From the NCBI RefSeq assembly GCF_900141985.1, contig NZ_FQZK01000008.1, positions 186,001 through 250,000 of the forward strand: DNA of 64,000 nt, in the 5' to 3' direction. Below, in pieces: positions 1 through 64,000 of this stretch; the stretch's first letter is position 1, and every line of letters begins with the position of its first letter. A model generated the notes under the pieces. It did no database searches. It was not told the DNA's origin and saw nothing but the letters and a program-made list of their open reading frames with translations. This DNA is from Nocardiopsis flavescens. Its GTDB lineage: Bacteria > Actinomycetota > Actinomycetes > Streptosporangiales > Streptosporangiaceae. Made by a program: the position numbers and the translations under genes.

Positions 1-1417
1 GTGAGCGGACCGACTCGACGGTGTCGCGCACCGCGAGCCGCCCGCGCACCGGCGCCCCGGCCAGCTGGAAGCCGTCGCCGTCGAAGCCGCTCGACCCCGT
101 GGTGACCACTCCCCCGCCGGAGCGGGTGAAGCCGTCCAGCGCCCGGACCGCCCCGGGGTCCAGGGCGCCCAGGTCGGGCAGCACCACCACCCCGTAGCCG
201 TCCAGGCGGCCCTGGGCGGCGACGTCGGGCAGCCGCGGCTCGGGCAGGACGTCGAACGGGATGTGCCGTTCCAGCAGGGCCGAGTACAGGCCGCGGAACT
301 CCGCGAGCGCCTCGTCCCGGCCCCCGCCGGATTCGAGGGGGTCGGGGCGGACCAGGAGCGCGCGGGCGGCGGGGACGAGGTCCCGGTACACCTCGGTGTG
401 GTCGCGGTGGAAGCGGGTGATCTCCCCGGCCACGTCGAGGCACTCGTAGGTGACGTCGTCCGGCGTGCCCATGATGTAGGTCGACGGGTTGGCGCCGCGG
501 GCGATCGCCTGGACCAGGTACTGCGCGAAGTGGTGCGGCTCCTCCCCCGCCCACCGGTAGGGCATGTCCACGAACCCCACCGAGTTGACCAGGACCGGGA
601 CCCCGGGCCGGAAGGTCTTGGCCGCGCTGACGTGCTCGGCGGTGCGCTGGTGCCACAGGGTCCGCCCGACCGCGTTGTTGGCCTCGTGGAAGACGATGTC
701 GGCGCGGTCGCCCAGGATGAGCGGCGCCTCGGGGCGGCGGGCGCCGATGTGCGCCCGGACCCGGGCGGTGAGGTCGTCGATCATGGCGGCGGCGAACCGG
801 CGCCACAGCGGGTAGGCGGGCGAGTCCGGACCGGTCGGCAGGTCCGTGCCGGGGGCGAAGGAGGCGAAGGCCCGGTGGCAGGCCAGGCACCGGCACACCC
901 CGCGGTAGGCGCCCGCGTAGTCGACCTCGTTGTAGGACATCCAGTTGAAGAAGAAGCCGTCCAGCGGGTACCGGTCCAGGACCTCGTCGACCACGTCGAA
1001 GAGGCGCCGCTGGTAGTAGTCGCCGCTGGGGCACACGCTGGTCAGCCCGTTGTAGACCTGCGGTTCGCCCGCCGGGTCCACGAAGCACCACTCGGGGTGG
1101 CGCTCGGCGCGGCGGTGGTCGACCTTGGAGAAGTCCATGCGGGCCAGGAGGCGCACGCCCCGGGCCCGGGCCGCCGCCAGCGCGTCCCCCACCAGGTCGC
1201 CGGACGGGCGTCCGGCCAGCGCGGGGTTGCGCGTCTGGAAGTCCAGGTCGGTGGGGTGGTTGGCGATGATGCCGCCGACGCTGAGCAGCCAGGCGTCCGC
1301 GCCGAACTCCTCCAGGTGGTCGAGCACCCGTTCCACGTCCAGTCCCGCGTCGACCTCGCGCAGGTTGGTCTGGAACATGCGGAACGGCCGGTGCCACCAC
1401 GGTTCGGGGTGCGTCAT
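1..1417 (-). CDS. Glycoside-hydrolase-like TIM-barrel protein with beta-galactosidase-type trimerisation domain (3' end outside window)
   Basis: Open from the ATG at 1417 to the window edge, so the C-terminus is missing. The first 300 or so residues read as a TIM barrel of the hypothetical glycosyl hydrolase (GHL6-like) group, with short motifs such as GFFFNWMSYNE that could hold acidic catalytic residues. A flavodoxin/GATase-like module follows, with GGGVVTTG near the end, as in beta-galactosidase trimerisation domains. There is no signal peptide, so it is probably cytoplasmic. It overlaps the stop of the upstream paralogue by four bases (ATGA), hence translational coupling. The substrate cannot be read from sequence; a plant- or uronate-derived oligosaccharide is an inference from the neighbouring glyoxylate genes. 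Confidence 0.75.
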   Translation of the reverse strand, partial: MTHPEPWWHRPFRMFQTNLREVDAGLDVERVLDHLEEFGADAWLLSVGGIIANHPTDLDFQTRNPALAGRPSGDLVGDALAAARARGVRLLARMDFSKVDHRRAERHPEWCFVDPAGEPQVYNGLTSVCPSGDYYQRRLFDVVDEVLDRYPLDGFFFNWMSYNEVDYAGAYRGVCRCLACHRAFASFAPGTDLPTGPDSPAYPLWRRFAAAMIDDLTARVRAHIGARRPEAPLILGDRADIVFHEANNAVGRTLWHQRTAEHVSAAKTFRPGVPVLVNSVGFVDMPYRWAGEEPHHFAQYLVQAIARGANPSTYIMGTPDDVTYECLDVAGEITRFHRDHTEVYRDLVPAARALLVRPDPLESGGGRDEALAEFRGLYSALLERHIPFDVLPEPRLPDVAAQGRLDGYGVVVLPDLGALDPGAVRALDGFTRSGGGVVTTGSSGFDGDGFQLAGAPVRGRLAVRDTVESVRS

Positions 1418-3540
1418 GCGGCGCCTCCCCCGGTCCAGGTGAACCGCACCGTCTCCAGCAGCTCGACGGAGGGCACGACGACCTCGGCGCGGCCGTCCTC
1501 GATCCGGACCGCGGCGTCGGCGCCGGACACGAGCAGGCGGGCCCGGGCCCCGTCGGCGCCCTCGGGCAGGGCCACCGAGACCTCCAGGGGACCGACCGGG
1601 ATGATCTCGCGGATGGGTCCCTTGAGGGCCATGGGGTTGGTGAGGTTGACGACCGACAGGAACAGCGCGCCGTCCCCCTCGCGGAGCGCCAGGTCGAGCA
1701 GGCCGGGGCCGCGGACGGTCACCCGGTCCGGCGCGCCCAGCGCCCAGCGCACGGCGTCGGCGACGAGCACGCCGTGGTCCGGCTGGAGCGCCTCCCAGAA
1801 CAGGGAGCCGAGGTTGAAGGCCGCGTACACCGAGCGCCCGCCCCCGGGCAGCTCCCGGGTGACCACGGCGGCCGGGCCGGGCTCGGCCCGCGGGTAGACC
1901 TCCTCCATCGGCAGGTCGGGGAAGTCGGGGACGAAGCGGAAGGGCACCTCGGTGCCGGGCCGCTCGGTCACCCCGGTCAGCTCGGTGCCGCCGATGATCC
2001 GGTCGGCCCCGTCGAGGGAGCGGTGGAACGGGTGCTCCCCGGCGAGCGCGATGTAGTTGTTCTTGACCGGGCCGCGCGGCTGCGCGGCCAGGTCGACCCC
2101 GAACACGTCCCCGAGGGCGAGGGCGTCGCGGGGCGCGCCGGACTCGTCGTCCAGGGAGGCGCGGTGGGCGGCGACCAGACCGCCGCCCCGCTCGGCGAAC
2201 GCCCGGACGGTCCGGCACTGCCCGTCGCTCAGGCGGGTGCCGTCCGGCAGGACCAGGACCTTGAACCGGGACAGCTCGTCGGCGGTCAGGTTCTCCCCGG
2301 CCACGATCTCGAACGGGATCCGCGCCTCGACCAGGGCGTGGTAGAAGCCGTCCTGGTGGCCGCGGGTCCCCTCCTCGTCGGGGCGGTCGCCGGTCTCCAG
2401 CAGCGCGACGTCGGCCGTGACGGCCGTGCCGGCGAGCTCGGGTTCGAGGCGGGCGTGCAGGGTGAAGGACTCCACGATGGGGCGCACCCAGCGCCGGTCG
2501 GGGACCATGCCGTTGAACTTGGTGAACCAGGGCAGCGCGCCCTGGGCGAAGCCGTCGACGATCCAGGTGGCCGTCTCCGGGCCGGGGGCGACGGAGTCCT
2601 TCCAGCGGTAGCGGTGGTCCTCGGGCCCGACGGAGGTGATGAGCCCGATGGGGCGGTCGCGGAAGACGGCGCGGCTGCGCTTGCCGTTGCGGCCGGCCGA
2701 CCACGGGGCCTCGACCCCGGAGCGCCCCTGCTTGTCGATGAAGAAGATCGGGTAGTGCCTGGCCAGCATGTCGCGGTCCAGCTCCCACGCGCCCACCCCG
2801 CCCAGGTTCGGGATGAACCGGGCGTGCGGGCGGATGTCGCGGACGGCCTCGTCCCACAGGCCCACCAGCTCGGTGAGCCTGCGCCGGCGCCAGGGGACGT
2901 AGGCGCGCCAGGCGGGGTCGGTCTCGTCACCGGACCGCAGGGGCAGGTCGAGCCCGGTGTCGTCGCGGAACGCGCGCTGCGCGGCCTCGCTGTAGGAGAT
3001 GCCGTGGCCCTGCCAGCGGTTGGCGAACACCGCGTCCACGTCGTAGTCGGTGACGATCTCGCGGGCGACCTCGGTGATGAAGTCGCGGTTGTAGGGACCG
3101 AAGGGGTCGGTGAGCCAGATGTCCGGGAAGCCCCAGTGCTCGACGGGGTCGCCGTCGGCGGTGCGGGCCAGCCACTCCGGGTGGGCCCGGGCGGCGTCGG
3201 CGTGCACGGCGTGGGGGTCCACGCGCGCCATGACGTGCATGTCCAGGCTCCGGGCCCCCTCGACCAGGGCGCCGAAGGGGTCGGTGTCCCCGAGGTGGAC
3301 GCTGCGGTGGTGGTAAGGAATCCGCGTCGGGTAGAAGGCGATGTAGCCGCCGGCGCTGATGCACGCGGCGTTCGACCGGCTCTCGCGCATGACGTCGATC
3401 CAGAAGCCGGGGTCGAACCTCCCCGGGTCGTTCTCGGTCAGCGTCAGCTGTGTCCACCGCGTGGCACCCAGGTGCCAGTCGGGTGAGCGCAGCCCCCCGG
3501 CCGCCGCCGTGCCCGCGTCCGTTTGCAGGTCCCGCCCCAT
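1414..3540 (-). CDS. Glycoside-hydrolase-like protein with beta-galactosidase trimerisation-type domain
   Basis: 708 residues from the ATG at 3540, which has a GAGAGGA ribosome site about 9 bases upstream; the reading frame stays open to 3648, but that extension is Arg/Pro-rich and lies in the leader. The N-terminal 330 residues form a TIM barrel (IAFYPTRIPYHH, FANRWQGHG), residues about 370-560 a flavodoxin-like trimerisation module (KVLVLPDGTRLS, GGGLVAAHRASL), and the rest a beta-sandwich. It is a diverged paralogue of the next gene, with which it overlaps by ATGA. No secretion signal is seen. The family is poorly characterised; hydrolysis of a sugar conjugate is inferred, not shown. Confidence 0.75.
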   Translation of the reverse strand: MGRDLQTDAGTAAAGGLRSPDWHLGATRWTQLTLTENDPGRFDPGFWIDVMRESRSNAACISAGGYIAFYPTRIPYHHRSVHLGDTDPFGALVEGARSLDMHVMARVDPHAVHADAARAHPEWLARTADGDPVEHWGFPDIWLTDPFGPYNRDFITEVAREIVTDYDVDAVFANRWQGHGISYSEAAQRAFRDDTGLDLPLRSGDETDPAWRAYVPWRRRRLTELVGLWDEAVRDIRPHARFIPNLGGVGAWELDRDMLARHYPIFFIDKQGRSGVEAPWSAGRNGKRSRAVFRDRPIGLITSVGPEDHRYRWKDSVAPGPETATWIVDGFAQGALPWFTKFNGMVPDRRWVRPIVESFTLHARLEPELAGTAVTADVALLETGDRPDEEGTRGHQDGFYHALVEARIPFEIVAGENLTADELSRFKVLVLPDGTRLSDGQCRTVRAFAERGGGLVAAHRASLDDESGAPRDALALGDVFGVDLAAQPRGPVKNNYIALAGEHPFHRSLDGADRIIGGTELTGVTERPGTEVPFRFVPDFPDLPMEEVYPRAEPGPAAVVTRELPGGGRSVYAAFNLGSLFWEALQPDHGVLVADAVRWALGAPDRVTVRGPGLLDLALREGDGALFLSVVNLTNPMALKGPIREIIPVGPLEVSVALPEGADGARARLLVSGADAAVRIEDGRAEVVVPSVELLETVRFTWTGGGAA

Positions 3541-3625
3541 ATGGGCCCGTCCTCTCGTCGTTGCCGCCGCCCCGGACCCCGGGCCGGTCGTCGGCACGGG
3601 TGCCGATCCGCGACGGCGGCACGAC

Positions 3626-3656
3626 AGTATAGGCATCTTGTCAGACAAGAATTCAA
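3626..3656 (-). promoter_or_regulatory. Promoter and palindromic operator of the glycoside-hydrolase operon
   Basis: In an AT-rich island, a minus-strand TATACT (3631-3626) has a TTGAAT 19 bases upstream (3656-3651). Between them sits the perfect palindrome CTTGTC-A-GACAAG (3637-3649). The TTGTCnGACAA core fits a GntR/FadR-type operator. Transcription would start near 3619, leaving a leader of about 80 bases. The spacer is long, so the exact -35 is uncertain; the palindrome itself is unambiguous. Confidence 0.6.
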
Positions 3657-3716
3657 GACTGACAATATTTTTTCAGAGGAGGGGCCCGTGGTCCGGACCG
3701 CGGGCCGGGGCCGGGA

Positions 3717-4616
3717 TCAGGAGTCCGCGGTCTCCCCGCGGCCGGACATCCGCTCCAGCTCCAGCAGGAGCGCGGAGTGGTCCAGCGCCCCGTGGCCCTG
3801 CGCCCGGAGCGACCCCATGAGCGTGGCGACCAGGCCGCCCAGCGGGATCGCCACCCCGGCCTCGCGGGCCGCGGCCGTCACGATGCCCAGGTCCTTGTGG
3901 TGCAGGTCGACGCGGAAGCCCGGGGTGAAGTCCCGGGCGAGCATGGACGCGGCCTTGCGGTCCAGGACCGTGCTGCCGGCCAGCCCGCCAGCCAGGACGC
4001 GCACGGCCTGGTCGGGGTCGACGCCGTGGGCGTCGACGAAGACCAGGGCCTCCGAGACGAGCCCGATCACCCCGGCGACGATCAGCTGGTTGGCCGCCTT
4101 GACGGTCTGCCCCGCGCCGGCCGGTCCGACGTGGACCACCGTCGTGCCCAGCGCGTCGAACACCGGGCGCGCCGCCTCGAAGGCCTCCTCCTCGCCGCCG
4201 ACCATGATCGACAGCTTCGCTTCGACCGCCCCCTGCTCGCCGCCGCTGACCGGCGCGTCCAGGACGCGCACCCCGCTGTCCCGGCCGGTCTCCGCCAGGC
4301 GGCGCGCCACGTCGGGGCGGATGGTGCTCATGTCCACCAGGAGGGACCCCGGGCGCATGCACTCCAGCACCCCGCCCTCCCCCAGCACCACGGACTCCAC
4401 GTCCGGGGAGTCCGGGAGCATGGTGATGACGGTGTCGGCCCCGGTGGCCGCCTCGATCGCCGACGCGGCGACCCTGCCGCCAGCGGCGGCCAGGGCCTGC
4501 GCCCGCTGCGGGCTGCGGTTGTACCCCACCACGTCGAAACCCGCGCGGACGAGGTTGGCGGCCATCGGGCCGCCCATGACGCCGAGGCCGATGAAAGCGA
4601 TCGTGTGCGTACTCAT
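3717..4616 (-). CDS. garR: 2-hydroxy-3-oxopropionate (tartronate semialdehyde) reductase
   Basis: 299 residues, the normal size for the beta-hydroxyacid dehydrogenase family. The N-terminus has the Rossmann motif GLGVMGGPMA, residues 120-127 the substrate-binding DAPVSGG, and K173 in GQTVKAANQ is the family's catalytic lysine. It reduces tartronate semialdehyde to D-glycerate with NAD(P)H in the glyoxylate/glycerate pathway. The ATG at 4616 follows AGGAGAAC at good spacing. It sits downstream of hydroxypyruvate isomerase, whose product is its substrate, so the pair forms one step after another. The family also includes 3-hydroxyisobutyrate dehydrogenases, but context favours GarR/GlxR. Confidence 0.88.
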   Translation of the reverse strand: MSTHTIAFIGLGVMGGPMAANLVRAGFDVVGYNRSPQRAQALAAAGGRVAASAIEAATGADTVITMLPDSPDVESVVLGEGGVLECMRPGSLLVDMSTIRPDVARRLAETGRDSGVRVLDAPVSGGEQGAVEAKLSIMVGGEEEAFEAARPVFDALGTTVVHVGPAGAGQTVKAANQLIVAGVIGLVSEALVFVDAHGVDPDQAVRVLAGGLAGSTVLDRKAASMLARDFTPGFRVDLHHKDLGIVTAAAREAGVAIPLGGLVATLMGSLRAQGHGALDHSALLLELERMSGRGETADS

Positions 4617-4815
4617 GACGTTCTCCTGCGTGTCGTGCCTGTGCTCTGTCTCGGTCCGGCCCCGCCGGGGCGGGTGTCGCCGGGGCGGGCCGCCCCGCGG
4701 CACCGCCCGGGCCCGGTTCCCGCGGGTCCGCCGCGGGCGGTCCGGTGTGCGTCCCGCTGTCGGCCGCCGCCGGCGCCGCCCCTTCGGCACGGACGGCCGG
4801 GTGCGCGGGCCGCGG

Positions 4816-5646
4816 TCACCGGGCCGGCGCCGCGGGGACGCCCGGCAGGTCCGTCTCCCGCGTCCAGGCGAAGGGATCGTCGCCCCCGCCCGCGTGCTCC
4901 AGGGCGATCCAGCCGTCGTAGCCGCCGCCCACCAGGTCCTCGACCCATGCGGCCAGCGCCAGCCCGCCCGTGCCGGGCGCGCCCCGGCCGGGGGCGTCGG
5001 CCAGCTGGACGTGGCGGATCAGCCCCCGGTGGCGCTCCAGGGCGGCGGATACGTCGTCGCCGTTGGTCGCCAGGTGGTACACGTCCAGCAGCAGCCCGAG
5101 GCCCGTCGCCCCGGTCTCCCGCTCGACGCGCTCGATCACCGCGACCGCGTCGTCCGCGGTCTTGAGCGGGTAGGCTTCGGTGCCGCTGACCGGCTCGATC
5201 AGCACCGTCCCGCCGATCGCGCCCAGCTCGGCGGCGACGAGCCCGAGGTTGCGCACGGCGACGGCGTCCTGGTCCTGCGCGGTCGCGTCCGGCCGGCGGT
5301 TGCCGTACAGGGCGTTGAAGGCGCGGCAGTCCAGCTCCTCGGCGATGCGGCGCACGGTCCTCGCGTTGGCCAGCACCTCGTCCTCGTGACCGGGCCAGGA
5401 GAGGACCCCGCGGTCGCCCCCGGGCATGTCCCCCGCGTACAGGTTGAGCCCGACCAGCCGCAGTCCGGAGTCACGGACGGTGGCGGTGAACGCCGCCGTC
5501 TCGGCCTCGGACGGCGTCGCCGTCGGAAAGGGCCACCAGAGTTCGACGGCCCCGAACCCGGCCTCCCGGACCGCCGACAGGCGCTCCTCCAGGGGGCGGT
5601 CCTTCATCATGATCGAACAGTTCACGGCGTAACGCGGCGTGTCCAC
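4816..5646 (-). CDS. hyi: Hydroxypyruvate isomerase
   Basis: 276 residues of the AP-endonuclease-2 TIM-barrel family. It interconverts hydroxypyruvate and tartronate semialdehyde. Metal-binding and catalytic residues are visible in LIEPV, LLLDVYH, RHVQLAD and IALEH. The GTG at 5646 is chosen because it gives the conserved N-terminus (DTPRYAVNCSIMMK) and has GGAG six bases upstream; upstream codons belong to the operator region. It precedes garR by about 200 bases. A FadR-like operator lies 45 bases upstream, so it is probably controlled by the adjacent GntR regulator. Confidence 0.88.
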   Translation of the reverse strand: MDTPRYAVNCSIMMKDRPLEERLSAVREAGFGAVELWWPFPTATPSEAETAAFTATVRDSGLRLVGLNLYAGDMPGGDRGVLSWPGHEDEVLANARTVRRIAEELDCRAFNALYGNRRPDATAQDQDAVAVRNLGLVAAELGAIGGTVLIEPVSGTEAYPLKTADDAVAVIERVERETGATGLGLLLDVYHLATNGDDVSAALERHRGLIRHVQLADAPGRGAPGTGGLALAAWVEDLVGGGYDGWIALEHAGGGDDPFAWTRETDLPGVPAAPAR

Positions 5647-5680
5647 AGCGCTCTCCTTCGCTCCGGCACCGGGAGTGGTA

Positions 5681-5700
5681 GGACCGGATCGGTCCGACCA
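5681..5700. promoter_or_regulatory. FadR/GntR-type operator upstream of hyi
   Basis: GGACCG-GAT-CGGTCC is a perfect interrupted palindrome (5681-5695). Its right half runs into CGGTCCGACCA (5690-5700), whose reverse complement TGGTCGGACCG fits the TGGTCnGACCA consensus of FCD-type GntR repressors. The same 11 bases recur at 6547-6557 between the regulator and the divergent dehydrogenase. Confidence 0.7.
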
Positions 5701-5750
5701 CCTGACCGATCGTGAAGCTAGGGGGCGACCCCGCGGCCTGTCAACACCGG

Positions 5751-6515
5751 TCAGGGCGCGGCGGGGTCCTCCCCGTCCCGGGCGGACTCCAGGTCGGTGA
5801 GCAGGTCGGTCTCGATGTCGCACATGTGCGCGGCCATCACCTGCCGGGCCCGGCGGCGGTCGCCCAGCCCGATGGCGCGGAACACCTGGCGGTGCTGCTC
5901 CAGGTAGCGCTCGGCCCGCTCCCCCCGGCTGCGGGAGCGGTGCTTCATCTCGCTCCACATGGGCTCGCGCATGAGGTCGACCAGGGACCGCTCCAGGGCG
6001 GAGAGCACGCTGTTGTGCGAGGCCGCGGCCACCGCGAGGTGGAAGTCGGCGTCGGCCCCGGAGGGGTCGCCGCCCTCGCGGGTGATCCGCTCCTGGCGCA
6101 GCAGCGCCTCCTCGATGGCCCGCAGGTCCTTCGAGGTCCGGGCGGCCGCGGCGTGCTCGGCGCAGGAGGGTTCGAGGGAGGCGCGGGCCACGACCAGGTC
6201 CAGGGGGCTGTGCTCGCCGGCCATCGCCGCCCGGGCCCGCAGGACCGTGGTCCGGGAGTCCCCGCCGCCGACCACGTAGGTGCCGCTGCCCACCCGCACG
6301 TCGAGGATCCCGGCGTGCTCCAGGACGCGGATCGCCTCGCGGACCGACCCCCGGCCGACCTCGAACCGCTCGGCCAGGACGCGTTCGGCGGGCAGCGGGT
6401 CGCCGGGCGGGAACACGCCCGCGCGGACCCCGGCGAGGATCTCCTCCGCCACGGACGAGTAGACCTTGGACCTCTCCACGGCCCGGAACGCCTCCGCGCG
6501 ACCCCGCTCACCCAT
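5751..6515 (-). CDS. FadR-subfamily GntR transcriptional regulator
   Basis: 254 residues from the ATG at 6515 (GGAG five bases upstream). Residues about 17-85 are a winged helix (PLPAERVLAERF, GRGSVREAIRVLEHAG, then the wing VGSGTYV). The rest is an all-helical FCD effector domain with the metal-ligand pattern DADFHLAV and AAHMCDIE. Such repressors bind small organic acids. It is divergent from a 2-hydroxyacid dehydrogenase and upstream of hyi-garR, and identical operator cores flank it on both sides. It therefore most likely represses all three in response to a glyoxylate-pathway or sugar-acid intermediate; the ligand is unknown. Confidence 0.88.
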   Translation of the reverse strand: MGERGRAEAFRAVERSKVYSSVAEEILAGVRAGVFPPGDPLPAERVLAERFEVGRGSVREAIRVLEHAGILDVRVGSGTYVVGGGDSRTTVLRARAAMAGEHSPLDLVVARASLEPSCAEHAAAARTSKDLRAIEEALLRQERITREGGDPSGADADFHLAVAAASHNSVLSALERSLVDLMREPMWSEMKHRSRSRGERAERYLEQHRQVFRAIGLGDRRRARQVMAAHMCDIETDLLTDLESARDGEDPAAP

Positions 6516-6530
6516 CGGCGCTCCGCCTTC

Positions 6531-6558
6531 CCTATACTCACCGGACCGGTCCGACCAA
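6531..6558. promoter_or_regulatory. Divergent promoter/operator between GntR regulator and hydroxyacid dehydrogenase
   Basis: CGGTCCGACCA (6547-6557) repeats exactly the operator core upstream of hyi and overlaps the palindrome GGACCGGTCC (6543-6552). On the minus strand TTGGTC (6558-6553) and TATAGG (6536-6531) with a 16-base spacer make a promoter for the regulator, so binding would cover its -35. TATACT (6533-6538) on the plus strand may serve the divergent gene. Confidence 0.7.
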
Positions 6559-6593
6559 TCGAGGCTCAAGTTATCAGAGCACCCAGGGACGTG

Positions 6594-7550
6594 ATGCGCG
6601 TGTCAGACGGCGAAGTGATCCTCGTGAGCGGCCTGCCGGGCGCCCCCGACCGGGAGCGGGTGCGGGCCGCGGCCCCCGGCGCGCAGGTGGAGTTCGTGGA
6701 CCGGCTCGGCGAGCGGCCCGACCTCCTGGCCCGGGCGGTCGTGGTCGCGGGCTCCCCGGGCCCGGAGGACCTGGTGCGGGCGGGCGCGCTGGAGTGGGTG
6801 CACAGCTGGGCCGCCGGGGTCGACGCGGCCCTGGAGGGGGGTCTGGCCGACCACCCGGCGGTGCTGACCTCCTCGGTCGGCAACGGGGCGGTCCCCCTGG
6901 CCGAGCACGCCCTGCTCCTCATGCTCATGCTCGACCGGGACGCGCCCCGCTGGGCGCGCGCCCAGCGCGAGCACCGCTGGGACCGCTTCACCCACGGCGA
7001 GCTGAAGGGCCGCACCCTCGGCATCATCGGTCTGGGCAACTCGGGCCTGGACCTGGCGGCCAAGGCCCAGGCCTTCCACATGCGGGTGGTCGGGCTGCGC
7101 CGGCGCGCGGACCTGCCCGCGCCGGGGGTGGACCGCGTCTACGCCGCGCGGGATCTGCACGCCCTGCTGGCGGAGTCGGACTTCGTCGTGGTCACGGCGC
7201 CGTTCACCCCCGCCACCGCGGGGCTGATCGGCGACGCCGAGTTCGCCGCCATGAAGGACACGGCCCACATCGTCTCCCTCTCCCGCGGGGGGATCATCGA
7301 CGACGACGCCCTGCTGCGCGCCCTCACCGGGGGGCGGATCGCGGGGGCCGGGCTGGACGCCCACGGCGTCGAGCCGCTCCCGCACGACAGCCCCTTCTGG
7401 GACCTGCCCAACGTGGTCGTCACCCCGCACAACGGGGCGACGACCGAGGCGACCCGGCGACGGGGGGTGGACATCTTCGTCGACAACCTGGAGCGCCGCA
7501 CCCGGGGGCTGGCGCTGTCCAACATCGTGGACAAGTCCGCGGGATACTGA
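6594..7550 (+). CDS. D-isomer-specific 2-hydroxyacid dehydrogenase (glyoxylate/hydroxypyruvate reductase type)
   Basis: 318 residues, NAD(P)-dependent. The Rossmann core is LGIIGLGNSGLDLA. The catalytic Arg lies in SLSRGGIID, the Glu in HGVEPLP and the His in VTPHNG, so the Arg-Glu-His triad is intact. The family reduces glyoxylate or hydroxypyruvate, or related 2-keto acids. The ATG at 6594 is preceded by AGGGA; an in-frame GTG at 6591 is possible. It is divergent from the GntR regulator across a shared operator, and hyi and garR lie on the other side, which supports a role in hydroxypyruvate/glyoxylate turnover. Confidence 0.85.
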   Translation: MRVSDGEVILVSGLPGAPDRERVRAAAPGAQVEFVDRLGERPDLLARAVVVAGSPGPEDLVRAGALEWVHSWAAGVDAALEGGLADHPAVLTSSVGNGAVPLAEHALLLMLMLDRDAPRWARAQREHRWDRFTHGELKGRTLGIIGLGNSGLDLAAKAQAFHMRVVGLRRRADLPAPGVDRVYAARDLHALLAESDFVVVTAPFTPATAGLIGDAEFAAMKDTAHIVSLSRGGIIDDDALLRALTGGRIAGAGLDAHGVEPLPHDSPFWDLPNVVVTPHNGATTEATRRRGVDIFVDNLERRTRGLALSNIVDKSAGY

Positions 7551-7685
7551 CCGCCCGCGGAGGGGTCGGCGGCCCCTCGGGGGGAAGACCTCCCCCGGGG
7601 AGGCCGCCCGGCCGCCCCGCCGACGGCCCCCGTCGCCCGCCGCAGCCGCAGAAGGAGGAAGGGGCCCGACCGCCCCGACCCGCCG

Positions 7686-8138
7686 ATGCCCCTCGCCCCG
7701 CCCCGTACCGTCCCCGCCCTGGCCGCCCTGGCCGCCACCGCGCTGCTCGGCGGCTGCTCCGGCGGAGCCCCCGCCGGCCCGACGGGGCCGGCGGCCCCGG
7801 CCGACCCGACCGCGGGCGGCTCCGGCGCCCCCGCGTCCCCCGCCGGCCCCGCGCCGCTCGAAGCCGCCGACGGCACCGACCTGGACGCCTGCGCCGACGC
7901 CGACTGCGAGGTGCTGGTGTCGGCGGGCGACGAGTTCGCCATGGACGGCTCCCACGGCGTCGACCTCTTCGTGTTCGAGGCGGTGGGCGGGGGCGGGGTG
8001 TCCTTCCGGGGCGAGGGCCCCGGGACACGGATGAGCGGCCGCCTCCCCGGCCCCGACGCGTCGTTCGTCATGAACGGGTTCACCGTCGCCGTCGTCGCCG
8101 TGGAGGGTTCCGAGGCCGTCGTGGAGTTCTCCCCCTGA
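7686..8138 (+). CDS. Small secreted lipoprotein, unknown function
   Basis: 150 residues. A short signal peptide ends in the lipobox LLGGC (Cys about residue 23), followed by a Gly/Ala/Pro-rich linker of about 35 residues and a compact all-beta C-terminal domain of about 85 residues with two cysteines (DACADADCEVLV) that could form a disulfide. A strong AGGAGGAAGG lies upstream. No family is recognised. The layout (lipobox, low-complexity linker, small beta domain) matches the lipoprotein at 53080-53649, without clear sequence identity. Confidence 0.75.
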   Translation: MPLAPPRTVPALAALAATALLGGCSGGAPAGPTGPAAPADPTAGGSGAPASPAGPAPLEAADGTDLDACADADCEVLVSAGDEFAMDGSHGVDLFVFEAVGGGGVSFRGEGPGTRMSGRLPGPDASFVMNGFTVAVVAVEGSEAVVEFSP

Positions 8139-8154
8139 CGGACCGCGGTGCGGG

Positions 8155-8613
8155 TCAGGCGCGGTCGAGCACGACGACGGGGGTGTGCGTCCGTCGGGAG
8201 GAGAAGGCGTCGATGTCGCCCCAGCCCTCGTAGTCGTCGAACCGGGCCCACAGCCGGTCGCGCTCCTGCCCCGCGGCCTCGCGGCCGACCACGGCGAACG
8301 TGCCGTCCACGGTGTCGACCGCGGCCCGCGGGTGGGCGCGGAGGTTGGTCCACCAGGCGGGGTCGGCCTCGGCCCAGCCGTTCATCGCGAGCGTGACGCA
8401 GGAGTCCCCGACCAGGTGGTAGCCGAGGATGACGGCGCGCTCGCGCCCGGTCCTGCGCCCCACCGTGCGCAGGCGCAGCATCCCCATCCGGCCGCCGGGC
8501 CGCGGAAGCGACAGCCCGCGGCCGGTGGCGCGGTAGAGCAGCCGGTGGCCGGTCCACGCCCCGCGGACGAACCAGCGCGGGGGTAAGGCGGGGGTCTCGT
8601 TCCGATCGGTCAT
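8155..8613 (-). CDS. F420-dependent (Ddn-type) nitroreductase-family oxidoreductase
   Basis: 152 residues, typical of the deazaflavin-dependent nitroreductase family of actinobacteria. Diagnostic stretches are GMLRLRTVGRRTGRERA, the LGYH strand, and PAWWTNLRAHPRA, which binds the cofactor phosphate. Such enzymes use reduced F420 to reduce quinones or aromatic substrates in the cytoplasm or at the membrane. It starts 20 bases from a triple palindromic operator and is convergent with the upstream lipoprotein gene. The TetR gene 0.5 kb away is the obvious candidate regulator. The substrate is unknown. Confidence 0.85.
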   Translation of the reverse strand: MTDRNETPALPPRWFVRGAWTGHRLLYRATGRGLSLPRPGGRMGMLRLRTVGRRTGRERAVILGYHLVGDSCVTLAMNGWAEADPAWWTNLRAHPRAAVDTVDGTFAVVGREAAGQERDRLWARFDDYEGWGDIDAFSSRRTHTPVVVLDRA

Positions 8614-8632
8614 GTCGCCCTCCTCGGCGTGC

Positions 8633-8669
8633 CTACGGCGTAGGCCTACGCCGTAGACCTACAGCGTAG
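8633..8669. promoter_or_regulatory. Triple palindromic operator of TetR type
   Basis: Three 11-bp palindromes of the form CTACnnCGTAG stand in a row at 8633-8643, 8646-8656 and 8659-8669, exactly 13 bases apart. The outer bases are invariant and only the two central positions vary (GG, GC, AG). They lie immediately upstream of the Ddn-type gene. TAC...GTA half-sites suit TetR-family repressors, and one is encoded 0.4 kb away. Confidence 0.75.
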
Positions 8670-8901
8670 AACGACGTCCGCGCACGGTCAACGGGTCCGG
8701 GGAGGCTTCCTTGCGGACCTCCAGTTCACGTCCCCTGGAATGGTGTGGCTTTCTCGCGCCCGCGTCCTTGCAGGGCATCGCGATGGTCGGCCGGTATCGG
8801 CCGGCCACCACACGCCGGCGAGCCGCCCCGGAAGCCGCCGATGCGCATCCTTCGGGACAGGGCCGGAAAGGTGACACCACTCGACGGGACACCATCGACC
8901 T

Positions 8902-9000
8902 CCGGGGCCACGACGGGACTCGCACACGCCGTGCCGGGGCGAAACCGACCGGGACCGGGCCGGCCCCCGGGGCCGCGACAGGAGCCGCGCACGCCGTGCC
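8902..9000. repeat. 34-bp imperfect direct repeat
   Basis: Copies at 8902-8935 and 8967-9000 share 29 of 34 bases and both end in ACGCCGTGCC. The offset is 65 bases. It is intergenic and its function is unknown. Confidence 0.55.
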
Positions 9001-9066
9001 CGAGCGGGCCCCGCCGACACCGGGACGGACCCCCGCATCCCGACAGGGCACGGGGAGGCCAGGCCC

Positions 9067-9072
9067 TACACT
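9067..9072 (+). promoter_or_regulatory. Leaderless -10 element of the TetR gene
   Basis: TACACT ends seven bases before the ATG at 9080, where transcription would start, and there is no ribosome site. This is the pattern of an actinobacterial leaderless mRNA. Confidence 0.55.
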
Positions 9073-9079
9073 GTGGCGG

Positions 9080-9772
9080 ATGACGACGCGACGATCGAAG
9101 ACCGCCCCGGCGGGGCTCAGCAGGGAGGGCATCGTCGACGTCGCGATCCGCGTCGCCGACGCCGACGGGACGGCGGCGGTCAGCATGCGGCGGATCGCGC
9201 AGGAACTCGGGGTGGACCCGATGTCGCTCTACCGCCACGTGGGGGCCAAGGACGGCCTGCTCGACCTCATGACCGACGCCGTCATCGCGCGCATCGAGCG
9301 GGTAGAGCCGGGGGCGACCTGGATGGAGACCGCCCGGGAGCAGATGCTGGCCGCGCGCCGCACCGTGCTCCGACACCCCTGGACCGCCGAGGTGCTCAAG
9401 GCCCGGCCCGTGCCCACCCCGGCCGCCCTGCGCTACGTCGACACCGTCCTGGGTATCCTGCGCGGCGGGGGTCTGAGCCCGGCGCTGGCCCACCACGCCC
9501 TGCACGCCCTGGGCAGCCGCCTCCTCGGCTTCAGCCAGGACCTGTACGACGACGGCGGGGACACCGACCCCGCGGCGGCCCGGGCCCAGGCCGCGGCCCT
9601 GGCCCCGCACATGCCCTGGGTGGCGGAGATGGTGCTGGAGGCGAGCCACGGGGGCGCGCTGGGCGGCTGCGACGACGACGTGGAGTTCGCGTTCTCCCTG
9701 GACCTGGTCCTGGAGGGCCTCGAACGGCACCGGGTGCTCGCCCTGGCCGCCGAGGCGGCCCCGGGGGCCTGA
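9080..9772 (+). CDS. TetR-family transcriptional regulator
   Basis: 230 residues. The N-terminal helix-turn-helix reads AVSMRRIAQELGVDPMSLYRHVGAKDGL (split by helix breaks), with the classic YRHV recognition helix of the TetR_C_1 (tetracycline-repressor-like) subgroup. The C-terminal 150 residues are helical and would bind a ligand and dimerise. It is probably expressed from a leaderless transcript. Its likely target is the triple palindrome 411 bases upstream in front of the Ddn-type gene, which points the opposite way. It ends in a hairpin shared with the convergent hydratase gene. The ligand is unknown. Confidence 0.85.
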   Translation: MTTRRSKTAPAGLSREGIVDVAIRVADADGTAAVSMRRIAQELGVDPMSLYRHVGAKDGLLDLMTDAVIARIERVEPGATWMETAREQMLAARRTVLRHPWTAEVLKARPVPTPAALRYVDTVLGILRGGGLSPALAHHALHALGSRLLGFSQDLYDDGGDTDPAAARAQAAALAPHMPWVAEMVLEASHGGALGGCDDDVEFAFSLDLVLEGLERHRVLALAAEAAPGA

Positions 9773-9783
9773 GGCCCCCGGGG
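9759..9783. terminator. Bidirectional terminator hairpin
   Basis: CCCCGGGGGCC and GGCCCCCGGGG form an 11-bp perfect stem whose 3-base loop is the TGA stop of the TetR gene. It lies between two convergent genes and has no U-tract, as is common in actinomycetes. Confidence 0.7.
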
Positions 9784-9788
9784 ACCGG

Positions 9789-10577
9789 TCAGGTGAAGGA
9801 CACCGAGACCGGGCCGAGGGTGTCGAAGCGCGCCTCCACGCTGTTGCCCGCGGCGACGAAGGGCGCCGTGGTCATGGACCCGGTGAGCACCACCTGCCCG
9901 GGCTCCAGGGCGGTGTCGAACTCCGCCAGCGCGTTGGCCAGCCAGGCCAGGGCCTCGGCCGGGTGGCCGAGCACGGCCCTGCCCTCGCCCCGGGCGACGC
10001 TCTCGCCGTCGATGCGCAGGTCGACCGCGAGCGAGGCGAGGTCGGGGACCTGTGCCAGGGGCGTCCAGGGGCCGTGGACCAGGGCGGCCCCGCTGGCGTT
10101 GTCGGCGACGGTGTCGACCAGGGTGATCTCCCAGTCCCGGACGCGGCTGTCCGCGATCTCCAGGGCGGGGGCGACGGCGTCGGTGGCGGCCAGCGCGTCC
10201 TGCGCGGTCACGCCCGGGCCGCGCAGGCTCCGGCCGAGGCGGAAGCAGATCTCGGGCTCCACCCGGGGCGCGCAGTAGCGTGCGGCCTCGGTGGCGCCGC
10301 CCTCCTCCACGAGCATGTCGTCCAGCAGGTGCCCGAAGTCGGGCTCGTCGACGCCGATCAGCTCCTGCACGACGGCGGAGGTCAGGCCCACCTTGTAGCC
10401 GACGGGGCGGGCCCCGCCGGCCACCCGCCGGGCGATGTTGTGCATCTGGACGCCGTAGGCGCCCGCGGTGTCCAGGCCGGGGCGGGTCCGGCTCGGCGGC
10501 TCCACCGGGCGCACCAGGGCCTCGGCCTCGCGCAGCGTCTCGGCGATCTCCCGACGCGACTCGTCGTCCAGGGTCAC
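9789..10577 (-). CDS. 2-keto-4-pentenoate hydratase / 2-oxo-acid decarboxylase family (MhpD/DmpH-like)
   Basis: 262 residues, the usual length for the family, which belongs to the fumarylacetoacetate-hydrolase fold. Signature stretches are GYKVGLTS, the metal-binding EPEICFRLG, and ALEIADSRV. These enzymes hydrate 2-oxopent-4-enoate or decarboxylate 4-oxalocrotonate in meta-cleavage of aromatic compounds, with a divalent metal. The GTG at 10577 is set by AAGGAGAA six bases upstream. No other meta-pathway genes are nearby, so hydratase and decarboxylase cannot be told apart and the pathway remains unknown. Confidence 0.82.
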   Translation of the reverse strand: MTLDDESRREIAETLREAEALVRPVEPPSRTRPGLDTAGAYGVQMHNIARRVAGGARPVGYKVGLTSAVVQELIGVDEPDFGHLLDDMLVEEGGATEAARYCAPRVEPEICFRLGRSLRGPGVTAQDALAATDAVAPALEIADSRVRDWEITLVDTVADNASGAALVHGPWTPLAQVPDLASLAVDLRIDGESVARGEGRAVLGHPAEALAWLANALAEFDTALEPGQVVLTGSMTTAPFVAAGNSVEARFDTLGPVSVSFT

Positions 10578-10771
10578 GGGTTCTCCTTCTGGTGGTCCGG
10601 GGGCCCGCCGGGGCCGGGCGGCCGGCGCGGCGGGCGGTGCCGCCGCGCACGCGCCCCGGACGGCCCGGCGGCACCGCCCCCGGGTAGGGGTCGCCCCCAC
10701 AGTAGTGACCCCCCTGCCCGGGCACGACGGCGCCCGCCGCCCGGGCGCCGCGGGGCCGGCCCCGCCCGGGG

Positions 10772-11557
10772 TCAGCAGGCGGCGAAGTGCTCGTCCGCCG
10801 CCCAGTCCCCTCCGGCCCAGGACTCGGGCTCCGGCGGGGTGAACCCGGGGTAGAGCACGGCCAGCTCGTCGAGCAGCCACCGCGTGAAGCGCGCCGCCCC
10901 CTGGGGGCAGGTGTGGATGCCGTCGGGGCTGCGGTCGGCGGTCCCCTCCCGCTCCCGGGTGTACTCCCCGCCCCACACCGCGGACGCGTCGAGCACCGGG
11001 GCCGTCCGTCCGCCCGCCTCCCGCACCGCCTCGCGCGCCGCCAGCGGAGCGCGTTCGAGGTCCTCCATGTGCGGGGCGTAGAAGTCGTCGGGGCGGATCG
11101 GCGGAGCGGTGACGACGACCAGGTCGGCCCCGGCGTCCGCCACGGTGTCCAGGAGCCGCCGGTAGCCCTCCTCCTGCTCCTCGCGGGTCCCCCAGTCGTA
11201 GGTGGTGATCTGGTAGACCACCACGTCCGGAGCCGCCTCCGCGATCTCCCCGGGCAGCGTCTTCCAGTTCTCCTCGGAGAAGGGCCCCACGACGTTGCCG
11301 CCGCCCTCGGAGGCGATCGAGTGGAAGTCCACGGGGGTCTGCGCCAAGGCCGCGGCCAGCGGCAGGGACTGGCCGACCGCGATGGAGTCGCCCGCGAAGA
11401 GGACACCGGAGGGACCGGCGGCGGTCGGCTCCGGGGCCGCCGGCCCCGCGGGGTCCGCGGAGCCGGCGGGCGCCCCCGCGCAGGCGGCGGTCAGCAGCAG
11501 GACGGGAACGGCGGCGGTGAGCGCGCGCAGGGCCGTGTTGGCAAGGGTCGTGTTCAT
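10772..11557 (-). CDS. SGNH/GDSL-type esterase lipoprotein
   Basis: 261 residues. The signal peptide ends in the lipobox LTAAC (Cys about residue 28), then a Pro/Ala linker. The catalytic domain starts with the SGNH block I GDSIAVG (nucleophile Ser); block V appears as DGIHTCPQG (Asp...His). The usual block III Asn is not obvious (YDWGTREE), so activity may be modified. It would act outside the membrane on acyl or acetyl esters of glycans or lipids. It diverges from a two-component operon across a direct-repeat element that also occurs in front of an acyltransferase gene, so deacylation and acylation of the same surface polymer is plausible but unproven. Confidence 0.8.
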   Translation of the reverse strand: MNTTLANTALRALTAAVPVLLLTAACAGAPAGSADPAGPAAPEPTAAGPSGVLFAGDSIAVGQSLPLAAALAQTPVDFHSIASEGGGNVVGPFSEENWKTLPGEIAEAAPDVVVYQITTYDWGTREEQEEGYRRLLDTVADAGADLVVVTAPPIRPDDFYAPHMEDLERAPLAAREAVREAGGRTAPVLDASAVWGGEYTREREGTADRSPDGIHTCPQGAARFTRWLLDELAVLYPGFTPPEPESWAGGDWAADEHFAAC

Positions 11558-11600
11558 GGGATCCACCGTCGGGGAGCCGCGTCCCGACCGGTCCGCCGCC

Positions 11601-11623
11601 GTGTCGCAGTCGTGTCGCGACCG
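11601..11623. promoter_or_regulatory. 11-bp direct repeat, probable response-regulator box
   Basis: GTGTC occurs at 11601 and 11612, exactly 11 bases apart, within GTGTCGCAGTCGTGTCGCGA. It lies between the SGNH lipoprotein and the response-regulator gene. OmpR/PhoB proteins bind tandem repeats with 11-bp pitch, and the same element occurs at 15544-15566. Confidence 0.65.
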
Positions 11624-11657
11624 GCAGGGCGGGGGCGCGCTCCCGCCCGGCCCGGCC

Positions 11658-11663
11658 GATACT
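11658..11663 (+). promoter_or_regulatory. Leaderless -10 element of the response-regulator gene
   Basis: GATACT stands six bases before the GTG start at 11670 with no ribosome site. It differs from TATACT by one base. Confidence 0.45.
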
Positions 11664-11669
11664 GGCCGG

Positions 11670-12344
11670 GTGGCACGACTCCTGCTGATCGAAGACGACC
11701 CCATGGTGCGGCGGGGCCTCGAACTTGCGCTGTCCCGGCACGGGCACGCCGTCCTCACCGCCGGAACCGGCGAGGAGGGCCTGGAGGCCTTCCGCTCCGG
11801 GGCCCCCGACCTGGTGGTGCTGGACGTGATGCTGCCCGGGGTGGGCGGGTTCGAGGTGTGCCGCCGCATCCGCGCCCTGGGCGACACGCCGGTGATCGTC
11901 CTGACGGCGCTGGGCGACGACTTCGACGTCGTCGCCGGCCTGGAGGCGGGCGCGGACGACTACGTGGTCAAGCCGGTCCAGCCCACCGTGCTGGACGCGC
12001 GCGTGCGGGCGGTGCTGCGCCGCGCCCCCGGGGACGCCGAGGGGGTGCGCGTCCACGGCGAGCTGCGCGTCGACACCGCGACCCTGCTGGTGACCCTGCG
12101 CGGAGGGCCGGTGGCGCTGACGCCGACGGAACTGCGGCTGCTCCTGGTCCTGTCGCGGTCCCCCGGCCGGGTGTTCGACCGCCAGCGGCTCCTGGAGGAG
12201 GTGTGGGAGCACGACTACCTCGGCGACTCCCGGCTGGTCGACAACTGCGTGCAGCGGCTGCGGGCCAAGATCGAGGACTCCCCGGCGGACCCGAGGTACG
12301 TGCAGACCGTGCGGGGGTTCGGCTACCGGTTCGGTCCGCTGTGA
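11670..12344 (+). CDS. OmpR-family two-component response regulator
   Basis: 224 residues. The receiver domain has the acidic pocket IEDDP, the phosphorylated Asp in VVLDVMLPG, the Thr/Ser switch in VILTALG and the Lys in DDYVVKP. The C-terminal winged helix carries LTPTELRLLLVL and DNCVQRLRAKIE, ending in the wing TVRGFGYRF. The GTG at 11670 gives the exact family N-terminus (ARLLLIEDD). Its stop overlaps the kinase start by four bases. Its likely targets are the 11-bp direct repeats at 11601-11623 and 15522-15566. Confidence 0.93.
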   Translation: MARLLLIEDDPMVRRGLELALSRHGHAVLTAGTGEEGLEAFRSGAPDLVVLDVMLPGVGGFEVCRRIRALGDTPVIVLTALGDDFDVVAGLEAGADDYVVKPVQPTVLDARVRAVLRRAPGDAEGVRVHGELRVDTATLLVTLRGGPVALTPTELRLLLVLSRSPGRVFDRQRLLEEVWEHDYLGDSRLVDNCVQRLRAKIEDSPADPRYVQTVRGFGYRFGPL

Positions 12345-13765
12345 GGGCGCTCCGGCGGGCACGCCCGCGCGGGCTGCGGGCCCGGCTGCTGACGGCGTTC
12401 ATCCTGGTCACCGTGCTCGGAGCAGCAGCAGCCGCCTGGTCGGGCGCGGGGTCGGCCGGGGCCGCCCTGCTCTCCTCCCACCGCGAGCGGACCACCGGTG
12501 CCGTCACCGGGGGCATCACCGCCGTCGCCCCGCAGCTGACCTACCCGCCCGACCGGGAGGCGCTGGACCGGCTCCGCCGGGCCGTCGGGGGCGACACCCT
12601 GGTGACCTTCGGCGGCCTGGCCTCCACCGGAGGGTTCGACACCGCCCTGATCACCGACGAGCTGCGCGCGGCCGTGCGCGGGGGACGCCGGCCCGCCTCC
12701 CAGCGGGTCACCGCGCAGGGACGGGCGCAACTGCTGGTGGGCACCCCGGTGATGCTCACCGCCCCGGACGGCTCCCGGACGCCGTCCGGGATCGAGGTCT
12801 ACACCCTGCGCGACCTCGCCGCGGTGGAGCGCGAGGTCGACGCGCTCGCCCTGGCCGCGGTCGCCACCTCCGCCGCGGCCCTGCCGCTGTCGGTGCTGCT
12901 GGCGCTGCTGGCCGCGCGCAGCGTCCTGAGGCCGGTGCGCGACCTGCGGGACACGGCCGGGGCGCTGGCCGCGGGGGACCTCGGCGCCCGCGCGGAACCG
13001 CGGGGCGCCGACGAGCTGGCGGACCTGGCGGTCGCCGTCAACGAGATGGCGTCCTCCCTCCAGGAGTCCATGGCGGCCATGGAGCGGATGCGGGCCGACG
13101 CCCGCAGGTTCGCCGCGGACGTCTCCCACGAACTGCGCACCCCGTTGAGCACGCTGACGGCGGTGATGGAGGTGCTGGAGTCCTCGTCCGCGGACATGGA
13201 CGAGGACTCCCGCGAGTCCGCCCGGATGGCGATCGGCGAGACCCACCGCCTCGTCCGGCTCGTGGAGGACCTCATGGAGGTGTCCCGGTTCGACGCCGGC
13301 ACCGCGCTGCTGCGCACCGAGCCGGTCGACGTGGCCGCCGCCGTCCGCGACTGCCTGCGGCTGCGCGGCTGGGCGGACCGGGTGGAGGTGGCGGCGCCGG
13401 CGGGGATCGTGCTGCGGCTGGACCGCCGCCGGCTGGACGTGGTCCTGGCCAACCTGGTCGGCAACGCGCTGCGGCACGGGGCGCCCCCGGTACGCGTGGA
13501 GGTGCACCGGCTCGCCGGCGGGGTACGCGTCGGCGTCACCGACGCGGGCCCGGGGCTCGCCCGGGACGTGCTGCCGCGGGTGTTCGACCGCTTCTACAAG
13601 GCGGACGGGTCCCGCACGCGCACCCCCGGCAGCGGTCTGGGGCTGGAGATCGCGCGCGCGAACGCGCGCCTGCACGGAGGCGACCTCACCGCGGCCGACA
13701 CCGGCTCCGGGGCCCGCTTCGACCTGGTGCTGCCGGAGCGGGACGGGCCGGAGGAGGGGCGGTGA
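12341..13765 (+). CDS. Membrane sensor histidine kinase
   Basis: 474 residues from a GTG coupled to the regulator's stop (GTGA). There are two membrane helices (about residues 14-40 and 165-190) around an extracytoplasmic sensor of about 120 residues, then HAMP (DLRDTAGALAAGDLGAR), the HisKA box with phospho-acceptor His in DVSHELRTPL, and an HATPase domain with N-box LANLVGNALRHG, G1 box DAGPGLA, F-box RFYKADGSR and G2 box SGLGLEIARAN. It is complete and apparently functional. The kinase-regulator-lipoprotein order resembles MtrAB-LpqB and Cse systems. The signal is unknown. Confidence 0.93.
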   Translation: MRALRRARPRGLRARLLTAFILVTVLGAAAAAWSGAGSAGAALLSSHRERTTGAVTGGITAVAPQLTYPPDREALDRLRRAVGGDTLVTFGGLASTGGFDTALITDELRAAVRGGRRPASQRVTAQGRAQLLVGTPVMLTAPDGSRTPSGIEVYTLRDLAAVEREVDALALAAVATSAAALPLSVLLALLAARSVLRPVRDLRDTAGALAAGDLGARAEPRGADELADLAVAVNEMASSLQESMAAMERMRADARRFAADVSHELRTPLSTLTAVMEVLESSSADMDEDSRESARMAIGETHRLVRLVEDLMEVSRFDAGTALLRTEPVDVAAAVRDCLRLRGWADRVEVAAPAGIVLRLDRRRLDVVLANLVGNALRHGAPPVRVEVHRLAGGVRVGVTDAGPGLARDVLPRVFDRFYKADGSRTRTPGSGLGLEIARANARLHGGDLTAADTGSGARFDLVLPERDGPEEGR

Positions 13766-14529
13766 GGCGCGCGGGGACGGCGGCGGCGGCGGTGCTCGCC
13801 CTGGTCACGGCCTGCGGGGCCGGCCCCTCCGAGGTCGCCGGGGGCGGGGAGGCGCCCACGGGGGTGGCGCCCGGCGTCACCCTGTACTTCCTCGACGCAC
13901 AGGGGGAGCTGACGGCGCAGGTACGGGAGACCGGCCGGCTGGGCTCGATCTCCGAGGCCATGTCCCTGCTGCTCTCGGGGCCCGGGGACTCGGAGCTGGA
14001 CACCGGGATCGCGGCCACCGGCGCCCAGCGCATGACGGTGACCGTGCGCGAGGACGAGATCGAGCTGATGACGCCGCTGGCCGCCGACGAGGTCACCCCG
14101 GCGGGGATCGACCAGATCGTGTGCACGGCGCTGGCGGTGCACGTGCAGTCGGGCGGGTCGCCCGACACCGGCGTCCGGGTCCGCTTCACCCTGCCCTCCC
14201 CGGAGTCGGACGAGGTCCGCGGCTGCCCGGTGATCGGCTGCCCCCGCCGGCGGGGTCAGTCCAGGGCGGTGATGTCCACGGCGGGCGGCTCCGGGGCGGG
14301 GACCGCGATCCACAGCGCGGCCAGGGCGACCGTGACCGCGGCGACGGCGACCGCCCCGCCGCGGCCCCGGGCCCACCGGGCGCGGTACCGGACCGGGTCC
14401 TCGACCAGGCGGGTGGAGAGCGCCGCCAGTGCCACCGACACCGCGCACACCGCGGCCGTCCACCACCAGCCGCTCAGCCCGGTGGCCTCGGGGGACAGCA
14501 GGACGATGACCGGCCAGTGCCACAGGTAG
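13762..14529 (+). CDS. GerMN-domain lipoprotein of the two-component operon (3' end doubtful)
   Basis: It starts at a GTG overlapping the kinase stop. The signal peptide ends in LVTAC (lipobox), followed by a GerMN-like domain (VTLYFLDAQGEL, SISEAMSLLLSGP, DQIVCTALAVH) up to about residue 160. Small GerMN lipoproteins next to sensor kinases are thought to modulate signalling, as LpqB or CseA do. The open frame runs to 255 residues, but the last 95 or so are antisense to the acyltransferase C-terminus and look like shadow sequence. The natural end is probably near 14240, just before a hairpin, so a frameshift or genuine read-through is suspected. Confidence 0.7.
   Translation: MRRAGTAAAAVLALVTACGAGPSEVAGGGEAPTGVAPGVTLYFLDAQGELTAQVRETGRLGSISEAMSLLLSGPGDSELDTGIAATGAQRMTVTVREDEIELMTPLAADEVTPAGIDQIVCTALAVHVQSGGSPDTGVRVRFTLPSPESDEVRGCPVIGCPRRRGQSRAVMSTAGGSGAGTAIHSAARATVTAATATAPPRPRAHRARYRTGSSTRRVESAASATDTAHTAAVHHQPLSPVASGDSRTMTGQCHR
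14242..14255. terminator. Hairpin between convergent genes
   Basis: CCCCGCCGGCGGGG is a perfect 14-base palindrome directly behind the acyltransferase stop and at the expected end of the GerMN lipoprotein gene. Confidence 0.5.
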
Positions 14530-15500
14530 AGGCTGTAGGAGATCCCGCCCGTCCAGCGCAGGGGGGCGCACGCCAGGGCCCGCGACATCGGCCCGCCGGG
14601 GGCGTGCGCGAGGAGTCCGATGAGCAGGGCGCAGGCCAGGGCGTGCGCGAGGAGCCCGCCGCGGTACAGCCAAAAGGAGTCCGACCCGTCCGCGAGCAGC
14701 CACAGCGCGGCGATGGCGGCGGCGGACGCCGCGGTGGCCGCCGCCGCGGCCCGCGGGTTCCGCTCGACCAGGCGGGCCAGCCGGTCCCGCACCGGCGGCG
14801 CGGCGGCCAGCGCCCCCAGCAGCAGGGAGAAGGCGCGGGTGTCGGTGCCGGTGTAGGCCCGGGTGGGGTCGGCGGGGTCGGCCAGCAGCGCCATGGCCAG
14901 CACCGAGGCGGCGCCCAGGCACGCGGCGAGCGCCGCGACCGGGACCCCAGCGGCGTCCCCGCGGCCGTTACCGCGGCCGACGGCCAGGGCGACCAGGGCC
15001 ACGAGCAGCGGCCACAGCAGGTAGAACTGCTCCTCCACCGCGATGCTCCACAGGTGCCCGAACACGCGGTCCGCCCCGAACCGGTCCCAGTACCCGGCAG
15101 AGGAGGCGAGGAGGTGCCAGTTGGCCAGGTTCGCCTGTACCCACGGCCCGTCGGCCAGGGTGCTGCGCACCAGCCCGGGCGGCCCCACCGCCCGGACCGC
15201 CAGGGTGACGCAGGCGAGCATGAGGGCCAGCGCCGGGAGCAGGCGGCGCAGGCGGCGCCCCCAGAAGGCGGGGAGGTCGACCCGCCCGGTCGCGGCGGCC
15301 TCGCGCAGGAGCAGTCCGGTGATCAGGTAGCCGGACAGGACGAAGAACAGGTCGACGCCGAGGAAGCCCCCGTCCAGCCGGCCGGTGTGGAAGAGCAGGA
15401 CGCCGATGACCGCCGCGCCCCGCAGCCCGTCCAGGGCGGGCAGGTGGGCGCGGCGGCCGGGGAGGGGGCGGGCGGACGCGGCCCGCGGGTCTGTGGTCAT
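14256..15500 (-). CDS. Acyltransferase 3 family (OafA/YrhL-like) integral membrane protein
   Basis: 414 residues with about ten membrane helices. The N-terminus carries the family hallmarks LDGLRGAAVIGVLLFHTG (catalytic His) and GVDLFFVLSGYLITGLLL, followed by FWGRRLRRLLPALAL. These proteins transfer acyl groups, usually acetyl or succinyl, to surface sugars, peptidoglycan or secreted metabolites. There is no fused extracytoplasmic SGNH domain, but a separate SGNH lipoprotein lies 3 kb away behind the same type of direct-repeat element. The ATG at 15500 lies 22 bases from the nearest GTGTC repeat. The acceptor is unknown. Confidence 0.88.
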   Translation of the reverse strand: MTTDPRAASARPLPGRRAHLPALDGLRGAAVIGVLLFHTGRLDGGFLGVDLFFVLSGYLITGLLLREAAATGRVDLPAFWGRRLRRLLPALALMLACVTLAVRAVGPPGLVRSTLADGPWVQANLANWHLLASSAGYWDRFGADRVFGHLWSIAVEEQFYLLWPLLVALVALAVGRGNGRGDAAGVPVAALAACLGAASVLAMALLADPADPTRAYTGTDTRAFSLLLGALAAAPPVRDRLARLVERNPRAAAAATAASAAAIAALWLLADGSDSFWLYRGGLLAHALACALLIGLLAHAPGGPMSRALACAPLRWTGGISYSLYLWHWPVIVLLSPEATGLSGWWWTAAVCAVSVALAALSTRLVEDPVRYRARWARGRGGAVAVAAVTVALAALWIAVPAPEPPAVDITALD

Positions 15501-15521
15501 GGGGCCGAGGTTCCCGGAGCG

Positions 15522-15566
15522 GTGTCCGGGGGCCGTCCCCGCCGTGTCCCGTCCGTGTCGCGACCG
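15522..15566. promoter_or_regulatory. Phased GTGTC repeats upstream of the acyltransferase gene
   Basis: GTGTC stands at 15522, 15544 and 15555, spacings of 22 and 11 bases, ending in GTGTCGCGACCG as at 11612-11623. Position 15533 has a degraded copy. This is a likely OmpR-type binding array for the response regulator encoded at 11670-12344. Confidence 0.62.
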
Positions 15567-15739
15567 CCCGGGGCGGACCGCCACGGCCGCCCTCGCCGGC
15601 GCCGCCCGCGCACCGGCCGCCCCGGCGATACCCCTGCCGGGCCGGTGGGCGGGCACGGCGCGGCGACCGCCGCTTACGCCGGGGACCCGCTCCGCCGCGG
15701 GCCTTGGCCCGCGGAAGGGGCGCGCTCCGGGCGGCACGC

Positions 15740-16627
15740 TCAGGCGGGGCGGCGGTGCCTGCGGACGAACAGGACGAGGAGCAGCGCGGTGAGAACCGTG
15801 CACAGGACCACCGCGGTCACGCTCGCCTCGGGGCCGAAGGCGCCGCCGGTGAGCGGGTACGGGCCCGCGGTCGTCGACGTGAACACGCTCGTCTCCCCGT
15901 GGTCCACCCCGGAGACGGCGGTGCCGAAGATCCCCGCGGAGGCGAAGTTCCAGCCCAGGTGGAGGCCGATGGGCAGCCACAGGCTCCGGGTGAGGAGGTA
16001 GGCGGCGCCCAGCATCAGGCCCGCCTGGACGGCGATCGCCGTACCGGTCCACAGGGTGGCCCCGGGGTTGACCATGTGCATGGCTCCGAAGAGCACGGAG
16101 GAGAGGCCCAGCGCGCCCCAGGGCCCGGTGGCCTCCTCCAGGATGCGCAGCAGGACCCCGCGGAAGATCACCTCCTCGATGACCGCGACCGCGCACATCA
16201 TGCCGATGGCGGCCATGACGCCGTCGGCGGAGCCCAGGCCGGTGATCCGGTACTCGCCGAACACGGCGATGACCCCGATCACCGCCGCGAACAGCGCAAC
16301 GCCCAGGAGCGTGCCGCCCACCAGTCCCAGGGGCAGGGCCCGCAGGCGCAGTTCCGTGGCGCTGCGCCGTTCGGTGAGGCGGACCGCGGCGGCGTAGAGG
16401 AGCAGGGTGAGGACCGCGGCCCCCACCCCCAGGGCCTGGGCCAGGAGCGGGCGGTCCATCACCGGCAGGACCAGCCCGGCGGCGAGCGCCTGGACGGCGA
16501 AGAAGAGGACGACCAGCAGAACGATCCGCACGGGGGCCGGGCGCAGCAGGCGGGGGCCGTTGCGCGCCGGTACCGCCCCCCACCGGTTCGTCTCGGGCAC
16601 CGGGGCGGGCGGGAGGGTCTGGGACAT
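15740..16627 (-). CDS. CPBP-family intramembrane glutamic endopeptidase
   Basis: 295 residues with about eight membrane helices. The active-site motifs are complete: E151-E152...R156 in EEVIFRG, H184 in GAMHMVNPG, and H223...N227 in GLHLGWNF. This is the Rce1/Abi fold; bacterial members are used in bacteriocin self-immunity, prenyl-protein-like processing or regulated proteolysis. The ATG at 16627 has AAGGAAAG upstream. It lies two bases after the stop of a winged-helix regulator gene, so they form one operon that is probably autoregulated. The substrate is unknown. Confidence 0.87.
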   Translation of the reverse strand: MSQTLPPAPVPETNRWGAVPARNGPRLLRPAPVRIVLLVVLFFAVQALAAGLVLPVMDRPLLAQALGVGAAVLTLLLYAAAVRLTERRSATELRLRALPLGLVGGTLLGVALFAAVIGVIAVFGEYRITGLGSADGVMAAIGMMCAVAVIEEVIFRGVLLRILEEATGPWGALGLSSVLFGAMHMVNPGATLWTGTAIAVQAGLMLGAAYLLTRSLWLPIGLHLGWNFASAGIFGTAVSGVDHGETSVFTSTTAGPYPLTGGAFGPEASVTAVVLCTVLTALLLVLFVRRHRRPA

Positions 16628-16629
16628 GG

Positions 16630-17250
16630 TCACTTTCCTTCTGTCGGGGCGCGGTCGGCCCCGGCGGTGGTCCCACGGGGCGGAGCCGCGGGGGGCTGTT
16701 CCGCGGGGGCCCGGTCGGTTTCCCGGTAGGCGTCGGGCACCGCGAGGTGGCTGATCATCCTGCGCCGCCGCCCGCCGCCCGGCCCCCGGCCGGCCCGGGC
16801 GAGGACCAGCGCCCCGATCTGCGCGACCAGCTCGGCGGCCTCCTCGTCGGTCAGCCAGGCCGCCGCCTGCCGGTAGGCGACGCCGTCCCGGACGGGATCG
16901 GCGTCCTCGTGGGCGAGGTAGCGGTCGAAGTCTGCCGTCAGGGAGGCGGCGAACGCGGTGAACGCCCGCCGGTGGTCCTCGCGGGTCATCGCCGCGCGGG
17001 CGGCGCCGTCGACCTCGACCCGCCCTCCGCTCACGCGGTAGCGGCGCTCCACGGTCCCGCGCACGCGCCGTTCCGCGACCACCTCCAGCACGCCCGCCTC
17101 GACGAGGACGGCGACGTGCCGGTACATCGTCGCGGGCGGGATGTCGCCGAGGCGGTCGCGGAGCTGCGCGGTGGTCAGCGGTTCGGAGTCGAAGAGCGAC
17201 TGCACGATGCGCAGCCGCACCGGGTGCAGGAGGACGTCGGTGCTCGCCAT
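16630..17250 (-). CDS. Winged-helix transcriptional regulator (ArsR-like fold)
   Basis: 206 residues. The N-terminal helix-turn-helix (HPVRLRIVQSL, LTTAQLRDRLGDIPPATMYRHV) continues into a wing (RRVRGTVERRYRV). A helical C-terminal region with EDADPVRDG and WLTDEEAAELVAQIG is followed by a disordered Pro/Ala-rich tail. It is the first gene of an operon with the CPBP protease. The promoter is apparently leaderless and has an inverted repeat across the -35, which suggests autorepression. The effector is unknown. Confidence 0.82.
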   Translation of the reverse strand: MASTDVLLHPVRLRIVQSLFDSEPLTTAQLRDRLGDIPPATMYRHVAVLVEAGVLEVVAERRVRGTVERRYRVSGGRVEVDGAARAAMTREDHRRAFTAFAASLTADFDRYLAHEDADPVRDGVAYRQAAAWLTDEEAAELVAQIGALVLARAGRGPGGGRRRRMISHLAVPDAYRETDRAPAEQPPAAPPRGTTAGADRAPTEGK

Positions 17251-17256
17251 GCCCGT

Positions 17257-17284
17257 ACGTTATCAATACTGAGAACATTCTCAA
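17257..17284 (-). promoter_or_regulatory. Leaderless promoter with inverted-repeat operator
   Basis: On the minus strand TTGAGA (17284-17279) and TAACGT (17262-17257) are 16 bases apart, and the ATG at 17250 begins six bases after the -10. The inverted repeat GAGAA-CA-TTCTC (17271-17282) overlaps the -35. Confidence 0.55.
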
Positions 17285-17336
17285 ATCGGAGAATGCGTAC
17301 TCCCCGGACATCCCGCCCGCAGGGCACCGGCGGGCG

Positions 17337-17828
17337 TCAGCGGCCGGTGCGGCCGTCGATCAGCTCGCAGAGGATGTCCAGGTGCCCCGCGTGGCGGCCG
17401 GTCTCCTCGATCATGTGCGCCAGGGACCACCGCAGGGACGGCGCGGGCTTCCCGGGGCCGCCGGGGCGGACGGGCCGGCCGAGGTCGCCGCAGGCGGCGA
17501 TCGCCAGGTCTGCGGCGGCGACGGCCTCGCGGTAGTCGCGCAGGACGTCCTGGGCGCTCCGGTCCGGCGCGGCGTGGAAGGTGGCCTGCCAGTCGCCGGG
17601 GTGCTCGCCGAGGAAGACGAACCGCTCGACGCGGGCCAGGTGCGCGATCAGCCCGAGCGGCCGGGTGCCCGACGGCACGCCGGGGGTGCGCAGGTCGCGC
17701 TCGGCGATCCCCTCCACCTTGGCCAGTGCGCTGTCGCGCAGGTAGTCGAGGAAGCCCGTGAGGACCTCCCTCTCGGTGGGGCCGGTCCGGGGCGGCGGCC
17801 GGTCGCGCCGTGGCGCCGGTGCGGTCAT
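17337..17828 (-). CDS. DinB/DUF664-family protein
   Basis: 163 residues forming a four-helix bundle. The metal-binding histidines appear in LIAHLARVERFVF and in HMIEETGRHAGHLDIL, as in the DinB/YfiT superfamily of mycothiol- or bacillithiol-dependent enzymes. Actinomycete members of this type are often mycothiol-dependent transferases or isomerases; which reaction this one carries out cannot be told. It stands alone between the CPBP operon and a methyltransferase gene. Confidence 0.78.
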   Translation of the reverse strand: MTAPAPRRDRPPPRTGPTEREVLTGFLDYLRDSALAKVEGIAERDLRTPGVPSGTRPLGLIAHLARVERFVFLGEHPGDWQATFHAAPDRSAQDVLRDYREAVAAADLAIAACGDLGRPVRPGGPGKPAPSLRWSLAHMIEETGRHAGHLDILCELIDGRTGR

Positions 17829-17949
17829 GGGTGTACGTCCTCTCCGTGGTGTGCTCCGCGGGTACTCCCCGCCGGTCCGGCGCTCCGCGCCGGTGGCCGT
17901 GCCCGGCGCGGGACGGTGCGTCCCGCGCCCGTGCCGGGCTCCGGCCGGG

Positions 17950-18615
17950 TCAGGCGCGGCGGCACGCCGCCACCACGTTGTCGACGACCGGGGCGGTCCG
18001 CCCGTCGGGGCCGCGGGCGATCCGCTCGCGCCGCTCGCACACCAGAGCGCTCCAGCCCGGCCCCAGGCCGAGGGAGCGCCACAGGTCGTCGGCGGTGGGG
18101 TGGTCCTCGCGCTGCTCCCACGACCAGGGTGCGCTGGAGCCGTGGTCGACGACGGCCAGCACCCCGCCCGCGGCGACGGACCCGGCCGCCCGGCGCAGCG
18201 CCGCGTCCCGGTCCAGGGCCTGGCCGGTGTGGAAGTGGTTGGCGTAGACGAGGTCCCACGGCCCGGGGCCCGGCGCGGTCCGCCCCAGGTCGTGGCGCTC
18301 CACGCGGACGCGGTCCCCCAGGCCGGCCGCCCGGGCCCGGTCGGACAGCGCGGTGAGGGCGGCCCCCGCGATGTCGACGGCGGTCACGTGCCAGCCCTGG
18401 GCGGCCAGCCAGAGGGCGTCGCCGCCCCGCCCGCAGGCGAGTTCCAGGGCCCGGGGTTGCGGTCCGGCGCCCGGCGCGGACGTCAGGTCCAGCTCCGCGA
18501 CGAGGGCGGTGAAGGCGGGGCTCGGCGCGGGCGCCGGTCCGGAGGGGTCGTCGTCCCGGTACCGGTCCTCCCAGAAGGCGCGGTCGTACGCGGTGGGTCT
18601 CGTGTTCGGTTCCAT
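17950..18615 (-). CDS. SAM-dependent class I methyltransferase (TehB/tellurite- or thiol-type)
   Basis: 221 residues from the ATG at 18615. The SAM-binding motif I is LELACGRGGDALWLA, motif II VTAVDIAGAAL, and the post-motif region DLVYANHFHT. The N-terminal RAFWEDRYRDDDP resembles TehB-like and thiopurine methyltransferases, which detoxify small molecules. It follows an XRE-cupin regulator on the same strand. A TTGCGGAT element shared with the regulator's own start region lies 43 bases upstream, so the regulator may control it. The substrate is unknown. Confidence 0.78.
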   Translation of the reverse strand: MEPNTRPTAYDRAFWEDRYRDDDPSGPAPAPSPAFTALVAELDLTSAPGAGPQPRALELACGRGGDALWLAAQGWHVTAVDIAGAALTALSDRARAAGLGDRVRVERHDLGRTAPGPGPWDLVYANHFHTGQALDRDAALRRAAGSVAAGGVLAVVDHGSSAPWSWEQREDHPTADDLWRSLGLGPGWSALVCERRERIARGPDGRTAPVVDNVVAACRRA

Positions 18616-18687
18616 GTGCCCATGGTGGGCCGGAACAGGCGCGGAGGGCACGCTTTGTTGCGGATGTGCAAGGGCGGGGCGGCCCGC

Positions 18688-19290
18688 TCAGTCGCCGTGC
18701 AGGTGGATGCGCTCGCCCTGGGTCCCGAAGATGGCGATGACCTCCGCGGGCTCGTTCTCGGCCGGGTTGCCGATCCAGTGCGGGACCCGGGTGTCGAACT
18801 CGACCGCTTCGCCCGCGCCCAGCAGCAGGTCCTGGTCGGTTCCCAGGACCAGCCGGACGGTCCCGGCGAGCACGTAGAACCACTCGTGGCCCTCGTGCGT
18901 GCGCTGGCGCGGGGGCGGGAGCGTCCGGGCGGGCGGGTAGACCACCTTGTACGCCTGGACCCCGCCCGGGCGCCGGGTGAGCGGGACGAACGTGAGGCCG
19001 AAGCGGCGCACCGGGTGCAGGTGCACGCGCGGATCGCCCACCCGGGGCGCGTCCACGAGTTCGTCGATCGGCACCCGGTACACGCGCGAGAGCGGCAGCA
19101 GCTGTCCCAGGGTGGGGTGCAGCCGGCCGGTCTCCAGGCGCGAGAGGGTGCTCTGCGTGATACCCGTGCGCTCCGACAGCCCGGCCAGGGTCAGGCGCGC
19201 CCCGGCGCGCAGCCGCCGCAGCCGCTCGCCCACGGCGCCCAGCACCGCGGCGTCGTCCCTGTCGGACCCGTGTCCCCCGGCTTCGTCCAT
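18688..19290 (-). CDS. XRE-family regulator with C-terminal cupin
   Basis: 200 residues. Residues about 20-78 are a lambda-repressor-like helix-turn-helix (RLTLAGLSERTG, TQSTLSRLETGR), and residues 115-195 a single cupin barrel (HEGHEWFYVLAGTVRLVLG, RVPHWIGNPA). This two-domain type senses small metabolites through the cupin. The start has no ribosome site but TAGATT six bases upstream, so the message is probably leaderless. The methyltransferase gene 73 bases downstream is the likely target. Confidence 0.87.
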   Translation of the reverse strand: MDEAGGHGSDRDDAAVLGAVGERLRRLRAGARLTLAGLSERTGITQSTLSRLETGRLHPTLGQLLPLSRVYRVPIDELVDAPRVGDPRVHLHPVRRFGLTFVPLTRRPGGVQAYKVVYPPARTLPPPRQRTHEGHEWFYVLAGTVRLVLGTDQDLLLGAGEAVEFDTRVPHWIGNPAENEPAEVIAIFGTQGERIHLHGD

Positions 19291-19296
19291 ATCCGC

Positions 19297-19302
19297 AATC
19301 TA
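19297..19302 (-). promoter_or_regulatory. Leaderless -10 element of the XRE-cupin gene
   Basis: TAGATT on the minus strand ends six bases before the ATG at 19290 with no ribosome site between. Confidence 0.5.
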
Positions 19303-19461
19303 CCCCGCGGCCGGTTGGAGGGGGCTGGCGGGTACCGGGGGCCGAACGGCGAGGCCGAGCCCGCGGGGCGCGCCACGCCGTGGGCACGGCGCCCCCGGGA
19401 ACGCATCGCGCCGCGGGCGCCCCGGGCCACCGGACCGTACCGTGCCGAGGGGACCGGCGGG

Positions 19462-20877
19462 TCACCGGGGGGCGGGCGGTTCGGGGACCAGGGCCCGGGA
19501 CCCGGGGTCCACCACCAGGACGCGGTCGGCGCGGGCCGCGACCGCGCGGTCGTGGGTGGCCAGCAGCACGGCCAGCCCGCGCTCGGCGCGCAGGGCGTCC
19601 AGCAGGTCCAGCACCGTCCGGGCGCTGCGGGCGTCCAGCGCGGAGGTCACCTCGTCGGCGAGCAGGACCCGCGGCCCGGCGGCCAGGGCGCGGGCGATCG
19701 CCGCCCGCTGGCGCTGCCCTCCCGACAGCCCGCCGGGGGTGCGCTCCAGCGCGTCGGGGGGCAGGCCGACCTCGGCGGCCAGGGAGGCGGCCCGCTGACG
19801 CGCCCGCTCCCGCGACTCCCCCAGCAGGACCCGGGCCGGGCGGGCCAGGGCCGCCCCCAGCCGGTGGGAGGGGTGGAGTGCGTCCACCGGGTCCTGGCCG
19901 ACGAACTGCACCGCGCGCAGCAGGTCGCGCGGCCGGTCCTCGACCCGGGCCGGCAGGGGGCGGCCCGCGGCCGAGACGCTCCCGGACCGCGTCCCGTGCA
20001 GACCGGCGAGCGCCCGCAGCAGGGTGGACTTCCCGCTGCCCGAGGGGCCCACCACGGCGACGAACCCGCCGGCCGGGACGGCCAGGTCGACCCCCTCCAG
20101 CAGCGCGGGGCCGCCGCCGGGGGTGTCGACGGACAGCCCCCGCAGCTCCAGGGCCGCGGGGCCGCCCGCCCCGGGGCCCGGCAGGGCCCGCCGCGCCCCG
20201 GGCCGCTCCGGGGGCGGGTCCCCGAGCACGACCACCCTGTCGGCCACCCGTTCGGCGAAGGCGCGGTCGTGGGTGATGACGACCGTGGCCCGCCCGGGCG
20301 CCCCGCGCCGCCCGTCCAGCGCCCGGACCACGAGTTCCAGCGTCGCCGGGTCCAGGCCGCTGGTGGGCTCGTCCAGGACCAGCAGTCCCGGATCGCCCAC
20401 CAGCGCCCGGGCCAGGGCGGTCCGGCGGGCCTGGCCGCCGGACAGCTCGTGCGGGCGGCGGCGGGCCAGCAGCCGGGCGTCCAGCCCCAGGCCGGCCAGC
20501 GTCCGGTGCGCGGCGCGGGCGCGCTCGCGGCGCGGCCCGGCGGCCCGCCCCTCGGCCACCAGCCCCGCGACGGTGCGCAGCGGGTGCAGGTCCGAGGCGG
20601 GGTCCTGGCCCAAAAAGCCCACCGCCGAGCGCCGCCACCGGCGGGCGGCGCGCCCGGGGTGGACGGCGGCCCCCTCCCAGCGCACTCGCCCCGCCGTCCG
20701 GCGCAGTCCGTCGGGCAGGGCGTCGAGCGCGGCCAGGACGGCGCTCGTCTTGCCGCCGCCGGACTCCCCCATGAGGGCGACCACTCCCCCGGCGGGGACG
20801 TGCAGGTCGAGCGGTCCGGCGACGGTGCGGCCGGAGCGGTCCACGACCCGCAGGCCGCTGATCTCAAGTCCCGACAC
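19462..20877 (-). CDS. Fused Opp/Nik-type ABC ATPase (two nucleotide-binding domains)
   Basis: 471 residues: a natural fusion of the D and F ATPases of an oligopeptide/nickel importer. NBD1 has Walker A GESGGGKTS, signature LSGGQARR and Walker B LLVLDEPTSG. NBD2 has GPSGSGKST, LSGGQRQR and VLLADEVTSALD. Both look competent, though NBD1 has GGGKT in place of the usual GSGKS. The GTG at 20877 lies inside the permease gene (14-base overlap). It is the last gene of the 26-kb metallophore operon, so it most likely powers uptake of the metal-loaded product or another Opp-type ligand. Confidence 0.88.
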   Translation of the reverse strand: MSGLEISGLRVVDRSGRTVAGPLDLHVPAGGVVALMGESGGGKTSAVLAALDALPDGLRRTAGRVRWEGAAVHPGRAARRWRRSAVGFLGQDPASDLHPLRTVAGLVAEGRAAGPRRERARAAHRTLAGLGLDARLLARRRPHELSGGQARRTALARALVGDPGLLVLDEPTSGLDPATLELVVRALDGRRGAPGRATVVITHDRAFAERVADRVVVLGDPPPERPGARRALPGPGAGGPAALELRGLSVDTPGGGPALLEGVDLAVPAGGFVAVVGPSGSGKSTLLRALAGLHGTRSGSVSAAGRPLPARVEDRPRDLLRAVQFVGQDPVDALHPSHRLGAALARPARVLLGESRERARQRAASLAAEVGLPPDALERTPGGLSGGQRQRAAIARALAAGPRVLLADEVTSALDARSARTVLDLLDALRAERGLAVLLATHDRAVAARADRVLVVDPGSRALVPEPPAPR

Positions 20878-21676
20878 GGGTGTCCTTCCTTGTCCGGGCG
20901 GCGGGCGCCCGGGCGGTGACGAGATGGACCGCGAGCACCAGGGCGACCGTGGTGAGGCCGATCGCCAGGGCCGGAGCGGCCACGGCCCACGGGTTCACGC
21001 CGACGCCGGGCATGTTCTCCCGCAGCATCAGCGCCCAGTCGGGCGCGGGCGGGGACGGGCCGAACCCGAGGACGTTGAGCGCGGAGGCGATCTGGAGCGC
21101 CACCACCACGCGCAGGCCCAGGTCGGCCGTGACGACCCCCTTCATGGCGGGCAGCACCTCGCGGACCAGCAGGGCCGCGCCGCGCTCCCCCCTGCCGCGG
21201 GCCGCCTCCACGTACCCGGCGCCGCGGATCGCGCGCACCGCGTCGCGGACCACCCGCAGGGTGAGCGGCGCCCCGCCGCACACGGTCGCCGTGACGACGG
21301 CCGCGTGGCCGGGCAGGGCGACGGCCACCACCAGGGCCAGCAGCAGGGAGGGCACCGCCAGCAGCAGGTCGGCCAGGGAGCCCAGGACCCGGTCGGTACG
21401 GCCGCCGTACCAGCCGGCGGCCAGGCCGGCGGCGACGCCCGCCGCGGAGGCGGCGAGGGCGGCGGCGACGGAGACCGCGAGGAGCCCGGCGCCCCCGGCG
21501 AGGACCCGGGACCACACGTCGCGGCCCAGGGCGTCGGTGCCCAGGAGGTGCCCCGGTCCGGGCCCCTGCCAGGGGGCCGCGAGCGGGGCGGTGGGGTCGT
21601 GGGGGGCGGCCAGGCCGCCCAGCACCGCGGCGGCCGGGACCGCGAGGAGGAGGACGGCGGCGGCCGTGCGGCTCAC
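20864..21676 (-). CDS. Opp/Nik-type ABC permease (DppC/NikC/CntC-like)
   Basis: 270 residues with about six membrane helices. The N-terminal LLGTDALGRDVWSRVL is diagnostic of the C-type permease of peptide/nickel importers; the coupling segment GAGYVEAARGRGE is the EAA loop. The GTG at 21676 overlaps the stop of the partner permease (GTGA); a GTG three bases upstream is equally possible. It pairs with the preceding permease to form the transmembrane channel in the cytoplasmic membrane. Confidence 0.85.
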   Translation of the reverse strand: MSRTAAAVLLLAVPAAAVLGGLAAPHDPTAPLAAPWQGPGPGHLLGTDALGRDVWSRVLAGGAGLLAVSVAAALAASAAGVAAGLAAGWYGGRTDRVLGSLADLLLAVPSLLLALVVAVALPGHAAVVTATVCGGAPLTLRVVRDAVRAIRGAGYVEAARGRGERGAALLVREVLPAMKGVVTADLGLRVVVALQIASALNVLGFGPSPPAPDWALMLRENMPGVGVNPWAVAAPALAIGLTTVALVLAVHLVTARAPAARTRKDTRVGT

Positions 21677-22671
21677 CACGCCCGCCCCCGGGGGTCGGTG
21701 CCGCCGGCGACGGCGTCGGCGAGCGCGGTGCCCGCCAGGACGACGGCCGCGGCGGACACGGCCACCGCCTGGATCACGGGGGTGTCCCGCGAGGCGATGG
21801 AGGAGACCAGCAGGGAGCCCAGCCCGGGGTAGCCGAAGAGGGTCTCCACGACGGTCGCCGCGGCGATGAGGCCGCCCGCGCTCACCGCCAGGACCCGCAG
21901 GAAGGGGGCCAGCAGGAACGGCAGCACGTCCACCGCGGCGACCGCCCAGGGGGATCGGCCGCGGCGGCGGGCGTCGGCCACGTGGGGGCGGGACGCGGTG
22001 TCGGCGACCGCCCCGGCCAGCAGCCCGCCGCCGAACAGGGCGGTGGGCAGGGCCATGGACAGCACCGGCAGCACCAGCAGTTCGGGGCTGTGCACGGGGG
22101 CCTGCCCCGGGGGGAGCAGGGACACCGCCGGGACCAGGCCGAGCACCCCGGACAGCAGGGCGGCCAGCCCCGCGGCGGTGACCGCCGTCGGCACGGCCGC
22201 CGCTCCGGTGAGCAGAGCGGTCGCCGCGCCGCGGCCCCGCCGCGCCGTGCCGGCCCACCAGCCCAGCAGGAGCATCGCCGGGGCTGCCAGTGCCAGGGCG
22301 GCGCCGACCAGGGTGGCCGTGGCGGGCAGGCGCTGCGCGACCGCGTCCAGGACGGGGCGGCCGTTGACCAGGGAGACCCCCGGGTCGCCGCGCAGCACGC
22401 CCCCGGCCCAGTCGGCGTAGAGCCGCAGGGGCCCGGCCTCCTGGCCCAGTTCCGCGCGCAGGGCGCGCACCTCCTCGGTGGTGGCGCCCGGGCTGGCCCG
22501 GATCTCGGCGGCGTCGCCGGGCAGCAGCGCGGTGGCCGCGAAGACGACCGCGGACACCGCGACGAGCAGCAGCAGGGCCCGGACCGCGGCCGTGAGCGCC
22601 CCGTACAGCGGCGCCCAGGCCCGGTGCCGGGGGGCGGCGCCCGCGGGCGCCGCCCCGGTGGGGACCGTCAA
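21673..22671 (-). CDS. Opp/Nik-type ABC permease (DppB/NikB/CntB-like)
   Basis: 332 residues, six membrane helices. The N-terminus matches B-type permeases (ATALLPGDAAEIRASPGAT, then LGQEAGPLRLYADW, and GDPGVSLVNGRPV). ETLFGYPGLGSLLV near the C-terminus is the family signature of the EAA region. The start is a TTG at 22671 overlapping the stop of the binding-protein gene (TTGA); no ATG or GTG gives the conserved N-terminus. It is coupled to the genes on both sides. Confidence 0.83.
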   Translation of the reverse strand: MTVPTGAAPAGAAPRHRAWAPLYGALTAAVRALLLLVAVSAVVFAATALLPGDAAEIRASPGATTEEVRALRAELGQEAGPLRLYADWAGGVLRGDPGVSLVNGRPVLDAVAQRLPATATLVGAALALAAPAMLLLGWWAGTARRGRGAATALLTGAAAVPTAVTAAGLAALLSGVLGLVPAVSLLPPGQAPVHSPELLVLPVLSMALPTALFGGGLLAGAVADTASRPHVADARRRGRSPWAVAAVDVLPFLLAPFLRVLAVSAGGLIAAATVVETLFGYPGLGSLLVSSIASRDTPVIQAVAVSAAAVVLAGTALADAVAGGTDPRGRAW

Positions 22672-24182
22672 CCGGAGACCTCGGCCTCTTCGATCCGGAG
22701 CCGGTGGAAGCCGGGTCCGGTGGGCAGGCCGGTGACGCCGGAGGCCGTGAGGTCGATGCCGTCGCCGAGCCCCCAGACCACGTATCCGCCGTCGTCGGCG
22801 AGGCGCTGCTGGAGATCGGCCAGGAGCGCGTGGCGCTCGCCCTCGTCGGCGGTGGCCAGGGCCCGGTGGAAGTCCGCGTCCCACTCCCCGTCGTTCCAGC
22901 CGGTCTCGTTGATGGGGCCGTCGGCGAGCAGGGCCATGCGGGAGAAGTCCACGAACCCGTTCCCGCCCAGGCTGTTGAGGTAGAACGGCTCGACGTTCCA
23001 CACCTCGGTCCAGTAGGTGTCGGGCGGGCCGACCTCGACCGTCACCTCGATGCCGGCCTCGGAGAGCTGCTCGGAGACCAGGACCGCGGCCTCCTCCATG
23101 CCCGGGTAGGAGTTGGTGGCGTGCAGGGTGAGGGAGACCCCGTCCCCGTGCCCCGCCTCCTCCAGCAGCGCGCGCGCCCGCTCCAGGTCCCGGGCGACCG
23201 GCTCGGCCCGCGGGGCGAAGGGCTCCGAGGGGGCGACCAGGTCCGCTCCGGGCTCCCCGTAGCCGAGGAACACGGTGTCGACGAGTGCCTCCCGGTCCAG
23301 GGCGAGCTTGACCGCCTCGCGGACGGCGGGGTCGTCGAAGGGCTCGGTCTCCAGGTCCATCACCAGCGGGTAGTTGACCCCGCCGGGCCGGGTGACCACC
23401 TCGACGCCCCCGTCCCCGGCGTACTGCTCGGCGGTGGCGGGCGCCACGCTGCCGGCCACGTCCGCCTGTCCGGAGGCGACCGCCGCGGCGCGGGCCGCCG
23501 GGTCGGGCATGGCGGTGACCTCCAGGCGGTCCGCCCCGCCCGCGGGGCCCCACCAGTCGGCGTTGCGGGACAGGACGGCCGTGGTGTCGTCGGCCCGGTC
23601 CAGCACGTAGGGGCCCGAGCCCGGGACCGGCTCGGTGATGTCGTCGCTGCCCTCGGGGACGACGAACGTCAGGGAGGCCAGGGCGGCGCCGACCTCGGCG
23701 TAGGGCTGGTGCGTGACCAGGTCCAGCCCGTGCTCGCCCGAGGCCGCGGAGGCCTCCAGGTCGAACATGGACAGGCGGCCGTTGTTCTCGGCGCCCTTGC
23801 CCTGGATGCGGCGCAGGGAGAAGAGGACGTCGTCTGCGGTGACCGGCGTGCCGTCGGAGAAGGCCGCGTCCTCGCGCAGCGCGACGTGCCAGTGCGTGAG
23901 GTCCTCGCCCTCGGGCTCCCAGGACTCGGCGAGCCGGGGCACGGCCCCGCCTCGCTCGTCCAGGACGGTGAGCACGTCGTAGAGCATGGCGAAGCGCAGG
24001 TAGTCGGCCTCGTTGGCGACCCGTCCGTGCGGGTCGTTCGTGGTGGCCGCGGGCGCGCCGACCGCCGCGTAGCGCAGGGTGGACCCCTGGTCGGCGCCGG
24101 CCGGGGCGTCCCCGTCCCCGGAGCACCCGGAGGCGGCCAGGGTCGCGGCGCACAGGGCCGCGAGGAGGGATCGTCGTCGCAT
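22668..24182 (-). CDS. Family-5 extracellular solute-binding lipoprotein (Opp/Nik/CntA-like)
   Basis: 504 residues. The signal peptide ends in the lipobox LAASGC. The mature protein shows family-5 features: LRYAAVGAPAATTNDPHG, LAESWEPEGEDLTHWHVALRED (split), the highly conserved FSDGTPVTADDVLFSL, and REAVKLALDREALV. Relatives bind peptides, nickel, haem or opine-type metallophores such as staphylopine. It lies inside the metallophore operon, 92 bases after the ferredoxin gene, so I infer uptake of the metal-loaded product. Ordinary peptide uptake is the alternative. Confidence 0.85.
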   Translation of the reverse strand: MRRRSLLAALCAATLAASGCSGDGDAPAGADQGSTLRYAAVGAPAATTNDPHGRVANEADYLRFAMLYDVLTVLDERGGAVPRLAESWEPEGEDLTHWHVALREDAAFSDGTPVTADDVLFSLRRIQGKGAENNGRLSMFDLEASAASGEHGLDLVTHQPYAEVGAALASLTFVVPEGSDDITEPVPGSGPYVLDRADDTTAVLSRNADWWGPAGGADRLEVTAMPDPAARAAAVASGQADVAGSVAPATAEQYAGDGGVEVVTRPGGVNYPLVMDLETEPFDDPAVREAVKLALDREALVDTVFLGYGEPGADLVAPSEPFAPRAEPVARDLERARALLEEAGHGDGVSLTLHATNSYPGMEEAAVLVSEQLSEAGIEVTVEVGPPDTYWTEVWNVEPFYLNSLGGNGFVDFSRMALLADGPINETGWNDGEWDADFHRALATADEGERHALLADLQQRLADDGGYVVWGLGDGIDLTASGVTGLPTGPGFHRLRIEEAEVSG

Positions 24183-24274
24183 CGGTGGATTCTCGTTTCT
24201 GTTCGGGGCCGTGGCGGTCACGGCCCAGGGGGGATGCGGTCGCCCCGCGCGTCGGTGGCGGGGGTCCCGGGGCG

Positions 24275-24487
24275 CTACCGGAGTCCGATCGCGCCGGAGG
24301 GGCACAGGTCGACGGCGTCCAGGGCGCGGGGCAGGGAGGCCTGCGGGACGTCGGCGGCGAGGAGGACCACCAGCCCGCCGTCGTCCTGGTCGAAGAGTTC
24401 GGGGGCGGCGCGCACGCACTGCCCGGCGCCGGCGCACACGTCCGTGTCGGCGTGCAGGCGCGGGCCGCTCCCGGGGGCGGGGCTCAC
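24275..24487 (-). CDS. [3Fe-4S] ferredoxin
   Basis: 70 residues. Three cysteines are placed as in single-cluster 3Fe-4S ferredoxins that serve bacterial P450s: C18 and C24 in DVCAGAGQC, and C62 in LCPSGAI. The second cysteine of a 4Fe-4S set is replaced. It overlaps the P450 stop by GTGA, so the two are made together and it should be the electron donor of that P450. It is short enough to be easily missed. Confidence 0.9.
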   Translation of the reverse strand: MSPAPGSGPRLHADTDVCAGAGQCVRAAPELFDQDDGGLVVLLAADVPQASLPRALDAVDLCPSGAIGLR

Positions 24488-25716
24488 CACGACACCGGCA
24501 CCTCCTCCAGGCCGAAGATCGCCGAGGAGGAGCGCAGCGGCAGGTCCTCCAGCGGCACCGCCGGGCGCAGGCCGGGGGCCTTCTCGAAGAGGACGCGCAG
24601 GGCGACCTCGATCTCCAGGCGGCCCAGGTTCTGGCCGACGCACTGGTGGGCGCCGTACCCGAAGGCGACGTGGTTGCGCCGGGTGCGGGTGATGTCGAGG
24701 CGCTCGGGCTCGGGGAAGGCCCGCGGGTCGTGGTCGGCCGCCGCCAGCAGGGCGATGTAGCCGTCCCCGGCGGGGATGGTCGCCCCCTCCAGCGGGATGT
24801 CCTCGGTGGCCACGCGCAGGGTGATGACGTCGGCCACCGACAGGTGGCGCAGCAGCTCGTCCACCGCGGCAGCCCACAGCGAGGGGTCCTCGCGCAGCAG
24901 CTCCAGCTGGTCGGGGTGGCGCAGCAGGTCCAGAGCGGCCAGGGGGATCATGTTGCGGGAGGTCTCGTGGCCGGCGTTGAGGGTGATGCCGATCTGGGAC
25001 AGCAGCGAGGTCCGGGTGATCTCCCCGCGGGCCAGGGGGCCGTTCACCAGGCGGCTGATGAGGTCGTCGCCCGGGTCCTGCGCCTTCTCGTCGATGAGCC
25101 GGTCGATGAGCCCGAAGAGGTCGGACAGGGCGGCGCCCACCTCCGCGGCGGTGCTGCTACGGGCCCCCGAGACCGAGGTGACGCGGCGGAAGAACTCCAG
25201 GTCCTCCATGGGGACGCCGAGCAGCCGGCAGATGACGGTGGTGGAGACGCGGTTGGCGTACTCGCCGACGAGGTCGGCGGGGGCGGGCAGGGAGAGCAGG
25301 TGGTCGGCCTGTTCGCGGCAGATCTCCTCCACGGCCGGGCGCATCGCCTGGACGCGCCGGACGGTGAACTCGCCGACGAGCATGCGGCGGACCCGCGTGT
25401 GCTCGGGCGGGTCCATGCGGATGAAGGGCCGCAGCTCCGCGGCCACGGCCTGCTCGCCGTCCCCCAGCGCCGGGAACGCGGGGTGGCGGGCGTCGGAGCT
25501 GGACGCCGGGTGGGACAGGGCGGTGCGCACGTCGTCGAAGCCGGTGACGAGCCAGGCCTCCTTGCCGCCGGGGACGGCGGCCCGGGTCAGGCCGCCGTTC
25601 CCGCGCATGGCCGCGTAGGCCTCGGGCGGGGAGAAGGGGCAGGAGCGGGCGAGGGGGAAGGCGACGGGTTCGGCGGACTCCCCCGCGGCGGGGGTTCGGG
25701 GTGCGGACGGGGTCAT
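24484..25716 (-). CDS. Cytochrome P450 of the metallophore cluster
   Basis: 410 residues, class I soluble bacterial P450. The heme-binding loop is FGYGAHQCVG with C359 as the thiolate ligand, the K-helix E287-LL-R290, and the I-helix AGHET (248-252), with Ser instead of the second Thr. The ATG at 25716 has GGAGG eight bases upstream. It lies 37 bases after an ABC transporter gene and is coupled to its ferredoxin. Coelibactin-type clusters also carry a P450; hydroxylation or desaturation (ring aromatisation) of the product are both possible. Confidence 0.92.
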   Translation of the reverse strand: MTPSAPRTPAAGESAEPVAFPLARSCPFSPPEAYAAMRGNGGLTRAAVPGGKEAWLVTGFDDVRTALSHPASSSDARHPAFPALGDGEQAVAAELRPFIRMDPPEHTRVRRMLVGEFTVRRVQAMRPAVEEICREQADHLLSLPAPADLVGEYANRVSTTVICRLLGVPMEDLEFFRRVTSVSGARSSTAAEVGAALSDLFGLIDRLIDEKAQDPGDDLISRLVNGPLARGEITRTSLLSQIGITLNAGHETSRNMIPLAALDLLRHPDQLELLREDPSLWAAAVDELLRHLSVADVITLRVATEDIPLEGATIPAGDGYIALLAAADHDPRAFPEPERLDITRTRRNHVAFGYGAHQCVGQNLGRLEIEVALRVLFEKAPGLRPAVPLEDLPLRSSSAIFGLEEVPVSW

Positions 25717-25753
25717 GGGCTGGGCCTCCAGGGGATACGGAACGGGGACGGGG

Positions 25754-27490
25754 TCAGGGGCGGGCGGCGGTGATCCGCCACCCCCGGGCGCGCTCGCGGG
25801 CCCGGACGTGGGCGGCGTGGCGCCCGTCGAGGGCGAGGAGTTCCCCGGGGGTGCCCTCCTCGGCGACGCGACCGCCGTCGAGGAAGGCGATCCGGTCGGC
25901 GGCGGCGACGGTGGCGGGGCGGTGGGCGATGACCAGGACGGTGCGGCCCTCCCGGGCGAGGCCGACCGCGGTGGCGGTGAGCAGGGCCTCGTTCTCGGCG
26001 TCCAGGGCCGCCGACGCCTCGTCCAGGACCACCACGGGGGCGTCCTTGAGCAGGGCGCGGGCGATCGACACCCGCTGTCGCTGGCCGCCGGACAGGGAGG
26101 TGCCGCCGTCCCCGACCCGGGTGTCCCAGCCCCGGGGCAGTTCCGCGACGACGCGGTCCAGCCCGGACCGGGCGGCGACGCGCTCCAGGTCCTCAAGGGT
26201 GGCGCCGGGGTCGGCGACGCGGACGTTGTCGGCGACGGTGGCGTCGAACAGGTAGACGTCCTGGAAGACCACGGCCACGTGCCGGGACAGCTCCTCGCCG
26301 CCGATGTCGCGCACGTCGACGCCGCCGACCCGCACCTGTCCGGCGTCCGCGTCGTGGAAGCGGGCCAGCAACCGGGCCGCGGTGGTCTTGCCCGCGCCGG
26401 AGGGCCCCACGAGCGCGGTCACGGTCCCCGGCTCCGCCCGCAGGGAGAGGCCGTCCAGGACGGGCTCCCCGTCGTAGGCGAAGCGGACCGCGTCGAACTC
26501 GACCAGGGCCCCCCGCGGCGGGGTGGGCTCGGCGGGCTCGGGCAGGGGGCGGGCGTCGAGCACCGCGTTGATCCGGGCCAGGCCGTTGACGGCCATCCGC
26601 AGGGACGCCCCGTGCTCGGCGGCGGCGGACAGCGGGTGCGCGAACCGGACCGCCAGGACGAGCAGGGCGACGGCCGTGGGCGCCGCCAGGGTGCCGCCCA
26701 GGGCCAGGTGGAGGGTGAAGGCCAGGATGCCGGTGAGGGCGGCCCGGACGGCGAAGGAGTAGGCGAACAGGGCGGGGACCGCCCGGAACAGCAGGGTGCG
26801 GGCGGTGCGGTGCTCGGCCGCCAGGGCACGGTCCAGGCTGGTGCGTCCCCGTTCGTCCCGGCCGAAGGCGCGCAGCACCGGCTGCGCCCGGGCGTACTCC
26901 ACCACCCGGTCGGCGGCCTCGTCGGCCACCGCGTCCCGGGCGGCGTCGCCGCGCCCCACCGCGTCGGAGGACAGGTCGAACACCATCCACAGAACGGCCA
27001 GGGCGGCGGCGCAGGCCAGGGACAGCCGCCAGTCGAAGAGGGCCAGGGCGGCCACCGCCACCACGGGGGTGACCACGGCGTCGGCCAGCGGGGGGTAGGT
27101 GTGCACGGGCAGGCTCGTGGTCCGGGAGACGCCCTCGGTGGCGATCCGGTTGAGCTCGCCCAGCCGGGCCCCGGTGAACCAGCCCAGGGGCAGGCGGACC
27201 ACGTGGTCGCCGAGGCGGTGGTGCAGGGCCCGCGAGATGGAGCCCCCGACCCGGAAGTTGAGGTACAGGCTCGCCGCCCGCAGCACCGCGTACACGGCGG
27301 TGGCCGCGGCCAGGGCGAGCGCCCAGGGGGCGGCCGTGCCCGGGGCCGGGCCCAGGAGCCGCTCCAGGACGGGGACCAGGAGGGCGAACACGACCCCCTG
27401 GACGGCGGACACGAACGCGGTGAGCGCCAGGGCCGCCGCCAGGGGCCGGGCCCGGTCGGGGCCGACCGCTCGGAGGAACGCGCGGATCAC
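25754..27490 (-). CDS. ABC half-transporter, YbtQ/IrtB-like (membrane domain plus ATPase)
   Basis: 578 residues: a six-helix type-IV membrane domain (about 1-320) followed by an ATPase with Walker A GPSGAGKTT, signature LSGGQRQR, Walker B VVVLDEASAALD and the H-loop IAHRP. It should pair with the preceding half-transporter, as YbtP with YbtQ, which import metal-siderophores despite an exporter fold; export of the product is the alternative. It starts at a GTG overlapping the partner's stop. Confidence 0.88.
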   Translation of the reverse strand: MIRAFLRAVGPDRARPLAAALALTAFVSAVQGVVFALLVPVLERLLGPAPGTAAPWALALAAATAVYAVLRAASLYLNFRVGGSISRALHHRLGDHVVRLPLGWFTGARLGELNRIATEGVSRTTSLPVHTYPPLADAVVTPVVAVAALALFDWRLSLACAAALAVLWMVFDLSSDAVGRGDAARDAVADEAADRVVEYARAQPVLRAFGRDERGRTSLDRALAAEHRTARTLLFRAVPALFAYSFAVRAALTGILAFTLHLALGGTLAAPTAVALLVLAVRFAHPLSAAAEHGASLRMAVNGLARINAVLDARPLPEPAEPTPPRGALVEFDAVRFAYDGEPVLDGLSLRAEPGTVTALVGPSGAGKTTAARLLARFHDADAGQVRVGGVDVRDIGGEELSRHVAVVFQDVYLFDATVADNVRVADPGATLEDLERVAARSGLDRVVAELPRGWDTRVGDGGTSLSGGQRQRVSIARALLKDAPVVVLDEASAALDAENEALLTATAVGLAREGRTVLVIAHRPATVAAADRIAFLDGGRVAEEGTPGELLALDGRHAAHVRARERARGWRITAARP

Positions 27491-29304
27491 TGCTCTTCTC
27501 CTTCTTCGGTGCCGTCGTGCCGGTGCCGGGCGTTCCACAGGGCCGCGTAGCGGCCTCCTGCGGCGAGGAGGTCCCCGTGGGTGCCCGACTCGGTGATCCG
27601 GCCGTCCTCCATGACGGCGATGCGGTCGGCCCCGGTGACCGTGGCCAGCCGGTGGGCGATGACCAAAACGGTGCGGTCCCGGGCGAGGTCGGCCAGGGCG
27701 TCCTGGATGTCGGCCTCGGCGACGGGGTCGACCGCGGCGGTGGCCTCGTCCAGGACCAGGACGGGCGGGTCGGCCAGGAACAGGCGGGCGATGGAGACGC
27801 GCTGGGCCTCGCCGCCGGACAGGTCGGCGTCCTCGCCCACCACCGAGTCGTAGCCGCGCGGCAGCCGCTCGATCCGGTCGTGGATGCGCGCCGCGCGGGC
27901 GGCGGCCTCCACCTCGGCGCGGGTGGCGCCGGGGCGTCCCAGGGAGATGTTGTCGGCCACGGACTCGCGCAGCAGGCGCACGTCCTGGAAAACGAACCCG
28001 ACGGTGCGGTAGAGCGTCTCGGCGGGCAGGTCCCGCACGTCGGCGCCGCCGAGGGAGACCGACCCCGAGGCGGGGTCGTGGAAGCGGGCCGGGAGGGCGG
28101 CCAGGGTGGACTTGCCCGCCCCGGAGGGGCCGACGAGCGCCGTGACCGTGCCGGGTTCCAGCACCAGGTCGACGCCGCGCAGCACCTCCTGCGCCTCCCG
28201 GTCCCCCTCCGCCGGGTAGGCGAAGCGCACGCCCTCGAAGACCACGCCCGCGTCCCGCGGGACACCGCCCGCGCCCTCGGGGAGCGCGGGCACGGCCAGC
28301 ACCGCGGCCACCCGGGCCGCCGCCGCGCCCGCGGCCTGGACCTGCTGGACGCGGGAGCCGATGACGTTCATGGGCGCGCACAGCGCGGGGGCCACGAGGG
28401 CGAAGGCCACCACGGAGACCGGGTCGGTCCAGCCGGCGGCGGTGAAGGCGGTCCCGGCCAGGACCGCCGCCACCGTCACCGTCGGCGCGGACAGCAGCAG
28501 GAACGAGGCGACCGTGACCGGGGTGGTGGCCCGGGCCCAGGAGACGAAGAAGTCCGCGAAGGCGTCGGCCGCGCGCAGGAACCGCGCGTGGGACCGGCGG
28601 TGGCCGCCGAAGTGCTTGACCACCTGGATGCCCTCGACGAACTCCACCGCCGAGGTGTTGATGTCGTTCATCGCCCGCGCGTACTCGGCGAGCTTGGCGT
28701 TCCCGCCCGCCATGGCCCGGGCGAACAGGGCGATACCCGCGGCGACCAGGGCCGCGGCGACCAGGGCGAGCCGCCAGTCCGTCGCGGCCAGGTAGACCAG
28801 GGCGACCGCGGGGACGGCGACGACCGCGGCCAGGTCGGGCAGGGTGTGCGCGACCAGGGAGTGGACCTCGCCGATGTCGTCGTGCAGGGCCTTCTTGACC
28901 CGGCCCGACCCCCGGCCGGAGAACCACCCCAGGGGGACCCGGGACAGGTGGGCGGCCAGGGAGCGCCGGACCGCCAGCTGCATGTCGTTGTCGGCCAGGT
29001 GGCCGACCAGGGTCGAGGCCGCGCCGGCCAGCAGGGCGGCCACCGCCCCGGCCAGGGCGAGGCCGACCAGGGCCCACGCGCGCCCGTGGTCGGGGGCGCC
29101 CGGCCCCAGCAGGGCGCGGGCGATCTCGGCGACGCACACGAGGGGGACCAGGCCGAGCGCCCCGGCGGCCCCCTGGAGGGCGACCGCGGCGGCGACTCTC
29201 CCCCGTACGGGGGCCAGGAGCACCTTCAGGGGGGAGGGCGCGGGGGCGCCGGGACCGGGCTCCGCCCGACCCGGGGCCGCGGCGGCCGTGTCGTTCCGGG
29301 TCAC
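27487..29304 (-). CDS. ABC half-transporter, YbtP/IrtA-like (membrane domain plus ATPase)
   Basis: 605 residues. A Pro/Ala-rich N-terminus is followed by six membrane helices and an ATPase with Walker A GPSGAGKST, signature LSGGEAQR, Walker B VLVLDEATAAVD and H-loop IAHRL. The motif VPLGWFSGRGSGRVKKALHDD is typical of the Ybt/Irt subgroup. The GTG at 29304 overlaps the methyltransferase stop. It forms a heterodimer with the next gene; yersiniabactin and coelibactin clusters carry the same pair. Confidence 0.88.
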   Translation of the reverse strand: MTRNDTAAAAPGRAEPGPGAPAPSPLKVLLAPVRGRVAAAVALQGAAGALGLVPLVCVAEIARALLGPGAPDHGRAWALVGLALAGAVAALLAGAASTLVGHLADNDMQLAVRRSLAAHLSRVPLGWFSGRGSGRVKKALHDDIGEVHSLVAHTLPDLAAVVAVPAVALVYLAATDWRLALVAAALVAAGIALFARAMAGGNAKLAEYARAMNDINTSAVEFVEGIQVVKHFGGHRRSHARFLRAADAFADFFVSWARATTPVTVASFLLLSAPTVTVAAVLAGTAFTAAGWTDPVSVVAFALVAPALCAPMNVIGSRVQQVQAAGAAAARVAAVLAVPALPEGAGGVPRDAGVVFEGVRFAYPAEGDREAQEVLRGVDLVLEPGTVTALVGPSGAGKSTLAALPARFHDPASGSVSLGGADVRDLPAETLYRTVGFVFQDVRLLRESVADNISLGRPGATRAEVEAAARAARIHDRIERLPRGYDSVVGEDADLSGGEAQRVSIARLFLADPPVLVLDEATAAVDPVAEADIQDALADLARDRTVLVIAHRLATVTGADRIAVMEDGRITESGTHGDLLAAGGRYAALWNARHRHDGTEEGEEQ

Positions 29305-30035
29305 TTGAGGAGCACCCCGATCTCCGGGGTGGACTCGCGGCCGGTCCGCGCGAGGCGCTTGACGGTCAGGCCGGACTCCTCCGCCAGGCGCTCGACGCCG
29401 AAGGTCTCCCAGTCGTACTCGTCGGCGACCGTCCTGACCCGCTCCCCGCCGCGGAAGACCCGCCATTCGGTGCGCCAGCGCATGACGCCCTCGCCGGCGG
29501 GCTCGCCCGAGATCCACCACTCGTAGACCTGCTCGCCCACGGCCTCCCGGCACATCCGCACGAACGGGATCGACCGGGGGGTGTCCACCCCCATCAGCTC
29601 CACCACGATCGGCGCCCCCTCCGGGAGCCGGTCGGCCAGGCGCTTCCACAGGGCGATCCGCTCCGGCCGGGGGATGTGCCCGGCGACCCCGAAGATGACG
29701 ACGGCGGACAGGGAGTCGGGCAGGGGCAGCTCCTGGGCGGGCTCGGGGAGGACGGTGACGCGCCCGCGCAAGGCGGGGTCGGAGAACACCCGGCTGGTCA
29801 GGACGGCGCGCATGACCGGCGAGGGCTCGGCCGAGACGATGCGCGCCGAGGGCAGGACGTCGGCGATGGTGGCGGTCACCAGCCCGGTGCCGGCGCCGAT
29901 GTCGAGGACCGGCCCGTTGCCGGTGTCCAGCCCGGCCAGCGCCGCGCGCAGGGCGGGGGCGCTGGAGACCAGGTGGCGGTGGCCGACGAGGTCGAAGAAC
30001 TCGGCGGCCGGTGAGTAGTAGTCGGTGGCCGTCAC
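29301..30035 (-). CDS. Stand-alone SAM methyltransferase of the metallophore cluster
   Basis: 244 residues. SAM motif I is VLDIGAGTGLVTATIA, the acidic motif II ends in SAEPSP, and the N-terminal YYSPAAEFFDLV is typical of small-molecule methyltransferases. The GTG at 30035 is preferred to that at 30041 because GGAGG then stands eight bases upstream. It sits between the thioesterase and transporter genes. As the assembly line already has a built-in methyltransferase, this one may modify the catechol, a second ring position, or the free acid. Confidence 0.82.
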   Translation of the reverse strand: MTATDYYSPAAEFFDLVGHRHLVSSAPALRAALAGLDTGNGPVLDIGAGTGLVTATIADVLPSARIVSAEPSPVMRAVLTSRVFSDPALRGRVTVLPEPAQELPLPDSLSAVVIFGVAGHIPRPERIALWKRLADRLPEGAPIVVELMGVDTPRSIPFVRMCREAVGEQVYEWWISGEPAGEGVMRWRTEWRVFRGGERVRTVADEYDWETFGVERLAEESGLTVKRLARTGRESTPEIGVLLK

Positions 30036-30098
30036 AGGCACGTCCTCCAGGGGTTCGGTGGGCGGGGGCGGTCGGTCGGGGGGGCAGGGTGTGCCGGG

Positions 30099-30884
30099 TC
30101 AGGGTGTGCTGGGCCAGGGCGAGGCGGCGGCGGCCAGAGCCGGGTCCAGGCGGCGCAGCAGGGCCCTCAGCACGGCCCCGCGGCGCGGTACCAGGTAGAA
30201 GTGGTCGCCCGGGAACACCTGGACGTCGACGCGGCCGGTGGTGGTCGCCGCCCACCGCGCGGCCGTCTGCGCGTCGACCTCGGGGTCGGCGTCGCCCAGG
30301 AACACGCTCACGGGGCAGTCCAGGACGGGCCCGGGGAGGGGCCGGTAGCGCTCGATGAGCCGGTAGTCGGCGCGGATGTAGCCGAGGACGGCCTCGCGCA
30401 GCCCGGGGTCGGCCAGGACCTCCTCCTCGGTGCCGCCCAGGCGCAGCAGCTCGTCCACCAGGGCGTCGTCGTCCCCCTCGTGGACCCGGCCGGCCGGGGC
30501 GTCCGCCGGGGCCCGGCGGCCCGAGGCGAACAGGCGCTCGGGGCCGGGGGCGCCCCCGGCGCGCAGGGCGCGGGCCAGCTCGAAGGCGACCGCCGATCCC
30601 ATGCTGTGCCCGAACAGGGCGTAGGGGCGGTCGAGCAGCGGCGCCAGCTCCCCGGCCACCGCGCGGACGAGGGCGGCCATGTCCCGTGCGGGGGGCTCCC
30701 CGAAGCGGTCCTCCCGGCCGGGGTACTGCACGCAGACCAGGTCGACGCCGTCGGGCAGCAGGGGCGCCCACGCCCGGTAGGCGCCGGCCCCTCCCCCGGC
30801 GTGGGGCAGGCAGACCAGGCGCAGCCCCGCCCCGGGGCGGGGCCGGGGGCGGCGGAGCCAGGTTCCGGGCGGGTCGGCGGTCAT
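30099..30884 (-). CDS. Type II thioesterase
   Basis: 261 residues of the alpha/beta hydrolase TEII group. The N-terminal LPHAGGGAGAYRAW forms the oxyanion region, S94 in GHSMG is the nucleophile, and the catalytic His lies in PGDHFYL. Such enzymes clear mis-primed carrier proteins (YbtT role). It overlaps the reductase stop by ATGA. The nucleophile is the normal Ser, unlike the Cys in the terminal TE domain of the second NRPS. Confidence 0.9.
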   Translation of the reverse strand: MTADPPGTWLRRPRPRPGAGLRLVCLPHAGGGAGAYRAWAPLLPDGVDLVCVQYPGREDRFGEPPARDMAALVRAVAGELAPLLDRPYALFGHSMGSAVAFELARALRAGGAPGPERLFASGRRAPADAPAGRVHEGDDDALVDELLRLGGTEEEVLADPGLREAVLGYIRADYRLIERYRPLPGPVLDCPVSVFLGDADPEVDAQTAARWAATTTGRVDVQVFPGDHFYLVPRRGAVLRALLRRLDPALAAAASPWPSTP

Positions 30885-31972
30885 GGTGTTCCCCTCGGGA
30901 CGGCGCGGTCCAGGTCGGCGGCCCGCCAGGGGACGGGGGTCGCGGGGCGGATGATGTCGGGGCGGCCGAGGCGGTCGGTGACCTCGTGCCACAGGCGGCA
31001 CACGGACAGGTCGAACTGGCCGCGCGGCAGGGGGTCGGCGCCCGCCCGCACGTCGGCGGCGAAGTCGGACAGCGCCCGGGCGAGCGTGCGCGGCCAGACG
31101 CGGTCGAAGACCTCCCGGTGGGAGGGCGGCATCGTCCCCTCCAGGACGGTGACCGCGGGCTCGTCGAGGTGGCCGGTCCCCGGGCCGGTCGACAGCAGGC
31201 GGCCGTGGGCGTCCCGGGGCGCGTGCAGCCGGGGGTGCCAGAGCACCGGGCCGTGGGTGTCGGCCAGGGCCAGCACCCCTCCCTCCGCGGCCAGCGACAG
31301 CCGGTGCCACAGCAGGGCGTGGTTGTCCCCGTCGGAGGGGTCGATCTGGTTCTGGACCCGGAGGGTGACCGGGACGCCGGCCACCGAGGCCTGGACCACG
31401 CGGTAGGGCCCGGGGGCCGCGGGCGGGGGCGCGGCGACCGTCCAGGGGCGCAGCCCGCCCAGGGCGCGCCCCAGGACGTCCAGCAGGGGGTACAGGACCT
31501 GGAGCGCGGAGGTGGCGTCCACCGCCAGGACCGGGCCCCGGCGCCGCATCCGCGCGGCGGCGTCCAGGAACCGCCCGACCGGGGCGACGTACCGGTAGAA
31601 CGGGTCGAGGTGGTAGACCAGGCCCGCCCCGCGCGCCGCCCGCAGCAGCCCGGCCAGCTCGTCGTGGTGGACCGGGTGCTCCTGGAGGACGTGGACGCCG
31701 CGGTCGAGCAGGGCGCGGGCGATCTCCGCGCCCGGCCCGCCCGAGACCGCCGAGCCCACGGCCACGCAGGCGGCGTCGACGCCGCCGGGCAGGTCCGCGA
31801 CGGAGGTGTACAGCGGCAGGCCCTGCTCCCGGGCGTAGGCCCGGGAGAAGTCGCCGCCCCGGGCCAGGATCCCGACGGGCTCGAAGTCCTGCGGCAGCAG
31901 GCGCAGGGCCCGCGTGTAGAAGCGACCGAACCCCGTCCCGCAGACCACGGTGCGCAGCGGGCGGCCGTTCAC
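30881..31972 (-). CDS. Thiazolinyl imide reductase (Irp3/YbtU/PchG-like)
   Basis: 363 residues. The NADPH-binding Rossmann motif is VVCGTGFGRFY, followed by QEHPVHHDEL and FYRYV, which are hallmarks of the Gfo/Idh-like thiazolinyl imide reductases. The enzyme reduces a carrier-bound thiazoline C=N to a thiazolidine, as in pyochelin and yersiniabactin. This predicts one saturated ring in the product. The GTG at 31972 overlaps the previous stop. High confidence because of both sequence and context. Confidence 0.92.
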   Translation of the reverse strand: MNGRPLRTVVCGTGFGRFYTRALRLLPQDFEPVGILARGGDFSRAYAREQGLPLYTSVADLPGGVDAACVAVGSAVSGGPGAEIARALLDRGVHVLQEHPVHHDELAGLLRAARGAGLVYHLDPFYRYVAPVGRFLDAAARMRRRGPVLAVDATSALQVLYPLLDVLGRALGGLRPWTVAAPPPAAPGPYRVVQASVAGVPVTLRVQNQIDPSDGDNHALLWHRLSLAAEGGVLALADTHGPVLWHPRLHAPRDAHGRLLSTGPGTGHLDEPAVTVLEGTMPPSHREVFDRVWPRTLARALSDFAADVRAGADPLPRGQFDLSVCRLWHEVTDRLGRPDIIRPATPVPWRAADLDRAVPRGTP

Positions 31973-33105
31973 AGGGCGCCCTCCTCGACCGCGGCCCCGG
32001 CGGGCCCGAAGGCGCCCTCGTACTCCTTGAGGCTCCCGGTCAGGGGGTCGGCGAAGAGCGCGGCGACCGCCGCCGCCGGGTCCAGCACGTCGGCCGCGTG
32101 GGCGACGCCCCGGGGCACCCGCCCCCGCAGGACCTCCAGCGCCGTCCAGGCGCCGACGCGGCCGGTGGTGCGGTAGCCGTCGGCGGTGCGCAGCACCAGC
32201 GTGGTGTCCCGCCCCCGGCCGTCGCGCAGTTCCAGCACGAGGAGGTAGAACGGCTCGCGTCCGGCCAGGTCGAGGTCGGCGGCCCCGCGCAGGTCGGCGG
32301 CGGCCCCGGGGAGGTCGGCGACCGGGCGCCCCGCGAGGGAGGACAGCAGGGTGCGCGTGCGCGCCCCCAGGTGCACGTTGGACCACTCCGCCTCGCGCAG
32401 CCCCAGGTCGCGGGCGAGCCTGCGGACCTCCTCCGTCAGGAACGGCTGCACGAAGCCGGGCAGCGGGAAGTGCGGGGCCCGCACCCCGTCGGCGGCGCGC
32501 AGGGCGCGGGGCGCCACCGCCCCGTCCCGCCAGGCCGCCAGCGGCGTCCCGAACACGGCGGAGGCGTCGGCCGCCCCGGGCAGCGAGAGCAGCAGGTCGC
32601 CGGCGGCGGCCTCGGTGCACCGCTCCAGGCCCCCGGCGTGGGCCCGCAGCCGGGTCAGCCCGTGCCGCGCGGCGGCCCGGCGGGGCAGCAGCGCGGACAG
32701 GCCCGGCAGCAGGCCGGCCGACACCACCGCCGTGCGCCCCTCCAGCAGGGGGCTCCCGGTCAGGGCGGCCACCACCGGCTCGTCGCCGGTGACGTCCACG
32801 TAGTCGGCTCCGGCGGCCAGGGCCGCGAGCGCGACCCGGTCCACCAGGGCGTAGGAGGGCCCCGCGCAGTTGAGCACCACCGCGCACCCGGCGCAGAACC
32901 GCGCGAGGGAGGCGGGGTCGTGCACGTCGACGGGCACCGCCTCGGCCCCCGGCCCCAGCTCGCGGGCCAGGGCGTCCAGCGGCCCGGGGCGGCGCCCGCC
33001 CAGCCGCAGGCGGGCGTGCCCCAGGGCGCGCAGGAAGCGGGCGGCGGGGGCGCCGACCGCGCCCGAGGCCCCCACCACCCCGATCAGGGCGTCCCCGCCG
33101 GTCAC
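31969..33105 (-). CDS. Saccharopine dehydrogenase-like NAD(P)-binding protein of the metallophore cluster
   Basis: 378 residues. The N-terminus is a Rossmann fold (IGVVGASGAVGAPAARFLRALG) with VVLNCAGPSYALVDRVALA, as in saccharopine dehydrogenase-type proteins; the C-terminal half is a mixed alpha/beta domain without membrane segments. It overlaps both neighbours by GTGA, so it is an integral part of the pathway. The reaction is not known. Reduction of a ring imine, or formation of an opine-like bond with the free acid, are possibilities; the latter would link the product to opine metallophores. Confidence 0.75.
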   Translation of the reverse strand: MTGGDALIGVVGASGAVGAPAARFLRALGHARLRLGGRRPGPLDALARELGPGAEAVPVDVHDPASLARFCAGCAVVLNCAGPSYALVDRVALAALAAGADYVDVTGDEPVVAALTGSPLLEGRTAVVSAGLLPGLSALLPRRAAARHGLTRLRAHAGGLERCTEAAAGDLLLSLPGAADASAVFGTPLAAWRDGAVAPRALRAADGVRAPHFPLPGFVQPFLTEEVRRLARDLGLREAEWSNVHLGARTRTLLSSLAGRPVADLPGAAADLRGAADLDLAGREPFYLLVLELRDGRGRDTTLVLRTADGYRTTGRVGAWTALEVLRGRVPRGVAHAADVLDPAAAVAALFADPLTGSLKEYEGAFGPAGAAVEEGAL

Positions 33106-36100
33106 CGGACCACGTCCCCGCCGGTCACCGTGTCCAGGTGCTTGAGGATGCCGGGGGCGTAGGGCACCGACAGCATGCCGAAGTGGTCGCCGGGGACGTC
33201 CACGATCCGCAGGTCGCCCAGGACCAGGCGCTCCCAGTAGTCGGTGACGCTCTCCTTGTTCCCGGGGAAGGGGTAGGCGCCGCCGTGCCGGACGAAGGTG
33301 ACGTCGCCCGCGTAGGGCTGCGGCTCGTAGCGCGAGATGGAGAACACGCTCTGGCGGAAGATGCGGAACATCTCGTCCAGCGCCTCGGGCTCGTAGGTGC
33401 CCGCCGAGGGCGGCACGGCCGCGCACATGCGCGCCACCCGCACCTCGCGCGGCACCCCGGCCAGGGCGCGAAAGGCCGCGGCGACGTCGGCGTACTCCCC
33501 CTCCAGGCGGCCGATGGCCCCGTCCGGGAGCAGCCCCGGGGTGGCCTCCAGCAGCAGGTCGGAGGCGGCCGAGACGCGGTTCTCGTCCGCCGGGAACCCG
33601 ACCGAGACCGGGTCGATGCCCATCATCACGGCGAACGCGTACTCCGAGATGAGCTCGTCGTCGAGGCGGAAGGGCGGGCGGTGCGTGCTGATCGCGGTGA
33701 GCGAGGCGACCTCGGCGCCGGCCTCGGTGAGGGTGCGGGCGACCTCGGTGGCGAGGAGCCCGCCCAGGCAGTAGCCCACCACGTGGAAGCGGTCGCCGCC
33801 GCGCTCCAGCAGCGCGCGGGCGTAGTCGGCCGCCCACGTCTCGATGACCGCGGCCGGGTCGGCCGCCAGGAACGCGGGCACGTCGGGCAGCTCCAGGCCG
33901 ACCAGGGTGCCGCGGCCGGCGGAGCGGCGGCGGATCTCGGTGATCAGGGCCCGGTAGGGGATGAGCGTGCCCGTGCCCGCGTGGACGAGGGCGGTGACCG
34001 TGCCCCCGCCGGGGCCGTTGAGGGGCACGTACGGGTCCGCGGCGCCGCCGGGGGCGGCCTCGCGCTGTCCGGAGAGGTCGCGCAGGTAGGAGGCCAGGCC
34101 CGCGACGGTCGGCGTGCGCAGCATGTGGCGCAGCACGACCTCCCACTCGATGTCCTCGCCGGTGCCGGGCAGGACCTCGCCCAGGCGGCCGACCATGCGG
34201 GCGACCAGCAGGGAGTCCCCGCCCAGGTCGAAGAAGTCGTCGTCGCGTCCCACCCGGGTGCGCTCCAGGAGCCCGGCCCACAGCCCGGCCAGGGCGCGCT
34301 CCAGGTCGTCGGCGGGCTCGGCGGACAGCGTCTCCACCGCGTCCACACCCTCGTCCCGGGGCAGGTCGCGGGCCAGCGCGGCGCGGTCGACCTTGCCGTT
34401 GCCGGTCAGCGGCAGGGAGTCCAGGACCCGCCACCGGGCGGGCACCATGTAGTCCGGCAGGCGGGCGGCGGTGTGGCGGACCAGCTCGTCGGGCCCGACC
34501 GGGGCGCGGTCCGTCTTGAGCCGGGTCAGGTACAGGGTCTGCCCGGTGCCCGAGAGCGGGTCGGCGGCGTCGGGCAGCACGAGCGGCGGCGCCGCCCCGG
34601 CGCGCTCCAGGGCCCGCGCCCACTGCCCGCGGTCCAGGAAGGTGCGGTCGTCCTCGGTGCGGTCGTCGCGGTGGCCGCCGTCCAGGCCCTCCAGGAACTC
34701 CATGGAGACCAGCAGGGCCGGGTCGGCTTCGAGGGTGGTCTCGATGAAGAGCAGGTGGCCGCCGGGGACGAGCATCTCCGCCGTGCGGGCCAGCGCGGTG
34801 TCGGCGCTGACGGCGTTGTGCAGGACGTTGGCCGCCACGACCGCGTCGAAGGAGTTGGGCTCGCGCCCCTGGGAGCGGGGGTCGCGGTCGAGGTCGTACA
34901 GGCCGAAGGACACCCACGGGAAGTCGGCGAACCGCTCCCTGGCCTCGGTGAGGAAGAACGGCGACACGTCCGTGAAGAGGTACTCGACGGCGTGTCCGGC
35001 CAGGGCGTGGACCACGGCCTCGGTGGTGCCGCCCACCCCCGCGCCGACCTCCAGGACGCGTAGGGGCGTGTCGCCGGTGCGGCGGCGCGCGATCTCGGCG
35101 AGCGCCGCGGCGGCGGAGGCGTTGAGGTGGCGGATGGCGAGGTTGTCGCGGTAGGCGGCCCCGGCGGTGTCGAGCGCGGCGCCGGGGAACAGCAGGGTGC
35201 GCACGTCCAGGTCGCCGCGCAGGAGTTCGGGCAGCCGCTCGGAGCAGGCCCGCATGTAGTCCAGGACCTCGGTGCCGTAGTCGATCCGCGCCTCCAGGCC
35301 GGCCAGCTCCTCCCAGCCGCGGGCGTGCTCCTCGCGGGTGACCGCGACCGGGTCGCGGAAGGCGTCGCCGTCGCGGGTGAGGCGGCCGGCGTCGGCGAGC
35401 GCGCCCAGCCAGCGGCGGACCAGCCGGTGGTGCCTGCGGTCCGCCCCCAGCGCGGCGGCGGCCTCGGCGGCGGTGTGGGCGGTGCCCCGGAACAGGCCTG
35501 CCCCGGTCAGGGTGAGGGTGATCGCCTCCAGCGCGGTGGTGCGCATCCGCTCCAGGAAGGCTTCGAGCCCGGCGCGGTCGAGTCCGGCCGCGGCCTGCTC
35601 CACCGCCGTGCGGGCGGCGCCGGCGACGGCGTCCTCCACGGCGGCGCGCGGGCCGGCCCCGCGGACGGCCGTCTCCACGAAGCCGGCCAGGCGCCGGTCC
35701 CTGCGGTCGCCCACGGCCAGGACGGCGGCCGAGGCCACGGCCGGGTGGGAGAGCACCGCGGCCTCGATCTCGGCGAGTTCGACCCGGTGCCCGCGGATCT
35801 TGACCTGGTCGTCCTCGCGGCCGAGGAACTCGATGTCGCCGCCGGGCCGGTAGCGTCCCAGGTCGCCGGTGCGGTAGAGCCGCTCCCCCGTCCCGGGGCG
35901 GGTGACGAAGCGCTCGGCGGTGCGGGCGGCGTCGCCCAGGTAGCCCGTGGCGACGCCCGCGCCGCCGATGTAGAGCTCCCCGGCGACCCAGTCGGGGCGG
36001 TCCCGCATGCGCTCGTCGAGCACGTGGAAGGTCTGGTTGGTGAGGGGGCGGCCGTAGGGGACGCTCGGCCAGGCGGGGTCCGGCTCCCCGATGCGGTGGT

Positions 36101-38594
36101 GGATGGACCAGATGGAGCCCTCGGTGGCCCCGCCGAGGCCGTACAGCTCGGTGCCGGGCAGGTGGGCGCGGACGCGCCCGGGCAGGGTGAGGGGGATCCA
36201 GTCGCCGGAGAGCAGCGCCGCCCGCAGCGCGGTGGGGGCGCCGTCGGGGGCGGTGGCCAGGTAGTCGGCGAGCATGGCCATCTGCGCGGGCACGGAGTTC
36301 CACAGGGTCACCCCGTGCTCGCGGGCCAGCTCGGCCCAGTGCGAGGGGTCCCCCCGGCGCTCGGCGTCGGGAAGGACGATCGCGCCGCCCCGGCCCGGGG
36401 GGCCGAAGAGGTCGTACACGGACAGGTCGAACCCCAGGGCGGCCAGGCCCAGCACGCGGTCCCCGGGGCCCACGGAGAGGCGGCGGTCGATGTCCTCCAC
36501 GGTGTTCAGGGCGGCGCGGTGCGCGATGACCACGCCCTTGGGGGTGCCGGTGGAGCCGGAGGTGTAGATGACGTAGGCCGGGTCGTCGGGCGAGACCGGC
36601 CGCTCGGGCAGCGCGGTGGGGGCGGGGCCCTCGGGGGCGGTGTCCACCTCGATGACGGCGGTGTCCGCGCCCCAGTCGCCCAGGGCGGCCAGCCAGGACT
36701 GGGTGAGGACGTGCCGGACCCCGGCGTCGCCCAGGATGGCGCGGCGGCGGGCGGCGGGCTGGGTGGTGTCGACCGGGACGTAGACGGTTCCGGCCAGCAG
36801 GGCGGCGTAGGCGGCGACGACCTGCTCGGGGCCCTTGTCCATGACGATGGCGACGCGGTCGCCCGGCGCGGCGCCGGCCCCGCGCAGCAGGGCCGCCGTG
36901 CCCGCGGCGCGCCGCCACAGCTCCCCGTGCGAGACCACGCGCCCGCCGTGCAGCACGGCCGGGGCGCCGGGGGTCTCCAGGGCGCGGGCCAGCGCGTTCT
37001 CGTGGAGCAGGGCGTCGGGCAGCGGGCCCTCGGTGGAGTTGGCCCGGGTGCGCGTGAGCACCTGTTCGGCGGGCAGCGGGACCGGGTCCGCCGCGTCCCA
37101 GGCGGCGTCGGAGCCGGCCAGGCGGCGCAGCAGGTCGTGGTAGGCGCGGAAGGCGTCGCCGGCCATGCCCTCCGGGAGCACGCCCTCGCGGACGTCCCAG
37201 CGCAGGGCCAGGGTGTCGCCGTTCAGGGAGACCTGGCAGTCCACCCACACCTGGGGGGTCTGGGAGAGTCCGTACACCTCCCGGGCCGCCCACGCGCCGG
37301 GGTCGGGCTCGCCGTCGTCGGCGCCCAGCGCGCCGGTGAAGACGACCGGCATCAGCACGGCGGTCTCGTCCCGGCGCCGGGACAGCTCGGCCAGCAGCTC
37401 GCCGCCCGAGTACAGGCCGTGGTCCAGGTCCTCGATGAGCCGGGCCTGGCGGGCGGCGGCGCGCTCGGTGAAGGTGGCGCCGTCGTCGGCGCGCACCGCC
37501 AGCAGGGTCAGCGAGGTGAAGTCGCCGACAACGCGGCCCAGGTCCGGGTGCGTGTCCGGGCGCCGGGGCACCGGCAGGTTGAGCGTGAAGTCGGGTCGGC
37601 GCGACCACAGGCCGACCACCTCGGCGTAGGCGGCCAGGGCGACCGAGGAGGGCGTCAGCCCGCGGTCCGCGGCGCGGGTGCGCAGCGCCTTCCAGACGTC
37701 GGGCTCCAGGCGGGCGGAGAGCCGGGTGAACCGCGCCGAGGCGTCGGCGGCGTGGTCGGCCAGGGGGAGTTCGGGCGCCGGGGGCAGCGTGTCCGCGCGG
37801 TCCGCCCAGTAGGCGCGGTCGCGGTGGTACCCGGCGCCGTCGCGCAGCGCCCGCTGTGCCAGGACGTGGTCGCGGAAGGTCGCCTCCAGGGCGGGCAGGG
37901 CGAGGGCGGGGTCGTCGTAGAGCGCGCGCAGCTCCTCCAGGAGCAGGCGCACGCTCGTGTAGTCGGCGACGAGCAGGTCGGCGGACAGGTGCAGGACCGC
38001 CAGGTCCGCCCCGCGGGTCAGGTGCAGCCGCACCAGCGGCCAGGAGGAGGGGTCGGGGACCAGGTCGCGCAGGCGCTCCCGGGTCCGCCCGGCGTGGGGG
38101 CGGGGGTCGGCGGCGCCCACGTCGGTGACGGTGAGGGACTCGCCGGGGGCATCGGGGAGCACCTGCTGGTGCCCCTGGGGGGAGACCACGGCGCGGAGCA
38201 TGTCGTGCCGGTCCACCAGGGCGTTCCAGGCGGTGCGCAGGCGGTCCGGGTCCAGGTCGTCGAACTCCAGCTCGGCGTAGGCGTGGCAGGCGACGCCGCC
38301 GTAGTCGTAGGCCGAGCCCCGGCCGACCAGGTAGGCGCCCTGGACGTCGGTGAGGGGGAAGGGCTCGTGGCGCGCCCCGGGGTCGGGGACCAGGGCGGGG
38401 GCGGCCGGCTCCTCCAGCAGGGCCAGGACCGCGTCGCGGTGCTCGCGCAGCAGGGCGCGCCGTTCGTCGGTGAGGGTGCCCGAGGGCGCGCGGAAGTGGA
38501 TGCGTCCGGCGTCGGCCCACAGGTGGACGCCCTCCGCACGGAGTGCGTCGAGCAGGGCGCGCGGGTCGTCGGGGGTGGCGGGGGTGGGCTGCAC
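33102..38594 (-). CDS. NRPS: docking-Cy-A(MT)-PCP-TE, cysteine module (PchF-like)
   Basis: 1830 residues. A TubC-type docking domain (8-60) should accept the first NRPS. The Cy domain (75-505) has the full DxxxxDxxS motif at D206-D211-S214. The A domain (530-970) has code residues D723, L724, Y727, N766, L794, S796, L820, I828, W829, K1401, which reads DLYNLSLIWK, the textbook Cys code. A methyltransferase (about 975-1365, motif LEVGAGVGG at 1191) interrupts the A domain before its last motif, as in PchF, where it N-methylates the thiazolidine. The PCP serine is S1461. The TE (1530-1825) has C1609 in GYCLG instead of Ser, with H1804. The GTG at 38594 has GAGGAGA upstream. Confidence 0.95.
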   Translation of the reverse strand: MQPTPATPDDPRALLDALRAEGVHLWADAGRIHFRAPSGTLTDERRALLREHRDAVLALLEEPAAPALVPDPGARHEPFPLTDVQGAYLVGRGSAYDYGGVACHAYAELEFDDLDPDRLRTAWNALVDRHDMLRAVVSPQGHQQVLPDAPGESLTVTDVGAADPRPHAGRTRERLRDLVPDPSSWPLVRLHLTRGADLAVLHLSADLLVADYTSVRLLLEELRALYDDPALALPALEATFRDHVLAQRALRDGAGYHRDRAYWADRADTLPPAPELPLADHAADASARFTRLSARLEPDVWKALRTRAADRGLTPSSVALAAYAEVVGLWSRRPDFTLNLPVPRRPDTHPDLGRVVGDFTSLTLLAVRADDGATFTERAAARQARLIEDLDHGLYSGGELLAELSRRRDETAVLMPVVFTGALGADDGEPDPGAWAAREVYGLSQTPQVWVDCQVSLNGDTLALRWDVREGVLPEGMAGDAFRAYHDLLRRLAGSDAAWDAADPVPLPAEQVLTRTRANSTEGPLPDALLHENALARALETPGAPAVLHGGRVVSHGELWRRAAGTAALLRGAGAAPGDRVAIVMDKGPEQVVAAYAALLAGTVYVPVDTTQPAARRRAILGDAGVRHVLTQSWLAALGDWGADTAVIEVDTAPEGPAPTALPERPVSPDDPAYVIYTSGSTGTPKGVVIAHRAALNTVEDIDRRLSVGPGDRVLGLAALGFDLSVYDLFGPPGRGGAIVLPDAERRGDPSHWAELAREHGVTLWNSVPAQMAMLADYLATAPDGAPTALRAALLSGDWIPLTLPGRVRAHLPGTELYGLGGATEGSIWSIHHRIGEPDPAWPSVPYGRPLTNQTFHVLDERMRDRPDWVAGELYIGGAGVATGYLGDAARTAERFVTRPGTGERLYRTGDLGRYRPGGDIEFLGREDDQVKIRGHRVELAEIEAAVLSHPAVASAAVLAVGDRRDRRLAGFVETAVRGAGPRAAVEDAVAGAARTAVEQAAAGLDRAGLEAFLERMRTTALEAITLTLTGAGLFRGTAHTAAEAAAALGADRRHHRLVRRWLGALADAGRLTRDGDAFRDPVAVTREEHARGWEELAGLEARIDYGTEVLDYMRACSERLPELLRGDLDVRTLLFPGAALDTAGAAYRDNLAIRHLNASAAAALAEIARRRTGDTPLRVLEVGAGVGGTTEAVVHALAGHAVEYLFTDVSPFFLTEARERFADFPWVSFGLYDLDRDPRSQGREPNSFDAVVAANVLHNAVSADTALARTAEMLVPGGHLLFIETTLEADPALLVSMEFLEGLDGGHRDDRTEDDRTFLDRGQWARALERAGAAPPLVLPDAADPLSGTGQTLYLTRLKTDRAPVGPDELVRHTAARLPDYMVPARWRVLDSLPLTGNGKVDRAALARDLPRDEGVDAVETLSAEPADDLERALAGLWAGLLERTRVGRDDDFFDLGGDSLLVARMVGRLGEVLPGTGEDIEWEVVLRHMLRTPTVAGLASYLRDLSGQREAAPGGAADPYVPLNGPGGGTVTALVHAGTGTLIPYRALITEIRRRSAGRGTLVGLELPDVPAFLAADPAAVIETWAADYARALLERGGDRFHVVGYCLGGLLATEVARTLTEAGAEVASLTAISTHRPPFRLDDELISEYAFAVMMGIDPVSVGFPADENRVSAASDLLLEATPGLLPDGAIGRLEGEYADVAAAFRALAGVPREVRVARMCAAVPPSAGTYEPEALDEMFRIFRQSVFSISRYEPQPYAGDVTFVRHGGAYPFPGNKESVTDYWERLVLGDLRIVDVPGDHFGMLSVPYAPGILKHLDTVTGGDVVR

Positions 38595-38646
38595 GGTGTG
38601 TTCTCCTCAGGGGTCCGGGGGCGGTCCCCGGTCGGGTGGGGCGGGG

Positions 38647-41600
38647 TCAGATGACGCCGGTGCTCACGTCGCCGGGTTCGGCGGCGCGGACCTGGCCGGC
38701 GAGGGCGGCGAGGGTGGGGACGGCCAGGAAGGAGCGGGTGGAGATCTCCGCGGCCGTCTCCCGGCGCAGGGCCGTGATCATGCGGATGGCCAGGAGGCTG
38801 CTGCCGCCCAGGGCGAAGAAGTTGGCCTCCCGGTCGTCCACCGGGACGCCGAGCACCTCCTCCCACACCCGGGCGATCCGCTTCTCCGCGTCGTCGGCGG
38901 GCGGTGCGCCCGGGGCCGGGGCCTCGCGCGCGGCCAGGGCCGCCAGCGCGGCGGTGTCGACCTTGCCGTTGGGCGTGAGCGGGATGTCCTCCAGGACGCG
39001 CACGGTGGCGGGGATCGCGTGGGCGGGCAGCCGCCGGGCCAGGTGGGCGGCGAGGTCGCCGTGGGAGGGGGCGGGGTCCCCGGCGGCCACGAAGGCCGCG
39101 AGCCTGCGGGCGGCGCGGTCCCCGACCGCCACCACGGCCGCCCGGCGCACCGCCGGGTGGTCCTCCAGGGCGGCCTCGACCTCGCCGGGTTCGAGCCGGT
39201 GCCCGCCGACCTTGACCTGGCGGTCGGTGCGGCCCAGGAACTCCAGGAGTCCCTCCGCGCGGTAGCGGCCCAGGTCGCCGGTGCGGTACCAGCGCTCGCC
39301 GCGGACGGTGGGGAACCGCTCGGCGGTGCGCCCGGGGTCGCCCCGGTAGCCGCGGGCCACCCCGGCGCCGCCGATCCACAGCTCGCCCGGCACCCAGTCG
39401 GGGCAGTCCCGGCCGTGGGGGTCGACGACCCGGTAGCGCTGGCCGCGCAGCGGGGTCCCGTAGGGCACCGAGGGCCATCCGGGGGGCGCGTGCCCGCCGT
39501 CGAAGGCGTTGGACCAGATGGACGCCTCGGTGGCGCCGCCCAGGGCGACCAGGTGGGTGCGGCCGCCGGTGGCGGCGCGCAGGCGGCGGGACAGGTCGGT
39601 ACCGACCCAGTCCCCGGAGACCAGGGCCAGGCGCAGGGAGCGGGAGGGCCCGGCGTCGCCGGCCGCCAGGAGCAGCATGTCCAGCAGGGCGGGCACGGTG
39701 TTCCACACCGTCACCTGGTGCTCGGCGCACAGCTCCAGCCATCGCCGGGGCTCGCGCCGCTCCTCCTCCCGCGGGACGACCAGGGCGCCTCCCGCGCCGA
39801 GCAGGCCGAACACGTCGTAGACGGAGAGGTCGAAGTCGAGCGCCGACAGGGCCAGGACGCGGTCGCCGGGGCCGACGCGGTAGCGGTCGTTGATCTCCGC
39901 GACGGTGTTCAGGGCCGCGGCGTGGGTGATCTCCACCCCCTTGGGGTCGCCGGTGGACCCGGAGGTGAACACCACGTAGGCGGTAGCGCCGGGGGCGACC
40001 GGGACGGGGGCCTCCAGCGGCTCGGACGCCGCCAGCTCGCCGACCTCCACGGAGCGCCCGGCGGCCTCGTCGGCGCCGACCGTCAGGACCGTCCCGGCGG
40101 CTGCGTGCACGCGCGCCCGGCGCAGGGGCGGCTGGCCGGTGCCGACGGGCACGTACGCGGCCCCGGCCGCCAGAACGCCCAGGACGGCGCAGACCTGGTC
40201 GGCGCCCTTGGGCAGGTGGACGCCGACGGCGTCGCCGGGGCGCACGCCGCGGGCGCGCAGCCCGGCCGCGATCCGCAGGGCCCGCTCCGCGGTCCCGGCG
40301 TGGGTGAGGACGCCGTCGGCGGTGATGAGGGCGGGGTCGGCGCCGCGCCGCGCGGCCCGCGCGAAGAAGGCGCCGTGCAGGGTCCCCGCCGGGAGGGGCC
40401 CGCCGGTGTCGTTCATGGAGGCCCGGACCCGCGCCTGGGCGGTGGGCACCGGGTCGGCCGCCAGGGCGGGCCAGGCCCGCGCGCCGCCGCGGGCCAGGCC
40501 GCGCAGCAGGTCGAGGTAGGCGGCGAACATGCCGTCCAGCACGCCGGGGCGGAACAGCTCCTCGACCGCGTCCCAGTACACGTCCAGGCCGCCCTCGCGT
40601 TCGAGGACCTGGTTGTCCAGGTGGACCTGCGGGGACTGGGACAGGCCCCGGACCCGGGCGGGGAACTCCGGGGACAGGTCCAGGGAGACCCCCTCCCCCA
40701 CGCCCAGGGAGCCGGTGAACACCACCGGGACCCCGGCCTGGGCGGTGCCGTCGCGCCGGGTCAGCTCCCGCAGGACCTCCTCGGCCGACACCTCCCGGTG
40801 GTCCAGGTCCCGGCCCAGGCCGCGCTGGAGTTCGCGGGCGGCCTCCAGCGGGTCCTGGCCGGGCTCGCGCCCGTAGGAGGCCAGGGACAGGGAGGTGAAG
40901 TCGCCCAGGACCCGGCCGATGCCGGGGTGGACGTCGCGGCGGTTGAACAGGGTGAGGGTGACGCTGAGCCGGGTCTGCCCGCTCCACGCGGCGAGCACCT
41001 CGCCGTAGCAGGCCAGGAGCAGGGCGGAGGGGGTGAGGCCCTCGGCCCGGGCCAGGGCGGTGAGGGCGCGCCACTGGCCGGGGTCCAGGTGGTCGGCGCG
41101 GCGGGTGAAGCGGGGCGCCTCGACCCGCGCCGGGTCGGCGGCCAGGGGCAGGGCCGGGGCGGGCGGCAGGTCGCGCACGCGCTCCCGCCAGTACTCCAGG
41201 GCGCGCTCCCGCCGCCGCGGGTCCTGCGCGACACCGGTGGCGTAGTCCCGGAAGGTGACCTCCAGGGGTTCCAGGGGCGCGTCGGGGTCGCGGTACAGCA
41301 GGTCCAGCTCGGTGTAGAAGGTCATGATGCTGAGCGCGTCCAGGACCAGGTAGTCCAGGCCCACGCCCAGCCGGACGCGTTCGGTGCCGCCGTCGGTGTA
41401 GCGCAGTGCGCGGATGTCGAACAGGGGCCAGCGGGCGGGGTCCAGGACGCGGTGGGACATGGTGTGGAAGAAGGCGTCGAGCGCCGCCCCCGGGTCGCCG
41501 GGGCCGGCGTCCCGCACGGGGATGCGGACGGCGGGGACCTCGGGCAGGACCCGCTGGTCCCCGTTGTCGTCGAAGACCGCGCGGAGCATGTCGTGCCGGG

Positions 41601-44600
41601 CGACGAGCCGGTCCAGCGCGCGCTCCAGCCGTCCCAGGTCCACGTCGGCGCCGTCGAACTCGGTGTAGTGGTAGGTGCCGACGCCGCCCAGGGTGAAGGC
41701 GGGGTCGCGGCCGGTCAGGTAGGCGCGCTGCACGCCGGTCGGGGGGAAGGGCTCGTGGCGGGAGCCGGGGTCGTGCGCGAGGACCCGCGGGCCGTCCGCC
41801 TCGCCCGGCTCCGGCAGGGCCGCGGCGAAGTCGGCCAGGACCGGGTGGACGAACAGGTCGGCCACGCCCGCGCCGGCGTAGCCGCGCTCCCGCAGCGCCG
41901 CCACCAGCCGGGTGGCCAGCAGCGAGTCGCCGCCCAGGGCGAAGAAGGACGAGGTGCGCGAGACGGAGGCGGCTCCGAGCAGGCCGGACCAGAGGTCGGC
42001 CACCTCCCGTTCGCGCTCCCCGCGGGGCGGGTCGCCCGCGTCCGGGGCGCCGGCGGCGCGGTCGCGCAGCAGGCGCTCCAGGGCGGCGCGGTCGGGTTTG
42101 CCGTTGGGGGTGAGCGGCAGCGCGGGGACGGCCTCCAGGACGGCGGGGACCATGGACGCGGGCAGCAGGTCCCGCAGGTGGGCGCCGAGCGCCGCGGCCG
42201 GGTCGAGGGGGTCGGCGCCCGGCGCCGGGACGACGGCGGCGGCGAGCACGGGGGCCGGGCCGCGCAGGACCAGGGCGAGGGCCGCCGCGACCCCGGGGTG
42301 CGCGGTCAGGGCGGCCTCGACCTCGCCGGTCTCGATCCGCACGCCGTTGACCTTGACCTGGTGGTCCAGGCGGCCGAGGAACTCCAGGGAGCCGTCGGGC
42401 AGGTACCGGGCCCCGTCGCCGGTGCGGTACCAGCGCCGCCCGTCCGCCCGGACGAACCGGTCGGCGGTGGCGCCGGGGTCGCCGCGGTACCCGAGGGCCA
42501 GGCCGGCCCCGCCCACCCAGAGCTCGCCGGGCACCAGGTCGGGGCGGTCGTTTCCCCGGGTGTCGACGACCCGGCAGCGCACCCCGGGGAGCGGGCGGCC
42601 CCAGGGGACGTGGCCCCACGCGGGGTCGGGCTCCGCCACCTCCAGCAGGGTGGAGTGGACGGCGGCCTCGGTCATGCCTCCCAGCGCCAGGAAGCGGCAC
42701 TCCGGGGCGAGCGCGCGCAGGCGTCCGGGCAGGTCGGCGCCGACGCGGTCGCCGCCGAGCAGGACGGCGCGCAGCGGCGGGGCCGGGGCCTGGCCCGACT
42801 CGGCGGCGGTCAGGAGCATGTCGAGCAGCGCGGGCACGCAGTTGAGGAGGGTGGCCCCGGTGCGCGCGGCGGTCCGCGCCCACCCCGCCGCGTCGCGGCG
42901 CGCGTCGGAGTCCACCAGGACGGCGGACCCGCCGGCCGACAGGGGCGCGAACAGGTCGAAGACGGACATGTCGAAGTCGATCTCCGCGAGGGCCAGGGTG
43001 CGGTCCCGCGGCCCCGTGCCCAGCAGGGCGTTGAGGACGTCCACGGTGTGGGCGGCGGCCCGGTGGGGGACCTCCACGCCCTTGGGCTCCCCGGTGGACC
43101 CGGAGGTGAACAGCACGTAGGCGGGGGCGTCCGGGGAGGCTTCCCGGGGCGCGGCGGCCCGGCCCTCCAGGGCCTGGGCGAGGGTGAGCGCGGGGACGTC
43201 GGCGCCGGCCAGGACGGCCGGGTCGTCGGAGAGCAGCAGCGCGGGGGCGCCGCGCTCCAGGATCGCGCGCCGGCGGGCGGGGGGCTGCTGCGCGCCCACC
43301 GGCAGGTAGGCGCGGCCCGCCGCCAGGATCCCCAGCAGGGCGGCGACCTGGTCGGCGCCCCGGGGCAGGCACAGGGCGACGGCCTCCCCCGGCGGGGCGG
43401 CGTCGGCCACCGCCCCGGCGATGCGCAGGGCGCGGTCTGCCAGCTCCCCGTAGGAGGTCTCCGTGCCGTCGGCGGCGACCAGCGCCGGGGCCGCGGGCGC
43501 GGTGCGGGCGTGCTCGAAGAAGCGCGCGTGGAGGGTGCGGGGGGCGGGGGCGGGCGGGCCGGCGGCCGGGGTGTCCCTGGTGCCGTCGTGGGCGGCGGGC
43601 ACGTGCGGGCGGAACGGCCGCGACCACGCCCCCGGGTCGTCGACGAGGGACTCGACGAGGTCGCGGTAGGCGTCGAAGGCCGCCTCGGCGGTCCCGGGCT
43701 CGAAGGCGTGCTCGCGCAGGTCCCAGTTGAGCAGCAGGCCGCCGTCGAGTTCGGTGACCTGGGCGTCCAGCCACACCTGGGGGCCCTGGGAGATGATGTG
43801 CACCGGTGCGCCGAAAACGCGCTGGACGGCGTCGCCGAACAGCGGGCCCAGGCCGATCGCGCTCGTGTAGACGACGGGCATGGGGACCATCGGCCCGCCG
43901 TGGAGCCGGGCCAGGTCGCGCAGCACTTCAACGCCCCCGTACGCGCCGTGGTCGACGGCGGCGTGCAGGTCGCGCCGGACCGTCCTGGCGCGCTCGGCGA
44001 AGGGGACCGCGTCGGCGGTGTCGACGGACAGCAGCACCGAACCGCTGAAGTCGCCGACCAGCCGGTCCACGTCGGGGTGCAGCGGGGCGCGGTCGAAGAG
44101 CGGCAGGTTGAGGGTGAACGCGGGTGCGGCGCTCCAGGCGCCCAGGACCTCGGCGAAGGCCGCCGCCAGGGCCGCCGCGGGGGTGGACCCGGCGGCGCGG
44201 GCGCGGTCGGCCAGCGCCCGGGTGCGCTCCGGGGTGAGCCGGTGGTGCAGGCGGGTGGAGCGGGCCAGGCGGGAGCCGGCGGGGGTGGGCCGGGAGGCGT
44301 CGACCACCGTGGGGAGCGCGGGGGCCGGGGGCAGGTCGGGCAGGCGCCCGTGCCACCAGGCGCGGGCCCGCTCGGCGGCTCCGGTGTCGCGGGCGGCGCG
44401 GTCGGCCAGGTAGCGGGCGAAGTCGTAGTCGAGCGGGGCGCGGTCGCGCCCCTCGTAGGCGGCCACGAGGTCGTCGAGCAGGACGCGCAGGCTGAGGGCG
44501 TCGGCCACGGCCATGTCCAGGTCCACGTGCAGGCGGGTGCGGCCCCGCGGCAGCAGCGTCAGCGCGACGTCCAGGACCTGCCCGCGGGACAGGTCCATGC

Positions 44601-45195
44601 GCCGGTGGGTGTTCTCGTCCCGCAGCCGGTCGAGGGTGCGCCGGACCCGCTCGGGGTCGGCGTCGCGCAGGTCGTGGACGGTGAGCGCGGCCCCGGGGCC
44701 GTCGGGGGCGGTGCGCTGGCGGCCGTCGCCGTCGAACCGGGCCCGGAGCATGGGGTGGCGGCCGACCACGGACTCCAGGGCGGCGGCGAGCCGGGCGGGG
44801 TCGACGCCGTCGCCGTCGAACTCGGTGTAGAAGTGCGCGGCCACGCCGCCCAGGGGCTGTTCGTCGCCGCGCCCGACCGCGTAGGCGTGCTGCATGGTCG
44901 CCAGGGGGAAGGGCTCCCCCTCGTCCGCGCGGGCCGGGGCGGGGGCGGCGTCCGCGGTGGACCCGGCGCCGGCCAGCAGCGCGGTCCAGGCCGCCACCGT
45001 CGGCGCGGTCGCCAGGTCCTCGAAGGTGACGTCGCGCCCCTGCTCCCGCCAGTGCCCGACGAGGCGGATGAGGCCCAATGAGTCGAGCCCGTGGTCGAAG
45101 AGGTCGTCGGTGTCGGCGAACCCCTCCGCTCCCAGGACCCGCGCCACGTGCTCCCGCACGGCCGCGCCGGCCTCCTCCACCACACGGTGCGACAC
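38647..45195 (-). CDS. NRPS: ArCP-Cy-A-PCP-Cy-A-PCP, loads aryl starter and builds two heterocycles
   Basis: 2182 residues. The aryl carrier protein (1-77, S39 in GLDSL) accepts the aryl group from the AMP ligase. Cy1 (95-525) has D227-D232-S235; A1 (550-1045) has code D742, M743, F746, N785, L812, G814, L838, V846, H847, K1033 (DMFNLGLVHK), nearest to the Thr code DFWNIGMVHK. PCP1 is S1091. Cy2 (1145-1580) has D1281-D1286-S1289; A2 (1605-2095) reads D1789, L1790, Y1793, N1832, L1858, S1860, L1885, I1893, W1894, K2078 (DLYNLSLIWK, Cys). PCP2 is S2133. There is no TE, so the chain passes to the second NRPS. The GTG at 45195 follows a G-rich site. Confidence 0.95.
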   Translation of the reverse strand: MSHRVVEEAGAAVREHVARVLGAEGFADTDDLFDHGLDSLGLIRLVGHWREQGRDVTFEDLATAPTVAAWTALLAGAGSTADAAPAPARADEGEPFPLATMQHAYAVGRGDEQPLGGVAAHFYTEFDGDGVDPARLAAALESVVGRHPMLRARFDGDGRQRTAPDGPGAALTVHDLRDADPERVRRTLDRLRDENTHRRMDLSRGQVLDVALTLLPRGRTRLHVDLDMAVADALSLRVLLDDLVAAYEGRDRAPLDYDFARYLADRAARDTGAAERARAWWHGRLPDLPPAPALPTVVDASRPTPAGSRLARSTRLHHRLTPERTRALADRARAAGSTPAAALAAAFAEVLGAWSAAPAFTLNLPLFDRAPLHPDVDRLVGDFSGSVLLSVDTADAVPFAERARTVRRDLHAAVDHGAYGGVEVLRDLARLHGGPMVPMPVVYTSAIGLGPLFGDAVQRVFGAPVHIISQGPQVWLDAQVTELDGGLLLNWDLREHAFEPGTAEAAFDAYRDLVESLVDDPGAWSRPFRPHVPAAHDGTRDTPAAGPPAPAPRTLHARFFEHARTAPAAPALVAADGTETSYGELADRALRIAGAVADAAPPGEAVALCLPRGADQVAALLGILAAGRAYLPVGAQQPPARRRAILERGAPALLLSDDPAVLAGADVPALTLAQALEGRAAAPREASPDAPAYVLFTSGSTGEPKGVEVPHRAAAHTVDVLNALLGTGPRDRTLALAEIDFDMSVFDLFAPLSAGGSAVLVDSDARRDAAGWARTAARTGATLLNCVPALLDMLLTAAESGQAPAPPLRAVLLGGDRVGADLPGRLRALAPECRFLALGGMTEAAVHSTLLEVAEPDPAWGHVPWGRPLPGVRCRVVDTRGNDRPDLVPGELWVGGAGLALGYRGDPGATADRFVRADGRRWYRTGDGARYLPDGSLEFLGRLDHQVKVNGVRIETGEVEAALTAHPGVAAALALVLRGPAPVLAAAVVPAPGADPLDPAAALGAHLRDLLPASMVPAVLEAVPALPLTPNGKPDRAALERLLRDRAAGAPDAGDPPRGEREREVADLWSGLLGAASVSRTSSFFALGGDSLLATRLVAALRERGYAGAGVADLFVHPVLADFAAALPEPGEADGPRVLAHDPGSRHEPFPPTGVQRAYLTGRDPAFTLGGVGTYHYTEFDGADVDLGRLERALDRLVARHDMLRAVFDDNGDQRVLPEVPAVRIPVRDAGPGDPGAALDAFFHTMSHRVLDPARWPLFDIRALRYTDGGTERVRLGVGLDYLVLDALSIMTFYTELDLLYRDPDAPLEPLEVTFRDYATGVAQDPRRRERALEYWRERVRDLPPAPALPLAADPARVEAPRFTRRADHLDPGQWRALTALARAEGLTPSALLLACYGEVLAAWSGQTRLSVTLTLFNRRDVHPGIGRVLGDFTSLSLASYGREPGQDPLEAARELQRGLGRDLDHREVSAEEVLRELTRRDGTAQAGVPVVFTGSLGVGEGVSLDLSPEFPARVRGLSQSPQVHLDNQVLEREGGLDVYWDAVEELFRPGVLDGMFAAYLDLLRGLARGGARAWPALAADPVPTAQARVRASMNDTGGPLPAGTLHGAFFARAARRGADPALITADGVLTHAGTAERALRIAAGLRARGVRPGDAVGVHLPKGADQVCAVLGVLAAGAAYVPVGTGQPPLRRARVHAAAGTVLTVGADEAAGRSVEVGELAASEPLEAPVPVAPGATAYVVFTSGSTGDPKGVEITHAAALNTVAEINDRYRVGPGDRVLALSALDFDLSVYDVFGLLGAGGALVVPREEERREPRRWLELCAEHQVTVWNTVPALLDMLLLAAGDAGPSRSLRLALVSGDWVGTDLSRRLRAATGGRTHLVALGGATEASIWSNAFDGGHAPPGWPSVPYGTPLRGQRYRVVDPHGRDCPDWVPGELWIGGAGVARGYRGDPGRTAERFPTVRGERWYRTGDLGRYRAEGLLEFLGRTDRQVKVGGHRLEPGEVEAALEDHPAVRRAAVVAVGDRAARRLAAFVAAGDPAPSHGDLAAHLARRLPAHAIPATVRVLEDIPLTPNGKVDTAALAALAAREAPAPGAPPADDAEKRIARVWEEVLGVPVDDREANFFALGGSSLLAIRMITALRRETAAEISTRSFLAVPTLAALAGQVRAAEPGDVSTGVI

Positions 45196-45240
45196 GACAC
45201 CCCACCCCTCTATGGCCGGTTTCGGCTCGATCAGCGATAA

Positions 45241-45255
45241 TGAAAACGGTTTTCA
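45241..45255. promoter_or_regulatory. Zur box in the divergent NRPS/aryl-AMP ligase promoter
   Basis: TGAAAAC-G-GTTTTCA is a perfect 7-1-7 palindrome, close to the actinomycete Zur consensus TGAAAATnATTTTCA. It lies 46 bases from the NRPS start and 77 from the ligase start, in a short AT-rich island. It does not resemble an IdeR/DmdR iron box. Confidence 0.85.
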
Positions 45256-45278
45256 TTGCCGATATGGCCATGTATAGC
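45250..45278 (+). promoter_or_regulatory. Promoter of the aryl-AMP ligase gene
   Basis: TTTTCA (45250-45255) and TATAGC (45273-45278) are 17 bases apart. The -35 is the right arm of the Zur box, so Zur binding would block it. Transcription would begin near 45285, giving a leader of about 47 bases ending in AGGGAG. Confidence 0.5.
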
Positions 45279-45331
45279 ACCATTCGTCGTTTCGAGTCGA
45301 CCCCCGAACCCCCGCCAGCAAGGGAGATCAC

Positions 45332-46939
45332 ATGACGCAGGACTGGCCGCGCCCCTCCGACGAGGAGGTCCGCGCCTACTGTGAGCAGGGCTTTCGCGAG
45401 GACCGGACCCTCTCGCGGCTGCTCAGGGAGCAGGCCGCCGCCCGCCCGGACGCCACCGCCCTCGTCTCACCGTCCGGACGGCTCACCTACGCCGCGCTCG
45501 ACTCCCGGGTGGACCGGCTCGCCCGCGGCCTGGCCGGGCTGCCGGTCCGCGCGGGCGAACGCGTCCTGGTACGGCTGCCCAACCGCGAGGAGTACGTCCT
45601 CGCGCTGTTCGCGCTGCTGCGCGTCGGGGCGGTCCCCGTGCCGGTCCTGCCGTCCCTGGGCCCCGCCGAGGTGGAGTCCCTGGCCCGGACCTCCGGCGCG
45701 TGCGCGCTCGTCGTCGCCGACCGGTACGGCCGCTCCGACCCGCGCGCGGAGGCGGTCCGGATCGCCGGGCGCCTGCCCGGGGTGCGGCACGTGCTGGTCG
45801 CGGGCGGGCCCGGGGACTCCCCCGCGCGCCCCCTGGACGCGCTTTACGCGCCGGAGGCCGGTCCCCTGGAGGAGGCGGCCTCACCCGAGGACCTCGCCCT
45901 GCTCCTGCTGTCCGGCGGGACGACGGGCACCCCCAAGCTGATCCCCCGCACCCACGCCGACTACGGCTACAACGCGCTCGCCTCGGCACGGGCGTGCGGG
46001 GTGGGCCCCGACACCGTCTACCTGGCCGTCCTCCCGGCGGCGCACAACTTCACGATGGTCTCGCCGGGCCTGGTCGGCGTGCTGGCGTCCGGGGGCACCG
46101 TGGTGCTGTGCCCCGACCCCAGCCCCACCACGGCCTTCGGGCTGGTCGAGCGCGAGGGCGCCACCCTCACCTCGCTCGTCCCGGCCCTGCTCCCCTCCTG
46201 GCTGGACGAGGCCCGGCGCACCCGCGCCGACCTGTCCTCGCTGCGGGTGCTCCAGGTCGGGGGCTCGCGCCTGGACGAGGGCACCGCGCGCAGGATCGGC
46301 CCGGAGCTGGGCTGCCGCCTCCAGCAGGTGTTCGGCATGGCCGAGGGCCTGAACAACTACACGCCCCTGGACGCCCCCGAGGACCTCGTGTGCACCACCC
46401 AGGGCAGGCCGCTCTCCCCCGCCGACGAGGTCCTCGTCGTGGACGGGGACGGCGCCCCGGTCCCGCCGGGCGCCCCCGGGGAGCTGCTCACCCGCGGCCC
46501 CTACACCCTGCGCGGCTACTACCGGGCGCGCGAGCTGGACGCCCTGTGCTTCACCCCCGACGGCTTCTACCGCACCGGCGACCTCGTCACCCGCTCGGCC
46601 GACGGGGACCTCGTCGTGGTGGGCCGGGTCAAGGACCAGGTCAACCGGGCCGGGGAGAAGATCGCGGCGGTGGAGGTGGAGGAGCACCTGCTCGCCCTGC
46701 CGGGGGTCCGCGCGGCGGCGGTCGTGGGAGCGCCCGACCCGCACCTGGGGGAGCGCTCGGTGGCGTTCGTGGTGGCCGAGGGGCCGGCCCCCACCCGGGA
46801 GGAGGTCCGGGCGGCGATGCTGCGCCGCGGGGCGGCCCCGCACAAGGTGCCCGACGAGGTACGCGGCGTCCCCGGGCTCCCGCTCACCGGGGTCGGCAAG
46901 GTCGACAAGGGGAGCCTGCGGGAGCGGGAGGGCCTCTGA
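45332..46939 (+). CDS. dhbE: 2,3-dihydroxybenzoate-AMP ligase (DhbE/EntE/YbtE family)
   Basis: 535 residues, complete. ATP-binding loop SGGTTGTPKLI, A5 motif FGMAEGL, A8 YRTGDLV, and catalytic Lys near the C-terminus in TGVGKVDKG. It activates an aryl acid and loads the ArCP of the first NRPS. The aryl pocket reads H238-N239-F240, S244, equivalent to DhbE N235 and S240. Ser there is the DHB-type residue, whereas salicylate ligases have Cys. N341 replaces the Val (DHB) or Leu (salicylate) at DhbE 337 and is unusual. The DHB reading agrees with the nearby dhbA and isochorismatase genes. The ATG has AGGGAG five bases upstream. Confidence 0.92.
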   Translation: MTQDWPRPSDEEVRAYCEQGFREDRTLSRLLREQAAARPDATALVSPSGRLTYAALDSRVDRLARGLAGLPVRAGERVLVRLPNREEYVLALFALLRVGAVPVPVLPSLGPAEVESLARTSGACALVVADRYGRSDPRAEAVRIAGRLPGVRHVLVAGGPGDSPARPLDALYAPEAGPLEEAASPEDLALLLLSGGTTGTPKLIPRTHADYGYNALASARACGVGPDTVYLAVLPAAHNFTMVSPGLVGVLASGGTVVLCPDPSPTTAFGLVEREGATLTSLVPALLPSWLDEARRTRADLSSLRVLQVGGSRLDEGTARRIGPELGCRLQQVFGMAEGLNNYTPLDAPEDLVCTTQGRPLSPADEVLVVDGDGAPVPPGAPGELLTRGPYTLRGYYRARELDALCFTPDGFYRTGDLVTRSADGDLVVVGRVKDQVNRAGEKIAAVEVEEHLLALPGVRAAAVVGAPDPHLGERSVAFVVAEGPAPTREEVRAAMLRRGAAPHKVPDEVRGVPGLPLTGVGKVDKGSLREREGL

Positions 46940-46941
46940 GC

Positions 46942-46975
46942 CCCGGGGCGGGCGGCCGACGCCGCCCGCCCCGGG
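46942..46975. terminator. Bidirectional terminator, 15-bp perfect stem
   Basis: CCCGGGGCGGGCGGC pairs perfectly with GCCGCCCGCCCCGGG across a CGAC loop. It fills the 42-base gap between the convergent ligase and isochorismatase genes. Confidence 0.8.
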
Positions 46976-46981
46976 CCGCCC

Positions 46982-47620
46982 TCAGGCGGCCAGCGCGGCG
47001 AGCAGCCCCTTGGTGCTCGCCACGCTCGCGCACCGGCGCGCCGCGTAGGACAGGGCCATGGCGTGGTCGCCGGCGGAGAAGTCGGCGACCGCGTCGGCGG
47101 CGATGAACGTCCGGATGTCGCGCATGAAGGCGTCGCAGGCGGTCATCAGCACCCCGATGTGCGCGTAGACGCCGCAGATCACCAGCTGGTCCCGGCCCGC
47201 GTCGCGGAGCAGGTCCTCCAGGCCGGTCCGGACGAAGGCGCTGTAGCGCCACTTCGTGAGGTGCACGTCCCCCCGCTCCGCGTCGAAGGGCACTACGAGG
47301 GAGGTGTGCCCGGGGTCGTCGCGCAGCCCCTCGCCCCACAGGTCGCGCAGCAGGCCGCGGTCCCTCGGGTGCTGCGCCCCGGGCTGGGCGGTGTGGATGC
47401 GGGGGATGCCGCGCTCGGCGCAGGCGTCGCGCAGCAGCGCGGTGTTGGAGAGCAGCTCGGGCACCGGGGCGGCTCCCCCGTCGAACGCGCCGAGGAAGTA
47501 GCGCTGCATGTCGTGGACCAGCAGGACGCAGCGGTCGGGGTCGAGCGTCCAGTCCATCCGGGGTTCGGGCAGGTCGGACTCGGTGGGCATCGGGTAGGAG
47601 GGGATGGCGGGCAGGGACAC
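46982..47620 (-). CDS. dhbB: Isochorismatase (EntB/DhbB N-terminal domain type, no carrier domain)
   Basis: 212 residues. It hydrolyses isochorismate to 2,3-dihydro-2,3-dihydroxybenzoate and pyruvate. D37 in LLVHDMQRYF and K123 in LTKWRYSAF are catalytic, and G156 in GVYAHIG replaces the Cys of other hydrolases, exactly as in EntB/PhzD. EntB has a C-terminal ArCP; here it is absent because the carrier is fused to the first NRPS. The GTG at 47620 has GAGAGAA just upstream. It is the last gene of the zur-dhbA-dhbB operon and ends in a strong terminator. Confidence 0.92.
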   Translation of the reverse strand: MSLPAIPSYPMPTESDLPEPRMDWTLDPDRCVLLVHDMQRYFLGAFDGGAAPVPELLSNTALLRDACAERGIPRIHTAQPGAQHPRDRGLLRDLWGEGLRDDPGHTSLVVPFDAERGDVHLTKWRYSAFVRTGLEDLLRDAGRDQLVICGVYAHIGVLMTACDAFMRDIRTFIAADAVADFSAGDHAMALSYAARRCASVASTKGLLAALAA

Positions 47621-47659
47621 GGTTCTCTCGGGTCCTCTCGGATCGGGTCGCGGTCGGTG

Positions 47660-48436
47660 TCAGGAGCCGAGTCCGGCTCCCCCGTCCACACGCAGGTCGT
47701 GCATGGTGATGTGGGAGGCCTCGGGCGAGCAGAGGAAGGCGACCGCGTCGGCGACGTCCCGCGGGCGGGCCAGCCGCCCCAGGGGGATGCCCGCGCGGAA
47801 CTCCCCGGGGACCCCGGCGACCGCCGGGTGGGGGCCCGGCGCGCCCGCCCAGCGGGCCCGGTTCATCGGGGTGTCGGTCGCCCCGGGCGAGACCGCGTTG
47901 CAGCGGACGCCGTGCGGGGCCAGCTCCAGGCCCAGGCAGCGGGTGAAGTGCGCGACGGCCGCCTTGGAGGCCGCGTACGCGGACATCCCCACGCGCGGGA
48001 CCGCGCCCGCGTCCGAGCCGACCGTGACGATGGCGCCCGCGCCGCGGGGGACCATTCTCCGGGCGGCGGCCCGGCAGAGCTGGAAGACGCCCAGGGCGTT
48101 GACGTCGAAGACCGCGCGCCAGTCCTCGGAGGAGAACTCCGTGACGGGTCCCCAGCGCAGCACCCCGGCGACGTTGACCAGGGCGGTGAGCGGACCGCGC
48201 TCCTCCTCCACGGAGTCCACGAGGGCGTCGACCGCCTCCTCGTCGGTGACGTCGAGCGGGTGCCCGGTGACGTCGAGCCCGGCACGGGAGAGGTCGGCGG
48301 CGAGCCCGCGGACGGCCGGGCCGTCCGCGTCGGCCGCCGCGACCCGGTGGCCCGCGGCGGCCAGGCGCCGCACCACCGCGCTCCCGATCCCCCCGGCGGC
48401 GCCGGTGACCAGTGTCGATCCCTCAGTCGCAGTCAG
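47660..48436 (-). CDS. dhbA: 2,3-dihydro-2,3-dihydroxybenzoate dehydrogenase (apparent CTG start)
   Basis: 258 residues of the short-chain dehydrogenase family. It oxidises the isochorismatase product to 2,3-dihydroxybenzoate with NAD+. NAD motif TGAAGGIG, catalytic SAYAASK, and the EntA/DhbA C-terminal signature SHITMHDLRVDGG. The first ATG/GTG in frame (GTG at 48376) would remove the NAD-binding motif. The only fitting start is CTG at 48436, six bases after GGGGG and overlapping the Zur stop by 14 bases; the N-terminus would be TATEGSTLV after the initiator. Translational coupling or a non-standard start is inferred. Confidence 0.88.
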   Translation of the reverse strand: MTATEGSTLVTGAAGGIGSAVVRRLAAAGHRVAAADADGPAVRGLAADLSRAGLDVTGHPLDVTDEEAVDALVDSVEEERGPLTALVNVAGVLRWGPVTEFSSEDWRAVFDVNALGVFQLCRAAARRMVPRGAGAIVTVGSDAGAVPRVGMSAYAASKAAVAHFTRCLGLELAPHGVRCNAVSPGATDTPMNRARWAGAPGPHPAVAGVPGEFRAGIPLGRLARPRDVADAVAFLCSPEASHITMHDLRVDGGAGLGS

Positions 48437-48815
48437 GGCACACCCCCGAGAATTCCAGTGAGTAGGACAGTTCGGCGAAACCGGTCAGCCGCTCGACCCG
48501 GGCGAGCACCGCGCGCACCTCCCGCGCGTGCGGGACCTCCCGCGCCCGGCCGCAGGCGCGGCAGAGCAGGTGGTGGTGGGAGGAGGTGGCGCAGCGGCGG
48601 TAGAGGCGCTCGCCCTCCTCGGAGTGGATGGCGTCGACCTCGCCCTCCCGCGCCAGCCGGTGCAGCGTCCGGTAGACGGTGGACAGGCTGGGCGGGCGCG
48701 CCGGACCGCCGCGGGCATCCGCGATCAGGGCGTGGACCTCCTGGCAGCTGCGGAACCGGTCGCCGCGCCGCAGGGCGGACAGCACCTCGTTGTCGTACCT
48801 GGATCCCGCGCCCAT
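48423..48815 (-). CDS. zur: Fur-family zinc uptake regulator (Zur-like)
   Basis: 130 residues. The winged helix has SLSTVYRTLHRLAREG as recognition region and FRSCQEVHALI before it. The dimerisation domain has HHHLLCRACGR and ends in GVCPDC, giving the two CxxC structural zinc sites, plus YRRC as in Streptomyces Zur. From memory it resembles Zur much more than FurA/CatR or Nur. It is first in the operon with dhbA and dhbB, and a Zur-type box covers the promoter upstream, so zinc-dependent autoregulation is likely. No clear ribosome site precedes the ATG. Whether this is the genome's main Zur or a cluster-specific copy is unknown. Confidence 0.85.
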   Translation of the reverse strand: MGAGSRYDNEVLSALRRGDRFRSCQEVHALIADARGGPARPPSLSTVYRTLHRLAREGEVDAIHSEEGERLYRRCATSSHHHLLCRACGRAREVPHAREVRAVLARVERLTGFAELSYSLEFSGVCPDCD

Positions 48816-48988
48816 GTCAGGGCGCCGCCGCGCGGTCGGCGGGCGGGGGGCCGCCGCTCGCGGGGACGGGGGTCGGGGAGGGTCTCTTCACACGCTTTCC
48901 TCGGGGGCCGGAGGGACACGGGGGGGGCGGGCGGCCCGTGCGGTGCCCGGGCCGGGCGGTTCCGGCACCGGCCGCCCGCCCTGGAAAG

Positions 48989-49016
48989 GTTATGATAACC
49001 GTTTTCATTTTGACAA
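48989..49016 (-). promoter_or_regulatory. Promoter of zur-dhbA-dhbB with second Zur box
   Basis: TGATAAC-C-GTTTTCA (48993-49007) is a 7-1-7 palindrome with one mismatch, sharing GTTTTCA with the box at 45241. On the minus strand TTGTCA (49016-49011) and CATAAC (48994-48989), 16 bases apart, form a promoter fully covered by the box. TTGACA (49010-49015) on the other strand could serve the plus-strand genes. The leader of zur would be about 165 bases, with no ORF I can support. Confidence 0.75.
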
Positions 49017-49152
49017 GGCGACGGCCCCCGACTCCGTTCCCTCCATGGAGGCGGGTTTGAGTCCCCCTTGGTACTCCGGGTCCTAGAATCCAGGGACGAT
49101 TCCTGACCGGGGCCGTCCGAGCCGCGGCCCCTCTCCCGCGGGGAGCGTCTCC

Positions 49153-49452
49153 ATGACCATGAGCGAACAACGGCGGACCGCCGTGAACGGCCCGTCCGCC
49201 CCGAGGAACCCCTATGACCGCCCGCCGCTGGAGGAGCGCGCACCGGACGTCGGTGTACGGCACCGCGAGCCGCTCTTCCCGCACGAGACCCTGGAGGGGT
49301 GGCGGCACCCGGACGGCGAGTGGCACTGGCGGTACCGGGCCCGCGTGGACGCGCACCCCGTCACCGTCCGGCTGACGGCGGAACCCGGCGTCCCCGTGGA
49401 AGAGGTCGCCGAACGCGTGAGGGCGGTGGCCGCCCTGGGGACGGTGGGGTGA
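49153..49452 (+). CDS. Small protein of unknown function
   Basis: 99 residues with normal actinomycete codon use and GGGAG eight bases before the ATG. The N-terminal 35 residues are Pro/Arg-rich and probably disordered. The C-terminal half has a repeated Trp/Arg pattern (GWRHPDGEWHWRYRAR) and a short beta-alpha end (VTVRLTAEPGVPVEEVAERV). No family is recognised and there are no membrane or signal segments. It is divergent from the zur operon across the second Zur box, so zinc control is conceivable, and it lies six bases before another small gene. Confidence 0.55.
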   Translation: MTMSEQRRTAVNGPSAPRNPYDRPPLEERAPDVGVRHREPLFPHETLEGWRHPDGEWHWRYRARVDAHPVTVRLTAEPGVPVEEVAERVRAVAALGTVG

Positions 49453-49458
49453 CGCACG

Positions 49459-49842
49459 ATGCCCTTCCACGTCCCCTCCGTGCCGGGGCAGGGCGGGGCC
49501 GCCGACCCCCTCGACGTGCCGCTGGTCCTCGAAGTGGTGGACTACCTGCCCAACCCGCACGCGCCCGCGGCGCTGGCCCAGACCCCGGAGCGCGTCACCT
49601 GGTACCTCCAGCTCGGGGCGTACACCCACGAGACCGCCCGGTCCGCGGCCAAGACCATGCCGGACGCGGTGCTGGCGGCACTGCTCGCCGGGTTCGGGCT
49701 GGAGGTGCCCTGCGACGAGGCGCGCAGCGACCCCGTCCGCGCGCTGGGGCCGCTCGCGGGCGCGGTCGTCACCGCGGCCCTGGTCCCGTCGGCGCTGCGA
49801 CCGCGCGGGCCCGGCGGGGAAGGGGGCCCCGCACCCGGCTGA
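49459..49842 (+). CDS. Small protein of unknown function
   Basis: 127 residues, six bases after the preceding gene, probably in one operon. It has a soluble alpha/beta composition (VPLVLEVVDYLPNPHAP, ERVTWYLQLGAYTHETARSA in separate helices) and a Gly/Pro-rich tail. No catalytic motif, signal or membrane helix is visible, and no family is recognised. Third-position GC is high, which supports it being real. Confidence 0.5.
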   Translation: MPFHVPSVPGQGGAADPLDVPLVLEVVDYLPNPHAPAALAQTPERVTWYLQLGAYTHETARSAAKTMPDAVLAALLAGFGLEVPCDEARSDPVRALGPLAGAVVTAALVPSALRPRGPGGEGGPAPG

Positions 49843-49905
49843 GGCGCCCGCGCGTCCGGGGCCGCCGGGACCGCGCGGGGCGGGTTCTCCCCGGCCCCGC
49901 GGGAG

Positions 49906-49911
49906 TAGACT
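49906..49911 (+). promoter_or_regulatory. Probable -10 of the AfsR-like gene
   Basis: TAGACT is the only AT-rich hexamer between the small genes and the regulator. A start near 49918 would give a leader of about 70 bases. No convincing -35 is seen. Confidence 0.35.
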
Positions 49912-49988
49912 CCTGGGATCCGTGGTGCCGCTGTGCTCCCGCGCACCCGGTGCGGGGGCACCCCTTCGGTCCAGTGCTGGGAGTGGCG

Positions 49989-52820
49989 TTGACGGTCGAG
50001 ATCTCCGTGCTCGGCGACATCCGGACCCGGATCGACGGACACACCGTCGACCTGGGACACCTGCGCCGCCAAGCCGTGTTCGTCGCACTCCTGGCCGACG
50101 CCAACCACACCGTCCCCCTCGACCGCCTCATCGACCGCGCCTGGGGACCCCACCCACCCCCCAGCGCCCGCACCTCCCTCTACAGCTACATCTCCCGCCT
50201 GCGCACCGCCCTGGCCACCGCCGGAAACGACGCCACCCTGGACCGCCGCCCCGGCGGCTACACCCTCACCCTCAGCGACACCGCCCTGCACACCGCCGAC
50301 CTCCACCGCTTCCGCCACCTCACCACCCGAGCCCGCAACACCACCGACCACACCGCACTCCCCCTCCTCGAAGAAGCCCTCGGCCTCTGGCACACCAACC
50401 AACCCCTGGGCGCCCTGGACACCCCCTGGGCCGACCACCTCCGCGACACCCTGCGCCTGGAACGCCTGCACACCCAACTCGACCGCAACGACCTCCTCCT
50501 ACGCCACGGCCGCCACACCCACATCCTCACCGACCTGCACACCCTCGCCCGCACCCACCCCCTCGACGAACGCCTCATCGGCCAACTCATGCTCGCCCTC
50601 CACCGCGAGGGACGCACCGCCCAGGCCCTGGACCACTACGACCGCACCCGCCGCGCCCTCGCCGACGAACTCGGCACCGACCCCGGCACCGAACTCCAAA
50701 ACCTGCACCGGAAGATCCTGGACACCGATCCGGAGCTGAGCGGCCCGGCACCGTCCGCGGTCCTCTCCCCGGCGAAGGCGGAGCCCCCGGCGGTGCCCCG
50801 GCCGGGCCAGCTCCCGGCCCCGCCCCCGCTGCTGGCCGGGCGCGCCCGGGAGCTGGCCGCGCTCGACGCCGTGTGGGAACCCGGGGCGAGCCCGCTCACC
50901 GTCGTGTCCGGACTGGGCGGGATCGGCAAGACCTCGCTGGCCCTGCGCTGGGCACACGACCACCTCGACCGCTTCCCCGACGGCCAGCTCTACGCCAACC
51001 TGCACGGCTTCTCCCCCAGCACCCCCGCGACGACGCCGGAATCGGCCGTCCACGACTTCCTCGCCGCGCTCGGGGTGGACAAGAAAGCGGTCCCCACCAG
51101 CGCCGACGCCCAGGCGGGGCTGTACCGCAGCCTGCTCGCCGGGAGGCGCATGGTGATCGTGCTGGACAACGCGCGCGACGCCGAACAGGTCCGCCCCCTC
51201 ATCCCCGGCTCCCCCACCTGCGTCGTCCTGGTCACCAGCCGCGACCGCCTCAACGGACTCCTCGCCACCGACGGCGCCCGCTCCCTGGCCCTGGGCCCCC
51301 TCACCACCACCGAAGCCCACCGCCTGCTCACCACCCGCATCGGACAGGCCCGCGTGACCGCCGAACCCCAAGCCGCCCGAGCCCTCATCGACGGCTGCGG
51401 CCACTTCCCCCTCGCCCTGGCCGTCACCGCCGCCCGCGCCGCCGGCGACCCCCACCTCCCCCTCGCCGAACTCGCCACCGAACTCCACCAAGCCGAAACA
51501 AGACTGGACGCCCTGGACACCGGCGACCTGCACACCTCCCTACGCGGCGTCCTGGACACCTCCCACCGCGCCCTCCCCCCACCCGCAGCACGCCTGCTCA
51601 ACCTCCTGGGCCTCCTCCCCGGACCGAGCATCACCACCCCCGCCATCACCGCCCTGACCGGACACACCCCACACCACACCCGAACCCTCCTGCGCACCCT
51701 CGAAACCGCCCACCTCATCCGCCAACCGGTACCCGGCCGCTACGAACTCCACGACCTCGTCCGCCTCCACGCCAAAGAACACGCCCACACCGACCTGCCA
51801 AAGGACGAACGACACCACGCCCTGCACGCACTGGTCGCCCACTTCGTCCACACCGCCGCCGCGGCCAACCACCTCCTGGCCCCGCACGAGATCCCGTCGT
51901 CCGTGGCGGAGGAGGAACCGCCCCCGTCCCCCTCACCCGCCCTCCGGCTGGAGGACGAGGCCCGTGCGCTGGAGTGGTTCACCGCGGAGCGCTCCACGCT
52001 CCTGGCGGTGATCCGGCTCGCCTCGGACCTGGGCCTGCACCGCGAGGTCTGGCGGCTGTGCTGGGACGCCCACCTGTACTTCCGCCGCAGCGGACACGTC
52101 GAGGACTTCATCGGGCTCAGCCGCACCGGGCTGGACGTCGCCTCCCGGCTGGGCGGGGAGAGCGCCCCGGCCCTGCAGGCGCTCATGCAGCGGAGCCTGG
52201 CCTCCACCCTGCTCATGGCCGGCCGCCCCGGTGAGGAGCCGCTCCGACTGCTCACCGCCTCCCTCGCCCACTTCGAGGAGACCGGCGACCCGCTCAACCA
52301 GGCGCACACGCACCAGGTCCTCCTGCTGTCGGCACTCCTCACCGGAGACGCGGACGCGTCGCTGGACCACGGGGAGAAGTCCCTGGAGCTGTACCGCGGC
52401 GTCGGCGACCCCCTGCGGGAGTCCACGGCGCTCAACAACCTGGGCTGGGTGCTGGCCCACTCGTTCGGTGAGTACGGGCGCGCCCGCGACTGCTGCCGGG
52501 AGGCGCTGGAGGGCTCGCGCGCGGTCGGCTACACGGTGGGGCAGGCATCCACCCTGGACAGCCTCGGCTCCATCGCCACCCTGGCCGGACACCACGCCGA
52601 GGCGGTGGAGCACTACCGGCTCTCCCTCCGGGCCTACCGGTCCCTCAAGGACGCCTTCGAGGAGGCCAACACCCTCAGCGGCCTGGCCGAAGCACACCAC
52701 GCCCTCGGCGAACCCGAACACGCACGCCGCGCCTGGCAACAGGCCCTGGACCTCTACCGCACCCAGCACCGCACCGCACAGGTCCACGAGACCCAGGAAA
52801 GGCTCCGCACCCTCACCTGA
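49989..52820 (+). CDS. AfsR/SARP-type regulator: winged helix, BTAD, NB-ARC ATPase, TPR
   Basis: About 943 residues. Winged helix of the Trans_reg_C type (1-95: ISVLGDIRTRIDG, SLYSYISRLRTAL), BTAD helices (100-250), P-loop NB-ARC ATPase (270-560: VVSGLGGIGKTSLALRWAHD, MVIVLDNARD, CVVLVTSRDRLNG) and TPR repeats (620-943). Such proteins activate pathway genes at SARP direct repeats in response to nucleotides or signals. The start is uncertain: TTG at 49989 has GGGAG five bases upstream, while GTG at 49983 or 49974 also fit. C-rich and G-balanced blocks alternate sharply along the gene. A target within this window cannot be named. Confidence 0.88.
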   Translation: MTVEISVLGDIRTRIDGHTVDLGHLRRQAVFVALLADANHTVPLDRLIDRAWGPHPPPSARTSLYSYISRLRTALATAGNDATLDRRPGGYTLTLSDTALHTADLHRFRHLTTRARNTTDHTALPLLEEALGLWHTNQPLGALDTPWADHLRDTLRLERLHTQLDRNDLLLRHGRHTHILTDLHTLARTHPLDERLIGQLMLALHREGRTAQALDHYDRTRRALADELGTDPGTELQNLHRKILDTDPELSGPAPSAVLSPAKAEPPAVPRPGQLPAPPPLLAGRARELAALDAVWEPGASPLTVVSGLGGIGKTSLALRWAHDHLDRFPDGQLYANLHGFSPSTPATTPESAVHDFLAALGVDKKAVPTSADAQAGLYRSLLAGRRMVIVLDNARDAEQVRPLIPGSPTCVVLVTSRDRLNGLLATDGARSLALGPLTTTEAHRLLTTRIGQARVTAEPQAARALIDGCGHFPLALAVTAARAAGDPHLPLAELATELHQAETRLDALDTGDLHTSLRGVLDTSHRALPPPAARLLNLLGLLPGPSITTPAITALTGHTPHHTRTLLRTLETAHLIRQPVPGRYELHDLVRLHAKEHAHTDLPKDERHHALHALVAHFVHTAAAANHLLAPHEIPSSVAEEEPPPSPSPALRLEDEARALEWFTAERSTLLAVIRLASDLGLHREVWRLCWDAHLYFRRSGHVEDFIGLSRTGLDVASRLGGESAPALQALMQRSLASTLLMAGRPGEEPLRLLTASLAHFEETGDPLNQAHTHQVLLLSALLTGDADASLDHGEKSLELYRGVGDPLRESTALNNLGWVLAHSFGEYGRARDCCREALEGSRAVGYTVGQASTLDSLGSIATLAGHHAEAVEHYRLSLRAYRSLKDAFEEANTLSGLAEAHHALGEPEHARRAWQQALDLYRTQHRTAQVHETQERLRTLT

Positions 52821-53079
52821 GACCCCGGCGCACGGGCGTTCAAGGAATATTCAAGAAACGCACACGCCCCCGCTGCGAGGATGGCCACCTCCCGGGCCCC
52901 GGTCCCGGGCCGGTCCCGCCTGTCCGCACTGGAGCGCACGGCGGCGGAGACGGCTCGGGCGTGGCGCCCATCCCCGGCAGCGGCCCACGCCGCCCGGGAC
53001 CGGGGTCCGGGATGCCGAGGGCCGCGCAGCGGCCCACCCCTCTCGGCGGCACCCTTCCCGCTACTCCTGGAGCCCACCG

Positions 53080-53649
53080 ATGAACCACGGTCCCCTCTCC
53101 CGCCCCGTCCGCGGCGGCGCCCTCACCCGAGCAGGGGCCGGAGTCGCCTCCGTCACGCTCGCCGTAGCGCTGACCTCCTGCTCCTTCGCCCTGGGCGACC
53201 TGGAGCCCGTCGGCGGCGGCGAGGCCGCGCCGACCGGGGCCGCGACGCCCCCCGGGACGGAGGCCGTGGCGCCGGAGGACACCGCCGGGGAGACCGCCGA
53301 CACCGCCGACACCGACGCCCCGGACACCGAGGGCGGGCTCCCCGTCGACCCGGCCGGGGCCGTGCCCTGGGACACGGACACCTACTGGCTCAGCGGGACG
53401 GGCGACGCGCTCTACCGCCTGGACTGGACGGCCTCGGCCGCCACGACGCTCCAGCTCACCCACGGGGGCGACGGCAACTTCATCGTGGTCCCCTACACCG
53501 CGGACGGCACCCGCGTCGGGAGCGTGGTGAACGAGATCGGCGTCTACGAGGGGGCCTCGCCCTTCAGCGAGGCGGTGATCGGCGCGGCCCCCGAGGAGGT
53601 CGAGTTCCTGCACGTCCAGGCGGACGGCGCCTGGACCCTGGGCCGGTGA
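53080..53649 (+). CDS. Secreted lipoprotein, unknown function
   Basis: 189 residues. The signal peptide ends in the lipobox ALTSC (Cys about residue 34). A linker of about 55 residues is rich in Thr, Ala, Glu and Asp and probably disordered. The C-terminal 100 residues look all-beta (WDTDTYWLSGTGDALYRLDW, LQLTHGGDGNFIVVPY), perhaps a carbohydrate- or protein-binding jelly roll. TGGAG precedes the ATG. It stands alone between the AfsR-like gene and a strong terminator; the regulator ends 259 bases upstream. No family is recognised. Confidence 0.75.
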   Translation: MNHGPLSRPVRGGALTRAGAGVASVTLAVALTSCSFALGDLEPVGGGEAAPTGAATPPGTEAVAPEDTAGETADTADTDAPDTEGGLPVDPAGAVPWDTDTYWLSGTGDALYRLDWTASAATTLQLTHGGDGNFIVVPYTADGTRVGSVVNEIGVYEGASPFSEAVIGAAPEEVEFLHVQADGAWTLGR

Positions 53650-53656
53650 CCGGCGC

Positions 53657-53690
53657 GCGCCGCGGGCCGGGACCGCCCGGCCCGCGGCGC
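53657..53690. terminator. Bidirectional terminator, 15-bp perfect stem
   Basis: GCGCCGCGGGCCGGG pairs perfectly with CCCGGCCCGCGGCGC across an ACCG loop, between two convergent genes. Confidence 0.8.
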
Positions 53691-53695
53691 CGCGC

Positions 53696-55171
53696 TCAGT
53701 GGCCGGGGTGCACCGCCGTGGCGCCGGGGGCGTGCAGCTCCTCGAACCAGGCGCGGTCCTCGTCCACCAGGGCGGCGAAGGAGCGGCGCCGGGCGTCCGG
53801 CTCCGTGCCCGCACCCGACCACGTGTGGGCGGCCCACTCCCCGTCGGGGCCCGCGTCGCCCGCGTCCAGCAGCCAGAGCGGTCCCCCCGGGTGCTCCGAG
53901 ACCACCAGCAGGGGGCCGACCGCGCCCAGGTCCTTCGGGTCCACGGCGCGGGGGCCGGGTTCGTCGCCGGGTTCTCCGGCCCAGGCGAGGGCGTCGGCGG
54001 AGTGCAGGGAGCGCCCCTCCTCCCCCAGCGCGCCCCAGCCGTCGGACACGGACAGGAAGGCGCGGTACCCCGGTGGAAGCGCCCGGCCCAGCCGCTGTTC
54101 CAGGGCCTCCAGGCGCTGGGACGGCGCGCCGGGGCGGGCCGCCCGCTCGGCGGACCAGCCGCGGGTCTCGGCCATCGCGGCGGCGTAGGAGGACAGGTAG
54201 GTGCGCCACTGCCCGGCGGTCGCCGGCAGGCCGGTGGCCCGCTCCTCGCCGGTGGAGCCCTGGAAGGGCTCGGGGCCGCCCCCGGCGGCGGACCGGTACC
54301 CCCGGAAGTCCCGGTAGGCCAGCTCGCGCGAGAAGAACCGCACCTGGTTGAGCTGGATCTCGTAGGCGCCCCGGTTGCGGGTGATATCCAGCCGCAGGTA
54401 GCGCTGGGGCCGGTCGTCCGCGGCGCTGCGGACGGCGAAGCCGCGCACGGTGTGGCGGCCGTGGAACGCCTCGTCGGAGCGGCGGTCCAGGACCGTCCAC
54501 GTGCGGCCGTCCACGGAGCCCTCCAGCACCCAGTCGCAGGGGTCGCGGTCGTCGAAGTCGTTGGCCGAGCGCAGCGAGTAGCTCCGCACGCGGGCCGCGG
54601 TGCCCAGGGCGAAGACGACCCGGTCGGTACTGCGGCGCGACAGCCACTTGTCCGAGGTGGCGTCGAGCAGGTTCACGGCCACCTCGCCCGCGGCGCTGTA
54701 CTCGTCGCCGGCCCGGATGGAGCGGACCAGGCCCGTCACCTCGCCGGCGGCCTCGCCGCCCTCGCCGGGGTCGGCCGGGGTCAGCAGGATCGATCCGGCG
54801 CCGCCCTCGCGGTCGGTCCAGGACACCCGGACGGGCAGGGCGCCGCCGTCCTCCAGCAGGAGCAGCACCTGCTCCCCGTCCCCGGTCGTGAAGCGGTGGG
54901 GGCGGGTCCCGGCGGTCCCGCCGCCGCGGCGCCCGCGCCACTCGCGGGAGACGCCGTCGGCGCCGGTGCGGGTGCCGGCGAAGGCGTCGAGGCCGGGGGT
55001 GAACAGGACCTCGGCCTCGGCACCGTCCTCGCCGCGCCAGCCCAGGCGGGCGGGCTCCACCGGCGCGCCGGGGACGAAGAGCAGGTCGAGCCGGGGCCCG
55101 TACCTCCACTCCTCCTCTCCCGGGGCGCGGGTCTCGGTGGTGTAGGACAGGGCGTCCTCGTGCTCGTTCAT
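53696..55171 (-). CDS. Discoidin (F5/8 type C)-like plus SUKH (SMI1/KNR4) domain protein
   Basis: 491 residues, no signal peptide or membrane helix. Residues about 1-150 are beta-rich and unassigned. Residues 165-335 look like a discoidin jelly roll (NLLDATSDKWL, YSLRSANDFDDRDP, WVLEGSVDGRTWTVLD, YLRLDITRNRG, QLNQVRFF). Residues 365-480 resemble a SUKH domain (RLEALEQRLGRALPPGYRAFLSVSDG in two pieces, and PGGPLWLLDAG). SUKH proteins are commonly immunity proteins for polymorphic toxins, while discoidin domains usually act outside cells, so a cytoplasmic fusion is unexpected. No toxin gene is adjacent. ATG at 55171. Confidence 0.72.
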   Translation of the reverse strand: MNEHEDALSYTTETRAPGEEEWRYGPRLDLLFVPGAPVEPARLGWRGEDGAEAEVLFTPGLDAFAGTRTGADGVSREWRGRRGGGTAGTRPHRFTTGDGEQVLLLLEDGGALPVRVSWTDREGGAGSILLTPADPGEGGEAAGEVTGLVRSIRAGDEYSAAGEVAVNLLDATSDKWLSRRSTDRVVFALGTAARVRSYSLRSANDFDDRDPCDWVLEGSVDGRTWTVLDRRSDEAFHGRHTVRGFAVRSAADDRPQRYLRLDITRNRGAYEIQLNQVRFFSRELAYRDFRGYRSAAGGGPEPFQGSTGEERATGLPATAGQWRTYLSSYAAAMAETRGWSAERAARPGAPSQRLEALEQRLGRALPPGYRAFLSVSDGWGALGEEGRSLHSADALAWAGEPGDEPGPRAVDPKDLGAVGPLLVVSEHPGGPLWLLDAGDAGPDGEWAAHTWSGAGTEPDARRRSFAALVDEDRAWFEELHAPGATAVHPGH

Positions 55172-55398
55172 GGTCTCCCTGCGTTCGGGGGGCGGGGCCG
55201 GGGCGGCCGCGGTACGGGGGAACCGTATCGACGGGCGCCGACCGTTGCCGCGCCACCGACCGCGCCCCCCGACCGCACTCCGGGCGCCCGTCCGGTGCGC
55301 GATCGGTGCGCCGGCCCCGCCCCGGACCGGGGATCCGCACGTCAGGAGGGTGCGCCGGGGGAAGCGCGCCCGTCCGGTGCGTGAAGGGCCGATGAAGC

Positions 55399-55442
55399 GC
55401 AAGCAAAATTGCACGCATATCTATTTGTGCAATAAATCTTGC
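55399..55442. promoter_or_regulatory. Large inverted-repeat operator upstream of the RpiR gene
   Basis: Arms 55399-55414 and 55427-55442 match at 12 of 16 positions in inverted orientation, with perfect inner TTGCAC...GTGCAA and outer GCAAG...CTTGC, around a 12-base AT-rich centre. It lies in the only AT-rich stretch of this region, between the divergent discoidin-SUKH and RpiR genes. Confidence 0.7.
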
Positions 55443-55444
55443 TG

Positions 55445-55450
55445 TAGCGT
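55445..55450 (+). promoter_or_regulatory. Leaderless -10 element of the RpiR gene
   Basis: TAGCGT ends seven bases before the ATG at 55458, directly after the inverted repeat and with no ribosome site, so a repressor on the repeat would block transcription. Confidence 0.5.
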
Positions 55451-55457
55451 TGCCGAC

Positions 55458-56285
55458 ATGAACTTCCCCGAGCGCGTGAACGAGTACCGCGACCGGCTGA
55501 CCAGGTCGGACCGCGTACTCCTCGACGAGATCCTCGCCCACCCGGCGGAGGCTCCGTTCTGGCGCGGCGGGGACGTCGCCCAGCGCGCGGGGGTCCACGC
55601 GGCCGCCGCCACCCGGCTGGCCCAGCGGCTGGGGTACCAGGGGTACCTGGAGCTGCGCGACGACCTGAGGCGGGACCGCGAGGACCGCCTCAACGGGGCC
55701 GGGGACCGGTTCCGCGAGGAGCTGCGCGGCCAGGACCGGGTCCTGGAGGCGCTGCTGGCCACCGAGCTGGACTCGCTGGCCGCGGTCCTGCGGCACGTGG
55801 ACCAGGCGCAGGTCGACGAGGTCGCCGACCTGCTGGCCGGCGCCCGGACGGTCTACCTCTTCGCCCGCGGCAACGCGGGCGTCCTGGCCGACCTCCTGGA
55901 CGGCCGGCTGCGCCGGTTCGGGATGCGCGCGGTCAACCTCTCCGGCCCCGGCCGCGAGGTCGCCGAGCGCCTCCTGGCGATGTCGGAGTCCGACGTCGTC
56001 GTCTCCTTCGCCTTCCGCCGCGCCCCGCGCAACCTCACCGACCTCTACGCCCACGCCGCCTCCGTGGGCGCCCGCACCGTCCTGGTCACGGACACGCTGC
56101 ACACCCTGGACCCGGGCCCGACCACCGTGCTGTCCGCGCCCCGCGGACACCAGGAGGGCTTCTCCTCCCTCAGCGTCCCGATGATGATCGCGAACGCCAT
56201 CGTGCTCACCGTGGCCCAGCGCCACCCGGACGCCGTCCTTCCCGCCCTCGACCGGCTGGACGGCCTGCTCGCCGACTTCGACTGA
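55458..56285 (+). CDS. RpiR-family regulator with SIS domain
   Basis: 275 residues. The N-terminal helix-turn-helix_6 domain (1-80) has GDVAQRAGVHAAAATRLAQRLGY split around the turn. The C-terminal SIS domain (120-265) has the phosphosugar pocket patterns VYLFARGNAG and DVVVSFAFRR. RpiR proteins sense phosphorylated sugars or related metabolites. It precedes an ABC importer and a histidine phosphatase on the same strand, which it probably controls through the inverted repeat at 55399-55442. The ATG at 55458 is set by the leaderless promoter. Confidence 0.9.
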   Translation: MNFPERVNEYRDRLTRSDRVLLDEILAHPAEAPFWRGGDVAQRAGVHAAAATRLAQRLGYQGYLELRDDLRRDREDRLNGAGDRFREELRGQDRVLEALLATELDSLAAVLRHVDQAQVDEVADLLAGARTVYLFARGNAGVLADLLDGRLRRFGMRAVNLSGPGREVAERLLAMSESDVVVSFAFRRAPRNLTDLYAHAASVGARTVLVTDTLHTLDPGPTTVLSAPRGHQEGFSSLSVPMMIANAIVLTVAQRHPDAVLPALDRLDGLLADFD

Positions 56286-56366
56286 CGGCAGTACGAAGTG
56301 CCCGCACGGCGCCGGGCCCGTCCCCGCCTCCCCCTCCAGCGCGCCCACTGACACAAAGGAACTGTC

Positions 56367-57533
56367 ATGCGCTTGTCAGGAATGCTCTCCGCCTCCGCCG
56401 CACTGCCCCTGGCCCTGGCCCTGGTCGCCTGCGGCGGCGGGACCCCGCAGGAGCCCGCCGCCGACACGCCCGCCGAGCCCCACGAGCTCGACTCCGCCAC
56501 CCACGAGGAACTCGTGGAGCTGGCCCAGGAGGAGGGGACGGTCACCGTCTACTCCTTCACCTCGCGCATCGCCTCCATCGAGGCGGAGTTCGAGGCCGCC
56601 TACCCCGGGATCGACCTGGTCGGCCACGACATCTCCTCCTCCGAGCAGATCACCCGGCTGCGGTCGGAGTCCCAGGCCGGTGCCCCGTCGGCGGACGTCG
56701 CCTACATCTCCGACGCCCCGGTCGTCATCACCGAACTGGTCGCCGGCGGGGTCCTCCAGAACTACGTGCCGCCGCGGGTGGCCGAGACCGTGCCCCAGGA
56801 GTACCGGGAGCCGCTGCTGGCCAACCGGCTCTCGACCAAGATCCTCATGTACAACGAGGAGGCCCACCCCGACGGCAGCCCGGTGGAGAACCTGTGGCAG
56901 CTGACCGAGGAGGAGTGGAACGGCCGGGTCGTCATGGTCGACCCCGCCGTGCGCGGCGACTACCTCGACCTCATGGCCGAGATCGTCCGGCGCTCGGACG
57001 AGATGGCGCAGGCCCACCAGGAGCACTTCGGCTCCGAGGTCTCCCTCGACGAGGGCGTGGAGAACGCCGGCCGGCAGTTCATCAAGGACCTGTACGCCAA
57101 CGGGCTGGTCCTGGTCGACGACACCGACAACGTCAACCAGGCGGTCGGCGGGACCGGCCAGGAGGACCCGCCGGTCGGCATCACCTCCTACTCCGACCGC
57201 CGCGACAACGAGGAGGAGGGCTGGGCCCTCCAGGCGTCCCTGGGCACCGTCCCCTCGACGGGCATCACCTTCCCCGCCTACATCGGCATGGTGAACGGGG
57301 CCGCCAACCCGGCCGCCGCCCGCCTGGTCGCCGACTTCCTCATGGGCGACGACTCCGAGACCGGCGGCCCCTCCTTCGAGCCGTTCTACGTCCCCGGCGA
57401 CTACCCGGTGCGCACCGACATGGCCCAGCCCGGCGACGCCGCCCCGCTGGAGGAGCTCGGGGCCTGGGACATCGTGCCCGAGGAGACCGCGCAGATCCGC
57501 GACGGCGTGGCCGACTTCCTGCTCACCCTGTAG
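56367..57533 (+). CDS. Ferric/2-aminoethylphosphonate-class extracellular solute-binding lipoprotein
   Basis: 388 residues. Lipobox ALVAC; the mature protein begins with an acidic linker and then the class-F binding fold (GTVTVYSFTSR, GAPSADVAYISDAP, STKILMYNEEAHP, VVMVDPAVRGDYLDL). The iron-binding Tyr pair of FbpA-type proteins is not evident, and the context of an RpiR regulator and phosphatase points to an organic, perhaps phosphorylated, ligand rather than Fe3+. It lies 81 bases after the regulator and 33 before the permease. Confidence 0.85.
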   Translation: MRLSGMLSASAALPLALALVACGGGTPQEPAADTPAEPHELDSATHEELVELAQEEGTVTVYSFTSRIASIEAEFEAAYPGIDLVGHDISSSEQITRLRSESQAGAPSADVAYISDAPVVITELVAGGVLQNYVPPRVAETVPQEYREPLLANRLSTKILMYNEEAHPDGSPVENLWQLTEEEWNGRVVMVDPAVRGDYLDLMAEIVRRSDEMAQAHQEHFGSEVSLDEGVENAGRQFIKDLYANGLVLVDDTDNVNQAVGGTGQEDPPVGITSYSDRRDNEEEGWALQASLGTVPSTGITFPAYIGMVNGAANPAAARLVADFLMGDDSETGGPSFEPFYVPGDYPVRTDMAQPGDAAPLEELGAWDIVPEETAQIRDGVADFLLTL

Positions 57534-57566
57534 CCCGGTCCCCCACCCCACCCACGAGAGGACGTC

Positions 57567-59345
57567 ATGCCGACGGCACCCCCGCCACGACGCACCGCCG
57601 CCGGTGTCCGGCTGGCCCGCGCGCGGACCGCGCTCACCCGGCCCACCGCGGTCCTGGGCGCCTGCACCCTGCTCATCCTCACCGTCCTGGTGGTCGCCCC
57701 GCTCGTCGGGCTGGTCAACACGACGCTGATGGAGGGAGGCCGCGACGCGTGGGGGGACGTCTTCGCCAGCCCCATGTCGGAGAACCTCCTGTGGCGGCCG
57801 ATGGGCAACTCGATCCTCGTGGGGGTGGCCACCGCGGCCGGCTCCACGGTGATCGGCGGGTTCCTGGCCTGGGTCGTCGTGATGACGCGCATCCCCGGGC
57901 GGTGGCTGCTGGGGCTGCTGGCGACGATCCCGTTCGCCCTGCCCAGCTTCGCCCTGGCGCTGGCGTGGGAGTCGGTGTTCCGCAACGGCCTCATCGGGGG
58001 GTCGACCGGCATCCTCGTGAACCTGGGGGTCGCCGTGCCGGACTGGCTGGCCTGGGGGCCGGTCCCGGTGTCGGCGACCCTCACCGCGCACTACTTCTCC
58101 CTGTCTTTCATGCTCATCGCCGCCGCCCTGGCGAGTGTGAACGGGGACCTCATGGAGGCCGCCGAGCTGACCGGGGCCTCCACACTGCGGGTGGCCCGCG
58201 ACATCGCCCTGCCGGTCGTGGCCCCGGCCATGGTCTCCGGAGCGCTGCTGGCCTTCGCCGAGGGCGTGTCCAACTTCGTCACCCCGGCACTGCTGGGCCT
58301 GCCGGTCCGGTTCCACACGCTCTCGACCCGGCTGTACGGGGCGATCTCCACCGGCGACGTCTCCCGCGGCTACGTGCTCTCGATCGTCCTCATCGTCGTG
58401 GCCGCGATGATCATGTACGCCTCGACGCGGCTCACCGGGGGCCGGAGGAACTTCGCGACCATCACCGGCAAGGGCGGCCGCCGCCGCAGCGTCGACCTGG
58501 GCCCGTGGGCGCGGCCGGTGGCCGCGCTCGCGTGGCTGCTGGTCGCGTGCACCACGGTCGTCCCCGGCGCGGTGCTGGTGCTCAGCTCCCTGACCCGCCG
58601 CACCAACGACTTCACCTCCGGGTTCACCCTGCACTACTGGATCGGCGGCTCCGACCCGGCGTTCGCGCAGGGCCGCCCGGGCATCCTCAACAACCCGCAG
58701 ATCCTCCAGGCCACCGGGAACACCGTGCTGCTGGGCGTGTGCGTGGCGCTCGGCGCGGGCGTCCTGGGGCTGCTCGTCTCCTACGCCATCACCCGCTCCA
58801 CCGGGTCCCGGTGGCTGCCCGGGACCCTGGGCGTGGTCTCGTTCGTGCCGTTCCTCATCCCCGGCATCGCGCTGGGCGCGGCGTTCATCGCGCAGTTCGG
58901 GGCGCCCATCGGCCCCATCCCCAGCCTGTACGGGACCTTCGCGATCCTCGTGCTGGCCGGGATCGCCGCGACGATCCCCTTCGCGGTCCGCTCGGGCACC
59001 TCGGCGCTGAGCCAGGTGTCGCGGGACGTGGAGGAGTCGGCGGTGATGGCCGGGGCCGGGCTGTTCCGCCGGATCGGCGCGGTCATCGCGCCGCTGACGG
59101 CCCGCGGCCTGTTCACCGGCGGGGTGCTGGTGTTCGTCCAGATGGTGCGCGACCTGTCCCTGGTCGTGCTGCTGGCGACGCCGGCGATGCCGGTCCTGGC
59201 CGTGCTCACCTACCAGTACTCCTCGGAGAACTTCACCCAGCTCGCCAACGCGGTCACCGTCGTCATCGCGGTGATCTCGGTCGGGGCGACCGTCCTCGCG
59301 CGGCGCCTGGAGGGCGCGGCCCAGCCCTGGAACCAGAACTCATGA
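57567..59345 (+). CDS. Double-domain ABC permease (FbpB/PhnU-V type)
   Basis: 592 residues with about twelve membrane helices: two fused BPD-type permease domains. EAA loops are seen as EAAELTGASTLRVARDIALP and EESAVMAGAGLFRRIGAVIAP. The fusion is normal for ferric/phosphonate-class importers. Its stop overlaps the ATPase start by ATGA. It forms the whole membrane channel for the binding protein encoded just upstream. Confidence 0.9.
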   Translation: MPTAPPPRRTAAGVRLARARTALTRPTAVLGACTLLILTVLVVAPLVGLVNTTLMEGGRDAWGDVFASPMSENLLWRPMGNSILVGVATAAGSTVIGGFLAWVVVMTRIPGRWLLGLLATIPFALPSFALALAWESVFRNGLIGGSTGILVNLGVAVPDWLAWGPVPVSATLTAHYFSLSFMLIAAALASVNGDLMEAAELTGASTLRVARDIALPVVAPAMVSGALLAFAEGVSNFVTPALLGLPVRFHTLSTRLYGAISTGDVSRGYVLSIVLIVVAAMIMYASTRLTGGRRNFATITGKGGRRRSVDLGPWARPVAALAWLLVACTTVVPGAVLVLSSLTRRTNDFTSGFTLHYWIGGSDPAFAQGRPGILNNPQILQATGNTVLLGVCVALGAGVLGLLVSYAITRSTGSRWLPGTLGVVSFVPFLIPGIALGAAFIAQFGAPIGPIPSLYGTFAILVLAGIAATIPFAVRSGTSALSQVSRDVEESAVMAGAGLFRRIGAVIAPLTARGLFTGGVLVFVQMVRDLSLVVLLATPAMPVLAVLTYQYSSENFTQLANAVTVVIAVISVGATVLARRLEGAAQPWNQNS

Positions 59346-60499
59346 CCCCTACGACCGGCCCCCGGCGGGCGGAAAGGACCGGTATGCGCTCCGGAGCACC
59401 CGCGGCCTCCCTGACCATCACCGACCTGCGCAAGGACTTCGGCGGCACCACCGCCGTCGACGGCATCTCGCTGGAGGTGCCCCCGGGGTCCTTCCTCGTG
59501 CTGCTGGGCCCCTCCGGCTGCGGCAAGACCACGACCCTGCGCATGCTCGCGGGGCTGGAGGACCCCACCGGGGGCGAGATCCGGTTCGGCGACCGGGTCA
59601 TCGCCCGGGGCGACGGCACCGCGCTGGTGGCGCCCTCCGAGCGCGGGGCCGGGCTGGTCTTCCAGTCCTACGCGCTGTGGCCGCACAAGACCGTGCGCCA
59701 GAACATCGAGTGGCCGCTGGTCGTGGCCCGCCGGCCCAGGGCCGAGCGGCGGCCCCGGGTGGAGGAGGTGCTGGAGATGCTGGCGATCTCCGACCTGGCC
59801 GAGCGCTACCCGGGCGAGATCAGCGGCGGCCAGCAGCAGCGGGTGGCGATCGCCCGCATGATCGCGCCCGAGCCCCGGGTGCTGCTCTTCGACGAGCCGC
59901 TGTCCAACCTCGACGCCCGGCTGCGGGTGGAGACCCGCGGGGAGCTGGTGCGCATCCACCGCTCCACCGGGGCCACGAGCGTCTACGTCACCCACGACCA
60001 GGTGGAGGCGATGACCATGGCCACGCACATCGCGCTCATGAAGGACGGCCGGATCGAGCAGTTCGGGACGCCGCGGGAGCTGCTGGAGTCCCCGCGCACG
60101 GCGTTCGCCGCCACGTTCATCGGCACGCCCCCGGCCAACATCGTGGAGTGCCGGGTGGAGGGGGGCAGGCTGCGGGCGTACGGCGTGGACTGCGGGCCCG
60201 CCCCGGAGGGGGCGGGGGCCGGGACCGTCACGGCGATGTACCGGGCGGGCTCGCTCGCGCCCGCGCCCGGGGCCGAGGTCGGCCCCGGCTGCCTGCCCGC
60301 GACCTTCGCCGACCAGGTGCCGATGGCCGACCGGTGGGTGCTGGGCGTGGACCTGCCCGACGGGACCAGGGCGCACATCTCCCGCGACGCCCCGGCCGAC
60401 CTGCGGCCCGGGGACGCGCTGGGGGTGCGCCTGCCGGCGGCGCCCGACGCGTTCTTCGGCGCCGGTGACGGGCACGCGGCGGCCGGGGCCGCCCTGTGA
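59342..60499 (+). CDS. ABC importer ATPase (FbpC/PotA/PhnT type)
   Basis: 385 residues. Walker A GPSGCGKTT, Q-loop FQSYALWPHK, signature ISGGQQQR, Walker B VLLFDEPLSNLD, H-loop VTHDQVEAM, and a C-terminal TOBE domain. The ATG at 59342 overlaps the permease stop; an in-frame ATG 14 codons later with AAAGG upstream is an alternative. It energises the importer. A Tyr/Trp signature for a given ligand cannot be read. Confidence 0.92.
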   Translation: MTPTTGPRRAERTGMRSGAPAASLTITDLRKDFGGTTAVDGISLEVPPGSFLVLLGPSGCGKTTTLRMLAGLEDPTGGEIRFGDRVIARGDGTALVAPSERGAGLVFQSYALWPHKTVRQNIEWPLVVARRPRAERRPRVEEVLEMLAISDLAERYPGEISGGQQQRVAIARMIAPEPRVLLFDEPLSNLDARLRVETRGELVRIHRSTGATSVYVTHDQVEAMTMATHIALMKDGRIEQFGTPRELLESPRTAFAATFIGTPPANIVECRVEGGRLRAYGVDCGPAPEGAGAGTVTAMYRAGSLAPAPGAEVGPGCLPATFADQVPMADRWVLGVDLPDGTRAHISRDAPADLRPGDALGVRLPAAPDAFFGAGDGHAAAGAAL

Positions 60500-61131
60500 T
60501 GCGGCTGGTCCTGGTCCGCCACGGCGAGACCCCCTGGAACGAGGAGCGGCGGCTCCAGGGACAGCGCGACATCGGGCTGTCCGCGACCGGCCGGCGCCAG
60601 GTCGCCGCGCTGGCCGAGACGGTCGGCTACCTGGCGCCCGGGTACGTGGTCACCTCGGGGCTGCGCCGCACGCACGAGACCGCCGAGGTGCTGGGCGTGC
60701 GCCCGGACGCGAGCGACCCCCGGCTGAACGAGGCCTACCTCGCCGGCTGGGAGGGCCGCTACTCGGCGGAGATCAAGGAGGAGGGCGGCGGCGTGTACGC
60801 CGCCTGGCGGGCGGGCCGCTTCCACCCGCCGGGCGCGGAGAGCTTCGGCACCCTCACCGACCGGGTGGTCGCCGGGATCGAGGCCGCCGTGCGCACGGCG
60901 CGGGACGGGGGCCACGGGATGCTCATGGCAGTGACGCACGGCGGGCCGGCCCGGGCGTTCCTCACCGCGGCCGTCGGGCTCGACCCGGCGCGCACGGTGC
61001 CCAGCCACCCGGCCAGCCTGAGCATCATCGACGTCGATCCCGGGGCCGCGTCGCTGACCGCGCCGGGGGCGGCCCGGCTGCGGCTGTTCAACTACTCCCC
61101 GGCGATGTCGCCGCTGGACCCCCCGGACTGA
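60499..61131 (+). CDS. Histidine phosphatase (phosphoglycerate mutase-like)
   Basis: 210 residues. The phosphohistidine motif LVRHGETPWNEE is at the N-terminus, and the second catalytic His lies in AVTHGGPARA. The family removes phosphate from small metabolites or, less often, moves it. The ATG at 60499 overlaps the ATPase stop (TGATG); the GTG at 60496 is possible. Being the last gene of the RpiR-importer operon, it probably dephosphorylates the imported compound or a derivative. Confidence 0.87.
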   Translation: MRLVLVRHGETPWNEERRLQGQRDIGLSATGRRQVAALAETVGYLAPGYVVTSGLRRTHETAEVLGVRPDASDPRLNEAYLAGWEGRYSAEIKEEGGGVYAAWRAGRFHPPGAESFGTLTDRVVAGIEAAVRTARDGGHGMLMAVTHGGPARAFLTAAVGLDPARTVPSHPASLSIIDVDPGAASLTAPGAARLRLFNYSPAMSPLDPPD

Positions 61132-61819
61132 GGCCCGCCGCCCGGGGGGCCCGGTCCCCCGGCACCGGTACGCGGCCCGGTGCGGGCCGCGCGGCCCCGC
61201 CCGGGTGACAGATCATCCTCAGGGGCCGTCCGGCAGAGGCGGCCCCTGCCCGGCGGAGCACCACGCGACCGACGAACCCGGACACCCGGGGACGGCCGTG
61301 CACCGTCTCCGGATGCCGGACCGCCCCCGGTTGCCGTCCGGCAGGGGCGGCACCGACGGGGGACCACGCGACCGACAGCGCCGGGCACCCGGGGACGGCG
61401 GTGCACCGTGTCCGGGGTCGCGTCGCCCCGGGGCCCGGCCCCGGGAGTACTCCCGGCTCCGCGACCGGCGGCACCGCCGTCCGCCGGCCGGTCGACACGC
61501 GGTTCCCGCGGTGGGCCGGTCCCCGGCGCCGGTGCTCCCGGGCGGGTCGGACCACGTGCTCCACCGGCCGGGCGACGGCCTGCCCGCCGGGCTTTCCCGG
61601 CGGGGCGGTCGGGCGGGCCCGTGAGGAGGCCGCGCGGCGGCCCCGGCAGGCCCCGCACCCGACGAGCGGCCCCCGTCCCCGCGCCCGCGGGCGGGACCGG
61701 CCACGGCCGCCCGTGGCCGACCGCCCCCTGGCCGGGGGGCGGCGTGGCGTCCGCCGCGCCGCCGGGCGAGGGCGCGGACGCCGCGTTCCGGAGCCGGGCG
61801 GGGCCCTGCCGTGGCACCC
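61132..61819. other. 688-base gap without a credible gene
   Basis: Extremely GC-rich, with open frames in all directions but no ribosome sites or protein families. It holds a hairpin-rich start (CCGGGGG...CCCCCGG, 61142-61162; likely terminator of the upstream operon) and a tandem degenerate repeat at 61225-61415. It separates two convergent operons. Confidence 0.5.
61225..61415. repeat. Two-copy tandem degenerate repeat
   Basis: Units at 61225-61312 and 61333-61415 share GCCGTCCGGCAG at the start, CCACGCGACCGAC in the middle and CACCCGGGGACGGC plus GTGCACCGT at the end. They differ by small indels and substitutions and are separated by 20 bases. Non-coding; function unknown. Confidence 0.65.
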
Positions 61820-63322
61820 TCACCCCGCCAGGGTGGACCAGGTGAACCCGCCCGCCAGCAGGGTGGCGGCGACCGGCATGGTGCGCAGCTCCTCCGGCGA
61901 GCACGCCAGCGGGTCGCGCTCCACCACGACCAGGTCCGCGGGGTCGCCGGGGACCACCCCGGTGCGCCCCCGGGTGGAGGCCGCCAGCGCCGACGCCGTG
62001 TCGATCCGCTGCTCGGGGTGCCAGGGCCTGCGGCCGTCGCGGCTGCGCGTGACCGCCGCCGAGACCGCGATCCACGGGTCCAGCGGCGAAACGGGGGCGT
62101 CCGACCCCAGCCGCAGCTCCGCGCCCGCGCGCTGGAGCGAGGCGACGGCGAAGGCGCGCCCGGTGCGGCCCGGCCAGTGCAGGTCGGCCACGTCGCGGTC
62201 GTCCATGGCGTGCTCGGGCTGCACGCTGGCGATCAGACCGAGCGCGCCGAACCGGGCGAAGTCCTCCTCACGGACCAGCTGGGCGTGCTCGACGGTGCCG
62301 CGCATCCCGAGTTCCTCGAAGGCGTCCAGCACCCCCGTGTTGGCGCGGTCGCCGATGGCGTGGACCGCGGCGGCGATCCCCGCCCCCCGCGCCCGCGCCA
62401 GCAGCTCGCGCAGGGTCTCCAGCGGCACGCTCTCCATCCCGCAGGCGTGCGGGTGGGAGCGGTCCATGCCGGGGTAGGGGTCCCAGCACCACGCGGTCCG
62501 GGTGTTGAGCGAGCCGTCCACCACCACCTTGAGGGGGCCCATGGTGACCAGCCCCCGGGAGTCCAGGACGTCCCCGGTGCGCACGCCGGCGGCGATCGCG
62601 CCCTCCAGCCGCTCCGGCCAGACGGACACCTCCACCCGCAGGGAGTCGACCCCCTGCTCCACCCGCTCCGGCCACAGCCTCAGGTTGTCCGTGTTCTCGA
62701 ACTCGACGATCCCGACCACGCCCCGGCGGGCCGCGGCCTGGGCGGCCTCCCGGTAGTCCGCGGCGGAGAGGTCGCCGGGGGGCTGGAGCCGGTCCAGGGC
62801 GCCGAACCACTCGCCCTCGCGGACCAGGCCGGTGTCCGGGTCCGGGACCAGGGACAGCAGCCGCGCCGCGGCGGTATTGAGCCAGGCGCAGTGCAGGTCC
62901 TTGCTGACCAGCACGACCGGCAGGTCGGGCGCGGCCCCGTCCAGGGCGGCCAGCGACGGGGCGTCCGGCCACACCCCGTCCTGGAACCCGTAGCCGACGA
63001 TCGCCGAGAGCCGCGCCGCGCCCGGGGCGCGGGCCGCGGCGACCTCGCCGCGGACCCGCTCCAGGCACCGGGCCGCGCTGTCGGTGCCGGACAGGTCCAG
63101 GCGCTGGCGCTGGACCGTCCACTGCGCGAAGTGCACGTGGTGGTCCCACATCCCGGGCATCACGAAGCGGCCCTCGACGTCGGTGGCCGCCACCCCCCGG
63201 GGCGCCCCTGAGCCGGCCGGGGAGACCGCCCCGACCGCGCCGTCCTCCAGCAGGACGTCGTAGGTCCCCTCCCGGCCGGGCAGGGACGCGTTGAGCAGCG
63301 CCCGGTGTTCGCCTCGCGGCAT
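61820..63322 (-). CDS. YtcJ-type metal-dependent amidohydrolase
   Basis: 500 residues. The metal-binding HxH is in MWDHHVHFAQ, followed by a conserved Lys-type region (FQDGVWPD), a later His in VHAIGDRAN, and the Asp in RLGSDAPVSPLDP. Members hydrolyse amides, formamides or cyclic ureides; the substrate is rarely predictable. The ATG at 63322 has AAAGG seven bases upstream. An in-frame GTG at 63340 overlaps the upstream gene's stop (GTGA), so the two genes are coupled either way. No signal peptide, so cytoplasmic. Confidence 0.88.
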   Translation of the reverse strand: MPRGEHRALLNASLPGREGTYDVLLEDGAVGAVSPAGSGAPRGVAATDVEGRFVMPGMWDHHVHFAQWTVQRQRLDLSGTDSAARCLERVRGEVAAARAPGAARLSAIVGYGFQDGVWPDAPSLAALDGAAPDLPVVLVSKDLHCAWLNTAAARLLSLVPDPDTGLVREGEWFGALDRLQPPGDLSAADYREAAQAAARRGVVGIVEFENTDNLRLWPERVEQGVDSLRVEVSVWPERLEGAIAAGVRTGDVLDSRGLVTMGPLKVVVDGSLNTRTAWCWDPYPGMDRSHPHACGMESVPLETLRELLARARGAGIAAAVHAIGDRANTGVLDAFEELGMRGTVEHAQLVREEDFARFGALGLIASVQPEHAMDDRDVADLHWPGRTGRAFAVASLQRAGAELRLGSDAPVSPLDPWIAVSAAVTRSRDGRRPWHPEQRIDTASALAASTRGRTGVVPGDPADLVVVERDPLACSPEELRTMPVAATLLAGGFTWSTLAG

Positions 63323-63336
63323 GTTCGCGCCTTTCG

Positions 63337-64000
63337 TCACGGGTGTTCCACGGTTTCTCGGGGGGCGGCCGTCCCCGGCGGGACCGGCCGGCCGTTGGCG
63401 CGCGCCATGCGCGCGGCCAGCCCGGGGTTGCGGTAGGGGCCGGGGGCCGCCAGGTGCGCGATGATCCGGTCGACGGTCTCGGCGGACTTGTCCTGGCTCA
63501 TCTTCTCCTTCGCCTCGATGCGGTCGACGACCAGGCGGAACCCCACCGTGCCCCGGACGATCCGGTGCGCGTACCCGCTGTTCTCCGCGGTGGCGTGCAG
63601 CCGGTGCGGGTCCGGCAGGGGGTCCTCGAAGTGCGAGGTGAGGCGGTCCAGGACGCGCAGGTTCTCGTCGTCGCCGAGGACCTCCGGCACCCCGTACAGG
63701 TGGGCGACGGCGAAGTTCCAGGTGGGCACGTTGGGCCGGTGCCCGTACCAGGACGGCGAGATGTAGCCGTGCGGGCCCTGGACGACGGCGAGCATCTCCT
63801 GCTCGCCGAGCCGGTGCCCGGCCTCGTCGGGCCGCCCCATGTGGCTGAGCAGGACGACGCCCTCGGCGTCCTCGTCGAGCAGCACCGGGTAGTGGGAGGC
63901 CACCGGCCCGGAGCCGGGCACCGCGGAGACGAAGGTGCACCACGGGTTCTCGCGCACGAGGGCCCTGACGGCCGCGACGTCGTCGAGCGCGTAGTCGGGG
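63337..64000 (-). CDS. PaiB-like FMN-binding protein (5' end outside window)
   Basis: At least 220 residues are in frame to the window edge; the N-terminus is cut off. Family motifs include RENPWCTFVSAV, VLLSHMGRPDEAG, PHGYISPSWYGH, VPTWNFAVAHLYG and ENSGYAHRIV. PaiB-type split-barrel FMN proteins were first described as negative regulators of sporulation and protease genes, but no DNA-binding domain is evident, so an FMN or heme-dependent enzyme role is possible. It is followed without a gap by the amidohydrolase gene. Confidence 0.88.
   Translation of the reverse strand, partial: PDYALDDVAAVRALVRENPWCTFVSAVPGSGPVASHYPVLLDEDAEGVVLLSHMGRPDEAGHRLGEQEMLAVVQGPHGYISPSWYGHRPNVPTWNFAVAHLYGVPEVLGDDENLRVLDRLTSHFEDPLPDPHRLHATAENSGYAHRIVRGTVGFRLVVDRIEAKEKMSQDKSAETVDRIIAHLAAPGPYRNPGLAARMARANGRPVPPGTAAPRETVEHP

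Follow-up and report, generated by a model that had tools for sequence, protein, structure and literature searches.

The gene cluster that we describe here very probably encodes a coelibactin-type NRPS line primed with 2,3-dihydroxybenzoate (DHB), in which the first adenylation domain (A1) would activate a beta-hydroxy amino acid and the first ring would be an aryl-oxazoline. It lies in a stretch of 64,000 nucleotides from Nocardiopsis flavescens, hereafter the window. Judged by its sequence, A1 is nothing unusual within an established group of domains with Gly at position 301 and His at position 331 (G301/H331), a trait inherited within the coelibactin-like family. An earlier note on this DNA had taken its pocket for a new variant of the Thr code; the pocket had been read correctly and is meaningful, but the prediction was over-specific and the novelty mistaken. 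The explanation that we favor takes code, domains, gene order and phylogeny as they were found, and infers substrate, ring state, starter, release and metal.

The core of the cluster is formed by two NRPS genes with the following features:

38647-45195, minus strand: NRPS1, ArCP-Cy1-A1-PCP-Cy2-A2-PCP
44926-45195, minus strand: ArCP, aryl carrier domain with the DSL serine kept
43576-44925, minus strand: Cy1, heterocyclisation domain with DxxxxD (DMAVAD)
about 42046-43539, minus strand: A1, adenylation domain, code DMFNLGLVHK (NRPS1 residues 553-1050)
38911-40395, minus strand: A2, Cys-type code DLYNLSLIWK
33102-38594, minus strand: NRPS2, TubC docking-Cy3-A3 (methyltransferase inserted)-PCP-TE
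35715-37019, minus strand: A3 core, Cys-type code DLYNLSLIW(K)
33105-34034, minus strand: TE, its nucleophile elbow GYCLGG carrying Cys where Ser is usual

With a G+C content of 76.6%, the window holds many false open frames, but the G+C content by codon position clearly marks the coding frame. Two long frames running through the NRPS genes, 31969-38520 (2183 aa) and 38350-45081 (2243 aa), were rejected as non-coding, high-G+C artefacts; the low end of the former is the real saccharopine dehydrogenase-like gene listed below.

The ten-letter codes of the three A domains were read via motif anchors, and the column mapping was checked on other domains, for which the identical columns yield DFWNIGMVHK and DVWHFSLIDK, both textbook A-domain codes and the former the canonical Thr code. 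The code DMFNLGLVHK that had been assigned to the first A domain (placed at 42061-43560) was confirmed on the minus strand, with G301 and H331 at NRPS1 residues 814 and 847. The statements on the other two A domains and on Cy1 held as well: A2 and A3 both read DLYNLSLIWK, the Lys of A3 sitting beyond the methyltransferase insertion, in NGK, and Cy1 is intact in that it keeps DxxxxD, the motif of Cy domains, as DMAVAD. The Cys calls for A2 and A3 fit the pocket letters of PchE, whose substrate is Cys and whose code is DLFNLSLIWK when aligned with the solved structure, and of BmdB, whose letters equal those of A2 over the part covered by the structure alignment. In A1 the columns that hold S301 and W331 in Cys domains are occupied by G301 and H331. 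PchE (7emy) is the best PDB match of A1 by sequence (408.4 bits), and its fold matches with Z 48.7, an rmsd of 2.2 and 52% identity over 481 aligned residues. The fold comparison thus gives an A-domain fold nearest PchE and does not separate Ser from Thr. As for the Phe at the third code position, which had been thought new, it is found in PchE, in 33 of 81 G301/H331 domains with the window included (Y 40, W 7, gap 1) and in 11 of 81 S301/W331 domains.

The pocket is conserved among relatives. G301, H331 and the Lys are present in every one of the nine nearest A1 orthologues (identity 63-73%), and five of these match in all ten code letters; a match at E<=1e-120 was found in 31 of 200 genomes of the family, the window's own genome counted. 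Chance agreement with the Thr code is ruled out by the conservation in 9/9 orthologues together with the masked-code tree described below.

Next, we studied the lineage of A1. From fetched loci we gathered 266 A domains, among the matches listed (at least 80 loci in the contig scan), and compared G301/H331 domains, with DFWN codes set apart, with S301/W331 domains; seven loci, six of them copies of earlier records and one (L029) equal to L047, were removed before the site, classifier and upstream-Cy counts. Letters 301 and 331 themselves served to define the two groups, so that the perfect split at these positions is circular; the other sites and the trees with masked code are free of this. 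The trees were built by a quick search, SH-aLRT being their sole measure of support, and some of their rows were picked by hand, others at random. The first tree had 90 rows, drawn from the 266 domains and the window's three, and the second 83 rows from the same set plus 12 myxobacterial domains. In the first masked-code tree 44 of 45 G301/H331 rows formed one group (SH-aLRT 82; 96 for 42 of them) that nests within the Cys-type rows; in the second, 51 such rows came together at 90 and 49 at 95. Support for the whole group is therefore moderate (82, 90), the nearer groups of A1 being starred. Canonical Thr rows formed a separate group with support 100 in both masked-code trees, which rules out a descent of A1 from canonical Thr domains.

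Sites outside the code told the same two groups apart. Thr at 333 occurs in 79/80 G301/H331 rows and in 0/79 Cys rows, Cys after N278 in 72/80 and 0/79, and A1 has the G301/H331 state at both. A classifier built without the ten code columns scored A1 at +187, A2 at -41 and A3 at -157; without its nine orthologues A1 still reached +117, and the errors were 1/80 G301/H331 rows below 0 and 7/79 Cys rows above 0. A Cy domain lies directly upstream in 77 of the 78 G301/H331 domains in which this could be tested, with two further ones beyond the test. The letters, the upstream Cy and the common descent outside the code that characterize this group were thus all found in A1. The one G301/H331 row that fell outside the group in the first tree and the one testable domain that lacks such a Cy are the same Nostoc A domain (L089, code DMYNFGMIHK), possibly a second origin of these letters.

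The 34-residue signature, by which the earlier note had suggested checking its Thr call, places A1 nearest to G301/H331 domains (19-34/34) and nearer to Cys domains (17-22/34) than to canonical Thr domains (13-14/34). All 34 pocket residues are common to A1 and four sequences of the second-tree comparison. Most likely, as judged from these sequences, the lineage of A1 split off from Cys-activating domains and came to resemble part of the Thr code by convergence. It would have arisen inside the Cy-linked, Cys-activating A domains by a change from S301/W331 to G301/H331. Since the match to the Thr code is then convergent and not by descent, the code table is not directly transferable.

With Cy1 intact, the pocket most likely means that A1 activates a beta-hydroxy amino acid and that an oxazoline is formed; its code letters leave both Thr and Ser and allow no choice of Thr over Ser. 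The earlier note had gone from a Thr code to a methyloxazoline. Its non-Cys A1 and its probable oxazoline hold, but not the preference for Thr, since G301/H331 is present in all four sorangibactin-type myxobacterial clusters that we found and sorangibactin contains Ser. We give a threonine-specific A1, with a product starting DHB-5-methyloxazoline, an even chance. Five letters (N278, G301, V330, H331 and K517) equal the canonical Thr code, and a methylated dihydrooxazole has been predicted for coelibactin (PMC10127202), a prediction credited to Bentley et al. 2002 (PMC10080011). For the first A domain of mupirochelin, antiSMASH and PRISM are reported to say Cys and two other tools Thr, that is, Thr from two of four predictors, and the authors hypothesised Thr from MS/MS (PMC10080011). 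Against Thr stand the sorangibactin-type clusters and the likeness to canonical Thr domains, which looks convergent rather than inherited. Activation of serine, leading to a DHB-oxazoline that a P450 might oxidise to an oxazole as proposed for SrbH, has in our estimate slightly less than an even chance. Sorangibactin incorporates serine, as shown by feeding, even though antiSMASH says Cys for its first A domain, and deletion of the P450 SrbH is described to leave the oxazoline form (PMC10127202); a P450 gene is also present in the window. The four myxobacterial clusters, relatives of the sorangibactin strain among which MSr11367 itself is not included, all have DLYNLGLIHK at A1, a Cys-type code in each of the other two A domains, and a GYCLGG TE. 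On the other hand, the window A1 differs from these domains at 236, 239 and 330, and in the second tree the two lie in different halves of the G301/H331 group: the myxobacterial A1 rows stand with the MbtB/NbtF-like mycobacterial and Nocardia single-module rows, the window with the coelibactin-like clusters. For NbtF of Nocardia, the amino acid taken by the A domain has been proposed to be Thr or Ser depending on the strain, and in nocobactin-type pathways ring methylation is proposed to follow this choice (PMC7413640). The G301/H331 lineage seems to hold both Ser and Thr users, and its pocket letters do not tell one from the other. For A1's own sub-branch, the coelibactin-like clusters and the window's clade, we found no tested substrate in the literature. 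The coelibactin and mupirochelin proposals give us a slight lean to Thr.

Two further substrates were weighed. That A1 still activates cysteine, so that all three rings would be sulfur rings, we consider improbable: antiSMASH makes this call for the relatives sorangibactin and mupirochelin, and in its 34-residue signature A1 has more in common with Cys domains than with canonical Thr ones, but both S301 and W331 of the PchE and BmdB alignments are replaced in A1, Thr333 and the Cys after N278 are G301/H331-group states outside the code, and sorangibactin shows that a Cys call can be wrong. Activation of alpha-methylserine is known from FmoA3, where it leads to a 4-methyloxazoline product. Structures of this enzyme with alpha-methyl-L-serine-AMP (6ltc, 6ltd) were among the fold matches, and FmoA3 aligns across the A1 pocket; yet in this alignment it carries S301 and W331, unlike A1, and the family matches, over the part of the cluster frames that was scanned, suggest no enzyme forming alpha-methylserine. 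We rejected this substrate on the differing pocket letters and regard it as the least probable. Returning to the beta-hydroxy amino acid, an origin of A1-type domains in the Cys lineage with a changed pocket would explain why the published predictions for the first module of related lines disagree, with Thr from code-based tools and Cys from antiSMASH.

The starter was examined from the genes beside the NRPS genes:

45332-46939, plus strand: aryl-AMP ligase (DhbE/EntE type), pocket motifs HNFTMVSPG and GLNNYT
46982-47620, minus strand: isochorismatase
47660-48376, minus strand: 2,3-dihydro-2,3-dihydroxybenzoate dehydrogenase-like SDR (TIGR04316, 294.7 bits, cut-off 300)
48423-48815, minus strand: FUR-family regulator

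The ligase keeps HNF[TP]MVSPG and GLNNYT in 9/9 orthologues, and the ligases of 11 other clusters have CPG and GL[IL]N. In the reference ligases the corresponding motifs are SSPG/GLVNY (DhbE), ACPG/GLLNY (a salicylate ligase) and CCPG/GLICY (PchD). All ten clade members thus share the Ser of DhbE and an Asn in place of the Val of DHB ligases, a position that is Leu or Ile in salicylate ligases. The isochorismatase gene is present in 9/9 close orthologues and in 0/11 other clusters compared; in the limited upstream stretch, the SDR gene stands beside seven of the nine orthologues and the FUR-family gene beside three. In three of the 11 other clusters the SDR matches were no more than distant (32-35%) and lay well away from the ligase. 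No isochorismate synthase was seen in the window, and a search of the genome gave two matches over the cut-off, both on other contigs. The genes and most of the ligase pocket support 2,3-dihydroxybenzoate as the probable starter. The DHB starter of the earlier note is accordingly supported by the DHB genes and the ligase Ser; against it stand the ligase Asn in place of Val and a TIGR02275 score (565.3 bits) below the DHB-ligase cut-off of 723.55. Where coelibactin-type lines have a salicylate starter the window has DHB genes and a ligase Ser instead of Cys, and for these two reasons we filed it as a coelibactin-type line with another starter rather than as coelibactin itself.

Two palindromes accompany these genes:

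45240-45256, no strand: ATGAAAACGGTTTTCAT, between the divergent ligase and NRPS1 genes
48992-49008: ATGATAACCGTTTTCAT, near the FUR-family gene

The former resembles actinobacterial Zur boxes. With up to 3 mismatches, 0.00 occurrences of the pattern are expected by chance. A site with at most 2 mismatches lies at 6.5-6.9 kb, near the point from which ligase and NRPS1 diverge, in 9/9 close orthologues and in 2/11 other clusters.

The remaining partner genes follow downstream of the NRPS genes, on the same strand:

31972-33120, minus strand: saccharopine dehydrogenase-like (SDH-like) protein, SrbE type, start not fixed
30884-32020, minus strand: thiazolinyl imine reductase, Irp3 type, start not fixed (TIGR01761, 294.1 bits, cut-off 188.8)
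30102-30890, minus strand: type II thioesterase (TEII)
29304-30041, minus strand: stand-alone methyltransferase
27490-29289, minus strand: ABC transporter (membrane and ATPase)
25757-27496, minus strand: ABC transporter (membrane and ATPase)
24487-25791, minus strand: cytochrome P450, best PDB match 3tyw/4fxb
20867-24437, minus strand: family-5 substrate-binding protein and permease gene (uptake)

The P450 matches 3tyw/4fxb, presumably CYP105N1, the P450 of the coelibactin cluster, with 456.6 bits, the next PDB match reaching 336.1. Just beyond the cluster, at 49299-52820, lies a large BTAD/NB-ARC/TPR regulator; further on, the frame 53699-55414 matches an OAA-family lectin domain and, weakly and below its cut-off, SMI1/KNR4.

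In the assembly that we propose, Cy1 would join the amino acid of A1 with DHB on ArCP and close the aryl-oxazoline, modules 2 and 3 would add two Cys-derived rings, the Irp3-type reductase would reduce at least one of these, and the inserted methyltransferase would methylate one. A TE with cysteine is reported for coelibactin and sorangibactin, and release with a homocysteine-type nucleophile is proposed for the latter (PMC10127202). By analogy, the Cys-nucleophile TE of the window would free the chain, perhaps with a nucleophile of this type.

To place the cluster among its relatives we compared 20 clusters of our own choice from the genome matches, nine close orthologues and 11 others. The nine orthologues keep the window's gene order wherever the stretch reached (in one, G080, it ends before the P450 and uptake genes). 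A GYC[LV]GG TE is present in 19 of the 20, the exception (G028) differing in layout. A search of 282 myxobacterial genomes with A1 matched four, near whose matches we detected NRPS genes and ligase-like matches, and none of the other cluster genes. The TE search gave no match in 57 genomes of one class and a sorangibactin-type cluster in 4 of 289 genomes of a second, these being myxobacterial. A Pseudomonadota genome (G900; loci L221/L222) has a similar NRPS layout, a GYCLGG TE, and SDH-like, Irp3-like and ABC genes, with Cys codes at all three A domains; in the stretch taken, ArCP, P450, TEII and the DHB gene were not matched. Its three Cys codes rule out a fixed link between layout and substrate, so layout alone proves nothing on the A1 substrate, and the first-module substrate appears, from these sequences, to change within this layout.

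Within the open-licence literature, in the texts available, we found no description of a DHB-primed coelibactin-type cluster, and the branch may be undescribed there; a search of the same literature for six ten-letter A-domain codes found only the canonical Thr code. A bolder and rather doubtful proposal is that the window and its nine orthologues form a branch of their own within the coelibactin family, apparently not described before, that makes catechol-(methyl)oxazoline-thiazoline-thiazolidine metallophores, with the starter selected by a ligase whose pocket has the unusual Asn (for Val/Leu), release by the Cys-TE with a thiolactone, and control by a Zur-like box. The clade is a natural variant set, with DHB instead of salicylate, for seeking a coelibactin-family product. 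If A1 takes Thr, the proposed metallophores would count with the family's earliest proven methyloxazoline compounds and provide a handle on the missing coelibactin, which according to the published accounts has not itself been isolated.

Finally, we compared the cluster with known systems. PchE of pyochelin differs from A1 in its S301 and W331 and in an inserted epimerase domain. The mycobacterial and Nocardia single-module loci, whose identity as MbtB/NbtF (mycobactin, nocobactin) we take from species and length, likewise have a Cy followed by a G301/H331 A domain, but they are single-module proteins of another pathway with a salicylate starter. A mixed ring series, considered new by the earlier note, has precedents in the coelibactin prediction and in isolated compounds: tetroazolemycins combine an aryl-oxazoline with an N-methylthiazolidine (PMC3707159), and sorangibactins with an oxazole have been isolated. 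Uniformides are said to resemble transvalencin A (PMC11364655), for which the accounts searched give no Thr/Ser state of the ring. The sorangibactin cluster (srb) is alike in domain order, SDH, Irp3-like protein, P450, GYCLGG TE and, from four related genomes, G301/H331 at A1; it differs in its salicylate starter and in the half of the group that holds its A1, and the P450s of sorangibactin-type clusters are only 32-34% identical to that of the window. The coelibactin cluster (Streptomyces coelicolor SCO7676-7692) shares two NRPS proteins, metal-transport genes, a P450, ABC transporters and a Cys TE as described (PMC10127202, PMC3430247). In the window we found the NRPS domain order of the coelibactin type, its Cys TE, and the SDH-like, Irp3-like, P450 (CYP105N1-like), TEII, methyltransferase and ABC partners. 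The ligase gene and those for the saccharopine dehydrogenase-like and Irp3-like proteins, TEII and methyltransferase also occur in Streptomyces clusters with this layout, whose A1 codes are DLWQLGLVHK (5/7 clusters) and DMYNLGLVHK (2/7), S. coelicolor not being among the seven. The window differs from these clusters in having its P450 after the exporters, where theirs comes before, in its DHB genes, and in a ligase with VSPG/GLNNY instead of CPG/GL[IL]N.
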